Shown here in pieces: positions 1-64,000 of a stretch of 64,000 nucleotides of DNA (its first letter is position 1; every line of letters begins with the position of its first letter). The notes below the pieces were generated by a model. The model saw only the letters and a program-made list of their open reading frames with translations. It was not told the origin of the DNA and did not search any database. Made by a program: the position numbers and the translations under genes. This DNA comes from Thermoanaerobacter wiegelii Rt8.B1 (lineage in GTDB: Bacteria > Bacillota > Thermoanaerobacteria > Thermoanaerobacterales > Thermoanaerobacteraceae): the NCBI RefSeq assembly GCF_000147695.2, contig NC_015958.1:2525501-2589500 (forward strand), given 5' to 3'.

Positions 1-501
1 AAAACGGCAACTAAAGAAGAAAAACTGTCAATTATAGAAAATTCTCTCCAGCGCTCCACTCAAACCATAGTCGATATTTACTCAAGATTTTTATTTGAAG
101 ATGAACTCCTAAAAAGGCGAAAAGACCATTCCTTATCTGTGGAAGAACTAAAACAAATGATGATAGATGCTCAGAAAAAAACTTATGGAGATGGACTTGA
201 CCAAAATTATATACACCCTTACATGTGGATAAATAAACCCCACTATTACGATGCTGACTTAAACTATTACAATTTCCCTTACGCTTTTGGTGAACTATTT
301 GTAAAAGGCCTAATTTGCAAGTACAATCAAGAAGGAGAAAAATTCGTAGAGGAGTACAAAGAACTTTTATCCCAAACAGGTAAGAAAAATCTTTACGAAT
401 TAGGAAAAATCGTGGGATTTGACATACATTCTGTCGACTTCTGGAGAAAATCTCTCGATGTCATAAAAGAAGAAATAGAACAATTTATTTCACTGATATG
501 A
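1..501 (+). CDS. pepF: Oligoendopeptidase F family M3 metallopeptidase, C-terminal part
   Basis: The frame is open from the first base to the TGA at 499-501, so this is the 3' end of a gene that starts outside the window. About 166 residues remain. The C-terminal block with DGLDQNYIHPYMWINKPHYY followed by FPYAFGELFVKGL is typical of the all-helical end of clostridial M3B oligoendopeptidases. The HExxH zinc motif would lie upstream and cannot be seen. These are cytoplasmic zinc peptidases that degrade short peptides. A GTG at 139 lies in frame but is internal. The gene converges with the arginine operon and is separated from argH by a repeat-derived hairpin. Confidence 0.85.
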   Translation, partial: KTATKEEKLSIIENSLQRSTQTIVDIYSRFLFEDELLKRRKDHSLSVEELKQMMIDAQKKTYGDGLDQNYIHPYMWINKPHYYDADLNYYNFPYAFGELFVKGLICKYNQEGEKFVEEYKELLSQTGKKNLYELGKIVGFDIHSVDFWRKSLDVIKEEIEQFISLI

Positions 502-508
502 CCCCAAA

Positions 509-566
509 CCCAAACAAAAGGGATGGTTTCTTTTGTTTGGGTTCTGAACTGTCCCCTTTGTTTGGG
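509..566. repeat. Diverged REP-like palindrome acting as bidirectional terminator
   Basis: A hairpin at 509-541 has arms CCCAAACAAAAG and CTTTTGTTTGGG. It is followed by a partial second copy, ACTGTCCCCTTTGTTTGG, at about 548-565. The layout matches the CAGACAAAAGG-ACCGTCC-TTTGTCTG palindromes near 56, 60 and 62 kb, with AGAC/GTCT changed to AAAC/GTTT. It lies between two convergent genes, so it probably terminates both. Confidence 0.6.
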
Positions 567-578
567 AGGGCTAAGTTT

Positions 579-1895
579 TTATATCTTTGGTGCACCTATA
601 GTTTTTCTTTTCTTCAATATATTTTTAAGATCTATCGCCCCATATACATCTTTTTCTATTACATCGCTGAATTTTTTAAGTTCTTCAAGTGATAACTCTT
701 CAATTGGTAAGTTTCGTTCTATCGCATATAAGACAACTTTGCCTGCAATTTCATGGGCGGTCCTAAAAGGAATACCTTTTTGTACAAGATAGTCTGCAAA
801 ATCTGTAGCATTCATGTAACCATATTTTGCAGCTTTTTCCATCTTCTCAGTCTTTACTTTAATTGTCTTTATCATTTCTGTAAAAACTCTTAAAGACATT
901 TTTAAAGTGTCTATTCCATCAAACAAAGCCTCTTTATCCTCCTGCATGTCTTTGTTATATGCAAGAGGAAGTCCTTTCATCACAGTAAGTATTGTAATCA
1001 AATCGCCGTAAACCCTGCCGGTTTTGCCCCTTATTAATTCTGCTGCATCGGGGTTTTTCTTTTGCGGCATCATACTGCTTCCTGTTGAAAATCTGTCGTC
1101 CATCTCAATAAAATCAAATTCTTTGGTGGACCACAAAATTAATTCCTCTGAGAACCTACTTAAATGCATCATTGTTATAGAGGCAAAGCTTAAAAATTCT
1201 ATTACAAAGTCTCTATCGCTTACACCATCCATGCTGTTTAAAGTTATATCATCGAATCCTAAAAGAGATGCCACGTATTTTCTATCAATATCAAAGGTGG
1301 TACCCGCAAGTGCACCAGAGCCTAAAGGCATTACATTGACTCTTTTCACCATATCCTCAAGCCTTGATAAATCTCTTTTAAACATTTCAACATAGGCAAG
1401 AAGATAATGGCCAAAAGTCACAGGCTGTGCCCTTTGCAGATGCGTATATCCCGGCATAATCGCCTTTTTATAAGTTTCAGCCATTTCTTTTAATGTATCT
1501 ATAAGTTTTATTAAATCCTCTTTTATTTTGTCTATCTCTTCTCTCAAATAAAGCCTTTCATCTGTCGCAACCTGGTCGTTTCGACTTCTTCCTGTGTGAA
1601 GTTTACGCCCTGTATCGCCTATTTTCTCAGTTAAAAGCCTTTCAACATAAGAATGAACATCTTCATCATTTGGTATCTCTCCTACATTGGTTTCATCAAG
1701 AATTTCCTTTAACCCTTTTTCTATTAAATTGAGCTCATCTTCTGTCAGCACTCCAGCTTTATAAAGCCCTTTGGAATGGGCGATTGAACCTAATATGTCG
1801 TGCTTTAGAAGCCTAATATCAAAAGAAATGGAGGAATTAAACTCCTCCATTAGTTTGTCCGTCTCGCTTTTAAACCTACCTCCCCACAGCTTCAT
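579..1895 (-). CDS. argH: Argininosuccinate lyase
   Basis: This 438-residue protein is the last gene of the arginine operon. It cleaves argininosuccinate to arginine and fumarate in the cytoplasm. Recognisable family blocks are the N-terminal [20 protein letters not shown], the [16 protein letters not shown] region and the signature [12 protein letters not shown] with its mobile catalytic serine loop. Length is close to the family norm (about 460). The ATG at 1895 is preceded by AGGAAGGA and lies 20 bases inside the 3' end of argG, so translation is probably coupled. The gene ends next to the hairpin that separates it from the convergent peptidase. Confidence 0.97.
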
Positions 1896-3108
1896 CCATA
1901 TCCTTCCTCTCCATTTCCATCAACGCCTTAATTTTTAAAGAAAGTCCAAAGAGATTTATGAATCCTTCTGCATCTTTTTGATTATAAACCTCATCTTTAC
2001 CAAAAGTTACAAATTCTTCATTGTAAAGAGAATAAGGAGATTTTGCTCCTGCATTTATGACATTTCCTTTATAAAGCTTTAGTCTTACAACACCCGTTAC
2101 ATTTTTTTGCGTTTCCTCCACAAAAGCGTCTAGCGCAGCTTTAAGTGGTGAAAACCACAAACCGTTGTAAACAAGGTCTGCATATTTTTGTGAAACCAAA
2201 TCCTTAAACCTCATTGTTTCCTTATCAAGCACAAGATATTCAAGTTCTTTGTGAGCAGCGTGAAGCAGTGTCCCTGCAGGAGTTTCATAAACACCGCGAG
2301 ATTTCATCCCTACAAGCCTATTTTCAACAATGTCGGCTATCCCCACACCGTTTCTTCCTGCAATTACGTTTAATTCTTCTATTAATTTGACAGGTTCTAA
2401 AGCTTTGCCGTTTACTTTCACAGGTATGCCCTTTTCAAATTCTATAACTACATATTCCGGCTTATCTGGGGCTTTGTCAGGTGGGGTGATTATATCGTAA
2501 AGGTCGCTTTTAGGCTCATTCCAGGGGTCTTCAAGGTCGCCACCTTCATGGCTTATATGCCACAAGTTATTATCGACACTGTATATTTTTTCTTTAGTAA
2601 CAGGGATTGGAATCCCTTTCTTTTTCGCATAGTCTATTTCATCTTCCCTTGATTTTAAATCCCATATCCTCCACGGGGCTATGATTTTTATTGAAGGGTC
2701 AAGAGCATGTATTGATACCTCAAACCTCACCTGGTCATTGCCTTTGCCTGTCGCACCATGAGCTATTGCCTTTGCACCCTCTTTGTGGGCAATCTCCACA
2801 AGTTTTTTGGCAATTAAAGGTCTCGCCATTGAAGTGCCTAAAAGGTATTTCCCTTCGTAAACAGCACCAGCCTTTAAAGTAGGAAATATATAATCTTTGA
2901 CAAATTCTTCTTTTACGTCTTCAATATATACTTTACTGGCACCACTCGCTAAAGCCTTGTCTTTTATATGTTTAAGTTCTTCTCCCTGTCCTACATCAAT
3001 GCAAGCCGCTATTATCTCACATTCATAGTTTTCTTTAAGCCATGGTATAATTACTGATGTGTCAAGTCCTCCTGAATAAGCAAGCACCACTTTTTCGCCT
3101 TTTAACAT
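1876..3108 (-). CDS. argG: Argininosuccinate synthase
   Basis: A 410-residue ATP-dependent ligase joining citrulline and aspartate. The N-terminal P-loop-like AYSGGLDTS and the downstream [13 protein letters not shown] and [15 protein letters not shown] blocks are diagnostic. The frame extends upstream to 3171, but the ATG at 3108 has AAGGAG eight bases upstream and gives the normal N-terminus [14 protein letters not shown], so I chose it. It lies 13 bases after the carB stop and overlaps argH at its end, in one leftward operon. Confidence 0.97.
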
Positions 3109-3121
3109 TTTTAAACACTCC

Positions 3122-6100
3122 TTACAAAACCAAATTTTTGACATTGTCCTTTTGTATTTCTTGATATTCATTTACAGATAAAATGGACAAGCCGTTTATA
3201 TTTACCTTTGACACAGCATTTAATGCCGCTTTTATAGTATCTATAGATGTAAAAAGAGGAATTCTATATTCTACTGATGTTCTTCTTAACTTAAATCCCG
3301 TATTATCAGGTTTTTTGCCTTTTGTCGGTGTATTTACTACAGCGTCAAAATATCCATCCTTCAGCAATTTTATTGCATTGTCAAGAGACATAATATTTAC
3401 ATGAATACCCATCAAACTCAAATACTTACCTGTCCTGTATGTGGCATATATTTCATAACCTAAGCCCTGCAATTTTTCTACTAAAGATACTGCTTCTTGA
3501 AAATCTCTTTCCGCTATTGAAAGAAGAATCTTACCTTTTTTAGATATTTTAAGGCCTGCTCCTTCTAAAGCTTTGTAAAGTGCTCCTTCATAGCTTAAAT
3601 CTATACCCATTATTTCTCCAGTTGATTTCATTTCAGGACTTAGTGAAACTTCAACATCTGTCAATTTTTCCATAGAAAATACGGGAGCTTTTACAACCGT
3701 ATATGGGGTCTGCGGCCATAAACCGCCTTTATAACCTAACTCTTTTAGCCTTTTGCCTAAGGCCACTTCTACTGCGAGTTTTACCATAGGTATACCCGTT
3801 GCTTTGCTCATAATAGGTACAGTACGTGAAGCTCTGGGATTTACTTCTAACACGTATACAGTGCCTTCTTTTACAGCAAATTGAATATTTATAAGTCCTT
3901 TTACATTTAAAGCTTTTGAAATCTTCTCTGTGTATTCGATAATAGTGTTTATCTCCCGTTCAGACAAATTTCTTGCAGGATATATTGAGAAACTATCTCC
4001 TGAATGCACTCCAGCTCTTTCTATGTGCTCCATTATTCCGGGTATTAATACACACTCACCATCTGAAACTGCATCAACTTCTACTTCTCTTCCATCTATA
4101 TATTTATCTATTAAAACAGGTTTGCCTGGAGATACTTGGGTTGCATTTGAAACATAGTCGATTATCTCTTGAAGTGTGTTAACTTTTTCCATGGACTGAC
4201 CGCCTATAACATAGGATGGCCTTACAAGAAGTGGAAAACCAAGTTTTAAGGCTATATCTTTTGCATCTCCTACTGTTAATGCATATTCGCCTTTAGGTTG
4301 ATTGATGTTTAGCTCTTTTAAAAGTTTTGAGAATTTTTCCCTGTCTTCACTTATGTCAATGCTTTCATGCGATGTGCCTAATATTTTCACTCCGTTTTTG
4401 ACTAACTCTTCTGTAAGATTTATCGCTGTCTGGCCGCCAAACATTACCATTACACCAAGTGGTTTTTCTTTTTCATATATGTTTAAAACATCCTCCAATG
4501 TAATAGGCTCAAAGTACAACCTGTCTCCCGTGTCAAAGTCTGTGCTGACAGTTTCAGGATTGTTGTTTATTATGATAGATTTAATTCCAGCATCTCTTAA
4601 AGCCCACAAGGCTTTAACAGAACAGTAATCAAACTCAATTCCCTGACCAATTCTTATAGGACCAGAGCCTATTACAATTACTTTTGGTATGTCATGGGTC
4701 TCAACTTCGTCTTCTTCGCCATAAGTTGAATATATATATTGTGTAACTGATTCAAATTCCGCTGCACAGGTATCTACCATTTTATAGGAAGGATATATGC
4801 TATATTCTTTTCTTAATGCTCTCACATCTTCTTCTTTAATTCCCTTTATTGTTGCAATTTCTCTGTCTGAAAATCCCATTCTCTTTGCTTTTTTAAGAAT
4901 CTCTTCCCTTAACTCATTTTTCTCTATTTCCCTTTCCATATTTATAATATTTAAAAGCTTATTTAAAAACCATTTGTCTATTTTTGTAACGTCATTAATA
5001 TAATCAATGTCTATATCGCGGCGAAGAGCTTCTGCTATATAAAATAGCCTCATGTCATTAGGAACTGATATGCCTTTTAGTATTTCTTCTGTTTTCATGC
5101 CTTTTATATTGTTTAATCGAAGGCCGTAAGCTTTTATCTCTAATGACCTTACGGCCTTCAAGAGGGAGGCTTCAAAAGACCTTTCTATTGCCATTACTTC
5201 TCCTGTCGCCTTCATCTGTGTACCTATTTTTCTATCAGTAGTATAAAATTTGTCAAAAGGCCATCTCGGTATTTTTGTCACAACATAATCCAGTGCAGGT
5301 TCAAAAAATGCAGTTGTTTTACCTGTTACAGGATTTTTTATTTCATCAAGTCTAAGCCCTATTGCAATTTTTGCAGCAACCTTTGCAATAGGATAACCTG
5401 TCGCTTTTGATGCCAGTGCGCTTGAACGACTAACCCTTGGGTTTACTTCTATAACATAGTATTTGTGGCTTTGGGGATCTAAAGCAAATTGGATATTACA
5501 TCCTCCCTCAATTTTTAAAGCCTTGATTATTTTAATGCCTGCACTTCTTAACATTTGATATTCGTAATCTGACAAAGTCTGCACTGGCGCTACAACTATA
5601 CTATCTCCTGTATGAACTCCTACTGGATCAAAATTTTCCATGCTGCAAATCGTAATACAATTATCAGCGGCATCTCTCATTACCTCAAACTCTATTTCTT
5701 TCCATCCGTACAGAGATTTTTCAACAAGCACTTCTCCAACCATGCTTTTTTTAAGACCTAAATCCACAATCGATATAAGTTCTTCGTCATTGTGGGCTAT
5801 ACCACCGCCTGTACCTCCGAGTGTATATGCAGGCCTTATTATCAAAGGATAACCGTAATTTTTAGCAAATTTAAGTGCATCCTCTACATTTGTGACTGTG
5901 ATACTTTCAGCAACTGGCTCTCCTATTTCCTGCATTTTTCTTTTAAAAAGTTCTCTATCTTCTGCAGTTTTTATTGACTCAAAAGAAGTTCCTAAAAGTT
6001 TTACATTATATTTATCTAAAATTCCTTCTTCTTTAAGTCTGACAGCAAGATTAAGCCCTGTCTGTCCTCCTAAGGTAGCAAGAATTCCATCGGGTTTTTC

Positions 6101-6340
6101 TTTAGCTATTATTTTTTCAACTACAGAAACAGTAGGATTTTCAATATAAACAATATCTGCTATATCAGTATCAGTCATTATGGTAGCTGGATTGTTGTTT
6201 ACCAGAACGACTTGTACCCCTTCTTCTTTTAAGGATTTACAGGCTTGGGTTCCTGAATAATCAAACTCCGCTGCTTGCCCTATTATAATAGGGCCTGAGC
6301 CTATTACCAGAACCTTACTAATATCCTTATACTTCGGCAA
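3122..6340 (-). CDS. carB: Carbamoyl-phosphate synthase, large subunit
   Basis: The 1072-residue protein has the standard duplicated layout. Each half carries a GSGPI(I/R)IGQ block followed by an ATP-grasp domain (starts near residues 10 and 555). A C-terminal MGS-like allosteric domain starts near residue 930. It makes carbamoyl phosphate from bicarbonate, ammonia delivered by CarA, and two ATP. The start is a TTG at 6338-6340 with AAGGAGG about eight bases upstream, within the end of carA (14-base overlap). Its place inside the arg operon suggests it serves arginine first; a separate pyrimidine-linked copy may exist elsewhere in the genome. Confidence 0.97.
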
Positions 6341-7397
6341 AATAAGACCTCCTTTTGTAAACCATGACTATATCCATGAATTTATCAAAAATATCTGTTG
6401 AATCACGGGGCCCAGGACATGCCTCAGGATGATACTGTACAGAAAAAACTGGCAGAAACCTATGCATAATGCCTTCTACTGTTCCATCGTTTAAGTTTAT
6501 ATGGGTTACAGTTATCTTGTCTTTATCTATTGACTCCTCTTCAACAGCGTATCCGTGGTTTTGAGAAGTTATATAGTCTTTATTTGTTAGTAAATCCTTA
6601 ACAGGTTGATTTGCACCTCTGTGGCCAAATTTCATCTTTACTGTATTACATCCAAGAGCAAGGGCTATTATTTGATGCCCTAAGCATATTCCAAGCACAG
6701 GTTTTATACCTATAAAATGTTTAGTAAGTTCTATTGCATAAACTGCATCTTTAGGGTCTCCTGGTCCATTTGAAAGAAATATTGCATCGGGATTTATTTG
6801 CATAACATCATCATAACTTGTATTATAAGGAAACACATAAATATCAAACCCAACAGAATTTAGCATCTTTAAAATACTTTTCTTTGTGCCAAGGTCAATA
6901 AAAGCAAGTTTTGGGCCAATACCCGCTATACGATATGACCTTTTTGTAGAAACTTCTTCTAAAAGATTTGTTTGGTCAAATTCTATGTCGTCGTCAGGGT
7001 TACAAGTTATAATTCCTCTCATAGTTCCATTTTCTCTAAGCTTTTTTGTCAAAGCCCTTGTATCAATTCCCGATAATACTGGTATGTTGTGCTTATCAAG
7101 ATAGCTTAAAAGCGACTCTTCACTTTGAAAATTACTAGGCTTATCGCAATATTCTCGTACCACAAATCCTCTTATATGAGGCTTTTCTGATTGAAAGTCG
7201 TATTTGTTAATACCGTAATTTCCTATTAAAGGGTATGTCATGACAACTATTTGGCCTGCATAGGAAGGATCTGTTATGGCTTCTTGATAGCCTGTCATCC
7301 CTGTAGTAAAAACAACTTCTCCATATCCTTTTTTGTTTTTGCTTATTAACTCACCTTCAAATATGTTTCCATCCTCAAGTTTCAAATAACCTTTCAT
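6327..7397 (-). CDS. carA: Carbamoyl-phosphate synthase, small (glutaminase) subunit
   Basis: A 356-residue class I glutamine amidotransferase subunit. The N-terminal CPSase domain shows [15 protein letters not shown]. The C-terminal triad domain shows GICLGHQ (nucleophile Cys) and [10 protein letters not shown] (His and Glu). It hydrolyses glutamine and channels ammonia to CarB. The frame opens further upstream, but the ATG at 7397 ([10 protein letters not shown]) matches the family start and sits directly after the argD stop codon. The SD is weak, so coupling to argD is likely. Overlap with carB is 14 bases. Confidence 0.96.
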
Positions 7398-7398
7398 A

Positions 7399-8583
7399 CT
7401 AAAACCCCATTTCGTGTAAAACATCTTCCAGTATTATTATCGCCGTATCTATTTCCTCTTCTGTCACAGTAAGAGGAGGAACAAATCTTAAAACATTGTG
7501 GCTGATACAATTTATAAGTAAGCCTTTTTCCATTGCCTTTGTCACAATATCCGAAGCCTCTTCCATATCCATTTGACAGCCTATCATAAGGCCCTTTCCT
7601 CTCACCTCTTTTATGACACTGTATTTCTCCTTTAAATTTTTAAGTTTTCTCCTAAAATACTCGCCTTTTTGAGCCACACTATCTAAAAAGCCTTCCTTTG
7701 TTATCTCATTCATAACCGCAATTCCTGCAGCACAAGCTAGGGGATTTCCTCCAAAGGTTGAAGCGTGGTCTCCTGGTGAAAAAACTGATTTATCCTCTTT
7801 TGCAACAATTGCTCCTATTGGGAATCCTCCTCCCAATCCCTTTGCCAATGTCATAATGTCAGGAGTTACACCGTAATGCTCATATCCAAAAAGTTTTCCA
7901 GTTCTTCCTATACCTGTCTGAACTTCGTCTATTATAAAGAGAATATCATTTTCATCGCATATTTCTCTTGCCACCTTTATATATTCTGGTGTAGCTTCAT
8001 GGATACCGCCTTCACCTTGCACTACTTCCAGCATAATTGCACATACTTCATCATCAATTGCTTCATAAAGAGCATCAATATCATTAAAGGGTACATATTT
8101 AAAACCAGAAAGAAGTGGACCAAAACCTTTGTGATACTTCTCTTGACCTGTTGCAGTCAATGCTCCAAAAGTTCTTCCATGAAAAGAATTTTTGGCAGAT
8201 ATAACTTTATACCTTTTATCACCGTATTTTAATGAGGCATATTTTCTGGCAAGTTTTATGGCGCCTTCATTTGCTTCTGCACCGCTGTTTGCAAAAAATA
8301 CTCTATCTCCAAAGGAGTTTTCCGCAATTATCTTTGCAAGTTCTATCTGATTCTCATTCCAATAAAGATTAGAACAGTGTATAAGTTTTTCAGATTGGTT
8401 CTTTATAGCATCAACTAATGCCGGATGACAATGCCCCAGTGAATTTACTGCAATACCTGCGACAAAATCGAGATAGACATTTCCTTTGTCATCCCACACT
8501 TTTGTCCCTTTTCCCTCTATCAAGGTAATAGGGTATCTGCTGTAAGTATTCATTACATATTTCTTATTCTCAGAGATTATCAT
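7399..8583 (-). CDS. argD: Acetylornithine aminotransferase
   Basis: A PLP-dependent class III aminotransferase of about 394 residues. It converts N-acetylglutamate semialdehyde to N-acetylornithine. Visible motifs are FANSGAEANEGAIKLARK, the IIDEVQTGIGRTG block with the PLP-binding Asp, and LAKGLGGGFPIGA with the Schiff-base Lys. The ATG at 8583 is used here. An in-frame TTG at 8589 has better spacing from the AAAGGA motif, so the true start could be two codons earlier. It overlaps the end of argB. Confidence 0.96.
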   Translation of the reverse strand: MIISENKKYVMNTYSRYPITLIEGKGTKVWDDKGNVYLDFVAGIAVNSLGHCHPALVDAIKNQSEKLIHCSNLYWNENQIELAKIIAENSFGDRVFFANSGAEANEGAIKLARKYASLKYGDKRYKVISAKNSFHGRTFGALTATGQEKYHKGFGPLLSGFKYVPFNDIDALYEAIDDEVCAIMLEVVQGEGGIHEATPEYIKVAREICDENDILFIIDEVQTGIGRTGKLFGYEHYGVTPDIMTLAKGLGGGFPIGAIVAKEDKSVFSPGDHASTFGGNPLACAAGIAVMNEITKEGFLDSVAQKGEYFRRKLKNLKEKYSVIKEVRGKGLMIGCQMDMEEASDIVTKAMEKGLLINCISHNVLRFVPPLTVTEEEIDTAIIILEDVLHEMGF

Positions 8584-9469
8584 CGTCAAAACATTCCTTT
8601 CCTATCATAGTACCTATCCCTTCATCAGTAAAAATTTCAAGAAGCAGTGAATGTGTAAGCCTTCCGTCAATGATGTGAGCTCTTTTCACGCCATTTTCAA
8701 CAGCTTTTATGCAACATTCAAGTTTTGGTATCATTCCACCGTTTATGCGTCCCGAATTCATAAATTCTTTTGCGTGCTCTAAGTCCATTCGGGATATTAG
8801 GCTACTTTTATCATTTATATTTGATAGAATTCCTTCGACATCTGTAAGTAAAATTAGTTTTTCAGCCTTTAATGCTTCTGCGATTTTCCCTGCTGCAGTA
8901 TCCGCATTTACATTGTATGTTTCGCCGTCATCTCCGAAAGATGTCGGTGCAATAACAGGTATATAGCCTTTTTCCAGCATCATCGTTATTACATCTATGT
9001 TTACATCTACAATTTTTCCTACGTATCCTATGTCGCCGTTTGAGGTATCTTTTTCCGCCTTTAAAAGTCTCCCATCTTTCCCGCTTACGCCAATCGCCTG
9101 GCCCCCTAGTTCATTGATCAAGGATACAATTTCTTTGTTGATACGACCTGTCAGCACCATTTCAACAATCTCCATCGTGGCCTCGTCGGTAACCCTCAAG
9201 CCATTTACAAACTTTGATTCTATATCTAACCTCTCCAGCATTTTATTTATTTCTGGTCCACCGCCATGGACGACCACAGGGTTTAACCCTACAAATTTCA
9301 TCAATACAATGTCCTGCATTACCATTCTTTTTAAATTGCAGTCTAACATTGCACTTCCACCGTATTTTATTACAACTGTCTTGCCGGAGAACTTTTTAAT
9401 ATAAGGGAGTGCTTCTATTAAAACATGGGCTTTTGCGATTTCGTCACCATATTTTTGCTTTCTAATCAT
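8570..9469 (-). CDS. argB: Acetylglutamate kinase
   Basis: A 299-residue amino-acid kinase that phosphorylates N-acetylglutamate, usually the arginine-inhibited step in organisms with the cyclic pathway. The motifs VIKYGGSAM (phosphate loop), VHGGGPEIN, NADTAAGKIAEAL and LLTDVEGI are all present. The N-terminal helix IAKAHVLIEALPYIKKF resembles that of the arginine-sensitive hexameric type, which would fit feedback control, although that is inference. The ATG at 9469 overlaps the argJ stop as ATGA. Confidence 0.96.
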   Translation of the reverse strand: MIRKQKYGDEIAKAHVLIEALPYIKKFSGKTVVIKYGGSAMLDCNLKRMVMQDIVLMKFVGLNPVVVHGGGPEINKMLERLDIESKFVNGLRVTDEATMEIVEMVLTGRINKEIVSLINELGGQAIGVSGKDGRLLKAEKDTSNGDIGYVGKIVDVNIDVITMMLEKGYIPVIAPTSFGDDGETYNVNADTAAGKIAEALKAEKLILLTDVEGILSNINDKSSLISRMDLEHAKEFMNSGRINGGMIPKLECCIKAVENGVKRAHIIDGRLTHSLLLEIFTDEGIGTMIGKECFDDDNL

Positions 9470-10686
9470 GTTCTATAACTCCCGTTAATTTTTACATAGT
9501 CATAGCTTAAGTCGCACCCCCAAGAAGTCGCACTATATTCCCCGGCCTTCATATCTACGGTTACAGTAATCTCTTTTTCTTTTAAAATTTCTTTGGCTAA
9601 AGCCTCATCAAAAAAGATGTAACCTCCGTTTTCACAAACTTTAATTTCTCCTTTCATGCTTTTTAAATATATGTCAACTCTACTTGCGTCAAAATCTGCT
9701 CCTGAATATCCCACTGCCGCGAGAATCCTTCCCCAGTTGGCGTCTTCACCGAATATAGCTGTCTTTACAAGATTTGAGTTTACGATAGACTTTGCAGCTA
9801 ATCTTGCATCTTTTTCAGTTTTTGCATTTATTACATTTACTTCCATGAACTTAGTTGCTCCTTCCCCATCCTTCACAATAAGTTTTGCAAGAGTTTTATT
9901 CACATACTCTAAGGCTTTATAAAACACATCAAATTCATGAGTCCCTTCTTCTATTATTTTGTTTTGCGCTTCCCCATTTGCAAGTATTATCGCTGTATCA
10001 TTTGTGCTCATATCTCCATCAACAGAAATCATGTTATAAGTTTTGTCTACAGTTTCTTTAAAAGCTTTGTTTAATGCAACTTTAGTTATACTCGCATCTG
10101 TAAGTATAAAAGAAAGCATTGTCGCCATATTTGGATGTATCATACCTGACCCTTTTGCAAACCCTGTCATTGTAACAATTTTACCTTCTATTACAAACTT
10201 GGCTGTCACACCTTTTAAAAAAGTATCTGTTGTCATTATAGCTTCAGCCGCCTGGTACCCACCCTCTGTTGAAAGATTTTCTGCCGCAGCCTCAATCCCT
10301 TTTAAAACTTTTTCCATAGGAAGAGGTGCACCAATAACCCCTGTAGAACATACCAGCACATTTTCTTCATCTATTTTAAGAAGTTGTGACACTTTTTTTG
10401 CCATGTTAACAGCATCCTCAAAACCTTTTTCTCCTGTGCAGGCATTGGCATTGCCACTGTTTATAATGATCGCCTGTGCTATACCTTTTTCTATTCTTTT
10501 CATATCAAGAAGGACTGGCGCCGCTTTAACCTTATTCGTTGTAAATACAGCTGCTGCATTTGCCACTTTTTCTGAATATATGAGTGCGACATCTTTTTTG
10601 CTTTTTTTAATTCCTGCAAAGATACCGGAAGCCAAAAAGCCTTTCGGCAGTTCAATACTTCCTTCTAAAATCTCCAACTCTTTCAT
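9466..10686 (-). CDS. argJ: Bifunctional ornithine acetyltransferase / N-acetylglutamate synthase
   Basis: A 406-residue ArgJ-family protein that recycles the acetyl group from N-acetylornithine to glutamate. The self-cleavage and nucleophile motif HPNMATMLSF is present, with the catalytic Thr after Ala. Clostridial ArgJ enzymes of this kind are usually bifunctional, and no argA is seen here, so I call it bifunctional by family knowledge. The ATG at 10686 has GGAGG seven bases upstream; the longer frame to 10701 lacks support. It is the second gene of the operon, 44 bases after argC. Confidence 0.95.
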   Translation of the reverse strand: MKELEILEGSIELPKGFLASGIFAGIKKSKKDVALIYSEKVANAAAVFTTNKVKAAPVLLDMKRIEKGIAQAIIINSGNANACTGEKGFEDAVNMAKKVSQLLKIDEENVLVCSTGVIGAPLPMEKVLKGIEAAAENLSTEGGYQAAEAIMTTDTFLKGVTAKFVIEGKIVTMTGFAKGSGMIHPNMATMLSFILTDASITKVALNKAFKETVDKTYNMISVDGDMSTNDTAIILANGEAQNKIIEEGTHEFDVFYKALEYVNKTLAKLIVKDGEGATKFMEVNVINAKTEKDARLAAKSIVNSNLVKTAIFGEDANWGRILAAVGYSGADFDASRVDIYLKSMKGEIKVCENGGYIFFDEALAKEILKEKEITVTVDMKAGEYSATSWGCDLSYDYVKINGSYRT

Positions 10687-10730
10687 TATCAAATCCTCCA
10701 AATCCCTTTATTTTTTGTATGTGTTTTTAT

Positions 10731-11765
10731 CTACGGATATATCGGAACTATATCAAGTCCAGTATTTTCATCCATTCCAAACATAATATTCATATTTTGC
10801 ACTGCCTGTCCTGACGCCCCTTTAACGAGATTATCAATCGCAGACATAACTATTAAAGTATTAGTATGTTTATCAACTTCAAACCCTATGTGACAAAAAT
10901 TCGACCCATAAACACTTTTTGTTGCGGGGTAATTGCCGGGTTGTAGCACTTTTACAAAATACTCATTTTTATAAAAATCGGTGTAAACATTATAAACAGT
11001 GTTTACATCCATATCTTTTTTTAGTTTACAATACATAGTACTTAAAATTCCTCTTGTCATTGGTGTGAGGTGGGGCGTAAACACAACAGACACTTTTTCA
11101 CCAAAAACTTTTGAAAGTTCTTGCTCCATCTCTGGGATATGTCTGTGTTTTGCAACATTATACGCTTTTATGTTTTCATTGCATTCTGCATACATATTGT
11201 TATGGGAGGGATTGTGACCTGCCCCTGATACCCCTGACTTTGAATCAACAATTACATTCCCCTCTATTATGCCATTTGTAAGAAGAGGCATAAGCCCTAA
11301 TATAACGCTTGTAGGATAACATCCAGGATTTCCAACAACTTGGGCCTCTTTTATGTCATCTCTATAAATTTCAGGGAGGCCATATACTCTTTTGATATCT
11401 CCATAATCCTCGTAATCTCCACTATACCATTCTTTATAGACAAAGTAATCGTCAAATCTAAAGTCAGCTCCTAAGTCAATCACCTTTACTCCTCTTTTTA
11501 CAGCTTCTCTTGCTATTTTTGAAGCATGACCTGAAGGCAAAGCTGTAAATATAACGTCGCAATTCGATATTGCCTTTTCAACGTCGGCTTCTTCCAACTC
11601 TTTGTCGCAAAAGCCAATGAGGGATGAATAAACATCCGAAATTTCTTTGGTATTATAACTTTGAGAAGAAAGATATTTTATCTCTACCTTTTCGTGCTTT
11701 GAAAGTATTCTTATAAGTTCAACCCCCGTATAACCAGTTGCACCAAATATTCCTACCCTCACCAT
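10731..11765 (-). CDS. argC: N-acetyl-gamma-glutamyl-phosphate reductase
   Basis: A 344-residue NADPH-dependent reductase forming N-acetylglutamate semialdehyde. The N-terminal Rossmann block [15 protein letters not shown] and the active-site GNPGCYPTS (catalytic Cys) are clear, with the [12 protein letters not shown] block following. It is the first gene of the eight-gene leftward arginine operon. The ATG at 11765 has GGAGG at a normal distance. Expression should respond to arginine through the ArgR/AhrC-like sites upstream. Confidence 0.97.
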
Positions 11766-11820
11766 TTAAAGTACCTCCCTCTTTTACACCCTCGGTCATT
11801 AATTAATATATATACGTTTT

Positions 11821-11935
11821 AATTTATAATTATGCATAAAGTGTTAAAAAAATATTTGCATGCATAAATACAATATTTAATTTATAATTATACAACTTTT
11901 ATTTTACATTATACCACCACAAAAAATTTTTTCAA
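11821..11935 (-). promoter_or_regulatory. argC operon promoter and putative ArgR/AhrC operator region
   Basis: On the minus strand TTGAAA at 11935-11930 and TATAAT at 11913-11908 are 16 bases apart. Downstream, AATTTATAATTAT occurs at 11821-11833 and again at 11879-11891, and TGCATAAA occurs at 11833-11840 and 11861-11868. The A/T-rich half sites resemble ARG boxes only loosely. No other operator-like repeat is seen before this arginine operon. Confidence 0.55.
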
Positions 11936-12149
11936 GAGTTTTTCACAAAAAATTCTCGAATAGGTATAGACATATTTACCACTTAGAGAATAATTGCAAA
12001 AACATTGAAGAAGAAAACACCATAAAAAGAATAGAGGCTGCCCCCCTTCTATTTGGTATAATTAAAATGTGTGAAATTCTTTTTAAATGTCTCACAAACA
12101 GCAGAAATATAAAAAAGCGACTTGAGCAGGGCCAATGCCTCTTTTTCAG
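11936..12149. other. Gap between the arginine operon and the G+C-rich island
   Basis: I see no intact gene here. A minus-strand frame ending at about 12049 (…SAVCETFKKNFTHF…) continues out of frame from the 3' part of the phosphatase gene and looks like a chance frame or a very small relic. No terminator hairpin was found for the phosphatase gene. Confidence 0.4.
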
Positions 12150-13328
12150 CTAATAAAGCTCTATATGCACCCTCTTGCCGCATTTTTTCAGGATTTGGGC
12201 CAGTTCCTCTACTATCTTGAGCTTGTCGCTTGCGCCTTCCGGCAGGTATGCATTCCGGTGGGCGGGATTGATCGCCCGCCCTACCAGAAAGCGGATGTGG
12301 GTGGAACGATTGACGAGCAGGTCTGCGAGTATTGAAGCTCCGTCCTTCTTTTTCCTTATATCGTCCAAGAAGTGGGGAGAAAAGGAATACGTGTTTATAA
12401 AATTTCTCAGTATCTCGACACACCTGCTTAAAGTTATCAAACCTTCGGTTACGAGGTCTATTCCCTCTATACTACCGACGGGAGGTATCGCCGGGTCGGC
12501 ATAGTCCATATTTGTGACTACTTTCCTTCCAGTTTCCCTAGAAACAATATTCGCAGTAGTACCTCCGCAGACCACCTTTCTGCCTTCGCTGCCAATAAGT
12601 TTTTTCACGACTTCTGTATCCTTTGACCTATCTTCAGGGGGCCCAACTAGTACCGTGAGCAGCTCCGACTTTCTTAAACCTACTCCCACGACCGTGGTAT
12701 CGTCCCCCGGATTACCGGAATAAAGGTGGCTACACGTTTTGATTAGCTGGTCCACCATCTCCGACACGAAATATCCCCTTCTGTCAAGCCTCTGCAGGTA
12801 TTCGGCCACATTGGGCCACTGCCATCCCAGGTTCAGGATACCTCCCACCCCTGCGTGAATGACTCCGTCGCTTACCAGGAATATTTTATCCCCCGGAAAG
12901 GCTTCGAACTGGTACTCCAGAATCCTCCTCTCTTCCACTCTCAGTTCCCTGTAAGGTAGCTTAAGAACCTTTCCGTCCCGGATGTAGATCACAGCTGGAT
13001 TATCAAATTCAAAAAGCCTTCCCTCTCCGTCATCGTTAATCTCGAGAATGGAAAAAGTGGAGTAAGCAAGCTGCCGGATCCGGCACACTGGGAGAGTATT
13101 AATCAGGGTCCTGACCACTTCTTCTATGGAAGCCCTGTTTTTTATCATGGTAGAAGCAATCCTTACGGTAAGGGTGGAAAGTATACTGGCCTTTACCCCG
13201 CTCCCCAGGCCATCGGCCATTACGGCAATTATGCCGTCTTCGGATTGCACAACCTCAACGCTGTCCCCGCACAGCTCTTCTCCTTTTTTGGTAAGGCTTT
13301 TGGTGAATACTTCGGCGTAGACCTTCAT
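12150..13328 (-). CDS. SpoIIE-type PP2C serine phosphatase linked to a hydrogenase-like sensor
   Basis: A 392-residue soluble protein. Residues of about 1-210 form a SpoIIE/PP2C phosphatase fold: GDSVEVV, VMADGLGSGVKAS (metal-binding Asp), FLVSDGVIHAG and GDDTTVVGVG. The remaining ~180 residues (after LLTVLVGPPEDRS) form a second conserved-looking region with no motif I can name. It overlaps the sensor gene by four bases. The pairing of a PP2C phosphatase with an [FeFe]-hydrogenase carrying a PAS domain is a known signalling arrangement, so the likely role is to pass a hydrogen or redox signal to a phosphoprotein. The gene is clearly more G+C-rich than the arginine and ethanol genes, which suggests transfer. 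Confidence 0.85.
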   Translation of the reverse strand: MKVYAEVFTKSLTKKGEELCGDSVEVVQSEDGIIAVMADGLGSGVKASILSTLTVRIASTMIKNRASIEEVVRTLINTLPVCRIRQLAYSTFSILEINDDGEGRLFEFDNPAVIYIRDGKVLKLPYRELRVEERRILEYQFEAFPGDKIFLVSDGVIHAGVGGILNLGWQWPNVAEYLQRLDRRGYFVSEMVDQLIKTCSHLYSGNPGDDTTVVGVGLRKSELLTVLVGPPEDRSKDTEVVKKLIGSEGRKVVCGGTTANIVSRETGRKVVTNMDYADPAIPPVGSIEGIDLVTEGLITLSRCVEILRNFINTYSFSPHFLDDIRKKKDGASILADLLVNRSTHIRFLVGRAINPAHRNAYLPEGASDKLKIVEELAQILKKCGKRVHIELY

Positions 13329-15036
13329 TTTTCTTCTTCCCTGCCTTTAACCAGTTCTATAAGCTTAAGGAGCAGCATCTTGCTCTCCGCCGTCGTCTCT
13401 CCCAGCAGTCCCGCTATTTCTTGGGCGACGCGCATCTGCCTGTTTATTACTTCCTGAGCCTTCTCCAGGGTCTCCTCCCTGACCTTTTCTAATTCCATCC
13501 TCTGCTTTTCTTGTTCGGTAATATCCTGAATAATCGCCAGTACCAGGTCCTCTTCCCCGATATAGCATATAGTCTGGAGGGTGGTTAAAGAATTCCGGGA
13601 ATAGTTCACCTTTTTATCCTGCAGGTTGGTTTTATTGGCCATTACCCAGGCAAAATCCCTGTCGTCGATGACGGTCGAAAGGGGCTTCCCCTGGACCTGT
13701 TCCTTTTCAACACTGAACATTTTTTCTGCCGCTCTGTTTATTTCCTTTATATTCAAATTACTGTCTACCAGAATGATGCCGTTCGGGGTGTGGTCTATGA
13801 TCAGGTTGGCTAGGGATTCGGCCCTGGACCTCATGTAGGGGATGCACATGTCCGGCTCCGCCATTCCTTGGTAAACAGCTTCGGCTTTTTTACGACAGGT
13901 AGGATATCCACACGCCCCACAATTCAATTCTTTTTCGGGAGTTGTTTTACCTATTAAAGCCAGTATTTCTCTTATCTCTGATTCAGTTGGCGTAGGTGCT
14001 TTAAAGGCCTTCGGCTCGAAAGACCTCCTGAGGTCAATACCAGCCGCATAAGCCTTTATATTCTCATACCCTTGCTGCTGTTGATTATTTTCAATAAATG
14101 AAAGCAACCTTTCCCTTCTTTCATAAAGGGAACTGCCGGACGGCATCAAAGGCCCGGCGATACATCCGCCTCTGCACGCCATCATCTCAAATAGCCGGCC
14201 GCTCACGCTTCCCCTCTCCAGGGCGTCTAAAAACTCCATGCACTCCTCTATACCGTCCACGACTACGACCTCGCGGGACAAGAGGTTATAGTTGATTGAA
14301 GAAGTCTTCAAAAGCCCACCGGGCAAGGGATAGCTCCTGGCAATAAAGGGCTCCCAGGCGCCTTCTAGCTGTCCGGAGTCCGCCCCGGGGCCCACAGAGG
14401 CTTTTTCATCTATCCAATCCATCAATTCCCGGAAGGTCAGTACTGCATCTACATCGCCCAAAACGCTCCGATCCCGGGCTTCAGCCTTTTTAGCGATGCA
14501 AGGGCCTATAAACACGACCTTAACGTCCCACCCGTATCTTTGCTTCAACAACCTTGCGTGGGCCACCATCGGGGATACCACCGGAGCTAGATTACCTATA
14601 AGTCCCGGGTAGTATTTCTCTGCCAGATTCTTCACAACCGGGCAGGTCGTGGTTATGAGGGGGCCATTATGCCCCTCTTTGATCAACCGGCGGTATTCCA
14701 AGGATACCAGTTCGGCGCCCACCGCTGTTTCCTCGGCTCCATAAAACCCGAGGCTCTTCAGTATGGAAAACATTTCGCGGGGGGAATCCACGTCGAAGGC
14801 GGCGGGGTATGAGGGGGCGATGGAGGCTATGACCTTTTCCCCAGCCTGTATGAATTGCTTTATGGTATTCAGGTCGTTTCTCGCCTTCTTGGCATTTTGG
14901 GGGCACTCGATGACACACCTTCCGCAGTACACGCACAGCCCTGGCCGCCAGCTATTTTTATGGCCTTGACCGGACAGTGCCTGACGCACCGATAACAGTT
15001 TTTGCAGTTTGCCGGGGATACACTGATTACATCCAA
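13325..15036 (-). pseudogene. [FeFe]-hydrogenase-like PAS sensor, frameshifted near the 5' end
   Basis: The probable start is the TTG at 15036 (GGAGG seven bases upstream). It reads DVISVSPANCKNCYRCVRHC, the first [4Fe-4S] motif. After about 32 codons this frame fails near 14940-14952. The rest continues in another frame from PGLCVYCGRCVIECP to 13325: a second [4Fe-4S] motif, then H-cluster loops TTCPVV, GPCIAKKAE and MACRGGCIAGP, a further cysteine cluster NCGACGYPTC, a PAS domain (TPNGIILVDSNLNIKEINRAA) and a C-terminal coiled coil. About six residues normally lie between the two cluster motifs and are missing. The bases CCAGG sit at the break, so a deletion between short repeats is likely. 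The total length of 1712 bases is not a multiple of three. A GTG at 14989 could give a 554-residue product without the first cluster, but it has no SD. Confidence 0.75.
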
Positions 15037-15038
15037 AA

Positions 15039-15293
15039 TTAATCCTCCTTCCAGTTACCGTTCTTTACGGCTTCAAGAAGCCCAGCCACATCTTTCGGAG
15101 CCACGGAAGTAAAATATCTATCCCCAACCTTTACCGTTACCCCTTCAGTACACCTTCCCAAGCAGAATCCCGCCTTTAGTTCCACGCTGTTTTCCAGACC
15201 GTAAAAAGGAATCAGCCTTTCGAACTCCTTGATCACCTCGTAAGCCCCTTTCAAATGACAGGAACTCCCCACGCAAACCGTTATCTCAACCAT
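15039..15293 (-). CDS. Thioredoxin-like [2Fe-2S] protein (NuoE/HndA C-terminal type)
   Basis: An 84-residue protein with CVGSSCHLKG near the N-terminus and FCLGRC in the middle, the four-cysteine pattern of the thioredoxin-like [2Fe-2S] fold found in NuoE, HndA and small stand-alone ferredoxins. It lies two bases before the sensor gene start and has a good SD (AGGGGGTG). It is probably an electron carrier for the hydrogenase-like sensor. Base composition matches the G+C-rich island. Confidence 0.8.
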   Translation of the reverse strand: MVEITVCVGSSCHLKGAYEVIKEFERLIPFYGLENSVELKAGFCLGRCTEGVTVKVGDRYFTSVAPKDVAGLLEAVKNGNWKED

Positions 15294-15304
15294 AAGGCAC
15301 CCCC

Positions 15305-15472
15305 TTATAAAAGCTGATAATCACTCTCTCCATCTTTCGCGTCTGCTTTTTCTATAAACTTGCCTCTTACCTCCGCTATCAGAATCAAAGTACAGTTTTC
15401 AATATAAAAAGTTGCTTCAAGGATTATTCTATCTTCAAGGTTGTTTTCGTATAAATAGATACCTGCACTCGT
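15305..15472 (-). pseudogene. Truncated gene remnant at the island edge
   Basis: A minus-strand frame (…YENNLEDRIILEATFYIE…, ending …KDGESDYQLL) stops at 15305-15307, just before the SD of the 2Fe-2S gene, as an operon partner would. Its 5' side is cut by an in-frame stop beside a 14-bp tandem duplication: ACCTGCACTCGTTT at 15461-15474 and the same with one change at 15475-15488. I do not recognise the protein. It may be the 3' end of a gene of the transferred operon. Confidence 0.35.
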
Positions 15473-15488
15473 TTACCTGTACTCGTTT

Positions 15489-15838
15489 CGCACTTCCTCT
15501 AAAGCCTTATTCTTCAAATTTGTTAAATTTTTTACAAGTTAAGGAAAAATATCTGTTAGATTATTAACACTCTTAGTTAATTATACATAATACACATGTA
15601 CGTATCAAGATTTGTAAATAAGTACAATTATAATTCCATTAAGTTCCTGCAATATTAAAATCTATTTCTTTTTTAGAAACTTTTAAATATTATTTTCCCT
15701 ATATCATTAATAAAATCTATTACAATAGATAACCCCTTTCTGTGATTTTGTTTTTTGCCAATTCTATCTTATCACAGGAGTTTTTTCTAGTTCTTTTTAC
15801 TTAAAAAAATTTATCTATAAATTTTATAAATTGCAATA
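15489..15838. other. A/T-rich gap before the IS30 element
   Basis: I see no gene, RNA or clear repeat here apart from TATCTATAAATTTTATA at 15812-15828, which recurs on the far side of the IS at 17167-17183. Confidence 0.4.
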
Positions 15839-15900
15839 TTAAATGCAACACTTAATGAAAATCATGTAGATATAGGATTTGGGACAAATCATATATAACC

Positions 15901-17098
<1,198 letters not shown>

Positions 17099-17197
17099 CT
17101 ATATCATACATGATTTTCACTATGGTTTCTATTTTTTATCTGTTGCATTTAATTATACAACTAACCTATCTATAAATTTTATACTACGTCCAAATAA

Positions 17198-17255
17198 ATT
17201 GTTGACAAAGCTTTAACAATGTGTTATTTTATAATTGTATACTGTATACAATTAT
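17198..17255 (+). promoter_or_regulatory. adhB promoter with 25-bp perfect palindrome
   Basis: TTGACA at 17202-17207 and TATTTT at 17225-17230 are 17 bases apart. A perfect palindrome with 12-base arms (ATAATTGTATAC, T, GTATACAATTAT) covers 17231-17255 over the expected start point. The core TTGTATAC-GTATACAA looks like a GntR-family site. Imperfect arms ATTGTTGA/TTAACAAT (17198-17205, 17213-17220) resemble a Rex site, but the spacer is three bases too long. Confidence 0.6.
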
Positions 17256-17291
17256 AAAATAAATTAATAATCAATGGGAGGTATCTCAACA

Positions 17292-18350
17292 ATGAAAGGT
17301 TTTGCAATGCTTAGTATCGGTAAGGTTGGCTGGATTGAGAAAGAAAAGCCTACTCCAGGCCCATTTGACGCTATCGTAAGACCTCTAGCTGTTGCCCCTT
17401 GCACTTCGGACATTCATACCGTTTTTGAAGGTGCTATAGGTGAAAGACATAACATGATACTCGGTCACGAAGGTGTAGGTGAAGTAGTTGAAGTAGGTAG
17501 TGAGGTAAAAGATTTCAAACCTGGTGATCGCGTTGTTGTGCCAGCTATTACCCCTGATTGGCGTACTTCTGAAGTACAAAGAGGATATCACCAGCACTCC
17601 GGTGGAATGCTGGCAGGCTGGAAATTTTCAAATATAAAAGACGGCGTCTTCGCCGAATTTTTCCATGTGAACGATGCTGACATGAATTTAGCACATCTGC
17701 CTAAGGAAATTCCATTGGAAGCTGCAGTTATGATTCCAGATATGATGACTACCGGCTTTCACGGAGCCGAACTGGCAGAAATAGAATTAGTTGCAACGGT
17801 GGCGGTTTTGGGTATTGGCCCAGTAGGTCTTATGGCAGTCGCTGGTGCCAAATTGCGGGGTGCTGGAAGAATTATTGCAGTAGGCAGTAGACCTGTTTGT
17901 GTAGATGCTGCAAAATACTATGGAGCTACTGATATTGTAAACTATAAAAATGGTCCTATCGACAGTCAGATTATGGATTTAACTGAAGGTAAAGGCGTCG
18001 ATGCTGCCATCATCGCTGGAGGAAATGCTGACATTATGGCTACGGCAGTTAAGATTGTTAAACCTGGCGGCACCATCGCTAATGTAAATTATTTTGGTGA
18101 AGGAGATGTTTTGCCTGTTCCTCGTCTTGAATGGGGTTGCGGCATGGCTCATAAAGCTATAAAAGGCGGTTTATGCCCTGGTGGACGTCTAAGAATGGAA
18201 AGACTGATTGACCTTGTTTTTTATAAGCGTGTCGATCCTTCCAAACTCGTCACTCATGTTTTTCAAGGATTTGATAATATTGAAAAAGCTCTAATGCTGA
18301 TGAAAGATAAACCAAAAGACCTAATCAAACCTGTTGTAATATTAGCATAA
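17292..18350 (+). CDS. adhB: NADP-dependent secondary alcohol dehydrogenase
   Basis: A 352-residue zinc medium-chain alcohol dehydrogenase that reads almost identically to the well studied T. brockii/T. ethanolicus enzyme. It interconverts secondary alcohols and ketones (and ethanol/acetaldehyde) with NADPH in the cytoplasm. The zinc ligands Cys37 and His59 are in place, with Asp in MIPDMMTTG (Asp150 in the family). The Rossmann motif GIGPVGLMA is present, and GSRPVC plus KYYGATD give NADP selectivity. The ATG at 17292 has GGGAGG ten bases upstream; an earlier ATG at 17274 has no SD. The gene is single, with its own promoter and a 17-bp stem terminator. Confidence 0.98.
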   Translation: MKGFAMLSIGKVGWIEKEKPTPGPFDAIVRPLAVAPCTSDIHTVFEGAIGERHNMILGHEGVGEVVEVGSEVKDFKPGDRVVVPAITPDWRTSEVQRGYHQHSGGMLAGWKFSNIKDGVFAEFFHVNDADMNLAHLPKEIPLEAAVMIPDMMTTGFHGAELAEIELVATVAVLGIGPVGLMAVAGAKLRGAGRIIAVGSRPVCVDAAKYYGATDIVNYKNGPIDSQIMDLTEGKGVDAAIIAGGNADIMATAVKIVKPGGTIANVNYFGEGDVLPVPRLEWGCGMAHKAIKGGLCPGGRLRMERLIDLVFYKRVDPSKLVTHVFQGFDNIEKALMLMKDKPKDLIKPVVILA

Positions 18351-18383
18351 AAATGGGGACTTAAACCCCCATTTTTATGCTAA
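18342..18383. terminator. adhB terminator
   Basis: A perfect 17-base stem has arms TTAGCATAAAAATGGGG and CCCCATTTTTATGCTAA around an eight-base loop. It includes the adhB stop codon. The A-run and T-run on either side make it usable in both directions. Confidence 0.85.
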
Positions 18384-18559
18384 TAAGACTAAAAGCACTG
18401 GTTTTTTATATGACACATCGGCCGGCAAAGTTTTGGTAAAAAATAACAAAAACGCTGTTTTCATAACATTTTTATTCCATTAACACTGATACTATCATTG
18501 AAAGTAGCAGAGAACTATTAAAATCTTATTATCACAGAAATAGAAAAAGGAGGACTATT

Positions 18560-20825
<2,266 letters not shown>

Positions 20826-20842
20826 ACATCTTTCGGTAAACT

Positions 20843-20905
20843 AAAGAGACGATAGCAAGACGGCACTATGGAAGGATATACATCCAGCTATCGTCTCTTT
20901 TATTT
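20843..20905 (+). terminator. nfnAB terminator
   Basis: A perfect 14-base stem has AAAGAGACGATAGC (20843-20856) and GCTATCGTCTCTTT (20887-20900), with a 30-base loop and a T-rich tail. Confidence 0.8.
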
Positions 20906-21062
20906 GTGAATTTATCATTTTACCTGCTCACTTATTTCCTGTTCTGCAATCGTTTTTAAAATTTTGTTGTCACATCTACTAATAAAAACTTTATACTGTT
21001 TTCTTCCTTTTTCTACTATTTGCCAAATCGTAATAATGCTGTAACATTTTAATTTCATTTTT

Positions 21063-22229
21063 CTATTTTTTAACGTGATGTCTCTTCCTTAAATTCTCCT
21101 TTACAAATATATATCCAAAAATCAACATAATACTAAAAGCCAATAGAGAATTATATAAAAACATCAGTTTTATCCCATAAATATCACTTAAAAATCCTCC
21201 AAGTAAACTTCCCGTAATCCTTGAAATCCCCATGCCAATAAGATTGTTCATAGTCTGTCCTGAAGCCTTAAGCTCATTTGGCACTTCCTGGTTAATGTAT
21301 GTCACCATGGAGTAGTATAAAACTATAAATATCGTACCATGCAAAAGTTGAAGAGGCAAAAACATATACGGACTTTTTACTAAAAATATCAAAAGCCATC
21401 TTATTCCTGCAACAAAAGTTGCCCCTAATAAAGCATTGCGAGTTCCTATCTTTTTAAGTACTTTATCGGCATAAAGTAAAAAGGGAATTTCACTCATGGC
21501 AGAAATAAAATAATTCCAACCCAAAAGGCTATTACTCCCACCTAATTGTTTAAAATAAATAGGAAAGTAAGTGTAATAAAAACCAAGAGTAACCTGCACT
21601 AAAAAGTTTAAAACTATAAGTATCACTAAATTTTTATTTGAGAAAAGATTCCAAATCGACACATGTGTTCTTCCAAACTGATGGCCTTTAACGATTGGCA
21701 ATTTGAACACTATCATAAAAGCTAAAAACATTACAATAATGTTAAGGGCAAAAATGCTCCTAATATACTTCTGGGCAAAAAATCCTGCAATTACTGACAT
21801 CACTGCATATCCTATAGTCCCTGCCATTCTTATAGGACCAAATTTTTGACCAGTCTCGCTTAAATATTCCAGCGTTATTGTATCTCCAATAGGACCAGTT
21901 GAGGTTTGAAAAAATGTAAAAAGAGCAATTACAAAAACCAAATAATAAAAATTAGCAGAAAGAGGATATAAAGCCATTGTCAATATGCTCAACAAAAATA
22001 AAAGCTGTAAAACAATATTTTTTGATTTTGCCCTGTCACTTGTAATGCCCCAAAAAGGCTGAGCTAATATCGCTACAAAAGGCCCCAATGACATAAGTAC
22101 GCCAATGGCTCCTTTGCTATAACCTATGTAATCCAAATAAACTGGCAAAAAGGTGCCATAAATTGCACCGCTCATAAAGAAAACAGCATAATAAAGGATT
22201 AAATAATAGTAAATCTTCTTTGTGGACAT
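21063..22229 (-). CDS. MFS transporter, 12 membrane segments
   Basis: A 388-residue hydrophobic protein with about 12 membrane segments. It has the MFS loop signature GITSDRAKSKNIV after helix 2 and a repeat of the fold in the second half. It resembles the LacY/phenylpropionate-permease-like (MFS_1_like) group rather than drug pumps, but the substrate cannot be named. The ATG at 22229 has AGGAGGTAG upstream. It lies downstream of the cyclase-family gene with a hairpin between, so it may be transcribed alone or by read-through. Confidence 0.85.
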   Translation of the reverse strand: MSTKKIYYYLILYYAVFFMSGAIYGTFLPVYLDYIGYSKGAIGVLMSLGPFVAILAQPFWGITSDRAKSKNIVLQLLFLLSILTMALYPLSANFYYLVFVIALFTFFQTSTGPIGDTITLEYLSETGQKFGPIRMAGTIGYAVMSVIAGFFAQKYIRSIFALNIIVMFLAFMIVFKLPIVKGHQFGRTHVSIWNLFSNKNLVILIVLNFLVQVTLGFYYTYFPIYFKQLGGSNSLLGWNYFISAMSEIPFLLYADKVLKKIGTRNALLGATFVAGIRWLLIFLVKSPYMFLPLQLLHGTIFIVLYYSMVTYINQEVPNELKASGQTMNNLIGMGISRITGSLLGGFLSDIYGIKLMFLYNSLLAFSIMLIFGYIFVKENLRKRHHVKK

Positions 22230-22256
22230 ATGCTACCTCCTCTTTACCAAAAAGAA

Positions 22257-22274
22257 AGAGCCAATAAAGGCTCT
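22257..22274 (-). terminator. Terminator after the cyclase-family gene
   Basis: The hairpin AGAGCC-AATAAA-GGCTCT is followed on the minus strand by TTTCTTTTT, between the cyclase-family gene and the MFS gene. Confidence 0.6.
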
Positions 22275-22280
22275 AACTTT

Positions 22281-22916
22281 TTATTCTTCCACTATTGCAT
22301 AAGCCCTTGTAAAAGCACCATCTGCTCCTTCAATTAAAATAGGAGCTGCAGAAAACCACACTCTCTTTTGACTTATTTTATCGAGATTATTAAGATTTTC
22401 TATTATTATGATATTACTCGCCAATAAAATTTTGTGAACTGGAAAAGTGATATCATCTCTTACAGGGTCTGGAGAAATAAAATCTAGGCCAACAGCTTTC
22501 ACCTTGTGCTTTACCAGCTCTTTAGCCAATTCCTCTGAAAGATAAGGTGACTTTTTTATATATTCTTCTTTATCCCAAAGTCTTGAGTACCCTGTTCTAA
22601 AAAGAACTATATTTCCTTCTCTTATCTCATGTCCTTTTAAAACATCTGGCCCAATTTCAAATGAATCTTTTACATCTACATCTACAATTACTGCCTCTCC
22701 CATAAATGTATCTATGGAAATTTGGTCAATTGTCTTCTCTCCTTTTATCATATGGGCTGGAGCATCACAATGAGTACCTATATGATTTATCCCATAGAGA
22801 AAATAAATAAAATTATAATTTGTATCTCCTATAGAATTAATATCAATTGGCAACGTCCCCGGATAAGTCGTCATCCCGACTCTATAAGGATGTGTCAAAT
22901 CAATTATTCTTTTCAA
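22281..22916 (-). CDS. Cyclase-family metal hydrolase (kynurenine-formamidase-like)
   Basis: A 211-residue protein of the cyclase/arylformamidase family. The signature metal-binding motif HIGTHCDAPAH is present, with GLDFISPDP and a late NLNNLD block. Members hydrolyse amides or cyclic imides; without other tryptophan-degradation genes nearby a kynurenine role is not supported. The start is the TTG at 22916, seven bases after AAGGAGG. The frame opens earlier (22940), but that region is the SD itself. It begins four bases after the polX stop, so the two are probably co-transcribed. Confidence 0.85.
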   Translation of the reverse strand: MKRIIDLTHPYRVGMTTYPGTLPIDINSIGDTNYNFIYFLYGINHIGTHCDAPAHMIKGEKTIDQISIDTFMGEAVIVDVDVKDSFEIGPDVLKGHEIREGNIVLFRTGYSRLWDKEEYIKKSPYLSEELAKELVKHKVKAVGLDFISPDPVRDDITFPVHKILLASNIIIIENLNNLDKISQKRVWFSAAPILIEGADGAFTRAYAIVEE

Positions 22917-22920
22917 CTTT

Positions 22921-24639
22921 TCACCTCCTTCCATTTTCAAAATATTCTAAAACTTCTTCCACCTCATAAGTATTTATGACATCTTTTGCCTCAAGCCACC
23001 CTTTTCTTGCAATCCCTATCCCGTATTTTACGTCATTTAACCCCTGTATACTGTGGGCATCAGGGCATATTGCAAACTTTACTCCCTTTTCTTTTGCATG
23101 CTTTATATATCGCCAATCCAAATCAAGCCTATAAGGATTTGAGTTTATTTCAATTATTTTGCCATAATGGGCTGCCGCCTCTATAATTTCACACACGTCT
23201 ATTTCGTAGCTGTCTCTCGCTAAAAGAAGCCTTCCTGTCACATGCCCTACAATACTTGTATATTTATTCTCTATAGCTTTTATCATCCTTTTCGTCATGT
23301 CCTCTTTACTCATTCTAAAATGAGAGTGGATAGATGCAATGACAAAATCAAACTGTTTCAATATCTCTTCATCATAATCCAAAGACCCGTCAGGAAGTAT
23401 ATCAGACTCTACACCTTTTAATATGACTATATCTTTGTATTTCTTGTTTAACTCGTCTATCTCTTCCCACTGTCTTATTAAATCCTCTTCACTTAGACCT
23501 CCTGCATAAAAAGCAGATTTACTGTGGTCTGTGATGCCTATATACTTATACCCCAATTTTCTCGCTGCTTCTACCATTTCTATAAGGGTACTAGCCCCAT
23601 CGCTATAAGTAGTATGGACGTGGAAAATTCCCTTTATATCTTTTTCTTCTATCAATTTAGGAAGCTGTCCTTTTTCTGCCGTTTCTATCTCTCCCATGTT
23701 TTCTCTAAGCTCTGGAGGAATATATAAAAGTCCTAATTTATTAAATATTTCCTCTTCACTTTTGCACTCTATAAGTTCTTCACCTTTAAAAATGCCATAT
23801 TCATTCATTTTAATACCCATTTGCTTTGCCCTGTGCCTCATGGCGGTATTGTGCTCCTTGCTTCCTGTAAAGTGATGAAGTGCATAGGGAAACTCTTTTT
23901 CCGTCACAACTCTTAAATCTGCATTTATACCCGACTTTAAAGTGATACTGGTTTTTGTATCTCCTTTTGCTATAACTTCCCTTACATCTTGGTAATTTAC
24001 AAATAATTCCATAACCTTTGAGGAATCTGATGCTGCAGCCAAAATATCAATATCTTTTACTATCTCTTTTTTCCTTCGTAAACTTCCTGCAATTTCCGTC
24101 ACTAATGCAGTTTTAGTCATATCTAAATATTCCTTTAATTTAAGCGCTTCTTTATAAGCTTCCGCATATAAATGTTGACCGCTAAATTGCTTCACAAACT
24201 GTATCCCCTCCAAAATTTTCTTTTGAGTCTTTTCCCCAAACCCCGGAAGGTCTACCAATCTATTCTCTATACAAGCGTATTCCAACTCTCTAATTGTGGT
24301 GATATTCAATTTTTCGTATATAATCTTTATCTTTTTCGGACCAAGTCCAGGAATTTTAAGCATTTCAACAAGCCCTTCAGGAATAGATGCTTTTAAATTC
24401 TCATAATATTCCATTTTACCCGCTAAAACCAGCTCTGTAATCTTTTTATTAATTGCCTCCCCTATTCCCTTTACATCCTTTAACCTGTCTTCTTTTACAA
24501 GAATCTCTAAATCTTCATCTAATAGTTCTATTGTCCTTGCAGCATTATAATAGGCTCTCGACTTAAAAGGATTTTCCCCTTTAAGCTCAAGCAATAACCC
24601 TATTTCATTTAAAATATCAGCAACCTCTTTTTTATCCAT
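22921..24639 (-). CDS. polX: DNA polymerase X family, PolX (copy 1)
   Basis: A 572-residue bacterial PolX. The N-terminal helix-hairpin-helix region has two HhH blocks (VKGIGEAINKK and IPGLGPKKIK). The nucleotidyltransferase site GSLRRKKEIVKDIDIL holds two metal-binding Asp, and NADLRVV supplies a third. The C-terminal PHP domain shows HVHTTYSDG, HSHFRM and CPDAHS. It fills gaps in base-excision repair and has 3'-5' exonuclease activity. A close paralogue lies at 36944-38656. The ATG at 24639 has AAGGGGA upstream. Confidence 0.95.
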   Translation of the reverse strand: MDKKEVADILNEIGLLLELKGENPFKSRAYYNAARTIELLDEDLEILVKEDRLKDVKGIGEAINKKITELVLAGKMEYYENLKASIPEGLVEMLKIPGLGPKKIKIIYEKLNITTIRELEYACIENRLVDLPGFGEKTQKKILEGIQFVKQFSGQHLYAEAYKEALKLKEYLDMTKTALVTEIAGSLRRKKEIVKDIDILAAASDSSKVMELFVNYQDVREVIAKGDTKTSITLKSGINADLRVVTEKEFPYALHHFTGSKEHNTAMRHRAKQMGIKMNEYGIFKGEELIECKSEEEIFNKLGLLYIPPELRENMGEIETAEKGQLPKLIEEKDIKGIFHVHTTYSDGASTLIEMVEAARKLGYKYIGITDHSKSAFYAGGLSEEDLIRQWEEIDELNKKYKDIVILKGVESDILPDGSLDYDEEILKQFDFVIASIHSHFRMSKEDMTKRMIKAIENKYTSIVGHVTGRLLLARDSYEIDVCEIIEAAAHYGKIIEINSNPYRLDLDWRYIKHAKEKGVKFAICPDAHSIQGLNDVKYGIGIARKGWLEAKDVINTYEVEEVLEYFENGRR

Positions 24640-24746
24640 TTTTTATTTCCCCTTTAACATGCAAAATCTTTACTACATTATACCACAGAAAAACAAAAAA
24701 GAGAGATAACATTCTCCCTGCCATCATAAACCTTCATATTCTCCTT

Positions 24747-25027
24747 TTATTTCCCCCATTCTTTATCCATTCGGTGTTTTATCGCTTCATAGTCGGGTTC
24801 TAGCAATTTTTTATCTATAAATAATTCAAACATTCTGAGACTTTCATACTCATGTTTCACTATCTTCCAATGGCCATTTTGCTTTTCCAATTCAAAAACA
24901 TTATCTGAATCTACAAACATAGGATAAGCCTTTTCTCGCTCTAATTCTAGCTTTAACACTACCCTTGCTTTATTATCTGTTATCTCGATTTTTTTATCTT
25001 TAAAATTTTAACCTCAATAAATGACAT
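24747..25027 (-). pseudogene. Small unknown gene with a one-base frameshift
   Basis: An ATG at 25027 gives MSFIEVK and then loses frame. One added A in the AAAA run at 25006-25009 would restore NFKDKKIEITDNKARVV and the rest to 24747, about 93 residues in all. The alternating beta pattern (ARVVLKLELEREK, HWKIVKHEY) suggests a SnoaL/NTF2-like domain, with low certainty. I do not recognise the family. The 281-base length is one short of a multiple of three. It may be decayed or mis-sequenced. Confidence 0.5.
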
Positions 25028-25177
25028 TTCTTAAAAATTCCTTTCTCTCCTTTAACCTCCTCACTCAATAATCCTAATAATTACCAGTAATTCTTCCTAT
25101 ATCCATGGTATATCCTTTCCAGTGATATGTCAACTGACCAAAAGTACAAATTTTATATAAAATCTCCTCTATTTTTG

Positions 25178-25228
25178 TACTTTAGTATAAAATTTACATT
25201 TATTTCCTTTAAAACTTGTACTAAAGTA
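25178..25228. promoter_or_regulatory. Tandem TACTNNAGTA operator-like sites
   Basis: TACTTTAGTA at 25178-25187 and TACTAAAGTA at 25219-25228 are 41 bases apart, about four helical turns. Each is embedded in a shared TTGTACTNNAGTATAAA context. The pattern recalls BlaI/CopY-type dyads but does not match their known consensus. No regulator is seen nearby. Confidence 0.4.
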
Positions 25229-25247
25229 TAAATTGGTTATCTTTTTT

Positions 25248-25334
25248 CTAGTAAATTGTATTTCTAAGCCAATTAAATAAAAAAGCAGTAAGAATTATGT
25301 TTATAATCGAAAAAATAAGAGTATAAAAATTCAT
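25248..25334 (-). CDS. Small hydrophobic peptide, 28 residues
   Basis: An ATG at 25334 with GGGAGG six bases upstream opens a 28-residue frame: one hydrophobic helix (YTLIFSIINIILTAFLF) followed by NWLRNTIY. It resembles single-span membrane peptides of unknown function. It lies between the frameshifted lipoprotein and the operator-like pair. The good SD is the main support; the frame is too short for coding statistics. Confidence 0.4.
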   Translation of the reverse strand: MNFYTLIFSIINIILTAFLFNWLRNTIY

Positions 25335-25477
25335 AAAATGCCTCCCTATAAGTGACAACCCTTTTTCTCACTAAAATTTTATTAAATCAAAATTTGATCT
25401 TATTTACCATCCCTATAATTCTTCCAGTTTATGTATGTATTTATACTTAAAACAATACTCAATACAACTAACCAATA

Positions 25478-26490
25478 TCACCTCATACTCGCTGTTGCCA
25501 ATGCCTTCAAAATGTTATTGTGAGCATCTACCAACAATATCTCTACCTTCCCTTTCCCCTTTTTAATTTGAAGGATTTTGTTAAAATCAATAGGATAATT
25601 CTTTAAAAAATTAAAGCCAAATTCTCTGTGAGAATCCGGAAATACGTATTTTTCAAAATTACTCAAAATGATTTTATTTCCATTTCTTGTGTCAATCATT
25701 TCAGTCTCGCCATCTGTGTAGTAAACTATAGCTACATCTCCATCTTTATAGAAAAAGGGAATATCGTAAGCTAACTTCTTAGAATCTTGTGAAATAATGG
25801 TAGATTTCGATCCCTTTAAATTTACTATCACAAGATCATAATTTATTTTTTCTGCCTGGTCTTCTAAAAAGGATACAAAAGCAACAACATGGTCGGTCCG
25901 TCGTATGAGAGAACTGCGTCCTTCGAGTGTCGCTATTTCTTTTTCTAGACCATTTTTACTAACTTTATAGACCTTTGTAGTCCCTACATTTATGTTTCTA
26001 TAAAAATATACATCTTCTCCCTCTAAAGCCAGTAAATATCCTTTAGATATGAACTGGGGGGTTCCTTCCCCTACTTTTTTGTAAACTTTGCCCAAACTGT
26101 CAAAATAAATTTGACACTGGTCGCCAATTTTTTCACCAATTACATTAGAAACAGGCATATCTACTTTTACCTCATGGATTTTGAAATCTTGTAAATCTAT
26201 TACTTTTATTAGTGCAAAATCTTCTTTTGTCCATTTGGACTTAAGAATAAAACATTATCTCTTTCCAATTTTAACTCTACGGGAAGTTTATAGAAGTTTC
26301 CTTTTTCCTCTAATATGATATTACCTCTATCTTCCAGTATGGCTTTCTCTGAAGTTGCATAAATAAATTCCGGATCAGAATCGCTTTTAAATTGATATTT
26401 TTGTAAATGGGAATACTTATCCGAACAAGAAGTTAAAATTAACAAAGCTGATATGAGAATTACAGATAAAAAATAAATGACCTTTTTCAC
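25478..26490 (-). pseudogene. Lipoprotein with propeller-like repeats, one-base frameshift
   Basis: The start is a GTG at 26490 with GAGGTG upstream. A signal peptide with lipobox LLILTSC follows. The first frame ends at 26209, but adding one A in the AAAA run at 26225-26228 joins it to EDFALIKVIDLQDFKIHEVK and to the second frame (25478-26158). The repaired product has about 337 residues, with repeating beta segments such as DVAIVYYTDGETEMI and YDLVIVNLKG. It is probably a surface lipoprotein of unknown role. The layout is similar to the lipoprotein at 60329-61786, although the sequences are not obviously homologous. Confidence 0.6.
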
Positions 26491-26546
26491 AGATATCACC
26501 TCATTTTTATGGTACTCCTTTTTCAAAATATGTCAATTAAAAATAA

Positions 26547-26588
26547 AAGAGAGTGGAATTTATGTGAAACCATAAATTCCACTCTCTT
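26547..26588. terminator. mgtA terminator
   Basis: A perfect 18-base stem has AAGAGAGTGGAATTTATG and CATAAATTCCACTCTCTT around a six-base loop, between mgtA and the leftward lipoprotein gene. Confidence 0.85.
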
Positions 26589-26592
26589 ATCA

Positions 26593-29280
26593 TCACAACA
26601 AACTTCCAAATTTTTTTACAAATCTCGTTTTAACGTATTGCGCCAAAGTCAAGTATGCAAGAAGCGTAGCTGCCAAGAACAAGAAGTATATTGCTGGTAG
26701 AGGCGTCATCCCAAGTTTAGCTCCAAAAGAAGTAAATGGCACAATCGTTCCTACTGTAACAGCTGCTGAGGTAAAAAGTAATAGTGGCCATGAAGCAATG
26801 CTTTGTATAAAAGGAATCTTCTCGGTCCTAAGCATGTGAACTACCATTGTTTGCGTCCATAAGCTTTCTACAAACCAGCCTGTTTGGAAAAGTGAAACAA
26901 ATTGGAGTTTAAGTGCTTCAGGCAACAAGAAGTAAGAACCACCTATAACCAACGGACCAATTACAAAAAACATCAAAGCATAAGTGGTTATATCAAAAAT
27001 TGAACTAGTAGGTCCAAACCATACCATGAAATTGCCTATATTTGCAGCATCCCATTTTCTTGGCTTTTGTATATACTCTTTATCCATTGTATCCCAAGGC
27101 ACTGATGTCATTGACAAATCATAAGTTAAATTAAGGAAAAGAAGTTGCAATGGCTGCATTGGCAAAAAAGGCAAAAATGCACTTGCTACTAAAACTGAAA
27201 ATACATTACCAAAATTAGAACTCGATGTAATTGCAATGTATTTCATAATATTTCCAAAAATTCTGCGTCCTTCTACAACTCCCTCTTCTAATACCGTAAG
27301 ACTTTTTTCTAAAAGTATTATATCTGCTGATTCTTTTGCAATATCTACTGCAGAGTCAACAGAAATTCCAACATCGGCTTCTCTTAGTGCAGACGCATCA
27401 TTAATTCCGTCCCCCATATATCCAACAATGTGGCCTTTGCTTTGTAAGGCCTTTATTATTCTCGATTTTTGCATAGGAGAAAGTTTTGCAAAAATTGTCG
27501 TCTTTTCTGCTACTTCTGCTAATTCTTCATCTGTCATATTCTCTATTTCATTTCCTAATAGAATATTCTCTACAGCAATCCCCACTTCTTTACAGATTTT
27601 CTTTGTCACTATTTCATTGTCACCAGTGAGAATTTTTACATCTACTCCATGTTCTTTTAAGGCTTTTATCGCATAAGGTGCAGATTCTTTTGGCGGGTCT
27701 AGAAAACCTATATAACCCATGAGAACCATCTTACTTTCATCCGCTACACTGAAAACTCCCTCTGGTGGAACATCATTTTTTTGAGCTACGGCAAGCACCC
27801 TCATTCCGTCTTCATTTAATTTTCTTACCATTTCTCTTACTTCTTGGCGTATTTCATCTGTCAAAGGAACAACTTCACCTTTGTACTCAGCGTATTCGCA
27901 GATGGAAAGCACTTCTTCAACGGCGCCTTTCGTTACAAGCTGCCTTTTCCCACCTTCGCTCTCTAAAACTACAGACATTCTTCGTCTTACAAAATCAAAG
28001 GGTATCTCATCAACTTTTTTGTATATTTTATCTAAACCATTAAAGCCCTTTTCAACTCCATACTCTAAAATGGCTACATCCATCAAGTTCCTTAGACCTG
28101 TTTGATAATAACTGTTAAGATATGCATGTCTTAAAACTCTGTCATCTTCATTTCCATGTATATCAAGATGTTTTTCTACAACTATTTTGTTTAATGTCAA
28201 AGTGCCAGTCTTATCAGTACAAAGTATATCCATTGCTCCGAAATTTTGAATAGCATCTAATCTCTTGACAATTGTCTTATGTTTTGCCATTGTCACAGCA
28301 CCTTTAGCAAGGTTTGTAGTGACTATCATTGGAAGCATTTCGGGAGTAAGTCCAACAGCTACAGCCAAGGCAAAAAGCAATGCATCCAACCAATTACCCT
28401 TTGTAAGGCCATTTATCACAAAAACAATTGGAAACATAACTGCCATAAACTTGATAAGCACTTTGCTGACATTGTTAATACCCTTTTCAAAACTTGTCAT
28501 TGCCCTATGCCCTACAAGGGACTTTGCCATTGAACCAAAATAAGTACGGTCACCTGTTGAAAGAACTACAGCAATAGCAGAGCCACTTACTACATTGGTA
28601 CCCATAAAGCATATATTTTCTAAGTCTGAGAGGTTTAAATCCTTAGCTTTCCTTTTTTCTTCTTTTAAATCCGGATATTTCTCAACTGGTTCAGATTCTC
28701 CTGACAAGGTCGCTTGGTTTATGAATAAGTCCTTGGAAGTAATAACCCTAACATCTGCAGGTACCATATCTCCTGCTGCCAAATGTATTATATCACCAGG
28801 TACTATTTCTTCCATTTTTATTTCTCTCTCACCTGTATCTTTGCGAATAACTGCAGCAGTCGTGTGAACAAGGGCTTTCAATTTTTCCGCTTCTATATTG
28901 GAGCGGTACTCTTGAACAAAGCGAAGCAGTCCACTAACCGTTACCATTATAGAGATAATAATTATGGTGCTCCAATCTCTGTCTTGAGGTGCAGTAAAAA
29001 GTACATCAGTTATATATGACACAATTGCCAAAAATACCAATATACCTATGAAGGGATTAATAAAAGCTTTAATCAATTGAATATACCAAGGAGCTGGTTT
29101 TTCATGGGCTACTTCATTTAACCCATACATTTCAAGTCTATCTTCTGCTTCCTCAGAAGTCAAACCTTCTCTGTCTGTGCCTAATTGTGCCAAAACTTCA
29201 TCTACATCTTTTTTCGCAAACTCAATTAATTGGGTAAGTATCGTATCTGTAAAACCATTTTTCTTTGCGATTTTGATCAT
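26593..29280 (-). CDS. mgtA: Magnesium-translocating P-type ATPase
   Basis: An 895-residue P3B-type ATPase for Mg2+ import across the membrane. The phosphorylation site DKTGTLTLNK, the TGES loop (ATLSGESEPVEKYP), the hinge GDGINDASALREADVG and about ten membrane helices are clear. The ATG at 29280 has GGAGG nine bases upstream; another ATG at 29286 is possible but too close to the SD. The long leader upstream contains an M-box Mg2+ riboswitch with terminator, so expression should rise when Mg2+ is low. The gene appears to be single. Confidence 0.96.
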   Translation of the reverse strand: MIKIAKKNGFTDTILTQLIEFAKKDVDEVLAQLGTDREGLTSEEAEDRLEMYGLNEVAHEKPAPWYIQLIKAFINPFIGILVFLAIVSYITDVLFTAPQDRDWSTIIIISIMVTVSGLLRFVQEYRSNIEAEKLKALVHTTAAVIRKDTGEREIKMEEIVPGDIIHLAAGDMVPADVRVITSKDLFINQATLSGESEPVEKYPDLKEEKRKAKDLNLSDLENICFMGTNVVSGSAIAVVLSTGDRTYFGSMAKSLVGHRAMTSFEKGINNVSKVLIKFMAVMFPIVFVINGLTKGNWLDALLFALAVAVGLTPEMLPMIVTTNLAKGAVTMAKHKTIVKRLDAIQNFGAMDILCTDKTGTLTLNKIVVEKHLDIHGNEDDRVLRHAYLNSYYQTGLRNLMDVAILEYGVEKGFNGLDKIYKKVDEIPFDFVRRRMSVVLESEGGKRQLVTKGAVEEVLSICEYAEYKGEVVPLTDEIRQEVREMVRKLNEDGMRVLAVAQKNDVPPEGVFSVADESKMVLMGYIGFLDPPKESAPYAIKALKEHGVDVKILTGDNEIVTKKICKEVGIAVENILLGNEIENMTDEELAEVAEKTTIFAKLSPMQKSRIIKALQSKGHIVGYMGDGINDASALREADVGISVDSAVDIAKESADIILLEKSLTVLEEGVVEGRRIFGNIMKYIAITSSSNFGNVFSVLVASAFLPFLPMQPLQLLFLNLTYDLSMTSVPWDTMDKEYIQKPRKWDAANIGNFMVWFGPTSSIFDITTYALMFFVIGPLVIGGSYFLLPEALKLQFVSLFQTGWFVESLWTQTMVVHMLRTEKIPFIQSIASWPLLLFTSAAVTVGTIVPFTSFGAKLGMTPLPAIYFLFLAATLLAYLTLAQYVKTRFVKKFGSLL

Positions 29281-29411
29281 TTCCATACACCTCCAAAGCA
29301 CAATAATAGACTAAGGCTGCCGAGTCTTTTGCAACCTTACAGTTACAGTATTTGTTTTTTTGTGAAAAACTTTCGCACTTAGACGATGGAATTAAAAGGA
29401 ATTGTTTTGGA

Positions 29412-29595
29412 GGTATATGTAATAGGACATCAAAAGAAGGGATAAATAGGCATTTTAAGAAATAGCAAAATTTATTGAAAAGGCCACGTGTGAGAAGAAT
29501 GGACGTGGCCTCAAACTATGCCCATCCTTCTTCAATGTCATATTACATATACCTTTATAGCTTTTACTACTACCTCCACCGTCCATTCTTCTCAC
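29412..29595 (-). promoter_or_regulatory. Second-stage mgtA leader: interleaved inverted repeats and terminator
   Basis: In transcript order, segment A (29595-29580, the start region of the small leader ORF) is perfectly complementary over 16 bases to A' (29505-29490). Segment B (29553-29535) matches B' (29430-29412) over 19 bases with one mismatch. The order A-B-A'-B' means both helices cannot form as simple stems. A' also lies in a terminator-like hairpin, arms GGCCACGT/ACGTGGCC (29510-29503 and 29489-29482) followed by TTTTC. This looks like a switch between start-codon occlusion and termination. Confidence 0.55.
29455..29586 (-). CDS. 43-residue leader ORF in the mgtA leader
   Basis: An ATG at 29586 with GGAGG eight bases upstream opens a 43-residue frame beginning MDGGGSSKSYKGICN, which ends inside the second leader region. 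It is not hydrophobic and matches no family I know. It lies just after the M-box terminator and before mgtA. Its start codon is within a 16-base inverted repeat whose partner overlaps the downstream terminator hairpin, so its translation could control read-through into mgtA. It could also be an incidental frame. Confidence 0.45.
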   Translation of the reverse strand: MDGGGSSKSYKGICNMTLKKDGHSLRPRPFFSHVAFSINFAIS

Positions 29596-29614
29596 CTCCG
29601 TTTTTTCGCAAATT

Positions 29615-29647
29615 AAAAAACCTCTCAACGAATGAAAGAGGTTTTTT
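29615..29647 (-). terminator. M-box expression-platform terminator
   Basis: The hairpin AAAAAACCTCT … AGAGGTTTTTT has a long U-run on the minus strand. The overlapping pair CTCAACGAAT/ATTCGTTGAG can form an alternative stem with the M-box 3' side. Confidence 0.8.
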
Positions 29648-29664
29648 AACATTTCAATTCGTTG

Positions 29665-29810
29665 AGCTTTGGCACTATACAGCTTTGGAGCATCCTCCAG
29701 CTGCATTAAGTAAAACCTTAATTCGGTAATACTTGTTGACCCGTTAGCATCTCTCGATGTTTCCGGGCAGCAGCGTATATCTGTATAGGAGCCTCACCTA
29801 ACGATTGTAT
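29665..29810 (-). promoter_or_regulatory. M-box (ykoK leader) magnesium riboswitch
   Basis: On the minus strand the conserved core GTTAGGTGAGGCTCCTATAC is at 29802-29783. It is followed by GCTGCTGCCCGGAAACATCG, CTAACGGGTCAACAAGTATT and the distal CTGGAGGATGCTCCAAAGCT. This order is diagnostic of the Mg2+-sensing M-box. Mg2+ binding should favour the terminator downstream and shut off mgtA. Confidence 0.93.
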
Positions 29811-29875
29811 TAACTTGTGCCCTTCTACATTATATTCTTCTATTTACAATCTGTCAATCTATTTTGAAAAATTTT

Positions 29876-30412
29876 TTACAAAAACAACTTTGTAGCTATA
29901 AAATGGGTTAGATAAGAAAAAGTAATACCTATCGTTGAGCCCATTAATACATCTGAAGGATAATGCAGTCCAATGTATATCCTTGAAATCCCTACAAGTA
30001 CTGCCAGCGAAATAAAGAACACTGCAAGGCTTGGAAAAAACATTGAAAAAGTCATAGCAAGTGAAAAACTGGCAGTAGCGTGACCTGAAGGAAAAGAATA
30101 ATCTTTTAAAAGATGTTTAAAAGTATTTGTATTAGCTAATACCATATAAGGCCTTGGTCTCGTATATTTTCTTTTTAAGAGCTGAACAAACAAATGGCTG
30201 CTTACAAGCGCAGTTAAAGCTTCTAAAGCAGAGGCTTTCACATTGTTTTTTCCGAAAAATATTAAAGATAAGCAAGAGAATATTGTAAAAAAAGGACCTC
30301 CTATATGAGTTATTTTAGGCATTATTTTGTCCAATATATTACATTTTATTCTTTTGTTTATATAGAAAAAAATGTTTTTGTCTTTGTCAAGAAGCACTCT
30401 TTTTATTTGCAT
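29876..30412 (-). CDS. PAP2-family membrane phosphatase
   Basis: A 178-residue integral membrane protein with the three PAP2 motifs: KRKYTRPRP, FPSGHATASFS and SRIYIGLHYPSD. Such enzymes dephosphorylate lipid substrates (undecaprenyl pyrophosphate, phosphatidic acid or phosphatidylglycerol phosphate) at the outer face of the membrane; which one cannot be told. The ATG at 30412 follows GGGAGGGG. A decayed glycosyltransferase gene ends 17 bases upstream in the same direction, hinting at a former lipid-related operon. Confidence 0.88.
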   Translation of the reverse strand: MQIKRVLLDKDKNIFFYINKRIKCNILDKIMPKITHIGGPFFTIFSCLSLIFFGKNNVKASALEALTALVSSHLFVQLLKRKYTRPRPYMVLANTNTFKHLLKDYSFPSGHATASFSLAMTFSMFFPSLAVFFISLAVLVGISRIYIGLHYPSDVLMGSTIGITFSYLTHFIATKLFL

Positions 30413-30428
30413 CAGCAAAATCCCCTCC

Positions 30429-30705
30429 CTATAATCTCATTTCACTAATGCTTTCATCGAAATTTTTCAGCACAATTTCACACACTCTATCAGCGGAATT
30501 TTTATAAACCAATTCTTCCATTCTTTTTTCATATACTTAAGTTTATCAAGGTTTTCAAACAACAATTCTCTTAACTTTCAAAAGGATTTTATATTCTTTA
30601 TATCTACAATTATATATACATTATCGTACTTTTCAAAAGCTTTTTTAACAGCCTTTGCTACTCTTTTATGGCCTGTTCCTATTTATCCATGGGCTTTCCC
30701 ATAAC
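30429..30705 (-). pseudogene. Relic of a diacylglycerol/MurG-type glycosyltransferase
   Basis: Minus-strand fragments in different frames match one family in order. IGTGHKRVAKAVKKAFEKYD resembles the N-terminal GxGHxxAA block of MGDG/UgtP-type glycosyltransferases. Later fragments are LRELLFENLDKLKYMKK and the C-terminus ELVYKNSADRVCEIVLKNFD, ending at TAG 30429. Most of the middle is missing and several frameshifts are present, so the gene is dead. Confidence 0.6.
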
Positions 30706-30826
30706 CTTTGATTAAATTATCTTATGATAACATTAAAAAAACATTATAGGGATGTTAATTTTATGTTAAATTTTTTCTTACAAAATATTATACCATTATT
30801 TTGGCTATCCATTGCAAAAAAATAAA

Positions 30827-30845
30827 AAAGGGGAAATACCCCTTT
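30827..30845 (-). terminator. Hairpin with U-run left of the structured element
   Basis: AAAGGGG-AAATA-CCCCTTT. On the minus strand it is followed by TTTTATTTTTTT, a good intrinsic terminator for leftward transcription. The same hairpin sequence recurs at 31178-31196. Confidence 0.7.
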
Positions 30846-31179
30846 CAGACTGTAGACAAACTTTCGTAAAAGAGATATTTTGCATAAGGAGCGACTTGTT
30901 ACAAATCGGCCCGGCACTCAAGTAAGTATGCTTGTTTTTTCTATTTTTGCTTTATAAACTTTCTTACTTGAGTGACGGGAAACTTAGCAAGAGCGAGGGT
31001 GGAGGCAGGGCCGAAGCCATGAATGGCGGAGGCGGGCACCTTAAGGCATGGATGCCACCTGACGTAGGTACCCTGCCGGAACCCGAAGGTCGAGCTTTAG
31101 TTTTGTCGCTTTGGAACATCGGAGCAACGATGCAAAATATCTCCTTTGAATATCTTTTAACTTTGTCAAGAAACTGAAA
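30843..31179. ncRNA. Candidate structured RNA, class unassigned
   Basis: Nested perfect helices enclose a G+C-rich core. They are TTTCAG/CTGAAA (30843-30848 and 31174-31179), GACAAA/TTTGTC (30855-30860 and 31162-31167), GAGATATTTTGCAT/ATGCAAAATATCTC (30872-30885 and 31130-31143), and CACTCAAGTAAG/CTTACTTGAGTG around 30914-30979. The core holds hairpins GCCA-TGAA-TGGC and GGCAT-GG-ATGCC and a long-range GGCAGGG/CCCTGCC pair. It has no coherent protein frame. Copies of one terminator-like hairpin flank it. Size and many-hairpin form recall large clostridial RNAs such as raiA, but I cannot confirm a class. The U-run favours the minus strand and the purine-rich core the plus strand. Confidence 0.6.
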
Positions 31180-31196
31180 AGGGGAAATACCCCTTT
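31178..31196. terminator. Hairpin between structured element and thiT
   Basis: A second copy of AAAGGGG-AAATA-CCCCTTT overlaps the thiT stop codon. The U-run is short on both strands, so termination may be partial. Confidence 0.5.
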
Positions 31197-31833
31197 AAGC
31201 AATTGCTTTCTTTTTAATTTCCTCGATAGCATTTCTAACTTGAGGAATTAGTGAAACTGCAAAACATATTGCCACTTCTACACCTATTATGCTTCCATTA
31301 ACTAAAAGTGAATAAACTATAGGACTCATTCCTTTTGGCGCATAGCTTGCAAAAAAGAATACTCCGGATAAAAAGTGAGAGAAAAATCGTCCAAATCCAC
31401 CGACTAAAATTCCCAAACTCAGGTTTTTTCTAAAAAAGCCAGCAAGTCCTAATGCACCAAAAGCCAAAGGATAGTCGAGAAGTACTTGCACCCATTGGAC
31501 TATAAAGGGGTCTTGAATAAGTTGCAAAAGTCCATATGCCATGCCAACAATCACACCAGGACCTAGTCCATAATAATACGCAAATATAAAAAGTGGAAGC
31601 ATGCTGGCAGGCGTTATGGAACCACCCTGTGGCCAATGGTAAAACCTTATATATGACAGCACAAAAGAAATAGCGATTGAAAGTGCTCCGTAGACAAGCA
31701 TCTTTGTGTCAAATTTGACACTTCTTCGCATCAGATATAAAAGAAAAGCTGCCAATAAAATTGCCAATATAACTGATAAGGTCACTGGTTTTATTTTGGC
31801 AAAATCAGAAAATATACTTATAATGTAGGACAT
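31195..31833 (-). CDS. thiT: Energy-coupled thiamine transporter S-component
   Basis: A 212-residue membrane protein with about six helices and the ThiT pattern: LSYIRFYHWPQGGSITPASMLPLF (conserved thiamine-pocket residues in the loop), then YYGLGPGVIVGMAYG and QWVQVLLDYPLAFGALGLAG. As an ECF S-component it needs the shared EcfAAT energising module encoded elsewhere. The ATG at 31833 has GGAGGTG upstream. The TPP riboswitch directly upstream confirms thiamine as substrate. Confidence 0.95.
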   Translation of the reverse strand: MSYIISIFSDFAKIKPVTLSVILAILLAAFLLYLMRRSVKFDTKMLVYGALSIAISFVLSYIRFYHWPQGGSITPASMLPLFIFAYYYGLGPGVIVGMAYGLLQLIQDPFIVQWVQVLLDYPLAFGALGLAGFFRKNLSLGILVGGFGRFFSHFLSGVFFFASYAPKGMSPIVYSLLVNGSIIGVEVAICFAVSLIPQVRNAIEEIKKKAIA

Positions 31834-31875
31834 AATAAAAAACACCTCCATGATATTTAGAGGCTATGTTCGCTG

Positions 31876-31903
31876 AAAAAAATACCGCGAAATGCGGTAT
31901 TTT
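31876..31903 (-). terminator. TPP riboswitch terminator
   Basis: AAAAATACCGC-GAAAT-GCGGTATTTTT, with a U-run continuing on the minus strand. It lies between the aptamer and the thiT start. Confidence 0.85.
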
Positions 31904-31904
31904 T

Positions 31905-31995
31905 GAGCCGCATTCCCTACGGAGGCATTACCCTCATCAGGTTCCAAGGGTTTGGCATCAATGCCATCTCAGCCATTAAGGCTCCCCCAGCGGAC
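31905..31995 (-). promoter_or_regulatory. TPP riboswitch (THI element)
   Basis: The minus strand carries CTGGGGGAGCC, GGCTGAGATGG, ACCCTTGGAACCTGATGAGG and CCGTAGGGAATGCGG in the canonical order of the TPP aptamer. It should terminate thiT transcription when TPP is high. Confidence 0.96.
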
Positions 31996-32120
31996 ATAAC
32001 CACCTATTTTGTTTTCACCTTTAATTTATCATTTTCTGTAGTCTGTGTCAAGAATAATTATCAAATGCGGATGTCCAAGCTTTGTAGGTTGCTGACGTTT
32101 TGCACACACATCAAATGGTA

Positions 32121-34004
32121 TTAACTTGCCATCTCTTCCTCTTTTTCAAACTGACTGTTATAGAGACTTGCATAAAAACCACCTTTGGCAAGAAGCTCTT
32201 CGTGGGTACCTTGCTCTATAATATCTCCATGGTTCATAACAAGTATCAAGTCAGCATCCCTTATCGTAGAAAGCCTATGAGCGATTATAAAGCTTGTGCG
32301 TCCTTTCATAAGGTAATCCATCGCTTTTTGTATTTGTATTTCTGTAAGGGTATCTACAGAGCTTGTAGCCTCATCGAGTATGAGAATTTTGGGATCTTTC
32401 AAAATAGCTCTAGCTATAGTTAGTAACTGCTTTTGCCCTTGAGAAATATTTGTGGTCTCTTCATTTAATACCATGTTATAGCCCCCTGGCAATGTCCTTA
32501 CAAAACTGTCAACATGAGCTGCCTTAGCAGCTTTTATAACTTCCTCATCAGTAGCATCGAGACGGCCATATCTTATATTGTCCATAATAGTACCATTGTA
32601 AAGCCAAGTATCCTGAAGCACCATGCCAAAAAGTGAACGCAAATCTTCTCTCGTAAAATCTCTTATATCATGGCCGTCAATCAAAATAGCTCCTTCATTC
32701 ACATCGTAAAAGCGCATTAAAAGTTTCACTATAGTAGTCTTTCCTGCACCAGTAGGACCGACAATTGCAACTTTTTGTCCTGCCTTAATAGAAGCAGAAA
32801 AGTTATTTATCACCATTTTATCAGGTCTATATCCAAAACGAACATTTCTAAACTCCACATTCCCTTTTATATCTTCAATTTTTACAGGCTGTGGATTATC
32901 TGGAACTTCTTCTTCTTCCTCCAAAAACTCAAATACTCTTTCTGCACAAGCAGCAGTTTGTTGCAGTATATTGGAAATATTTGCAATCTGAGCAATAGGC
33001 TGTGTAAAAGATCGGATATACTGTATAAACGCCTGAATATCTCCTACTTCTATTGCATTTTTTATAACCAACCAACTGCCCAAAACTGTAACCGCCACAT
33101 AACCCAAGTTTCCTATTACATTCATAAGTGGCATCATAATGCCTGTCAAAAACTGTGACTTCCAAGCTGCTCCGTACAAAGTGTTATTTAATACATCAAA
33201 CTTTTCAATGCTCTTTTTCTCTCCATTAAAAGCCTTTACTATATTATGGCCTCCATATACTTCCTCCACATGACCATTTACATGCCCTAAATAATCCTGC
33301 TGCTCTCTAAAATACATTTGTGAATGTTTGACAATAAAGGCAATTACCAAAGAAGACAAAGGAATTATCAAAAGCGCCACTAAAGTCATAAGCCAGTTTA
33401 TGGTAAACATCATAATCAAAACGCCTACTACTGTCGTCACAGAAGTGATTATCTGAGTCAAGCTTTGATTGAGAGTCTGAGTAATTGTATCCACGTCATT
33501 TGTAATACGTGATAATATTTCCCCTTGATTTGTGCTTTCAAAATATTTCAAAGGCAGGCGGTTAATTTTTTCAGAAATTTCTTTTCTAAATCTATAGGTA
33601 ACTTTCATCGCAACCCCAGACATTATCCATCCTTGCAGGTATCCGAATAAAGCACTTAAACCATATAAGCCTATGAGAATTAGAATTATCTTTCCTACAT
33701 ATTCAAAGTCTATGCCACTGCCTTGCCCTGTTATTTTATTCATTACACCTTCAAAAATTTTGGTTATGGCTTTACTAAGTATTTTAGGACCCGCAATGGA
33801 GAAGGAAGCACTGAGCGCTGCTAATATAAATACACTTATTATAGAAATTTTATAAGCTGATAAATATTTTATCAACTTTTTCATTGTGCCTTTAAAATCT
33901 CGCGCTTTTTCTCCACCGCGAACCATGCCATGGGGACCGCCTCCCATTCCTGGCCCGCGAAGTCTGGGCATCTGTTTGGGGTCTATTCTTCTATTTTCAC
34001 TCAT
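32121..34004 (-). CDS. ABC multidrug-type half-transporter (second gene of the pair)
   Basis: A 627-residue fused exporter: six membrane helices (residues about 45-330), then an ATPase domain with Walker A GPTGAGKTT, signature NISQGQKQLL, Walker B ILILDEATSSVD and H-loop IIAHRLS. The N-terminus carries an unusual Gly/Pro-rich stretch (RLRGPGMGGGPHGMVRGG), common in this clostridial subfamily. It overlaps the preceding ABC gene as ATGA and should form a heterodimer with it (LmrCD/YheHI type). That partner is frameshifted, so function is uncertain. Confidence 0.93.
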   Translation of the reverse strand: MSENRRIDPKQMPRLRGPGMGGGPHGMVRGGEKARDFKGTMKKLIKYLSAYKISIISVFILAALSASFSIAGPKILSKAITKIFEGVMNKITGQGSGIDFEYVGKIILILIGLYGLSALFGYLQGWIMSGVAMKVTYRFRKEISEKINRLPLKYFESTNQGEILSRITNDVDTITQTLNQSLTQIITSVTTVVGVLIMMFTINWLMTLVALLIIPLSSLVIAFIVKHSQMYFREQQDYLGHVNGHVEEVYGGHNIVKAFNGEKKSIEKFDVLNNTLYGAAWKSQFLTGIMMPLMNVIGNLGYVAVTVLGSWLVIKNAIEVGDIQAFIQYIRSFTQPIAQIANISNILQQTAACAERVFEFLEEEEEVPDNPQPVKIEDIKGNVEFRNVRFGYRPDKMVINNFSASIKAGQKVAIVGPTGAGKTTIVKLLMRFYDVNEGAILIDGHDIRDFTREDLRSLFGMVLQDTWLYNGTIMDNIRYGRLDATDEEVIKAAKAAHVDSFVRTLPGGYNMVLNEETTNISQGQKQLLTIARAILKDPKILILDEATSSVDTLTEIQIQKAMDYLMKGRTSFIIAHRLSTIRDADLILVMNHGDIIEQGTHEELLAKGGFYASLYNSQFEKEEEMAS

Positions 34005-36227
34005 GCCAATTCCTCCTCCGACAGCTGTGATAAAGCTATTTCTCTGTAAGTTTGACAGTTTTTAAGTAGTTCTTTGTGTTTTCCTATGCCCACAATTTTA
34101 CCTTCTTCAAGCACTATTATTTGGTCTGCATGTAAAAGAGTTGACACCCTTTGTGACACCATTATAACAGTGCTTGATTTTAGCCTTTCTCTTAAGGCTT
34201 TCCTTAAAGCTGACTCTGTTTTGAAGTCAAGAGCTGAAAAACTTTCATCAAAAATGTATATTTCAGGCTTTTTAACAAGAGCACGAGCAATGGAAAGCCT
34301 CTGCTTTTGCCCTCCTGAAACGTTTGTTCCTCCTTGTGCAATCTCTGAATCAAATTTTTTGGTCTTTTCATTTATAAATTCCATTGCTTGTGCAATTTCT
34401 GCTGCTTCTCTTACTTCTTCATCAGTAGCCTGGGCATTTCCATATTTTAAATTTGATTTAATTGTACCACTGAAAAGCCAACTTTTTTTGGGGTACATAT
34501 CCTATTCTGCTGCGTAAATCTTCCTGCCTTACCTCTCTTACATCTACACCATCAACCAAAACCTGTCCTTCTGTCACATCGTAAAATCTCAAGATCAAAT
34601 TCACTAAGGTACTCTTTCCAGAACCTGTCCTTCCTATTATGCCTACTGTCTGCCCTGGCAAAATCTTGAAGTTTATATCCTTTAAAGCGTATTCTTCAGC
34701 ACCCGGATATTTAAAAGATACATTCCTAAATTCTACAGTTCCAGCCATATTTTCATTAAATTGTTTTGGATTTTCTGGGTCTTTTATAGAAGGCTCTGTA
34801 GCCAAAACTTCAGCAATACGCTCTGCCGATACTGATGCTCTTGGTATCATTATAAACAGCATTGAGAACATCAAAAATGCAAAGATAATCTGTATAGCGT
34901 ATTGCATAAATGCCATCATGTCTCCAACTTGCATGCTGGAATTTTGGATTTGGTGAGCTCCTACCCATACTATCAAAAGAGTAATTCCATTCATCACAAG
35001 CATCATAGATGGAAATATAAATGCCATAGCACGATTTACAAAAAGCCCTACTTTTGTAATATCTTGATTAGCTTTGTCAAAGCGCTCTTCTTCAAATTTT
35101 TGATTATTAAAAGCTCTTACCACCATTATTCCTGACAAATTTTCGCGAGTAACTAAGTTTAATCTATCAATCAATTTTTGCATTAGCATAAACTTGGGCA
35201 TCGCAATGGAGTACAATACTGATATTATACCTAAAAGTACTATTACTGCTAAAGCTATAATCCAAGACATTGAAACACTTTTGCTAAGTGCTCTAAATAC
35301 ACCACCTATACCCATTATAGGCGCATAAAACACCATTCTTATCATAATTACAAGAAGCATTTGTATTTGTGTAATATCATTTGTAGTTCTTGTTATCAAA
35401 GAAGCCGTAGAAAATTTGTCAAATTCAGCATTAGAGAAGCTCTCTACTCTTGCAAATAAATCTTTTCTCAAATCTCTCGCTACTCCAGCTGCCACTTTTG
35501 ATGCAAAAAATGCTACCATAATAGTGCTTAATGCACTCAGTCCAGTTATCAATAGCATTATAAGGCCAGTATGAAGAATGTAATCAGTTTGAATTTTGTC
35601 TGTATTTATGCCAATTGCCTTGTATTCTTCTTTTACAGCCATTGTTGCAGCTTGTATAACCATATTGTCACCTAAAGAAGCAAACTTTTTGTTCATTTCA
35701 TCTCTTATTTGAATAAGTTGCTCTTCTGGCAGTTGAGACATCATAGCAAAGAGGTCTACATTTGCCGGTATTTTCTTTCCATTAAATTCTATACTTCCGT
35801 TTTTTGCACTGGCTTTAGCTTTTTCCACACCTGTAACAGCTAAAAAGGCTTTCCCCATAGGTAAATTTATTTTGTCAATTTCTGATTTATCTACGCTTTT
35901 AAGGACATATACAGGCTCTTTTGAAAGAATAGGATATTTTTTTACATATTTATCATAATCAGGACTGGATTTGTCTACTAATGTATAATCTTTTAAAATC
36001 TCTTCCTTTTCTTTAGGTGTAACAAATAGCAAAAGTTTATCCATTTCGCTTTTCCTTATAGCCTCAGGCACTGCATTTACTATGCCACCTTGCTGTATTC
36101 CATTGTTAACTATCTTGGACATATAGTCAGGCAATGACAAATCACTCATTGCTTGAACAAATATAAAGAACACTGCTAAAAAAATCAACAGAATATAGGG
36201 TTTTAAATATTTCGCCAGTTTTACCAT
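34001..36227 (-). pseudogene. ABC multidrug-type half-transporter, one-base frameshift
   Basis: The first frame (36227-34458) has an N-terminal helix, a large extracytoplasmic insertion of ~150 residues, further helices, and an ATPase domain with Walker A GRTGSGKST. It then reads GYVPQKKLAFQWYN and stops. The second frame (34498-34001) resumes with KSWLFSGTIKSNLKYG, signature NVSGGQKQRLS and Walker B IYIFDESFSALD. The A7 run at 34483-34489 has one base too many; six would give GYVPQKSWLFSG. Repaired length is about 741 residues. The break lies at the Q-loop, so a truncated protein would lack ATP hydrolysis. Confidence 0.85.
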
Positions 36228-36337
36228 ACCAACACCTTCTCCTCCTAAAAATTTGCCTCGATTTCTTTTGTGAGAACTACTTCTTTTTAAATTTCTACTT
36301 CCTCAACTTATTTACTTAATTTTGTTATACTTCCTCA

Positions 36338-36782
36338 CTATAAATCATGTTGTTTTTCCAATATTTTTTTCAGTACTTCTAATCCTTCAATTATTTTATT
36401 AAGGTCTTGTGGGCTTGCTCTACTTATTAATTTTTCAAACTTCTCTTCAGCTTCTTTGAAATGTTTTTGAAAAGTATCTTTGAACTTAGGAGTCACACTG
36501 ACATAAACAACTCTTCTATCTTCAGTGCTTCTCGTCCTCTCTACCAAGCCTTGCTTTTTCTAACCTGTCAATAATGCCAGAAACAGTGCTATTGGAAAGC
36601 CCTAATCTCTGACTTAAGTCACTTACTTTCATTTCACCATAACGGGCTAAAATGCCCATAAGCATTCCTTGTGGTCCTGTAATGTCAAAATCTTTGCACT
36701 CGTATTTCATAGAATGCTTTATAATATTCATTATTTGTTTTAAAAGCTTAAGTATTTTCAATCCACTGTTTATCTCTTCCAT
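36338..36782 (-). pseudogene. MarR-family regulator, one-base frameshift
   Basis: The first frame gives the dimerisation helix and winged helix (DITGPQGMLMGILARYGEMK, LSQRLGLSNSTVSGIIDRLE), then goes out of frame after KARL. The second frame resumes with VERTRSTEDRRVVYVSVT, the normal wing and C-terminal helix. One extra G at 36544-36545 explains it; the repaired product would be about 147 residues. It lies upstream of the two ABC exporter genes and was probably their repressor. The start is the ATG at 36782 or a GTG just before it. Confidence 0.85.
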
Positions 36783-36806
36783 TTTCACCACCGCATTTTA
36801 AATTAT

Positions 36807-36881
36807 TTCGCATGCGAATATTTTGTATTCAAATATTTCTGATACAAAATATATTGTACTCTTCTCATAATAGTATGTCAA
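36807..36881 (-). promoter_or_regulatory. Promoter and operators of the MarR-ABC operon
   Basis: On the minus strand TTGACA (36881-36876) and TACAAT (36858-36853) are 17 bases apart. Just downstream lie ATATTTTGTAT (36818-36828) with ATACAAAATAT (36842-36852), and the perfect palindrome TTCGCATGCGAA (36807-36818). These are the likely autoregulatory MarR sites. Confidence 0.7.
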
Positions 36882-36915
36882 GATTTCTTAAAGCTTTTCA
36901 AAAAAATAAAATAAA

Positions 36916-36945
36916 AAAACCGCTAATAAAATTAAAAGCGGTTTT
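36916..36945 (-). terminator. Terminator after polX copy 2
   Basis: AAAACCGCT and AGCGGTTTT form a stem overlapping the stop codon, followed by a U-rich tail on the minus strand. Confidence 0.75.
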
Positions 36946-38656
36946 ACATATTAGAAAAAATCTTTAACACTGCCTCCAGTTCATAAGTATTTACAACATC
37001 TTTTGCTTCAAGCCACCCCTTTCTTGCAATACCAATGCCATACTTTACATCTTCCAACCCTTCTACACTGTGGGCATCCGGACATATGGCAAATTTTACA
37101 CCTTTATCTTTTGCATATTTTATATATCTCCAGTCAAGGTCTAATCTATAGGGGCTGGCATTTATCTCAATTATTTTGCCGTATTCTTTTGCCGCGTCAA
37201 TTACTTGATAGACGTCAATTTCATAGCTGTCTCTTGCCAGTAAAAGCCTTCCAGTCAAATGGCCTATTATTTTTGTGTATTTATTTTTAATGGCGTTTAT
37301 CACTCTTTTTGTCATCTCTTCTTTAGTCATTCTAAAATGAGAATGTATAGAAGCTATAACCAAATCGAATCTTTTTAAAATTTCTTCGTCGTAGTCCAAT
37401 GACCCATCCAGCAAAATATCCGATTCAATACCTTTTAATATGACTATATCATCGTATTTTTTGTTTAACTCTTCTATTTCTTCCCACTGTTTCAATAGCA
37501 TTTCCTCTGCCAATCCACCGGCATAAAAAGCAGATTTACTGTGGTCAGTAATCGCTATGTATTTATATCCTAGCTTTCTCGCTCTCTCTACCATATCAAC
37601 AAGAGAATTTCTACCGTCGCTATAAGTAGTGTGTACATGAAATACGCCTTTTAAATCTTTTTCTTCTATCAAGGCAGGTATTTCTCCTCTTTCTGCCGCC
37701 TCAATTTCTCCCATGTTCTCTCTAAGCTCTGGAGGAATATAAGACAAATTAAGTTTATTAAAAATTTCCTCTTCAGAGCTGCATTTAATAAGGACATCCC
37801 TTTTAAAAAGCCCGTATTCGTTCATTTTTATGCCCATCTCTTTTGCTCTATGCCTCATAGCTGTGTTGTGCTCTTTACTTCCTGTAAAATGGTGAAGAGC
37901 ATAAGGGAATTCCTCATCTTTTACTACTCTTAAATCTGCATTTATTCCTGAGTTTAGTGTTACGCTTGTCTTTGTATCCCCTTTTGCTATCACATCCCGT
38001 ACCTCTTCATAGGAAGCAAACAAGTCCATAAGTTTTTCGGGATTATCAGAAGTAGCCAGTATGTCAATGTCTTTTACGATTTCCTTTTTGCGCCTTAGAC
38101 TTCCCGCAATCTCACATCTTATAGTAAGCCCTGTCCCTTCCAAATACTCTTTAAGCTTGACTGCTTCTTGATAGGCTTCAAAATATAGGTGCTGTCCTGT
38201 AAACTGCTTTATAAACTGTATTCCTTCAAAAATCTTCTTCTGTGTTTTTTCACCAAAACCAGGAAGGTCCACAAGCCTATTTTCAACACAGGCGTATTCT
38301 AATTCGCCAATTGTCGTAATCCCCAGTTTTTCATGCAATGTCTTTATCTTTTTAGGCCCTAATCCCGGGATTTTTAACATCTCTATGAGGCCCGGAGGCA
38401 CTGATTCCTTTAATTTTTCGCAATACTCAAGCCTTCCTGTTGTTATAAGCTCTGTCAGCTTTTTATTTAACGCTTCTCCTATGCCTTTTACATCTTTTAA
38501 CCTATCTTCTTTCACAAGGGTCTCTATATCTTCATCAAGAACTTCTATAGTGCGAGCCGCATTGTAATAAGCCCTTGCCTTAAAGGGATTTTCTCCTTTC
38601 AACTCGAGTAAAAGCCCAATCTCATTCAATATATCCACAACAGTTTTTTTATCCAT
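36944..38656 (-). CDS. polX: DNA polymerase X family, PolX (copy 2)
   Basis: A 570-residue paralogue of the protein at 22921-24639, with long identical stretches and the same domain order. HhH blocks are VKGIGEALNKK and IPGLGPKKIK. The catalytic site GSLRRKKEIVKDIDIL and NADLRVV is intact, and so is the PHP domain (HVHTTYSDG, HSHFRM, CPDAHS). Both copies therefore look active. Differences are spread along the length, which argues for an old duplication and not a recent one or an assembly artefact. It stands alone with its own terminator. Confidence 0.95.
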   Translation of the reverse strand: MDKKTVVDILNEIGLLLELKGENPFKARAYYNAARTIEVLDEDIETLVKEDRLKDVKGIGEALNKKLTELITTGRLEYCEKLKESVPPGLIEMLKIPGLGPKKIKTLHEKLGITTIGELEYACVENRLVDLPGFGEKTQKKIFEGIQFIKQFTGQHLYFEAYQEAVKLKEYLEGTGLTIRCEIAGSLRRKKEIVKDIDILATSDNPEKLMDLFASYEEVRDVIAKGDTKTSVTLNSGINADLRVVKDEEFPYALHHFTGSKEHNTAMRHRAKEMGIKMNEYGLFKRDVLIKCSSEEEIFNKLNLSYIPPELRENMGEIEAAERGEIPALIEEKDLKGVFHVHTTYSDGRNSLVDMVERARKLGYKYIAITDHSKSAFYAGGLAEEMLLKQWEEIEELNKKYDDIVILKGIESDILLDGSLDYDEEILKRFDLVIASIHSHFRMTKEEMTKRVINAIKNKYTKIIGHLTGRLLLARDSYEIDVYQVIDAAKEYGKIIEINASPYRLDLDWRYIKYAKDKGVKFAICPDAHSVEGLEDVKYGIGIARKGWLEAKDVVNTYELEAVLKIFSNM

Positions 38657-38673
38657 AATTCACCACTTCTTTT

Positions 38674-39086
38674 TTAATTATTATCCAATTCTCTTTTTAT
38701 CACATTAATTTTATCAGAATCTTTAAGCATTTTTCTCCCTTCTCTCTTGTCTGTATTTATATATATAAGGACTGTTTCTCTAAAATCTTCCGCTTCCATA
38801 GATACTTCAAGCATATAATTTATATAAAAATTCTGGTCATTGACTATAATTTTTTCCCTCTCAAAGCTTCCCATGCAACAGTAGCATTCGCTATATTCAA
38901 AACAACAAGGTCAACATCCCTTTTAAGCAAATCTTCTAATTCATTCCACAAATTATAGACAAACTTTTCATCGTATCCTTTAAGGTAAACTGCTATGTCA
39001 ATGTCAGATTCTTTTGTAGCCTTACAGGCACAATTGACAAAATTACTACCAATTGTACCATTGTAGATAGTTAAATCTTTACCCCC
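38674..39086 (-). pseudogene. MntA-like nucleotidyltransferase relic
   Basis: A frame open from 39086 reads GTIGSNFVNCACKATKESDI then DIAVYLKGYDEK, the GS…SDIDIAV core of MNT-type minimal nucleotidyltransferases. It has no start codon. After VAWEALRG it loses frame; adding one A to the A6 run at 38850-38855 restores KKIIVNDQNFYINYMLEV and the C-terminus to 38674. MNT proteins usually pair with a HEPN toxin, and none is present here. The gene follows ogt directly and is probably dead. Confidence 0.6.
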
Positions 39087-39538
39087 TCAAAACTCAATAA
39101 AAACCTTTTTATCTCAATCCCCCCTCCAAAGCCTGTCAAATTGCCATCCTTTCCTATAACTCTGTGACAAGGAATTATAATAGGAATAGGATTTTTATTA
39201 AGAGCCTGCCCTACCGCTCTTGCTGCCTTTGGCTTGCCAATCAATTTAGCAATTTCTCCATATGTTTTAACTTTCCCATAGGGAATTTTTGAAATTTCAC
39301 ACCACACGGCTTTTTGAAAATCTGTACCTTGCAAATCCAACCGCACATCAAAATTTTTTAATTTCTTTTGAAAATATAGGTTAAGTTGACGTATACACTC
39401 TTCAATATAAAAATCGCTGCCTTCTTTAAAGCCTTCTAATGAAGATTTCTCATTTTCAAAGTCAATACGACATATGCCTTTACCCGAAGAAAATATTGTA
39501 AGCATGCCAATAGGCGATAAGAATTTTTTATACAGCAC
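39071..39538 (-). CDS. ogt: Methylated-DNA-[protein]-cysteine S-methyltransferase
   Basis: A 155-residue suicide DNA-repair protein that removes the methyl group from O6-methylguanine. The active-site PIIIPCHRVIG with the acceptor Cys is intact, with the upstream FQKAVWCEISKIPYGKVKTYGEIA helix-turn-helix. The start is GTG at 39538 with GGAGATGAG upstream. It may form a short leftward transcript with the MNT relic, with which it overlaps. Confidence 0.95.
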   Translation of the reverse strand: MLYKKFLSPIGMLTIFSSGKGICRIDFENEKSSLEGFKEGSDFYIEECIRQLNLYFQKKLKNFDVRLDLQGTDFQKAVWCEISKIPYGKVKTYGEIAKLIGKPKAARAVGQALNKNPIPIIIPCHRVIGKDGNLTGFGGGIEIKRFLLSFEGVKI

Positions 39539-39651
39539 CTTCTCATCTCCTTAAAAATTTAAAAACTGGTAATTTGATTATATCACAATATAATCTGCAA
39601 AAACATAATGTAAAATTTTTTGAGTAATCGTTTCATATCGATTTATCACTA

Positions 39652-39714
39652 TTGACATCATTTTAAACCTGTTTTATTATAAAAGTGTAAAGAGATTGTT
39701 AAATGAATAACAAT
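39652..39714 (+). promoter_or_regulatory. adhE promoter and Rex-type operator
   Basis: TTGACA (39652-39657) and TATTAT (39675-39680) are 17 bases apart. The palindrome ATTGTTA-AATGAA-TAACAAT at 39695-39714 lies just after the expected start point. It matches the redox-sensing repressor (Rex/RSP) consensus ATTGTTA-N6-TAACAAT as I recall it for Thermoanaerobacter. It should repress adhE when NADH is low. Confidence 0.85.
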
Positions 39715-39799
39715 TAAAATATAGAACAAACTATTGTTAACTTCTAATTTTTATAGAAAAATACTTAAATTTTTCGAAGCACACTTTGACAATCTCTTT
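39689..39799 (+). promoter_or_regulatory. Fold-back structure in the adhE 5' UTR
   Basis: AAAGAGATTGT (39689-39699) at the very start of the expected transcript is perfectly complementary to ACAATCTCTTT (39789-39799), about 90 bases on. The left arm overlaps the Rex site. Possible roles are 5' end stabilisation or attenuation. Confidence 0.45.
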
Positions 39800-39848
39800 A
39801 TTTAAATAAAATATTTTGTTAAATTATTATCAATATGGAGGTGTTCTT

Positions 39849-42467
39849 ATGCTTAACTTATTACAAGAAAGAAGAGAAGTAAAAGAAAAAACAGAAGTGA
39901 AAGAAACGCTGGATGTTAAAAGACAAATAGACCAATTAGTAGAAAAAGCACAAAGAGCACAAGAAAAATTCATGTCTTATACCCAAGAACAAATAGATAA
40001 AATAGTTAAAGCTATGGCTTTGGCTGGTATTGAAAATCATGTGAGATTGGCAAAATTAGCCCATGAAGAAACAAAAATGGGTGTTTATGAAGACAAAATA
40101 ACGAAAAATCTTTTTGCAGTAGAATATGTGTACAATTATATAAAAGACAAAAAGACTGTCGGCGTCCTTAGTGAAAACTTAGAAGAAAATTATATGGAAG
40201 TGGCAGAACCTGTAGGAGTTATAGCCGGCGTAACACCCGTTACAAACCCTACTTCTACAACAATGTTCAAAAGCTTAATCGCTATTAAAACAAGAAATCC
40301 AATAATTTTTAGCTTTCACCCAAAAGCATTAAAATGTAGTATAGAAGCAGCAAAGACCATGTACGAGGCAGCATTAAAAGCTGGTGCACCAGAAGGATGC
40401 ATAGGTTGGATTGAAACGCCTTCAATTGAAGCAACGCAACTTCTCATGACACATCCCGGCGTCTCCCTTATCCTCGCAACAGGCGGCGCTGGAATGGTAA
40501 AAGCCGCTTACAGCTCAGGAAAACCCGCCCTTGGCGTAGGTCCTGGCAATGTCCCCTGCTACATTGAAAAAACTGCAAATATTAAAAGAGCAGTCTCAGA
40601 CCTAATACTTAGCAAAACTTTTGACAATGGCACAGTATGCGCATCAGAACAAGCTGTGATAATAGACGAAGAAATAGCAGATGAAGTGAAAAAATTAATG
40701 AAAGAATATGGTTGCTATTTTCTCAATAAAGAAGATACTAAAATGCTAGAAGAATTCGCTATAGACAAAAACACCGGTTTAATGAATCCAGCAGTTGTAG
40801 GTCAACCGGCAACAAAAATTGCTGAAATGGCTGGATTTAAAGTACCTGAAAACACAAAAATACTTGTAGCTGAATATCCTGCTGTAGGACCAGAATATCC
40901 TCTCTCCAGAGAAAAGCTAAGTCCAATACTTGCTTTATACACAGTCAAAGATTACAACGAAGGCATAAAAAGATGTGAAGAAATGACAGAATTCGGCGGA
41001 CTTGGTCACTCTGCAGTAATACATTCTGAAAACCAACAAATTATTAATGAATTTGCAAAAAGAGTACGAGCAGGAAGAATTCTTATAAACGCCCCTGCTT
41101 CTCAAGGAGCTATTGGAGATATTTATAACACGGCTATCCCATCTTTGACTTTGGGTTGCGGTACAATGGGTAGAAATTCAACAACAGATAATGTAAGTGT
41201 TTATAACCTTATAAACATAAAACGAGTTTTTATAAGAAAAGAGAGAATGAAATGGTTCAGAGTTCCACCACAAATTTATTTTGAAAGAGGGTCATTACAA
41301 TATCTGTCACAAGTAAAAGGCAAAAAAGCCTTTATTGTAACAGACCCTGTGATGGTTAAATTAGGTTTTGTAGATAAAGTAACGTATCAATTAGATAAGG
41401 CAAATATTAAATATGAAATATTCTCTGAAGTTGAACCAGATCCTTCAGTTGACACTGTAGAAAAAGGGGTAAAAATAATGAGAGGGTTTGAGCCTGACTT
41501 ACTAATAGCTGTAGGTGGTGGTTCTGCAATAGATGCAGCGAAGGGAATGTGGCTTTTCTACGAATACCCTGATACAAAATTCGAAGACTTAAGGTTAAAA
41601 TTTATGGACATAAGAAAAAGAACTTATAGATTTCCTGAACTGGGGAAAAAAGCTTTATTTATCGCAATACCAACCACCAGCGGTACAGGTTCTGAAGTTA
41701 CTGCCTTTGCAGTTATAACAGACAAAAAGAAAAATATAAAGTACCCTCTCACAGATTACGAATTAACACCAGATATCGCTATAATAGACCCTGACCTCAC
41801 AATGACAATACCACCCTCTGTCACAGCAGACACTGGTATGGACGCTTTAACCCATGCTATTGAAGCCTATGTATCTGTAATGGCATCAGACTATACAGAC
41901 GCTCTCGCAGAAAAAGCTATAAAATTGATATTTGAATATCTACCTAAAGCATACAAAAACGGGCAAGATAAAGTCGCCCGCGAAAAGATGCACAATGCTT
42001 CATGCATAGCTGGAATGGCCTTCACAAATGCATTTTTAGGAAAAAACCATAGTATGGCTCATATACTTGGTGCTAAATTCCATCTTCCACACGGAAGAGC
42101 AAATGCAATACTTCTGCCCTATGTCATAGAATACAATGCTGAGTTACCTAAAAAATTTGCTTCATTCCCACAATATGAATATCCCAAAGCAGCCGAGAAA
42201 TATGCAGAAATTGCAAAATTCTTGGGACTTCCTGCTTCAACAGTTGAAGAAGGAGTAAAAAGCCTCATTGAAGCGATAAAAAATCTCATGAAAGAGCTTA
42301 ATCTTCCTTTGACACTTAAAGAAGCAGGCATAAATAAAGAAGAATTTGAAAAACAAATATTGGAAATGTCGGATATAGCCTTTAACGACCAGTGCACTGG
42401 CTCAAATCCAAGAATGCCATTGGTATCCGAAATTGCAGAAATATATAGAAAAGCTTATGGTGAATAA
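39849..42467 (+). CDS. adhE: Bifunctional acetaldehyde/alcohol dehydrogenase
   Basis: An 872-residue fusion that converts acetyl-CoA to ethanol in two steps. The N-terminal aldehyde dehydrogenase half (to about residue 440) has the nucleophile Cys in NGTVCASEQ near residue 264. The C-terminal iron-dependent alcohol dehydrogenase half has GGGSAIDAAKGMW for NAD binding and the Fe ligands in DALTHAIEAY and NHSMAHILGAKFHLPHG. The ATG at 39849 has GGAGGTG upstream; the frame opens earlier at 39816 without an SD. The enzyme forms spirosomes in the cytoplasm. It is single, controlled by the Rex-type promoter. Confidence 0.98.
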   Translation: MLNLLQERREVKEKTEVKETLDVKRQIDQLVEKAQRAQEKFMSYTQEQIDKIVKAMALAGIENHVRLAKLAHEETKMGVYEDKITKNLFAVEYVYNYIKDKKTVGVLSENLEENYMEVAEPVGVIAGVTPVTNPTSTTMFKSLIAIKTRNPIIFSFHPKALKCSIEAAKTMYEAALKAGAPEGCIGWIETPSIEATQLLMTHPGVSLILATGGAGMVKAAYSSGKPALGVGPGNVPCYIEKTANIKRAVSDLILSKTFDNGTVCASEQAVIIDEEIADEVKKLMKEYGCYFLNKEDTKMLEEFAIDKNTGLMNPAVVGQPATKIAEMAGFKVPENTKILVAEYPAVGPEYPLSREKLSPILALYTVKDYNEGIKRCEEMTEFGGLGHSAVIHSENQQIINEFAKRVRAGRILINAPASQGAIGDIYNTAIPSLTLGCGTMGRNSTTDNVSVYNLINIKRVFIRKERMKWFRVPPQIYFERGSLQYLSQVKGKKAFIVTDPVMVKLGFVDKVTYQLDKANIKYEIFSEVEPDPSVDTVEKGVKIMRGFEPDLLIAVGGGSAIDAAKGMWLFYEYPDTKFEDLRLKFMDIRKRTYRFPELGKKALFIAIPTTSGTGSEVTAFAVITDKKKNIKYPLTDYELTPDIAIIDPDLTMTIPPSVTADTGMDALTHAIEAYVSVMASDYTDALAEKAIKLIFEYLPKAYKNGQDKVAREKMHNASCIAGMAFTNAFLGKNHSMAHILGAKFHLPHGRANAILLPYVIEYNAELPKKFASFPQYEYPKAAEKYAEIAKFLGLPASTVEEGVKSLIEAIKNLMKELNLPLTLKEAGINKEEFEKQILEMSDIAFNDQCTGSNPRMPLVSEIAEIYRKAYGE

Positions 42468-42499
42468 GTTAAAAAACAAGTAGAGAATGCCTCCCTCCC

Positions 42500-42638
42500 T
42501 GTCATTCTGAGGAGTGCAAAGCACGACGAAGAATCTCAAGGAAAGGGTATTCCTTTAGGGTCTGAGATTCTTCGGAGCCCCTTCGGTTCCCCCCTGGGCT
42601 CCGCTACGCTTCGGCTTGCGCTCCGGCTCAGAATGACA
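42500..42638. repeat. MITE-like palindromic repeat with 12-bp terminal inverted repeats
   Basis: The ends are TGTCATTCTGAG (42500-42511) and CTCAGAATGACA (42627-42638), perfect inverted copies. Inside is a second pair AAGAATCTCA/TGAGATTCTT (42529-42538 and 42563-42572) and a G+C-rich stretch. A shorter relative lies at 62416-62466. There is no coding frame. Confidence 0.7.
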
Positions 42639-42680
42639 TAGAAGAGGAAGGCTTCGGCTCAGGATGAAACTTTGAGAGTT

Positions 42681-43964
42681 TTATTCTATTTCCAAAACAG
42701 AAGTAAATTTTTCTATAAAAGGCACACCTGAGGCTGTTGGCAAAAGAACAGAAGTTACCATTACTTCATTTACAGGAATAAATTCATATTTGTCTTCTTT
42801 TTTCTCTCCATAGCCATGAAAGTCATGTATTATATAAGGGATACCTTTTTCTTTCCCAATATACATCATAGCATGTCCTGGCATATATACCAGTGCTCCT
42901 GGCTTTACACTGTCAAATACTTTTATTCTTTCTTCAATTGACATTTCCTCAGTAAATTTATAAGATTTCCCCTCACTAACCTCTTGCTCATCTGCATTTC
43001 TAGGAAGCCTTATACCAAAAGTCTTAAAGATATACATTATATAACTGGAACAATCTCTTCCTCCTAAACTATCCCCCCAACCGTATCTATCACCTATAAG
43101 TTTGAAAGCCTGCTTCAAAATGTTTTCTCTTGTATAGGGAAGATATCCAACATTTACATCTTCTTTTTTTGAAATTAAAGCATATCTAAACTCAAGATTT
43201 CCCTCTTCATTTCTAACAGGCAACTTTACAAGATAATTTCCAATAACTGATTGATTGCCAATTTGATGTAAAATATTTTCTTTTTCTAGATATATTTTTG
43301 TACCCATTGTAAATTCCAATTTAGAAACATTTTTATCAAAGGGATTGCTTTGAGTCTTTATATAGTTTCCTGTGACCAATAAAAAACTTAGTGAGTTTAT
43401 ATAGTCAAATAACTCTTTTTTGTCTTTCGCAATTGCAATATCTTCTGCTTTAATCCATCCACTGTAATTATACATTTGCACAAAATACCACTTCTTATCT
43501 TTACTTTTATGTAAAATAACTAAAGGTTCAAAAGCTTGACATCCCGTCTCTTGAAACCTGTCAAATTCAATATCTCCCTGCTTGTCAAAAACAGCTTCCT
43601 CCGTGGGAAAACTTCTAATAGAAGTATTTCGAATTGCTATACCGTATTTAACTGGATTTACATCCTCAATTTTTTCTAAATTTGTATTTTCTATTACATC
43701 GTCATAAAAGTCTTCTTCTATGAGGTTGCCGTACCTATTGTACATAGGCTTTTTGGGTATCTCATAACTTTTGATTAACTTAATAAGCTCATCTTTTTTT
43801 AAACTCTCTTTATATGTCTCAATGTCACATACCATACCTACCTTATTTATTATCTTTCTGTTAAAGTTTTCAATCTCTTGTGGTGTCATAATAACTTTGC
43901 CGGCATTGTCTATTTTCCTAATCCAATATTCTGGACTTAACATATCTTCAATAACCTCAAACAT
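42681..43964 (-). CDS. NlpC/P60 cysteine peptidase with SH3-like domains
   Basis: A 427-residue protein. Residues of about 100-280 contain bacterial SH3-like repeats (IAIRNTSIRSFPTEEAVFD, WYFVQMYNYSGWIKAEDI). Residues of about 290-420 form an NlpC/P60 domain with the Cys in GRDCSSYIMYIFK and His in PGHAMMYIG. Such enzymes cut peptidoglycan peptides, typically between gamma-D-Glu and diaminopimelate. No signal peptide is visible, so either the protein stays inside and handles muropeptides or it is exported differently. The ATG at 43964 follows GAGGAGAG. Confidence 0.85.
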   Translation of the reverse strand: MFEVIEDMLSPEYWIRKIDNAGKVIMTPQEIENFNRKIINKVGMVCDIETYKESLKKDELIKLIKSYEIPKKPMYNRYGNLIEEDFYDDVIENTNLEKIEDVNPVKYGIAIRNTSIRSFPTEEAVFDKQGDIEFDRFQETGCQAFEPLVILHKSKDKKWYFVQMYNYSGWIKAEDIAIAKDKKELFDYINSLSFLLVTGNYIKTQSNPFDKNVSKLEFTMGTKIYLEKENILHQIGNQSVIGNYLVKLPVRNEEGNLEFRYALISKKEDVNVGYLPYTRENILKQAFKLIGDRYGWGDSLGGRDCSSYIMYIFKTFGIRLPRNADEQEVSEGKSYKFTEEMSIEERIKVFDSVKPGALVYMPGHAMMYIGKEKGIPYIIHDFHGYGEKKEDKYEFIPVNEVMVTSVLLPTASGVPFIEKFTSVLEIE

Positions 43965-44092
43965 ACAAACTCTCCTCTCATATATGCAAATTTATACACG
44001 CCTATTATAGAAAAATTTTAAAAAATGAAACTAAAAGCGAACTTTTTCGTCTATATTATAGAGATATGTTTTACAAAGGGGCGGTATACTAA

Positions 44093-44194
44093 ATGGAGAA
44101 AAAATTTTATTTAGCCATTTTTTTAATACTGAGTATATTATGTCCTTTTCTTGGGATAACAATATTTTTAACTGCTTTTCATCATGGCATCTAG
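44093..44194 (+). CDS. Small hydrophobic protein, 33 residues
   Basis: An ATG at 44093 opens a 33-residue frame, MEKKFYLAIFLILSI followed by LCPFLGITIFLTAF. It has one membrane helix and ends at TAG 44194. An AAGGGG motif lies about 13 bases upstream, which is far. It lies alone between two leftward genes. It could be a small membrane peptide or a chance frame. Confidence 0.35.
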   Translation: MEKKFYLAIFLILSILCPFLGITIFLTAFHHGI

Positions 44195-44217
44195 ATTTTT
44201 AATACATAAAAGAAAGC

Positions 44218-44252
44218 GAGAAGGAGTGACAAAGTTTGTCAATCTCCTTCTC
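44218..44252. terminator. Terminator after the aldo/keto reductase gene
   Basis: GAGAAGGAG (44218-44226) and CTCCTTCTC (44244-44252) form a stem between the rightward small ORF and the leftward reductase gene; a T-run (ATTTTTTCG) follows on the plus strand. Confidence 0.65.
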
Positions 44253-44263
44253 CTATTTTTTCG

Positions 44264-45397
44264 TTATGCTCTTTCAAAATAATTTGCAACTTCTTTAAGG
44301 TAGTCAATTATTGTAAGATGTTGTGGACATACGCTCTCACAGGTACCACATTCAATGCAGGAACTCGCTTTTGCATCTCCCAAGTTTTCGTAATCCCTGC
44401 GGTTAGCTTCATAGGTGTTATACATATGAGCTTCGTTGTAAAGTTCAAAGTTCCTTGGTATATTTACACCATTTGGACAAGGCATGCAGTAGTTACACCC
44501 TGTACAGGCAATTGGTGAAAGCTCTTTGTATTTGTTTCTAACTTTACTCACAATCTCAAGTTCTTCTTTTGTTAAGGTATTTATTCCTGAACTTTTTGCG
44601 CTTTCAATATTTTCTTTTAGTTGCTCAAACGTGCTCATGCCACTTAACACAACCGAAACTTCCGGCTGATTCCATAACCATTGAAGTGCCCACTCTGCAG
44701 GGGTACGCTTAACCTTTGCAGTATCCCAAATGTCTTGCACTGCTTTTGGAGGGTTGGCAAGCCTTCCTCCTCTTATAGGCTCCATTATTACAACACCTAA
44801 GCCTTTTGAAGCAGCATATTTTAATCCCTTCTCTCCAGCCTGCACATCTATGTCCATATAGTTGTACTGTATTTGACAGAAATCCCATTTGTCATAATAA
44901 TCTACAATCTCTTGGAATACAGGATACTCATCATGGAAGGAAAACCCTATGTATCTTATCTTCCCTTCTTGCTTTTTCTTTTCAGCCCAGCTTAAAGCAT
45001 CAACTTTTTTCATGTTCTCCCATTTATTTTTATCTAAAGCATGCAAAAGATAAAAATCTATGTGGTCTGTCTGAAGTTTCTTGAGCTGTTCATTTAAATA
45101 TTTGTCCATATCTTCTTTCTCATTAATTAGCCAGGTGGGAAGTTTCGTAGCAAGAAAAGTTTTTTCTCGGTAACCATCTTTTAAAGCTTTACCTGCAACT
45201 ATTTCGCTGTTACCTCCATGATACGGCCATGCTGTATCAATATAATTCACACCATTGTCAATGGCATACCTTATCATCTTTATCGCTTCAGCCTCATCTA
45301 TTTTGCTGTTATCATTATCAATTACAGGAAGCCTCATTAAACCAAATCCTAATGCAGATACTGCTATATTCAGCTTGCCAAATTGTCTGTATTGCAT
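44264..45397 (-). CDS. Aldo/keto reductase with C-terminal [4Fe-4S] domain
   Basis: A 377-residue protein. The AKR barrel (residues ~1-280) starts YRQFGKLNIAVSALGFGLMR, has the catalytic DTAWPYHGGNSE (Tyr) and IDFYLLHALDKNKW. A C-terminal ferredoxin-like region has CTGCNYCMPCPNGV and CIECGTCESVCPQH, enough for two [4Fe-4S] clusters. This architecture is common in clostridia; the electron donor and substrate are unknown. The start follows AAAGGGGAGAGG. Confidence 0.88.
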   Translation of the reverse strand: MQYRQFGKLNIAVSALGFGLMRLPVIDNDNSKIDEAEAIKMIRYAIDNGVNYIDTAWPYHGGNSEIVAGKALKDGYREKTFLATKLPTWLINEKEDMDKYLNEQLKKLQTDHIDFYLLHALDKNKWENMKKVDALSWAEKKKQEGKIRYIGFSFHDEYPVFQEIVDYYDKWDFCQIQYNYMDIDVQAGEKGLKYAASKGLGVVIMEPIRGGRLANPPKAVQDIWDTAKVKRTPAEWALQWLWNQPEVSVVLSGMSTFEQLKENIESAKSSGINTLTKEELEIVSKVRNKYKELSPIACTGCNYCMPCPNGVNIPRNFELYNEAHMYNTYEANRRDYENLGDAKASSCIECGTCESVCPQHLTIIDYLKEVANYFERA

Positions 45398-45447
45398 CTC
45401 ATCCTCTCCCCTTTGTAAAATGTTTTAATCTATATTATATCATATAT

Positions 45448-46122
45448 TTATTCCCTTTCTTTTCTGTATTTGTCCATTATCTCTGAGAAAATCTCTGCAT
45501 TTGTAGGAGGAGTATAGGATATAGCATTAGCACCTGCTTCTATCGTCTTTAAAATGGTTTCCTCAGTAGGACCTCCTGTTGCAATAATGGGTATGTCGGG
45601 ACAAATATCTTTTACACGTTTTACTAAATCAGGTGTCTTTTGTGCACCAGATATGTTAAGTATTGTAGCGCCAGCTTCTACTCTCCCTTTTATGTCCTCT
45701 TTCTCCGACACTATAGTTACAACAATAGGTATATCTATTGTCGCTCTAATTTTTTTGATTATATCATTGGCAGTAGGAGCATTTACAACAACTCCCATTG
45801 CTCCAGAAAATTCCGCGTCAAGAGCCAAGTTAACAACTCTCTTTCCTTGTGTAAGTCCTCCACCCACCCCGCAAAATACCGGTATATCCGCTGCCATCAT
45901 AAGAGCGTGAGTAATAACTGGCTGAGGAGTAAACGGATATACTGCTAAAACAGCATGAGCATTAGTATTTCTAATCAAAGCAATATCTGTTGTAAAAACA
46001 AGGGATTTTATTAATTTACCATAGACCTTTATTCCCGAAGCTTTTTGATGAATAACTTCAGGAACTAAAACCATCTTTTGCCTTAAAGGTGAAGTTATCT
46101 CGGGAACAAAATTATCAGACAT
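45448..46122 (-). CDS. TIM-barrel protein of unknown function
   Basis: A 224-residue protein with the alternating beta/alpha pattern of a TIM barrel. Glycine-rich phosphate-binding loops are seen late in the barrel (FCGVGGGLTQGKR, IATGGPTEETILKTIEAGANAI). Similar clostridial proteins are often annotated simply as hydrolase. The last loop resembles the phosphate grip of IMP dehydrogenase/NanE-like barrels, so a phosphorylated or flavin ligand is possible. It may be a single gene. I cannot assign a function. Confidence 0.6.
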   Translation of the reverse strand: MSDNFVPEITSPLRQKMVLVPEVIHQKASGIKVYGKLIKSLVFTTDIALIRNTNAHAVLAVYPFTPQPVITHALMMAADIPVFCGVGGGLTQGKRVVNLALDAEFSGAMGVVVNAPTANDIIKKIRATIDIPIVVTIVSEKEDIKGRVEAGATILNISGAQKTPDLVKRVKDICPDIPIIATGGPTEETILKTIEAGANAISYTPPTNAEIFSEIMDKYRKERE

Positions 46123-46536
46123 TTTATCACCATCTTTTGCTCTTATTTTATAAAAATATTATACCAATAATTGTTTATAAATCAATACCTTTTAAGAATT
46201 AATTCCATATTTTTCAAAGATCCACTTCTTACCGTATACCGTATAAAGTCCATACAAAGCAAGAAAACACTATTAAAATTATCTTATTATTTCTTTACTT
46301 TTTAGTGTTTGAAAACAATTTTAGTTTAAAAATAATATTAAATTTTAAATTGTATTGTGTTTTTGCCACTTTTTTTGAAGGCTTATTAAATTTTTATGAA
46401 AAAATTTCACAAAATATGTACTAAAATCATCTTAGTTTGTATAAAATTAAAATAGATATTTAAAAATTAATAATTTTCATGTTTGTATTTTAATATATTT
46501 TAAAAATACATGTGTAAAATTAAAAAAATCCACAAA
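46123..46536. other. A/T-rich gap before the IS1634-type element
   Basis: I see no gene or RNA. ATACCGTATA occurs at about 46236. The stretch is long runs of A and T. Confidence 0.4.
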
Positions 46537-46574
46537 GGATTTACATTTTTAGTGAATGTGTTGCTAATATATAT
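46537..46574. repeat. 38-bp target-site duplication, left copy
   Basis: GGATTTACATTTTTAGTGAA and the following bases to 46574 are identical to 48565-48602. The two copies flank the IS exactly. Confidence 0.85.
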
Positions 46575-48564
46575 CCTGACTTTTGCAGCAGAAAAGGATA
46601 AAAAATGCCCTCAACACCTTTAAAATAAAGGGTTTAGGGCATTTTAATTTTGTCATAAGGTTGTAGTGAAAATTAATTTTTTTTCGTTTGTCCTAAAATT
46701 TTTTTAATCTCTCCCAGCCTCATAAATTTTTTACTAAAATCAATACTTAACTCTTTACCTATATCCTCAAGAACATCATTATAAAAGTCAAAAAGATAAT
46801 AATTCTCCTTAATATGACTACAAGATGCTCTTCTCAAGCTCTCAAGTATCTCTGATACAGAATATTTTCCCTTTAATCTATGCTCCAGTATCCTTGCAAT
46901 TACAAGTGATATAAAACATGTCAGAAAATGAGCATCAATGTGATCCTTTAATGATAAATAAACCGGTCTACTCTCAAAATCACTTTTCGTTACCTTGAAA
47001 GATTCTTCTATCTTCCAAAGCCCACGGTACATTTCAATGATTTTCTCAGGGGGTTCTTTGTATTCACTGGTAACAATAGCATAGTAACCGTCAAACTTTT
47101 CCTCTTCACGTAATCTTTCTTCATCGAAAACTAAATGTTGACGAACACTTTCCAATATTTCACCGGTATTAGGGTCAAATGCAAGGTTTTTTACGTATTT
47201 TAAAGCACCATATGCTGTTGATTTATTGTATTTTGCAGGATTTTTAATCAAATCCATCGCTTTAATTAATGCAGCTTCACGATCTTGCTTAGCTTTTGCT
47301 GCATATTTAGGACTATAGAAAATAACCTGTCTTTCATCCACTACCTTTTTTATCTTTTTCCCGTTTGTTGCAGTTACTTGTATTTCTCTTGGATAAAGCC
47401 TTGATTTAATTTTAAAACCATCACCTTTGTCGATATATCCATTTTCATCAAGAACATAGTCTTGAAAATCCTTGTCTGCACTACGAATAGAATAGCTTAA
47501 TACATAACCATTTTTAGCTGATAGAATGTACCAAATATTATCTCCAGTAGTTAACCCTTTGTCTGCTACTACAATAATTCTGCCTAAAGAATACTCACGT
47601 TGAATTCTACTTAAGGCGGGAATCAAAGTAGTTTTATCCGGAGCATTCCCAGGAAAAAGCTTATATGTAATGGGTATACCATTTGTGTCCATAAATAATC
47701 CCATCTGTACAATAGGGTCAGGACGATGTTCTTTTGAAACACCTTTTTTCCTAAGGTTATCCTGCTTATCAATTTCAAAATAATAATTTGTAACATCATA
47801 ATAAACAAGCTCCGTATTGCGATTATACAAAGATTTAATACGTTCATGAAGCCAAAGCTGAAGAGCATCACTGTGTTTACTAAACAGAGAAAGGCTTCTA
47901 TATATATCATCCAAAGAAAAATCAAATTTTTCAAAGAACATATCTTTGTTTTCATAAGTTTTTTTCTTAGAAGCAGGATAAAGCAAGCGGGAGAATACCA
48001 GTAGTTTCATGATGGCATTTGCATCATATTTTTCATTTGAATGTCGTTGCCTGTTTCTTATAAATTTATCTATTCCAAGTTCATGATAAATTTTACTCAA
48101 AGCAGTATAGCCAAAATTCTTGCGAGCATTATAATTAGAATCCATAGATTCATTTAAAGAAAGCTGGAGATTAATAGAAAGCTTCTCGTTATTATTCTTC
48201 TCATTCATCTTACGAACTTCTTCAGTAAAAAAAGCAATTGGATCATCATATTCTTTTAGAAGTTCATCCAGATAACCAAGAGAGCGGACTGTGGACGTAC
48301 GAGATTGCTTAGTTTGCTTATCATAATAACTATTAACAATTGACAAATAAGTTCTGCCTGTTTTACGGTTCGTACTTTTTTTAAGATACAAGTTTAAACA
48401 CCTCAACAATCTTGTAATACGAAGGATTATATTTTTATTATACCACAATTCGCCAGAAAACGCTAGTAAAATTTGACGAAAATTTAAAAAAATTTTACCC
48501 GAAATCATTAGTAATATAAATGGTTTCGGGTTACATTAATTCAAAATTTGCTGCAAAACTAGGG
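46575..48564 (-). mobile_element. IS1634-family (IS4 group) insertion sequence
   Basis: The 1990-bp element has imperfect ends: CCTGACTTTTGCAGCA at 46575-46590 and, inverted at 48549-48564, CCCTAGTTTTGCAGCA (13 of 16). It contains one intact transposase. The 38-bp duplication is in keeping with the unusually long and variable target duplications reported for IS1634 and IS1549. Confidence 0.85.
46673..48391 (-). CDS. IS1634-family transposase
   Basis: A 572-residue DDE transposase. The order is an N-terminal region (RTYLSIVNSYYDKQTKQSR), the first Asp in VYYDVTNYYFE, the second in VVADKGLTTGDN, and the Glu in the YREK-like block MYRGLWKIEESFKVTKSDFE. This is typical of IS1634. The start is the TTG at 48391, seven bases after GAGGTG; the frame extends to 48508 but without an SD. 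No frameshift was seen, so the element may be active. Confidence 0.93.
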   Translation of the reverse strand: MYLKKSTNRKTGRTYLSIVNSYYDKQTKQSRTSTVRSLGYLDELLKEYDDPIAFFTEEVRKMNEKNNNEKLSINLQLSLNESMDSNYNARKNFGYTALSKIYHELGIDKFIRNRQRHSNEKYDANAIMKLLVFSRLLYPASKKKTYENKDMFFEKFDFSLDDIYRSLSLFSKHSDALQLWLHERIKSLYNRNTELVYYDVTNYYFEIDKQDNLRKKGVSKEHRPDPIVQMGLFMDTNGIPITYKLFPGNAPDKTTLIPALSRIQREYSLGRIIVVADKGLTTGDNIWYILSAKNGYVLSYSIRSADKDFQDYVLDENGYIDKGDGFKIKSRLYPREIQVTATNGKKIKKVVDERQVIFYSPKYAAKAKQDREAALIKAMDLIKNPAKYNKSTAYGALKYVKNLAFDPNTGEILESVRQHLVFDEERLREEEKFDGYYAIVTSEYKEPPEKIIEMYRGLWKIEESFKVTKSDFESRPVYLSLKDHIDAHFLTCFISLVIARILEHRLKGKYSVSEILESLRRASCSHIKENYYLFDFYNDVLEDIGKELSIDFSKKFMRLGEIKKILGQTKKN

Positions 48565-48617
48565 GGATTTACATTTTTAGTGAATGTGTTGCTAATATAT
48601 ATTAAATATGCTATAAT
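48565..48617 (+). promoter_or_regulatory. Target duplication (right copy) containing the opp promoter -35
   Basis: The right 38-bp copy covers 48565-48602. Within it TTGCTA at 48589-48594 lies 17 bases before TATAAT at 48612-48617, the likely promoter of the oligopeptide transporter operon. The IS therefore sits just upstream of the promoter, and the -35 box is duplicated at 46561-46566. Confidence 0.7.
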
Positions 48618-48675
48618 AGTAATCGTCTATAAAATAAATATAATTATAAATAAAATGTAAGGGGGATTTGGAAAA

Positions 48676-50421
48676 ATGCTAAGAAAAAAGTGGCTTCCTC
48701 TAGTTGTGACCCTATTTTTTATCCTATCTGTCTTTTTAACTTCATGTAGCAGTAAGACACAAACCCAAACACCTCAAACTTCAGAAGAAACAAATAAAAC
48801 TCCTACCGCTTCAGTTCAAGATAGTGACAACTGGACTAAAGCAAAAGACACTTCGAAAATACCGGAAGCATCAAAGTCTCGCACTGACACAATTATAATA
48901 GGTCTTCATGAACCAAAAGGAGTTTTCAATCCTCTCTATGCTGAAACATCATACGACATGTACGTAAACAGCGCTATGTTTGATAGCTTACTAGATGTAG
49001 ACTTCGATGGAACATATATTCCTTCTCTTGCAAAGAGTTGGGATGTAGACAAAGATAGCAATACTATGACCTTCCATTTAAGGGATGACGTGAAATTTAG
49101 TGATGGAACACCTTTGACAGCTAAGGACGTAGAATTTTCTTATTATGTACTAGCTGATCCTACTTATGATGGGCCAATTTCTTTAGCTGCAGCAGGAATC
49201 AAAGGGTTTAAAGAATATAATGAAGGAAATGCAGACAAAATTGAAGGCATTAAAGTAATAGATGACCATACAATACAAATTCAATTAGAAAAAGTTCTCG
49301 GAACATCTTTGTCAGACCTCAATATCCCGGTTATCCCACAACATTATTATGGAAAAGATTTTGCTAAAGGCAAATTAGATGGAGTAAAGGCTCTTGAAGA
49401 AAAACCGCTTGGATCAGGTCCTTATGTATTTGAAAAATTTGTTCCTGGTCAAGAAGTTGACTTAGTCGCAAACGAAAATTACTGGAAAGGCACTCCAAAA
49501 ATTAAACACCTGATTTACAAAACTACAACAGATGAAACAGCTGTTCAAATGTTACAAACAGGTGAAACGGACTACGAGACCTCAAACATCTCTGCAAAGA
49601 AAGATAATGTAGAGTTACTTGAAAGTCTTGGATTTGTTGATTATAGTTTGCTTCCAACTAATGGTTATGGTTATATAGCTTTCAATCACAAACTGCCAAA
49701 ATTTCAAGATGTAAGGGTGCGTAAAGCATTAGCCTATGGCCTTAACCGCAAAGCTATAGTCGATGCTGTATACCAAGGCTTAGCAGAAGTAAGAGATGTG
49801 CCACAGTCTAAAGTATCATGGGCATATCCTGATGAATCTCAGATAATACATTACGACTATAACCCAGAAAAAGCTAAACAGCTTTTAGATGAAGCTGGCT
49901 GGAAAGTAGGGCCTGATGGATATCGCTATAAAGACGGTAAGAAATTTACAATACACTTCTTAGCTTCATCACCTAATCCAGTAAATGATGCTTTAGTACC
50001 AATGGCAGTAGAAAACTATAAAGAATTGGGTATAGAATTTGTGGCAGAACCTCTTGAATTCAACGCTATAATTGACAAGGTCAATAAAGGCGATTTTGAA
50101 ATGTACTTCATGGCTTGGGGATTAACTCCTGAACCAGATCCTTATACAATATTCTTCTCAAAAGGCTCGCAAAATAGAATAGGGTATGCAAATCCAAAAG
50201 TTGATGAACTCATACTAAAGGGCCGTGAAGAAACAGATATTAATAAGCGCAAAGAAATTTATCATGAACTTTACAAAGTGTTAAACGATGACTTGCCATA
50301 TATATTCATGTATCAGAGAAATGACCTCAACGCGAAGAACGCTAGAGTAGTAGGATTCCAGATTTCATCCTTCAGAGATTTTACTTATTCACTGTATCAA
50401 GCAGAAATTCTTCAGTACTAA
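48676..50421 (+). CDS. oppA: Oligopeptide ABC transporter substrate-binding lipoprotein
   Basis: A 581-residue extracellular solute-binding protein, family 5. The signal peptide ends at the lipobox LTSC (Cys ~26), followed by a Ser/Thr-rich linker. The mature part shows the cluster C pattern: SLAKSWDVDKDSNTMTFHLR and DVKFSDGTPLTAKDVEFSYY. It is anchored at the outer membrane face and delivers peptides to the permease pair downstream. The ATG at 48676 follows AAGGGGGA. It is the first gene of a five-gene operon and is separated from the permease by a partial terminator, which favours excess binding protein. Confidence 0.93.
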   Translation: MLRKKWLPLVVTLFFILSVFLTSCSSKTQTQTPQTSEETNKTPTASVQDSDNWTKAKDTSKIPEASKSRTDTIIIGLHEPKGVFNPLYAETSYDMYVNSAMFDSLLDVDFDGTYIPSLAKSWDVDKDSNTMTFHLRDDVKFSDGTPLTAKDVEFSYYVLADPTYDGPISLAAAGIKGFKEYNEGNADKIEGIKVIDDHTIQIQLEKVLGTSLSDLNIPVIPQHYYGKDFAKGKLDGVKALEEKPLGSGPYVFEKFVPGQEVDLVANENYWKGTPKIKHLIYKTTTDETAVQMLQTGETDYETSNISAKKDNVELLESLGFVDYSLLPTNGYGYIAFNHKLPKFQDVRVRKALAYGLNRKAIVDAVYQGLAEVRDVPQSKVSWAYPDESQIIHYDYNPEKAKQLLDEAGWKVGPDGYRYKDGKKFTIHFLASSPNPVNDALVPMAVENYKELGIEFVAEPLEFNAIIDKVNKGDFEMYFMAWGLTPEPDPYTIFFSKGSQNRIGYANPKVDELILKGREETDINKRKEIYHELYKVLNDDLPYIFMYQRNDLNAKNARVVGFQISSFRDFTYSLYQAEILQY

Positions 50422-50430
50422 TTTAAATTT

Positions 50431-50462
50431 AAAAAGCCCGGGCTGTTAAGGGCCGGGCTTTT
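50431..50462 (+). terminator. Internal (partial) terminator after oppA
   Basis: AAAAAGCCCGG and CCGGGCTTTT form a G+C-rich stem with a short T-run, between the binding protein and permease genes. Confidence 0.75.
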
Positions 50463-50481
50463 CATCTATAGGAGGGATAGA

Positions 50482-51447
50482 ATGACACAGTTTATTATAC
50501 GCAGACTACTACAGAGTATTCCTACATTAATTGGAGCTTCTATAATAATATTTTTAATTTTTGCAATGGCACCTGGTGACTATGTTACCTCTCAACTTCA
50601 AAATCCTAAGATGACTGAGGAAAGGGCTGCACAATTAAGGGCCCTTTATGGATTGGACAAACCACTACCCGAAAGGTATATTTCTTGGGCAAGCGGTGTC
50701 TTAAAAGGTGATTTGGGCGACTCTTTAATGTTTAAAAAACCGGTTATACAGGTAATAAATAATTTTATATGGAATTCCTTTATATTGGGAGTAGCTATAA
50801 TGTTCTTTGAATGGTTGATTGCCTCTATAGTAGGTATCTATTCTGCTATACGGCAGTATTCTGTATTTGACACTATAGCTACCCTGCTTGTATTTATTCT
50901 TTACTCTTTACCCTCTTTCTTTTTAGGACTTGTTATGCTTAAAGTTTTTGCAGTAGACCTCAGATGGTTCCCCTTAGGTGGAATGATAACAACAGGATCC
51001 AATTATACTGGTTGGGCCCATATAGTTGATGTTGCAAAGCACATGGTACTTCCTGTTGCTACTCTAACTTTAATAAATGTAGGGGGCTTAAGCCGCTATT
51101 TTAGGGCAAATATGCTAGAAGTCATAAAGCAAGATTATATAAGGACTGCCAGAGCTAAAGGCTTAAAGGAAAGAACTGTTATTTTTAAACATGCTTTAAG
51201 AAATGCTCTTCTACCTTTGATCACTTTGTTTACTTTAGAATTACCTAGCTTATTTGCAGGTGCAATGATAACAGAAAGAATATATAACTGGCCAGGCATT
51301 GGTAAAGTCGTTCTAGAAGGAATTTATATAAGGGATTATCCATTGTTTTTAGGATACACAATGCTGATAACTGTTCTTACAATTTTAGCAAATATTTTAG
51401 CTGATGTTTTGTATGGCGTTGCTGATCCACGTGTAAGACTTAAATAG
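50482..51447 (+). CDS. oppB: Oligopeptide ABC transporter permease, OppB type
   Basis: A 321-residue inner-membrane permease with six helices. It starts FIIRRLLQSIPTLIGASIIIF, the usual OppB/DppB N-terminus, and carries the EAA loop (RTARAKGLKERTVIFKHALRNALLP) that contacts the ATPase. It works with OppC as the membrane channel. The ATG at 50482 follows AGGAGGG. The gene is 12 bases before oppC. Confidence 0.94.
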   Translation: MTQFIIRRLLQSIPTLIGASIIIFLIFAMAPGDYVTSQLQNPKMTEERAAQLRALYGLDKPLPERYISWASGVLKGDLGDSLMFKKPVIQVINNFIWNSFILGVAIMFFEWLIASIVGIYSAIRQYSVFDTIATLLVFILYSLPSFFLGLVMLKVFAVDLRWFPLGGMITTGSNYTGWAHIVDVAKHMVLPVATLTLINVGGLSRYFRANMLEVIKQDYIRTARAKGLKERTVIFKHALRNALLPLITLFTLELPSLFAGAMITERIYNWPGIGKVVLEGIYIRDYPLFLGYTMLITVLTILANILADVLYGVADPRVRLK

Positions 51448-51459
51448 GGGGGATAGAGC

Positions 51460-52389
51460 TTGGATCGACTCAATGTAAATCAACCTCTTGATTATAAAAA
51501 GAAAAATAATCTGAAAAAGGCACCTTCGATTTGGAGAGACGCTTTCCATAGATTTTTAAAAAATAAATACGCCATATTGGGACTGGTAATTTTGACTTTT
51601 ATGTTCCTTTTCTCTTTTGTAGGGCCTTATTTTTCGCCTTATCTGGATGCAAAAATAGATGTATCAAAAGGAAATCAACCACCAAGTGCAGAACATTGGC
51701 TTGGTACAGATAATCTAGGAAGAGATGTGCTTCTAAGACTTATGCTTGCAGGTAGAATTTCCCTTACAATAGGGATTGCAGCTACTTTGATAATCGTTTT
51801 AATCGGTGGAATATTAGGCTCTATCGCAGGATATTACGGAGGCTGGTTAGATGTCATAATAATGAGGTTGGCAGATATCATTTACGCTATGCCTGGTCTT
51901 CCTATTCTAATCATGCTAGGTGCAATAATGTCTGACTTGAAAATTCCACCCTCTCAAAGAATATACTATGTTATGTTTATCTTAGGATTTATATCCTGGG
52001 TAGGTCTTGCAAGGCTTATACGAAGCCAAATTTTGAGTTTAAAAGAGCAGGAATTCATGCTGGCAACAGAAGTTTTAGGTTTAAGAGATAGTAAAAAAAT
52101 AATAAAGCACCTTTTCCCCAATGTATTACCTACTGTCATAGTTTCTGCAACCTTGGGAGTAGCTGGCGCAATATTATCAGAATCTGCTTTAAGTTTCTTA
52201 GGACTAGGTGTCATCCCTCCAACACCTTCTTGGGGATATATGCTGTCTGCTGCAAATAATATGATCGATTTTGCAAAGCGTCCATGGCTTTGGATTCCGC
52301 CAGGTGTCGCTATAATGCTAACTGTCGTAGCTATCAACTTCATTGGTGATGCTTTAAGAGACGCTTTCGATCCTAGACAAAAAATTTAG
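51460..52389 (+). CDS. oppC: Oligopeptide ABC transporter permease, OppC type
   Basis: A 309-residue permease. The N-terminal OppC region (WRDAFHRFLKNKYAILGLVI) is followed by HWLGTDNLGRDVLLRLM and an EAA loop near EVLGLRDSKKIIKHLFPNVLP. It pairs with OppB. The start is a TTG at 51460, after GGGGGGATAG. The gene ends 11 bases before oppD. Confidence 0.94.
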   Translation: MDRLNVNQPLDYKKKNNLKKAPSIWRDAFHRFLKNKYAILGLVILTFMFLFSFVGPYFSPYLDAKIDVSKGNQPPSAEHWLGTDNLGRDVLLRLMLAGRISLTIGIAATLIIVLIGGILGSIAGYYGGWLDVIIMRLADIIYAMPGLPILIMLGAIMSDLKIPPSQRIYYVMFILGFISWVGLARLIRSQILSLKEQEFMLATEVLGLRDSKKIIKHLFPNVLPTVIVSATLGVAGAILSESALSFLGLGVIPPTPSWGYMLSAANNMIDFAKRPWLWIPPGVAIMLTVVAINFIGDALRDAFDPRQKI

Positions 52390-52400
52390 GAGGAATCAAA

Positions 52401-53384
52401 ATGGCAAAAAATCTAGTAGAATTTCACAATCTCAAAACTTTTTTCTACACTGAAGAAGGTGTTGTAAAAGCAGTAAATGATGTAAGTTTCTCTATACGAG
52501 AAGGGGAAACGGTGTGCATTGTCGGTGAGTCTGGCTGCGGCAAAAGTGTAACTGCTTTATCTCTAATGAGATTAATTCAGTCTCCTCCTGGGAAAATTGA
52601 AGGTGGCGAAATAATCTTTGATGGGCGAGATATTCTTAAATTAAGTGAGGCAGAAATGAGAAGAATACGCGGTAATGAAATAGGTATGATATTCCAGGAG
52701 CCAATGACTTCTTTAAATCCTGTTTTAACAATTGGAGAACAAATAATGGAGCCTTTAATGGTGCATAAACTCATGACTAAAAAAGAGGCCTGGAATAAGG
52801 CTATTGAACTCATTAAACAAGTTGGCATACCAAGAGCTGAACAGATAATGACAAGTTATCCTCATGAACTAAGCGGTGGTATGAGACAGCGTATAATGAT
52901 TGCAATCGCTCTAAGTTGCGATCCAAAACTTTTAATAGCTGATGAGCCAACCACTGCTCTTGATGTAACAATTCAAGCCCAAATCCTTGACCTTTTGAGA
53001 AAAATAAAGCAGGAAAGAAATATGGCTTTAATGCTTATAACCCATGACCTTGGAATTGTTGCTGAAATAGCTGACTACGTAGTGGTTATGTATGCTGGAA
53101 AAGTTATTGAAGAAGCTCCTGTAAGAGAACTTTTCAAAAACCCTAAACACCCATATACAAGAGGTCTTTTAAAGGCAAAACCAATAATTGGTCAAAGGCA
53201 AGAAAGACTATACACAATCCCAGGGCAAGTGCCTAACCCTATTGGTTTAGGAGACTATTGTTATTTTAGCGATAGGTGCGAATATGCAATGGACATTTGC
53301 CGCCAAAAGATACCTCAACTTACAGCTGACGAAAATGGGCACAAAGTCGCCTGCTGGCTCTATGAAGGAGAGTGGAAAAAATGA
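52401..53384 (+). CDS. oppD: Oligopeptide ABC transporter ATPase, OppD type
   Basis: A 327-residue ATPase with Walker [10 protein letters not shown], signature LSGGMRQR, Walker [13 protein letters not shown] and H-loop ITHDLG. The C-terminal oligopeptide-transporter domain has a cysteine set ([14 protein letters not shown] … CWLYEG) that in this family can bind a [4Fe-4S] cluster. It pairs with OppF. The ATG at 52401 follows AGGAGGAA. Confidence 0.95.
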
Positions 53385-54346
53385 GTGAACCTTTAATAGA
53401 AGTAAAAAACCTTAAAAAATACTTCCCAATACGAGGCGGTATTTTACAAAGGACGATAGGATATGTAAAAGCAGTAGATGGAGTGACATTCACTATAAAT
53501 AAAGGTGAAACTTTAAGTCTTGTTGGCGAATCTGGTTGTGGTAAAAGCACAGTCGGGCGTACTATAATAAGGTTGTATGATAAAACTGACGGAGAGGTTT
53601 TTTACAAATCTATTCCTATTCACAGTCTCAAAAAAAGCGAGCTTAGAAAACTAAGACCTAAAATGCAATTGGTTTTCCAAGACCCCTTTAGCTCTTTAAA
53701 CCCACGCCTTAGAGTAGGAGATGCCATAGGAGAAGCTCTTTTAGACCATGGCCTTATTTCTAAAAATGAATTGCGGGATAAAGTCATAGAAACAATGGAG
53801 ATATGCGGATTAGCTCCGTACCATATAGACCGCTATCCTCACGAATTTTCTGGTGGTCAGCGTCAAAGAATAGGAATAGCTCGTGCACTCATTTTAGATC
53901 CTGAATTTATTGTGTTAGACGAACCTGTATCTTCTCTTGACGTATCAATACAAGCCCAAATAATCAACCTGCTTATGGATTTGCAAGAGCAAAAAGGGTT
54001 AACTTATTTGTTTATTTCTCACGATTTGAGTGTAGTAGAGCATATAAGCACAAGAGTTGCAGTAATGTATCTTGGGTCTATAGTTGAAATGGCAGCACGA
54101 GACGAACTTTTTGCCCATCCACTTCACCCCTATACACAAGCCCTTTTGTCTGCCGTTCCAATTCCAGACCCAGACTTAAAAAGAGAAAGAATAATCTTAG
54201 AAGGAGATATCCCGAGCCCTGCGAATCCACCAAAAGGATGCAAATTCCACACAAGATGCCCACTTGCTAAAGACATTTGTAGAGAGCAAGTACCAGAATA
54301 CAAAGATGTAGGAGGAGGGCATTTCGTAGCTTGCCATTTGGTATAG
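53381..54346 (+). CDS. oppF: Oligopeptide ABC transporter ATPase, OppF type
   Basis: A 321-residue ATPase with Walker [10 protein letters not shown], signature [10 protein letters not shown], Walker [13 protein letters not shown] and the C-terminal domain [14 protein letters not shown] … CHLV. The ATG at 53381 overlaps the oppD stop as ATGA; a GTG at 53372 is an alternative start but less well placed. The stop at 54346 abuts the stop of the convergent MFS gene at 54347, with no terminator between them. Confidence 0.95.
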
Positions 54347-55618
54347 CTAGATGCCTTCCACATCTTTTTGAATTTCTTCTTCAAAAGAAAAGTTACTATT
54401 GCTTAGCTTCTCAATAAAAATCGGTTTAATAAATATAGCAAAATACAAAAGACTTACTAATAGTATTACAAACGTAATTAGAAAGGGATAAGTATAATTT
54501 TGATTTTCTAGGATATAGCCAGCTAAATAGCTGGCTATTGCTGATCCTATACTCCTTAAAAGTGATTTTACTCCAGCAAAAAAATCCCTTTTTTCTTCCT
54601 CTACAACAGACATTGTTTGACTTTCTATCATATTATTCAAAAGCGTAAAACTACCACTTCTTAGTAAAAATATTGTTGAAAACATCATTACAGAAATATT
54701 ATTAAAGGCTAATATAAGTGCAAACAATAAATTCATCCCATATACATAGTAATAAGCTTTAATGGTTCCAAATTTATTTATTATCCATGGCATTATCATA
54801 GAAGCAAAAAACAGAATTAGCCCATTTATTGTAAGCAAATAGGAGACATATTCATCGCTCCAACCCATCCGAAATTTCACAATCACGTTTTGGAAAGGAA
54901 TTATCGTAGAAAAAGCCATACCCGCCAAAAAAAGATAAAAAATAATTAAAAGAATTTTTTTATCAAAAACTTGGTAAATTCTAATATTTGACAATAACAA
55001 CTTACTCTTACCTTTATCAAAACTATTGTTTACGCATGGCAACAAAATCCCTCTTAATAAAGCCGCCACTAAAATTAACACGGCTGATATATACACAGAA
55101 CTTTGATATTTTGTATTACCACATGATAACCAATTTGGTATAAAGCCTCCCAAAAGCGTACCTAATCCACTAAATAGAGTAAAAACAGCAAATAAAAGGC
55201 TATAACTTACAGTTTCCAATTCATTTGTCTCAGCATATGAAAATAAAAGCTGTATTTCTGTTGTAATCAAAAAGGAAATTCCTATAAATTGTATAATCTG
55301 TGCCAAATAAAAAACTCCTATAGATTCCCCTAATCCAAAAAGCCCATATCCTATCCCTGTAAGAGTTATTCCTGATATAAAAATTCGTTTTCTCCCAATA
55401 TAATTAGCAAAAAAACCTGCTGGAATAGCAGCTGCCCCCATCACTAAAGTTCCTACAGAATTAAGAGCTCCTATTTGTTCAGGAGAAACGTTTAAAGCAA
55501 GCAAGTGCAAATTTAATACTAAACCAAAAATCCCCATTCCTATACCCAATAAGGCTTCAGTTGCTATAAAACGTTTTACTTCTTTGGGCAAAAATTTAAC
55601 CTGGGCGATGAACGACAT
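54347..55618 (-). CDS. MFS transporter
   Basis: A 423-residue protein with about 12 membrane helices. The MFS loop motif GFFANYIGRKRIFISG is present between helices 2 and 3. The second half follows a hydrophilic linker (NNSFDKGKSKLLLSN). It resembles drug/sugar-type facilitators, but the substrate is unknown. The ATG at 55618 follows GGAAAGGAG. A hairpin terminator lies 34 bases upstream. It shares no spacer with oppF, so transcription from the two sides should collide. Confidence 0.85.
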   Translation of the reverse strand: MSFIAQVKFLPKEVKRFIATEALLGIGMGIFGLVLNLHLLALNVSPEQIGALNSVGTLVMGAAAIPAGFFANYIGRKRIFISGITLTGIGYGLFGLGESIGVFYLAQIIQFIGISFLITTEIQLLFSYAETNELETVSYSLLFAVFTLFSGLGTLLGGFIPNWLSCGNTKYQSSVYISAVLILVAALLRGILLPCVNNSFDKGKSKLLLSNIRIYQVFDKKILLIIFYLFLAGMAFSTIIPFQNVIVKFRMGWSDEYVSYLLTINGLILFFASMIMPWIINKFGTIKAYYYVYGMNLLFALILAFNNISVMMFSTIFLLRSGSFTLLNNMIESQTMSVVEEEKRDFFAGVKSLLRSIGSAIASYLAGYILENQNYTYPFLITFVILLVSLLYFAIFIKPIFIEKLSNSNFSFEEEIQKDVEGI

Positions 55619-55651
55619 ATATGTTCTCCTTTCCTCCCGTATATATCCTCC

Positions 55652-55678
55652 AAAAAAGCCGCTTTAAAAGGCGGCTTT
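55652..55678 (-). terminator. Terminator upstream of the MFS gene
   Basis: AAAGCCGCC and GGCGGCTTT around TTTAAA, with a U-run on the minus strand. It ends transcription of the small gene at 55708-55828. Confidence 0.75.
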
Positions 55679-55707
55679 AGAAATACTCAAAAGTTATCCA
55701 TGTCTTC

Positions 55708-55828
55708 TTAAAAAAGGTATTTCACAAAGTCATTGATTCCAAAGGAAAGCAAAACAGACAAACCAATTACTACCATTACCGTTGTTAACTTCAACTTTTA
55801 AATTGCGAATTACTTCATCAACACTCAT
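55708..55828 (-). pseudogene. 39-residue single-span membrane protein, one-base frameshift
   Basis: The ATG at 55828 reads MSVDEVIRNLK and then a non-hydrophobic frame ending in TGA. Removing one A from the AAAA run at 55796-55799 gives LKLTTVMVVIGLSVLLSFGI then NDFVKYLF and a stop at 55708. The repaired product is an amphipathic start plus one membrane helix. The 121-base length is one over a multiple of three. A terminator follows directly, which supports a real transcribed unit. Confidence 0.5.
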
Positions 55829-55929
55829 TTTATGTAAAGCACTTTTTTACTTCAACACTTTTGTCTTCTATAAAATATCACCTTTTTACTTTTAATTTAT
55901 TTTCATTATACTCCTAATAACTGCAAATT

Positions 55930-56032
55930 GCAATCAGTCAAATTCTCTATTGCGGGAAAAGTAAAGAGCAATTTGAGTGCCTTTTCCTTGTCTTTTGAGA
56001 AAATCCCCAAAATTAAGTCTGCAGACAAAGGG
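55930..56032 (-). pseudogene. Fragment of a second RAYT gene
   Basis: The minus strand reads SADLILGIFSKDKEKALKLL, close to TDLILGIFSDDKKKAIEQF in the intact RAYT at 56092-56895. No start or other conserved motifs remain. It lies just beyond one REP copy, so it is a decayed relative cut by the repeat. Confidence 0.6.
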
Positions 56033-56063
56033 AACAGACAAAGGAGACGGTTCCTCTTGTCTG
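56022..56063. repeat. REP palindrome downstream of the RAYT gene
   Basis: A partial CAGACAAAGGGAA is followed by a full hairpin CAGACAAAGGA-GACGG-TTCCTCTTGTCTG at 56035-56063. It lies between the intact RAYT and the RAYT fragment. Confidence 0.8.
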
Positions 56064-56091
56064 ATCTTTTAAATTTAATCAGGCTATATAG

Positions 56092-56895
56092 TCAGGCTTT
56101 GCCTTTTTCTTTCAAAATCTTATGTATACTATACCTAGTCACCCCAGCAATAGAAGCAATATCTTTAATTGAAAGTCCGGTTTTTTCTCTGTATTTTTTT
56201 ATTAAGTCATGCCATTCTTTACGTTTTTTAATTTCCAGATTTTCTATATCTTTAATCCCAAATTCCATCGCCATTTCTTTAAATAACTCTTTGGCTTCTC
56301 CCGTACTCATTTTTTCTTCTTCAATGTCGATAAAAACTTCATTGCCTTCTGTCTGCTCCATATATTTCTTAAACTGTTCTATAGCTTTCTTTTTATCATC
56401 AGAGAAAATACCTAAAATCAAGTCTGTATCTACAATTTGACACATTTCATCATTATCGCTAAGATAACAGCTATAACTGCTCCACTTATAATCAGAAACT
56501 TTTTTCACTAGTCCCGCTTTTACCGGATTTTGATGAATGTATCTTACTAATGCTATAACGTAACTCTCATCTTCAACTGGCTCACTTCTAAACCTATCCT
56601 GAAATAAATGCCCTGTCCTATCGTATTTTTTATTAAAATAAGAAGCATAAGTTCCTGCAATCCTCTTAATAGAACCTGATAAATCTTCATTGCCTTCCTT
56701 GATCATCAAATGAACATGGTTACTCATTAGACAAAAAGCAGTTAAATAAAACTTCCCGTCTAGCTTTTTCTCTGCCAATATTTCTATAAAGCGATTTTTA
56801 TCATCATCACTTCTGAATATATTTTTCTTTTCATTTCCCCGCAACATCACATGATAATATCCACTCTTGCTTTTAACTCTTGACTTTCTAGGCAT
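56092..56895 (-). CDS. REP-associated tyrosine transposase (RAYT, Y1 family)
   Basis: A 267-residue protein related to IS200 Y1 transposases. The HUH metal motif is His60-Val-His62 in MSNHVHLMIK. The probable catalytic Tyr119 is in VRYIHQNPVKAGLV, and the family blocks GHLFQDRFRSEPV and YHVMLRGN are intact. The C-terminus (TGLSIKDIASIAGVTRYSIH) is a helix-turn-helix, an addition seen in some RAYT groups. The gene is bracketed by CAGACAAA…TTGTCTG palindromes at 56022-56063 and 56922-56965, and more lie at 60.2 and 61.9 kb. These are the likely substrates. It is a stand-alone, apparently intact gene. Confidence 0.92.
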   Translation of the reverse strand: MPRKSRVKSKSGYYHVMLRGNEKKNIFRSDDDKNRFIEILAEKKLDGKFYLTAFCLMSNHVHLMIKEGNEDLSGSIKRIAGTYASYFNKKYDRTGHLFQDRFRSEPVEDESYVIALVRYIHQNPVKAGLVKKVSDYKWSSYSCYLSDNDEMCQIVDTDLILGIFSDDKKKAIEQFKKYMEQTEGNEVFIDIEEEKMSTGEAKELFKEMAMEFGIKDIENLEIKKRKEWHDLIKKYREKTGLSIKDIASIAGVTRYSIHKILKEKGKA

Positions 56896-56921
56896 TTATA
56901 TCCACTCCAAAAATAATAATT

Positions 56922-56965
56922 CAGACAAAAGGAACCGTCCCCCTTGTCTTTAGTCTCCCTTGTCT
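56922..56965. repeat. REP palindrome upstream of the RAYT gene
   Basis: CAGACAAAAGG-AACCGTCC-CCCTTGTCT at 56922-56949, followed by a partial copy TCTCCCTTGTCTG to 56965. Confidence 0.85.
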
Positions 56966-56981
56966 GATTATAACATATAAA

Positions 56982-58121
56982 TTAGATAAAATCTCCCATT
57001 TTTTCAGAAGTTTTAATTTTATATATTCCTAACAGGATAAAGGTTAATGCAAAAGCCAACAGTATGATTATATTCATATAAACATCGCTTAAACTACCAC
57101 CCATTTGAATTTTTTCTATAGCGTCTATTGCCCATTTCTGTGGTATAAAATCAGAAAGCTTTTGAAATGATTTTGGCATTAAATATAATGGCCAGAAAGC
57201 TCCCCCTAACATACAAGTAGGTGTAATAATTAAAGTAGACAAGGTATTAGAATAACTTGTAGAGGGTGAAAAAGCAACTATCATTGAACTTAAACCAATA
57301 GAGGTTATTCCAAAAGAAACTAGTACTAAAAAAACATCAAATGTCGCTTTTGTAAAACCTAAGTTTAATATAAAGGTAATCAACGCAAGTATAAAAGCTA
57401 TTTGAAAAACTGTCAAAATTAAATTTACAAAGAAATTGCTCACTAAATAAGTTCTTGGCTTTAAAGGAGAAGCAAAAATTCTGTAAAAAGTTTTATCTCT
57501 CTTCTCCACAAGTACAAAATTAGAAATATTAAAAGTGCTAAACATCAAAAACATTATAAAAAATCCTAAACTTCTTGTTGTTGCCACTGCCATCTTCCCT
57601 ATATCTTCAACAATATATGTTTTCAAGCTAAAAGGACTGTTCTTATAAAGGTCGTACATCTTATAAAAATTTTCTTTATTTCCTTCAGATGCCTTACTTA
57701 AATTGTAAAGAACATTTATCTTGCGGTCAAGATAACTTTTCAAAAATAAGGTGGTTTCTTCCCCTTTTATTGATACAATCTCTACATCCTTTGGATTTCC
57801 CTTCAAAATTTCTTCTTCAAATCTTTGAGGAATCACTATAGCGCTGTCAACTTCTCCTTTCGATACTTTATCATTTATCTCATTTTCTTTCAGAAAAACA
57901 ACCTTGAATTTATCCGTTTTTTCCAATGAATTAATTAAATCTGTTGAAATCTGACTTTTATCTCTATTTACAACACCTATTCTAAGTTGCCCGCTGCCAC
58001 CATAGGTAAAAAGCAAAAAGAAAAATGGAATTATAATACCAGAAATCAATAAAATAATATTCCCTTTCCTTCTAAAAAACAACTTTACTGTATTCTTCAT
58101 AACCAAAAATAGCTCTCTCAC
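56982..58121 (-). CDS. ABC-2 type exporter permease (second)
   Basis: A 379-residue membrane protein with one N-terminal helix, a large external domain (~residues 45-190) and five to six C-terminal helices including the SLGFFIMFLMFSTFNISNF and LGGAFWPLYLMP blocks of ABC-2 permeases. The start is a GTG at 58121, immediately after the stop of the preceding gene, with GGAGG just upstream. It forms the channel with the paralogue at 58122-59237 and the ATPase. It may export a drug, antibiotic or lipid; the substrate is unknown. Confidence 0.88.
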   Translation of the reverse strand: MRELFLVMKNTVKLFFRRKGNIILLISGIIIPFFFLLFTYGGSGQLRIGVVNRDKSQISTDLINSLEKTDKFKVVFLKENEINDKVSKGEVDSAIVIPQRFEEEILKGNPKDVEIVSIKGEETTLFLKSYLDRKINVLYNLSKASEGNKENFYKMYDLYKNSPFSLKTYIVEDIGKMAVATTRSLGFFIMFLMFSTFNISNFVLVEKRDKTFYRIFASPLKPRTYLVSNFFVNLILTVFQIAFILALITFILNLGFTKATFDVFLVLVSFGITSIGLSSMIVAFSPSTSYSNTLSTLIITPTCMLGGAFWPLYLMPKSFQKLSDFIPQKWAIDAIEKIQMGGSLSDVYMNIIILLAFALTFILLGIYKIKTSEKMGDFI

Positions 58122-59237
58122 TTAAAAAGCCTCCCTTCTGAATAAGTAAGCTGACAACACTATGAAAAAAGCTGCAGGAATTAAATTTACCATGAGGGCT
58201 GTAGGTACATATTGATAATTGCCTCCCAATATCACATTAAATATGGCTGTATTTGTCCATGTAATTGGAGAAAAATTTGAAAATTTCTCAATAAACTGAC
58301 TTCCCATTTCTTTTACAGGAATATAAGAACCACCTAAGAAGGCTATAAAAGAAATTATACCGTTTAGTAAACCTTGTGCCATTGCTCCATTTTTTATAAT
58401 AAACCCCAAACTCACTCCCAAGCCCACCACAAAAATTATCTCACTAATTATAATCACAAAAACTGTTACAATATCCTTTCCCCAATTAGCTCCGAAGATG
58501 TATTTGCTAAAAAGAACAATAATCAAGGCCTGTATAAAAACAGAAAAAGTTACCCCTAACACCTTCCCCATCAATATTTCATATTTCTTAATAGGAGAAG
58601 CTAATATTCTGCGCCCTGTCTTTTTTGTCCTTTCCATATCTATTGAAAAGACACCACTCATAGCACCGTATAAAATTATTAAAGTAAGCATTGTAACAGA
58701 ATAATAATCGAATGATGTTTGTTTAACTTTTCTGTCAATAGAGGTTATTTTTATAAATTCTCTATTTGAATTTATATCGCCGCTATTTTTAAGAAAGGCA
58801 GGATTTTGTGAAGCTATAGCTGTCATTCCTTTAAAAGTATCAGCAAAAGAGTCAATCATACTTGCTGCAATCTCCGCTTTTATATCTCCATGTGCATTCT
58901 TATAAAAAGTTATATCTTTACCTTTTAAAAAAACATAACCATCATATTTGCGTTTTTCTATTTCACTTATTCCCTTGCTGACATCTTTTATTTCTACAAA
59001 TTTTACTCCCATTTTATCAGTTTCTTTAATGAAAATATCAAAACCTTGTGAAAGTATCGTATCTCCTTCATCTGTATATATGACTTTTATATCCCCTAAT
59101 TTTATATCTGATGTTGACGAAAACGCAAAACCTAAAATTCCAATAAGAACTATTGGCAATAGTATCATAATAGCCATTACCTTCTTGTCATAAAGAATTT
59201 CCTTTATTTCTTTAAGCATTATAGTAAGGATTCTCAT
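58122..59237 (-). CDS. ABC-2 type exporter permease (first)
   Basis: A 371-residue protein with the same layout as its neighbour: N-terminal helix after MLKEIKEILYDKKVM, an external domain, then five to six helices with ILASPIKKYEILMGKVLG and FLGGSYIPVKEMG. The ATG at 59237 follows GAGGTG. It starts ten bases after the ATPase stop and abuts the second permease. Confidence 0.88.
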   Translation of the reverse strand: MRILTIMLKEIKEILYDKKVMAIMILLPIVLIGILGFAFSSTSDIKLGDIKVIYTDEGDTILSQGFDIFIKETDKMGVKFVEIKDVSKGISEIEKRKYDGYVFLKGKDITFYKNAHGDIKAEIAASMIDSFADTFKGMTAIASQNPAFLKNSGDINSNREFIKITSIDRKVKQTSFDYYSVTMLTLIILYGAMSGVFSIDMERTKKTGRRILASPIKKYEILMGKVLGVTFSVFIQALIIVLFSKYIFGANWGKDIVTVFVIIISEIIFVVGLGVSLGFIIKNGAMAQGLLNGIISFIAFLGGSYIPVKEMGSQFIEKFSNFSPITWTNTAIFNVILGGNYQYVPTALMVNLIPAAFFIVLSAYLFRREAF

Positions 59238-59247
59238 ATTTTCACCT

Positions 59248-60183
59248 CTAATCTCTCAATTTTCTTCCTGTCAGGGTAAGAAAAACTGTCTCCAAATCGG
59301 GAATTTCGTTTCTTAGGTTACGTATTGGTATATTTTTTGAAATAAAATAGTGGATTATATCATCAAAATTGCTCACATCTTTTAAGCTTGTTATCTTTAT
59401 CGTGCTATCTCTTATCTCAGCAGCTTTTACACCCTTTATTCCTTTCAATTCCTCCTCTTTTATTCCATCAATTGAGCCAATTTCAATATAAACTGTATTC
59501 ACATCTGTAACCATTGAAGTAAGTTCTTCCTTTGTTCCTTCAGCTATAACCTTGCCATGGTCCATTATAGAAATCCGCGTGCAGATAGCCTCTACTTCCT
59601 CCATATAGTGACTTGTGTAAATAATTGTACTACCCATTTCATTTAACTTTTTAACAGATTCCAAAATGTGATTCCTCGATTGAGGGTCTATACCTACTGT
59701 AGGTTCATCCATTATTATTAATTTAGGTCTATGGGCAATGGCACAGGCAATATTTAGCCTTCTTTTCATACCACCTGAAAATTTATTTGGTACTTCTTTC
59801 GCTTTATCTGAAAGACCTACAAACTCTAATACCATCTCTACACTTTCTTTTAGCTCTTTTCCCCTAAGTCCATAAAGGCTTGCAAAAAATTGGACATTTT
59901 CATAGGCTGTTAAATCTCCGTAGATAGCCACATCCTGAGGCACAATACCTATACTCTTCTTTATGAATTCCGGTTCTTTGCGTATATTTTTATCAAAAAC
60001 ATACACCTCTCCTCTATCAAAATTGAGCAAGCCGCAGATTATGCTTATAGCTGTCGTCTTCCCTGCTCCATTAGGACCCAATAGGCCGTAAATTTCTCCT
60101 TCTTCTATTTCTAAATTTACATTGTCTAAAGCTATAACATCACCAAACCTTTTTATTACATCCTTCATTTTAACTATCTTCAT
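59248..60183 (-). CDS. ABC-2 exporter ATP-binding protein
   Basis: A 311-residue ATPase of the DrrA/CcmA-like group. Walker A GPNGAGKTT, signature FSGGMKRRLN, Walker B LIIMDEPTVGID and H-loop YTSHYMEE are intact. The C-terminal ~80 residues form the regulatory extension typical of this group. It is the first gene of a three-gene leftward exporter operon. The ATG at 60183 follows GGAGAGGATG. Confidence 0.93.
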   Translation of the reverse strand: MKIVKMKDVIKRFGDVIALDNVNLEIEEGEIYGLLGPNGAGKTTAISIICGLLNFDRGEVYVFDKNIRKEPEFIKKSIGIVPQDVAIYGDLTAYENVQFFASLYGLRGKELKESVEMVLEFVGLSDKAKEVPNKFSGGMKRRLNIACAIAHRPKLIIMDEPTVGIDPQSRNHILESVKKLNEMGSTIIYTSHYMEEVEAICTRISIMDHGKVIAEGTKEELTSMVTDVNTVYIEIGSIDGIKEEELKGIKGVKAAEIRDSTIKITSLKDVSNFDDIIHYFISKNIPIRNLRNEIPDLETVFLTLTGRKLRD

Positions 60184-60213
60184 GAAACATCCTCTCCTTA
60201 CAAAATAAATTTT

Positions 60214-60242
60214 CAGACAAAGGGAACCGTCCCTTTTGTCTG
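60214..60242. repeat. REP palindrome upstream of the ABC-2 operon
   Basis: A 29-base copy, CAGACAAAGGGA-ACCG-TCCCTTTTGTCTG, lies between the ABC ATPase gene and the lipoprotein gene. It is the cleanest perfect palindrome of the family here. Confidence 0.9.
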
Positions 60243-60273
60243 AAATTGATTTGATTTTCTAGGAATATAATAA

Positions 60274-60317
60274 AGGAAATGGTGAAAGTTTTGTAGTATA
60301 CAAAGTCACCATTTCCT
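60274..60317 (-). terminator. Terminator after the lipoprotein gene
   Basis: AGGAAATGGTGA and TCACCATTTCCT form a 12-base stem; a U-rich tail follows on the minus strand. Confidence 0.75.
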
Positions 60318-60328
60318 CATGACTAAAG

Positions 60329-61786
60329 TCACATTGTATTTAAATTTTTTATCATGTATTCCATTATTCTTACAGCCTCATTTATAGTTTTTACATCATC
60401 CTTTAATGGTCCAAGCCATATGCAGTAAGCTAAATCATTGTCTGCAATTGGAATAATTCCAAAAATCTCAATATATGTTGTAGGATCATTCGAAGCAGCA
60501 GGAGGGCTTCTCCTCAAAGCGGCAATTCTTCCTTCTCCGATAGGAGTTTTTATATCTTCTTCTTTTAAAAGTTCGCTGTGATTTGGAAGAAAACCTCCAA
60601 AATATTGGTCTTTGTAATAACTTATAACATATATACCACCGTTAATTTCATCCTTTGAATTTAAGATATAAATTTCATTTCCGCCTGTAAATTTCTCTTT
60701 CCACCCATTTGGCAGAGCAATCTTGAGTTTTTTTAAATAACCAATCTCATTATTGCGGCAAAGTACCGTTTCCATATAGGGCATATCTTGAAAGCTATTT
60801 AAATCATAAAAGAGTACTTTCTCAGCTCGACTAACGCCAGCCAGCTTGCTTTCAGAAACAAATTTCACTGAATTCCATTCCAAATTATCGCTTTCCTTTA
60901 ATTCCCTCACATTTCCATTTAAATCAACACTTACTATAGGTGCGCCTATAAAATTACCTTTATCGTCATATTTATAAATCTTGAATATAACATGTTCACC
61001 ATCCGGAAATGCCATACTGTCAAGCGAATAAAATTTGTATTTTAAAATGTTTTTGTACGTTTTTATTATTTTGAAGTTATTTCCATCCAAAACATCTAAG
61101 CAGTTTTTCTCATCGTTTAGCACAAATATAGTTCTACTTTTATCTAAACTCCCATACGTTACACTTCCGTTAAAACTGTAAACCGGCTTTACGACCTTGT
61201 TTTCAAAATTTAGATAGTTTATTTTGTTATCACAAATAAACAGCACCCCTTTATTGTCAAAATATGGTTTGATTTTGCCACAAGAATTTATTTCACTTTC
61301 TAAAGGATACTTCTCAAATGTTCCTTTATTTACATCATAAGAAAATATATACCCACTCTTAGCATTTAAAGAATCCGGTGAAATACCATAGATATACTCC
61401 CCACCATTACTCCACACTGGATATATTCCATCTCTTACAGGAAGAGTAAGTCTTTCTGGAGCACTGCCATCAATGTTTATCACATAGTATTCAAATGAAG
61501 CAGCATCGTAATGGATTCCCACAACAATTTTGTCTTGTCTTGGTGATAATTTATAATATCCAATGCGTTTATTTTTTAAAAATTCACTTGCTATTTTGTT
61601 AGAATTGCTGTCGTACAAAAGGACGGTATAAAGGGTATTATCAAAATCTTCGCTTGAATTAGGAAGTGAAAATACCAGCCTTATAGGTGGTTCTTTCCTA
61701 GTTGTGGATGATTCTTTAAGCTTTACTACATCACAGGAAGTTAAAAAGAACATCACCATAGTAAGAAATAAAAATAATTTTCTCAT
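60329..61786 (-). CDS. Lipoprotein with propeller-like fold, unknown function
   Basis: A 485-residue secreted lipoprotein. The signal peptide MRKLFLFLTMVMFFLTSC ends in a lipobox. The next ~320 residues hold repeated beta strands with WD/TolB-like spacing (SPRQDKIVVGIHYD, YPVWSNGGEYIYGIS, MAFPDGEHVIFKIYKYD). The last ~120 residues form a separate domain (ENEIYILNSKDEINGG-like, then ISYYKDQYFGG). I do not recognise the family. It lies upstream of the ABC-2 operon in the same direction, but a terminator and a REP lie between, so linkage is loose. Confidence 0.75.
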   Translation of the reverse strand: MRKLFLFLTMVMFFLTSCDVVKLKESSTTRKEPPIRLVFSLPNSSEDFDNTLYTVLLYDSNSNKIASEFLKNKRIGYYKLSPRQDKIVVGIHYDAASFEYYVINIDGSAPERLTLPVRDGIYPVWSNGGEYIYGISPDSLNAKSGYIFSYDVNKGTFEKYPLESEINSCGKIKPYFDNKGVLFICDNKINYLNFENKVVKPVYSFNGSVTYGSLDKSRTIFVLNDEKNCLDVLDGNNFKIIKTYKNILKYKFYSLDSMAFPDGEHVIFKIYKYDDKGNFIGAPIVSVDLNGNVRELKESDNLEWNSVKFVSESKLAGVSRAEKVLFYDLNSFQDMPYMETVLCRNNEIGYLKKLKIALPNGWKEKFTGGNEIYILNSKDEINGGIYVISYYKDQYFGGFLPNHSELLKEEDIKTPIGEGRIAALRRSPPAASNDPTTYIEIFGIIPIADNDLAYCIWLGPLKDDVKTINEAVRIMEYMIKNLNTM

Positions 61787-61881
61787 TTACTATCCCTCTA
61801 ATCTTATAATTTTTCCCTCCTTTTTAAAACGATTATATCATAATAAAACAAAAATTTCCACATCATCTATTTTTAAAAATT

Positions 61882-61953
61882 CAGACAAAGGGAACGGTTC
61901 CTCTTGTCCGTTTATTTTGATTTTCAGACAAAAGGAACCGTCCCCTTTGTCTG
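61882..61953. repeat. Pair of REP palindromes
   Basis: Two copies: CAGACAAAGGGA-ACGGTTCC-TCTTGTCCG at 61882-61910 and CAGACAAAAGG-AACCGTCC-CCTTTGTCTG at 61925-61953. The central bases are in opposite order in the two (ACGGTTCC against GGAACCGT), as expected for a head-to-tail BIME-like pair. Confidence 0.85.
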
Positions 61954-61971
61954 TGTCTGTGTTATGCCAAT

Positions 61972-62349
61972 AAAAAAGTAAGGCTCGTAATGGTCTTCGC
62001 TTCAGCCAGTACAAATCTCTTCATACCTCACTTAAAAGGCAAGGTATTGCAAAACCCATACTGACCTATGCTCGACTATTATAGATACCTTAGAAACCTT
62101 ATGCACTTTGCATAAGGCCTCCAGTCTAAGTACATGACGTACTTCGACCTGCGGCACCTATAATAGTCTTAGCTCGACTATAATACATCCTTTTTAGCCT
62201 TAAAATTAAGGCTCTACATGGACATATTATAATCTGCCCGCCGACTAGCATCCGACCTTTTGATCGAATACCAATCTTTGGCCGACCATCACAGAACTTG
62301 CGTCCTGTGATGATCTTGGCTCGACCATTACGAACCTTACACTATTATA
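61972..62349 (-). ncRNA. Candidate leftward noncoding RNA with promoter and terminator
   Basis: An 18-base closing helix pairs 62340-62323 with 61995-61978; the single difference is a G-U pair only on the minus strand. A TATAAT -10 box lies at 62349-62344, just before the helix, and TTTTTT follows it at 61977-61972. Internal stems are GACTATTATAG/CTATAATAGTC (62074-62084 and 62158-62168), CCTTATGC/GCATAAGG (62097-62117), AGCCTTA/TAAGGCT (62196-62213), TATAATA/TATTATA (62179-62231), CATCACAG/CTGTGATG (62287-62312) and ATACCT/AGGTAT (62023-62047). GTCGAGC occurs three times (62076, 62178, 62325), each next to a helix. No protein frame fits. The -35 box is weak. I cannot match it to a known class. 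Confidence 0.65.
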
Positions 62350-62415
62350 TTGCCCTTTTTGTCTTTTTATATTCATTTGTTTTTAAAAAAATTTTAAAGG
62401 ACACTCTCATCCTTA

Positions 62416-62466
62416 TGTCATTCTAGTATTCTCTTCGCCTTCGCTGCGCTCCGGCTTAGAATGACA
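62416..62466. repeat. Short relative of the TGTCATTCTGAG repeat
   Basis: TGTCATTCTA (62416-62425) and TAGAATGACA (62457-62466) are inverted, around a G+C-rich centre with CTTCGCTGCGCTCCGGCTTA, as in the 42.5 kb element. Confidence 0.65.
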
Positions 62467-62548
62467 CGTATAAAGGAATGAGATACCCACTTTTTTAGTT
62501 TAAGCTAAAGCTCTTAGTGAAAACAAAGGAACTGTACTTCATTTTAAA

Positions 62549-63193
62549 TTATACAGAATATTGATAATTTAAAGCAATTACTTTTGGCTCACTTTCTAGA
62601 TCTTTCTTAGTAATACCCATTTCTGTGGATAAAATCTTTTTGCCACCTGTCATATCCAAAAAGTTATCCACAGTATCAATAGGGAAATTAATAAACTCCG
62701 TTTTATAGTGCATTGGTATAGTTATTTTAGGCTTTAACTGGTTCATCACTTCTACCGCTTGTTTTGCATCAATTGTATAATAGCCTCCAACAGGAATGAG
62801 TAGAACATCAACTGGTCCTATTTCTTCAACTTGCTTTTCTGTTAAAACATGTCCCAAATCTCCCATGTGACAGACTCTGATTCCATCAATATCAAAGACA
62901 AAAACTATATTTTTACCTCTTTTTGCACCATGTTCGTCATCGTGAAATGTATTTACACCTTTTATGTTGATACCTTTTATATTATGTTCTCCTACTGTGT
63001 CAACAATATCAAAGTTTCCCTTTACTGCTTTAAAGTAATTGTGGTCAAAATGGGAATGAGAAGATGTCACAATGTCTGCCTTCACATTTGGCATAGGATA
63101 GCCAACCGACTCATCAAAAGGGTCTGTAACAATAACCGTGCCTTTCTCAGATGTCAACTTAAAGCTCGAATGTCCCAACCATTTTATATTCAT
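62549..63193 (-). CDS. UPF0173-type metallo-beta-lactamase-fold hydrolase
   Basis: A 214-residue protein with the metal motif SHSHFDHNY (HxHxDH), then CHMGDLGH and PMHYKTEF. This set is typical of the UPF0173 family of small metal-dependent hydrolases; the substrate is unknown. The frame opens at 63202, but the ATG at 63193 has GGAGGTG at normal distance and gives MNIKWLGHSSF, the usual start. It lies downstream of argS with a terminator between. Confidence 0.9.
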   Translation of the reverse strand: MNIKWLGHSSFKLTSEKGTVIVTDPFDESVGYPMPNVKADIVTSSHSHFDHNYFKAVKGNFDIVDTVGEHNIKGINIKGVNTFHDDEHGAKRGKNIVFVFDIDGIRVCHMGDLGHVLTEKQVEEIGPVDVLLIPVGGYYTIDAKQAVEVMNQLKPKITIPMHYKTEFINFPIDTVDNFLDMTGGKKILSTEMGITKKDLESEPKVIALNYQYSV

Positions 63194-63228
63194 AAAAAAC
63201 ACCTCCTAACCATATTATACCACAAAAT

Positions 63229-63250
63229 AAAGGCGGAAAAACCGCCTTTT
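63229..63250 (-). terminator. argS terminator
   Basis: AAAGGCGG-AAAAA-CCGCCTTT with TATTTTG following on the minus strand; it overlaps the argS stop. Confidence 0.8.
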
Positions 63251-64000
63251 ACATTCTCTCTGGTGCTGTTATTTTCAATATATCTAAAGCGTTCTTTATA
63301 ACAGTCTTTACTGCTAATATGAGCACAAACCTTGCTTTCATCAAATCCTCTTCTACGCCTTTTACTCTATGACTGTTATAAAAAGAATGGAAAAGCGATG
63401 CTACATCAAGTACGTACCTCGTAATTCTGTGAGGTGCCAATGTCTTTGCAGCAATAGTAATTTCTTCAGGGAAATATGCCAATTTTTTAATTAATTCTTT
63501 TTCCTCTTCTTCTTTTAAAAGGCTTAAATCTACTTCATCTATATTATCTATCTTTACACCCTCTTCTTCTAACTGCCTTATTATGGAGCAAATCCTCGCA
63601 TGGGCATACTGCACATAAAATACTGGATTTTCATTCGATTGCTCTTTAGCCAAGTCAAGGTCAAAATCAATGGGACTGTCTGCAGACCTTAAGTTGAAAA
63701 AGAATCTTGCTGCATCTTTGCCCACTTCATCTATTAAATCTCGTAGTGTCACCATTCTGCCTGTCCTTTTGGACATTCTAACAACTTGACCGCCTTCTAT
63801 GAGTTTTACAAGCTGCATTAAAACAACGTCAAGCCTGTCAGGGTCTATGCCAAGTGCCTGCATCGCTCCTTTCATAGGAGCAACATGGCCATGGTGATCC
63901 GCACCCCAAACATTTATAACCCAATCAAATCCGCGAGTTATAAATTTATTTTTATGATATGCAATATCAGATGCAAGGTAAGTAGGGATTCCATTAGACC
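63249..64000 (-). CDS. argS: Arginyl-tRNA synthetase, C-terminal part
   Basis: The frame is open to the window edge. It shows the class I synthetase blocks [18 protein letters not shown] and the KMSKS-like RMSKRTG, then the helical anticodon-binding DALR domain ending [10 protein letters not shown]. About 250 residues are visible; the HIGH motif would be upstream. It charges tRNA-Arg in the cytoplasm. The first base of the KMSKS motif is Arg here, which is common in this family. Confidence 0.95.

Follow-up and report, generated by a model that had tools for sequence, protein, structure and literature searches.

The DNA stretch analysed here, called the window below, covers 64,000 nucleotides of Thermoanaerobacter wiegelii Rt8.B1, a thermophilic ethanol producer. 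It carries an hfsA-hfsB-hfsC-like operon at positions 12150-15293 of the minus strand, whose products are a 2Fe-2S protein, a PAS-containing sensory [FeFe]-hydrogenase and a SpoIIE/PP2C phosphatase. An earlier note on this DNA had named the same three proteins, and our domain matches agree with it. The locus and its borders comprise the following features:

10731-11765, minus strand: argC, left border of the locus
12150-13328, minus strand: hfsC-like SpoIIE/PP2C phosphatase, 392 aa, intact (SpoIIE Pfam match, E 1.1e-18)
13325-14989, minus strand: hfsB open frame, with Fe_hyd_lg_C, FeS and PAS
13325-14135, minus strand: 3' part of hfsB, with the C-terminal Cx2Cx4Cx16C cluster motif and the PAS domain; near-identical to a second genomic copy
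14136-15036, minus strand: 5' part of hfsB, with two [4Fe-4S] motifs (in different frames) and the H-domain; about 79% identical to the second copy and, by block, 81-87% to Thermosediminibacter
14936-14949, minus strand: junction of a 16-base net deletion, reading GGCGGCCAGGGCTG
15039-15293, minus strand: hfsA-like 2Fe-2S thioredoxin-like protein, 84 aa, intact
15709-15808, no strand: terminal remnant of another repeated element, found also beside the second copy and in the related genomes G003 and G008
15824-17166, minus strand: IS30-family element with target duplication (transposase at 16019-17098, NF033563, E 2.2e-82)
17224-17262, no strand: palindrome in the adhB promoter region, with the core GTATACTGTATAC at 17237-17249
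17292-18350, plus strand: adhB-type NADP-dependent secondary alcohol dehydrogenase, divergent from the hfs genes
18560-19438, plus strand: nfnA-like FAD/NAD-binding subunit
19425-20825, plus strand: nfnB-like glutamate-synthase-related subunit
22921-24639, minus strand: polX, which borders the locus on the right here and in four relatives

The G+C content of 12150-15293 is 0.501, whereas none of 547 other stretches of this size in the 64-kb window exceeds 0.423, and nine 1-kb windows within the island lie 3.9-5.7 SD over the outside mean of 0.352. The genes are indeed richer in G+C than their neighbours, as had been claimed, and within these 64 kb the profile does not fit the possibility, raised there as a refutation, of the same composition across the genome. 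The next G+C-rich block is adhB-nfnAB (0.40-0.45). The window also holds two PolX-like stretches (22939-24639 and 36957-38656) with 75% DNA identity.

The hydrogenase nature of hfsB is indicated by the Fe_hyd_lg_C match (E 2.5e-55) and by the TTTCP, PCIAK and MACRGGC motifs of the H-domain. The predicted model of HfsC (mean pLDDT 81.3) fits PP2C/SpoIIE structures over its first ~220 residues (3pu9_A: Z 24.5, rmsd 2.8, 216 aligned). Five of its aspartates are invariant (D22, D39, D154, D209 and D210), which we take to be the metal-binding aspartates of the PP2C fold. The Pfam match, the structural match and these invariant residues together place HfsC in the SpoIIE/PP2C phosphatases. Residues ~222-392 form an additional domain, with a mean pLDDT of 83.7 when modelled alone. 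These C-terminal 171 aa (window 12153-12665) are kept across nine relatives. Searched alone, they gave a best Pfam E of 0.012 across 10 members, nothing in NCBIfam at E 1e-20 or with Foldseek at E 0.001 and, by profile search against the PDB, only matches at E 0.1 or worse; the top row from VIA-align (Z 9.2, rmsd 3.0, 113 aligned) is too weak for naming the domain.

The IS30 element that the earlier note had seen on one side of the genes is present at 15824-17166. Its assignment rests on an IS30-family transposase, on eight near-full copies elsewhere in the genome and on 14-bp target duplications (in the window, 17 bases are shared), found for 6 of the 9 near-full copies of this genome and in both relatives examined. 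The target duplication of the IS30 family is usually 2-3 bp, shorter than the one found here. The same element has inserted independently at three points of the argC-adhB interval, i.e. in the window, in G003 (L081) and in G002 (L086). A truncated gene had also been reported on this side, but we found no gene there, only the piece of about 100 bases at 15709-15808, which recurs at many places in the genome. One of these places, L003:2981-3078, lies where a 492-aa ORF begins, which presumably encodes a transposase. As for the palindrome upstream of adhB, its core is perfect in the window and in the hfs-less genomes G001 and G004, shows two mismatches or is degenerate in G006, G002 and G005, and is absent from the hfs-bearing G003 and G008 and from the second copy.

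Near 14940, in the stretch that separates its two N-terminal [4Fe-4S] motifs, hfsB goes out of frame: the first, CKNCYRCVRHCP (C at 15006), and the second, CVYCGRCVIECP, are read in different frames. We aligned the window with 11 rows of relatives, corresponding to nine distinct records (L017/L080 and L018/L082 are duplicates). In this 12-row alignment, 16 bases net are missing between the two motifs, and in the window only. Alignment with relatives, one of the checks that the earlier note had proposed, places the frame loss where that note had seen it. The "about six residues" then reported missing are in line with a 16-base gap, and the CCAGG reported at the junction is present in the junction sequence (14936-14949, minus strand). 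Since the gap exists relative to all relatives, it accounts for the frame loss, and neither an alternative code nor a programmed shift is needed.

The first motif sits in a short frame, while the remainder of hfsB lies in a 554-residue open frame that runs to the stop and retains the second motif, the H-domain, the Cx2Cx4Cx16C motif and PAS. Two of the 82 positions invariant in the 11 relatives are changed in the window, the same number as in the Thermosediminibacter control, and dN/dS of the window hfsB is 0.12-0.16 versus six relatives (the fragmented G008 copy being excluded). Because the remaining frame is both open and conserved, the break looks recent. We infer from the sequence that the window copy of hfsB has lost its function. 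Furthermore, the start codon of hfsC overlaps the stop of hfsB (ATGA), so translation of hfsC from this copy may be reduced owing to the break.

Could the gap be a sequencing or assembly error, with an intact hfsB at this locus in the strain itself? It rests on one assembly, and the T. thermocopriae record shows that genes are split in error-rich records. However, a net loss of 16 bases is untypical of base-calling error, the genome is a single contig with 100% completeness, and the neighbours argC, hfsC, hfsA, adhB, nfnA and nfnB are all open; such an error is therefore very unlikely. We judge it just as improbable that the split gene still works, with internal initiation giving a truncated sensor of at most 554 aa that would keep the second [4Fe-4S] motif, the H-cluster, the C-terminal cluster and PAS, with an altered input. 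The downstream frame is open and conserved, and the overlap of hfsC with the hfsB stop could exert pressure to keep translation running, but the GTG start at 14989 lies inside the upstream reading frame with no clear ribosome site seen by eye, and the first ~17 residues would be out-of-frame sequence. Two further candidates were set aside. T. thermocopriae was not counted as a second natural break, as many other genes are split in that record. The IS30 element was rejected as the cause of the break, being a separate clean insertion with its own target duplication, 530 bases upstream of hfsA.

The earlier note considered the whole unit to be inactivated. This holds for the window hfsB, whose frame is broken, but probably not for the cell, as the same genome contains an intact second hfsB-hfsC. 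Given this second copy, the hydrogen-sensor function has probably not been lost. The second locus (roughly 1988050-1996760) is located ~0.55 Mb from the window copy and holds an intact 581-aa hfsB, hfsC, a truncated hfsA, an iron alcohol dehydrogenase, adhB and nfnAB. Its HfsB has both N-terminal [4Fe-4S] motifs in one protein. Outside the locus, its flanks (L003, L089 and L090) have only short repeats in common with window positions 8000-26000, and nearby ORFs look like transposases. In Caldanaerobacter subterraneus (L017:5080-7615), an iron alcohol dehydrogenase ORF abuts nfnB with no adhB or nfnA match between them, as if these had been deleted.

The comparison of the two copies revealed a mosaic. 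They show 13 differences in 11935-14135 versus 363 differing columns beyond 14140, being near-identical up to 14132 and ~79% identical from 14136. The last informative site of the copy-2 type is 14132 and the first of the Thermosediminibacter type is 14136, which places the switch at about residue 285 of the open frame, just past the end of the H-domain match (residue 280). The two HfsC proteins are 100% identical. To the right of the IS30 element, the first half of adhB is 75-90% identical by block and the second half 95-99%, the adhB-nfnA gap 77%, and nfnAB ~100% at the DNA level. In trees built on 13 sequences, the window hfsB 5' part stands apart from the genus copies (FastTree 1.000; IQ-TREE 70, i.e. 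moderate), while the hfsB 3' part and hfsC group with copy 2. As a separate observation, the first half of the copy-2 adhB (L003:15046-15520) matches another genus (G356, G395) at 90% identity and the window form at 78%; its second half is of the genus type, making it a chimeric alcohol dehydrogenase gene.

The almost identical hfsC and 3' hfsB halves suggest that the two copies exchanged DNA, and the 5' halves fall into two allele classes, with the meeting point where the H-domain ends. Natural competence is used as a method in these bacteria (PMC5707799), which makes frequent recombination plausible. Instead of old copies homogenised by gene conversion, the two loci could stem from a recent duplication, with the differing blocks imported later. 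Their outer arms are almost identical (hfsC in protein, nfnAB in DNA), as a duplication would have it, but at least three separate blocks differ by ~20-25% (14136-15145, 17401-17770 and 18351-18555), so that several imports would be required, and only short repeats link the flanks of copy 2 to window 8000-26000. We regard a recent duplication as possible but the less probable origin.

We then considered the distribution of the locus in ten genomes of the genus (G001-G009 among them). Sensor relatives at E 1e-60 were found in 5 of them, with six hfs copies in total, each beside adhB and/or nfnB. All ten have argC (75% identity in G007), most have adhB-nfnAB near it, and polX lies on the right in G001-G004; the window locus occupies this conserved argC-polX interval. 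In G001 (same species), G004 and G006, argC is directly beside adhB without hfs, with ~25 bases between the matched ends. An IS30 copy takes the place of hfs in G002, while G009 gave no adhB match next to argC. Full hfsA is present in only one of the ten, as the window copy (the match in G002 has 35% identity inside a 189-aa ORF), and in all nine genomes of g3, a genus of the same family.

From 12150 to 15337, the window shares 80-89% DNA identity with Thermosediminibacter in 11 of 11 blocks, versus 71-76% for copy 2, G003 and G007 over 14250-15149. Its HfsB is 83-86% identical to that of Thermosediminibacter versus 44-46% to those of G011 and G016, which belong to its own family; G016 (L129) is presumably Thermoanaerobacterium. 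When 398 genomes sampled from the phylum were searched with 14136-15340, G266 alone gave a near-full match (84%) outside the genus; we equate it by organism group with the Thermosediminibacter record L019, and 7 of the 9 genomes of its family matched. For 15341-15721, no match was found in the Thermoanaerobacter loci compared and only 43 bases matched in Thermosediminibacter. In the draft L019, hfsC (L019:10293-10852) is split into two frames near residue 235. The ORFs upstream of its hfs genes (L019:1-4256) are, at a guess, CRISPR type III genes.

The patchy presence (5/10), the G+C content and relatives that are much closer in another family of the phylum than in the window's own all speak for the transferred unit that had been proposed earlier, and a transfer of the hfs locus from a Thermosediminibacter-like lineage is well supported on these sequence grounds. 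The uniform distance of the window to Thermosediminibacter suggests that the window keeps the older full cassette, the genus-type 5' half being a replacement. The exchange may also have run in the other direction, as a recent import into the window. The explanation that we favour, and hold to be quite probable, is that an hfsABC-type operon from a Thermosediminibacter-like lineage sits in the argC-polX interval, that a recent 16-base deletion broke its hfsB, that an intact hfsBC remains elsewhere in the genome and that the two copies exchanged DNA.

Beyond the gene identities, the break, the second copy, the mosaic and the taxonomic pattern, which were directly observed, the protein families and the cited papers suggest how an intact system would act. 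The H-cluster and the iron-sulfur clusters of HfsB would respond to H2 or redox state, and HfsA might be its partner in electron transfer or assembly. From HfsB, the signal would pass through the C-terminal cluster and the PAS domain to HfsC, which would dephosphorylate a partner and thereby shift the expression of fermentation genes. In the window copy, this chain would be cut at HfsB; HfsB and HfsC would be expected to come from copy 2, and the only HfsA of the cell from the broken locus. PMC5707799 reports more ethanol and more adhE transcripts after deletion of hfsA or hfsB in T. saccharolyticum, and more ethanol after deletion of hfsB in T. mathranii. In the same paper adhA did not track hfs, which argues against a simple link of hfs to every alcohol dehydrogenase gene. 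A bolder and unlikely extension would make the hydrogen-sensing front half of HfsB, with its iron-sulfur and hydrogenase domains, an exchangeable module in the genus, which joins a shared PAS-phosphatase back half by recombination where the domains meet and moves together with the type of adhB promoter. Through natural transformation, strains would then switch, exchange or shut off their H2 control of ethanol metabolism, as a natural counterpart of the engineered high-ethanol loss of hfsB.

The hfs system itself is already known: the names hfsA-D, their phenotypes and their influence on ethanol or hydrogen yield in other strains are given in PMC5707799 and PMC11837493. The window adds a natural broken hfsB allele with an unusual recombination history, and our literature search, covering listings and parts of papers, found no publication on this break or on the two-copy mosaic. 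Since losing hfsB is an established way to engineer a higher ethanol yield, the natural break, the intact spare and relatives with one copy or none offer a ready comparison. A 2013 survey (PMC3608648) lists, in the part available, two PAS-sensory hydrogenases for T. wiegelii only; annotation-based counts of PAS-hydrogenase genes may include a broken one.

Finally, we compared the locus with known systems. Group C (M2f) putative sensory [FeFe]-hydrogenases have two N-terminal cluster motifs, an H-domain, Cx2Cx4Cx16C and PAS (PMC8163306). The window hfsB has the same parts as members such as T. maritima HydS, including an exact Cx2Cx4Cx16C match at residue 357 and PAS. However, it is paired with a phosphatase and is not one open frame, its two N-terminal motifs being separated into different frames and thus not found in one protein. 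With the hfsABCD operon of Thermoanaerobacterium (seen in G016, L129), the window shares the order and orientation hfsA-hfsB-hfsC and the three protein types. It differs in that HfsB is only ~44-46% identical and broken, the locus adjoins adhB-nfnAB, and hfsC is followed by argC instead of hfsD, where G016 has a 504-aa hydrogenase ORF. The hfsBC of the Thermoanaerobacter mathranii type comes from the same genus, and the proteins of the window hfsB 3' part and hfsC are 94-96% identical in 3 of the 4 other genus genomes that have them (80-87% in G005). According to PMC5707799, T. mathranii is without hfsA and has a different gene orientation, whereas the window has a full hfsA and another 5' hfsB allele. 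The hfsABC of Thermosediminibacter litoriperuensis (L019) has different surroundings, with ORFs resembling a sigma-54 activator and a transporter, but is collinear with the window at 80-89% DNA identity throughout.
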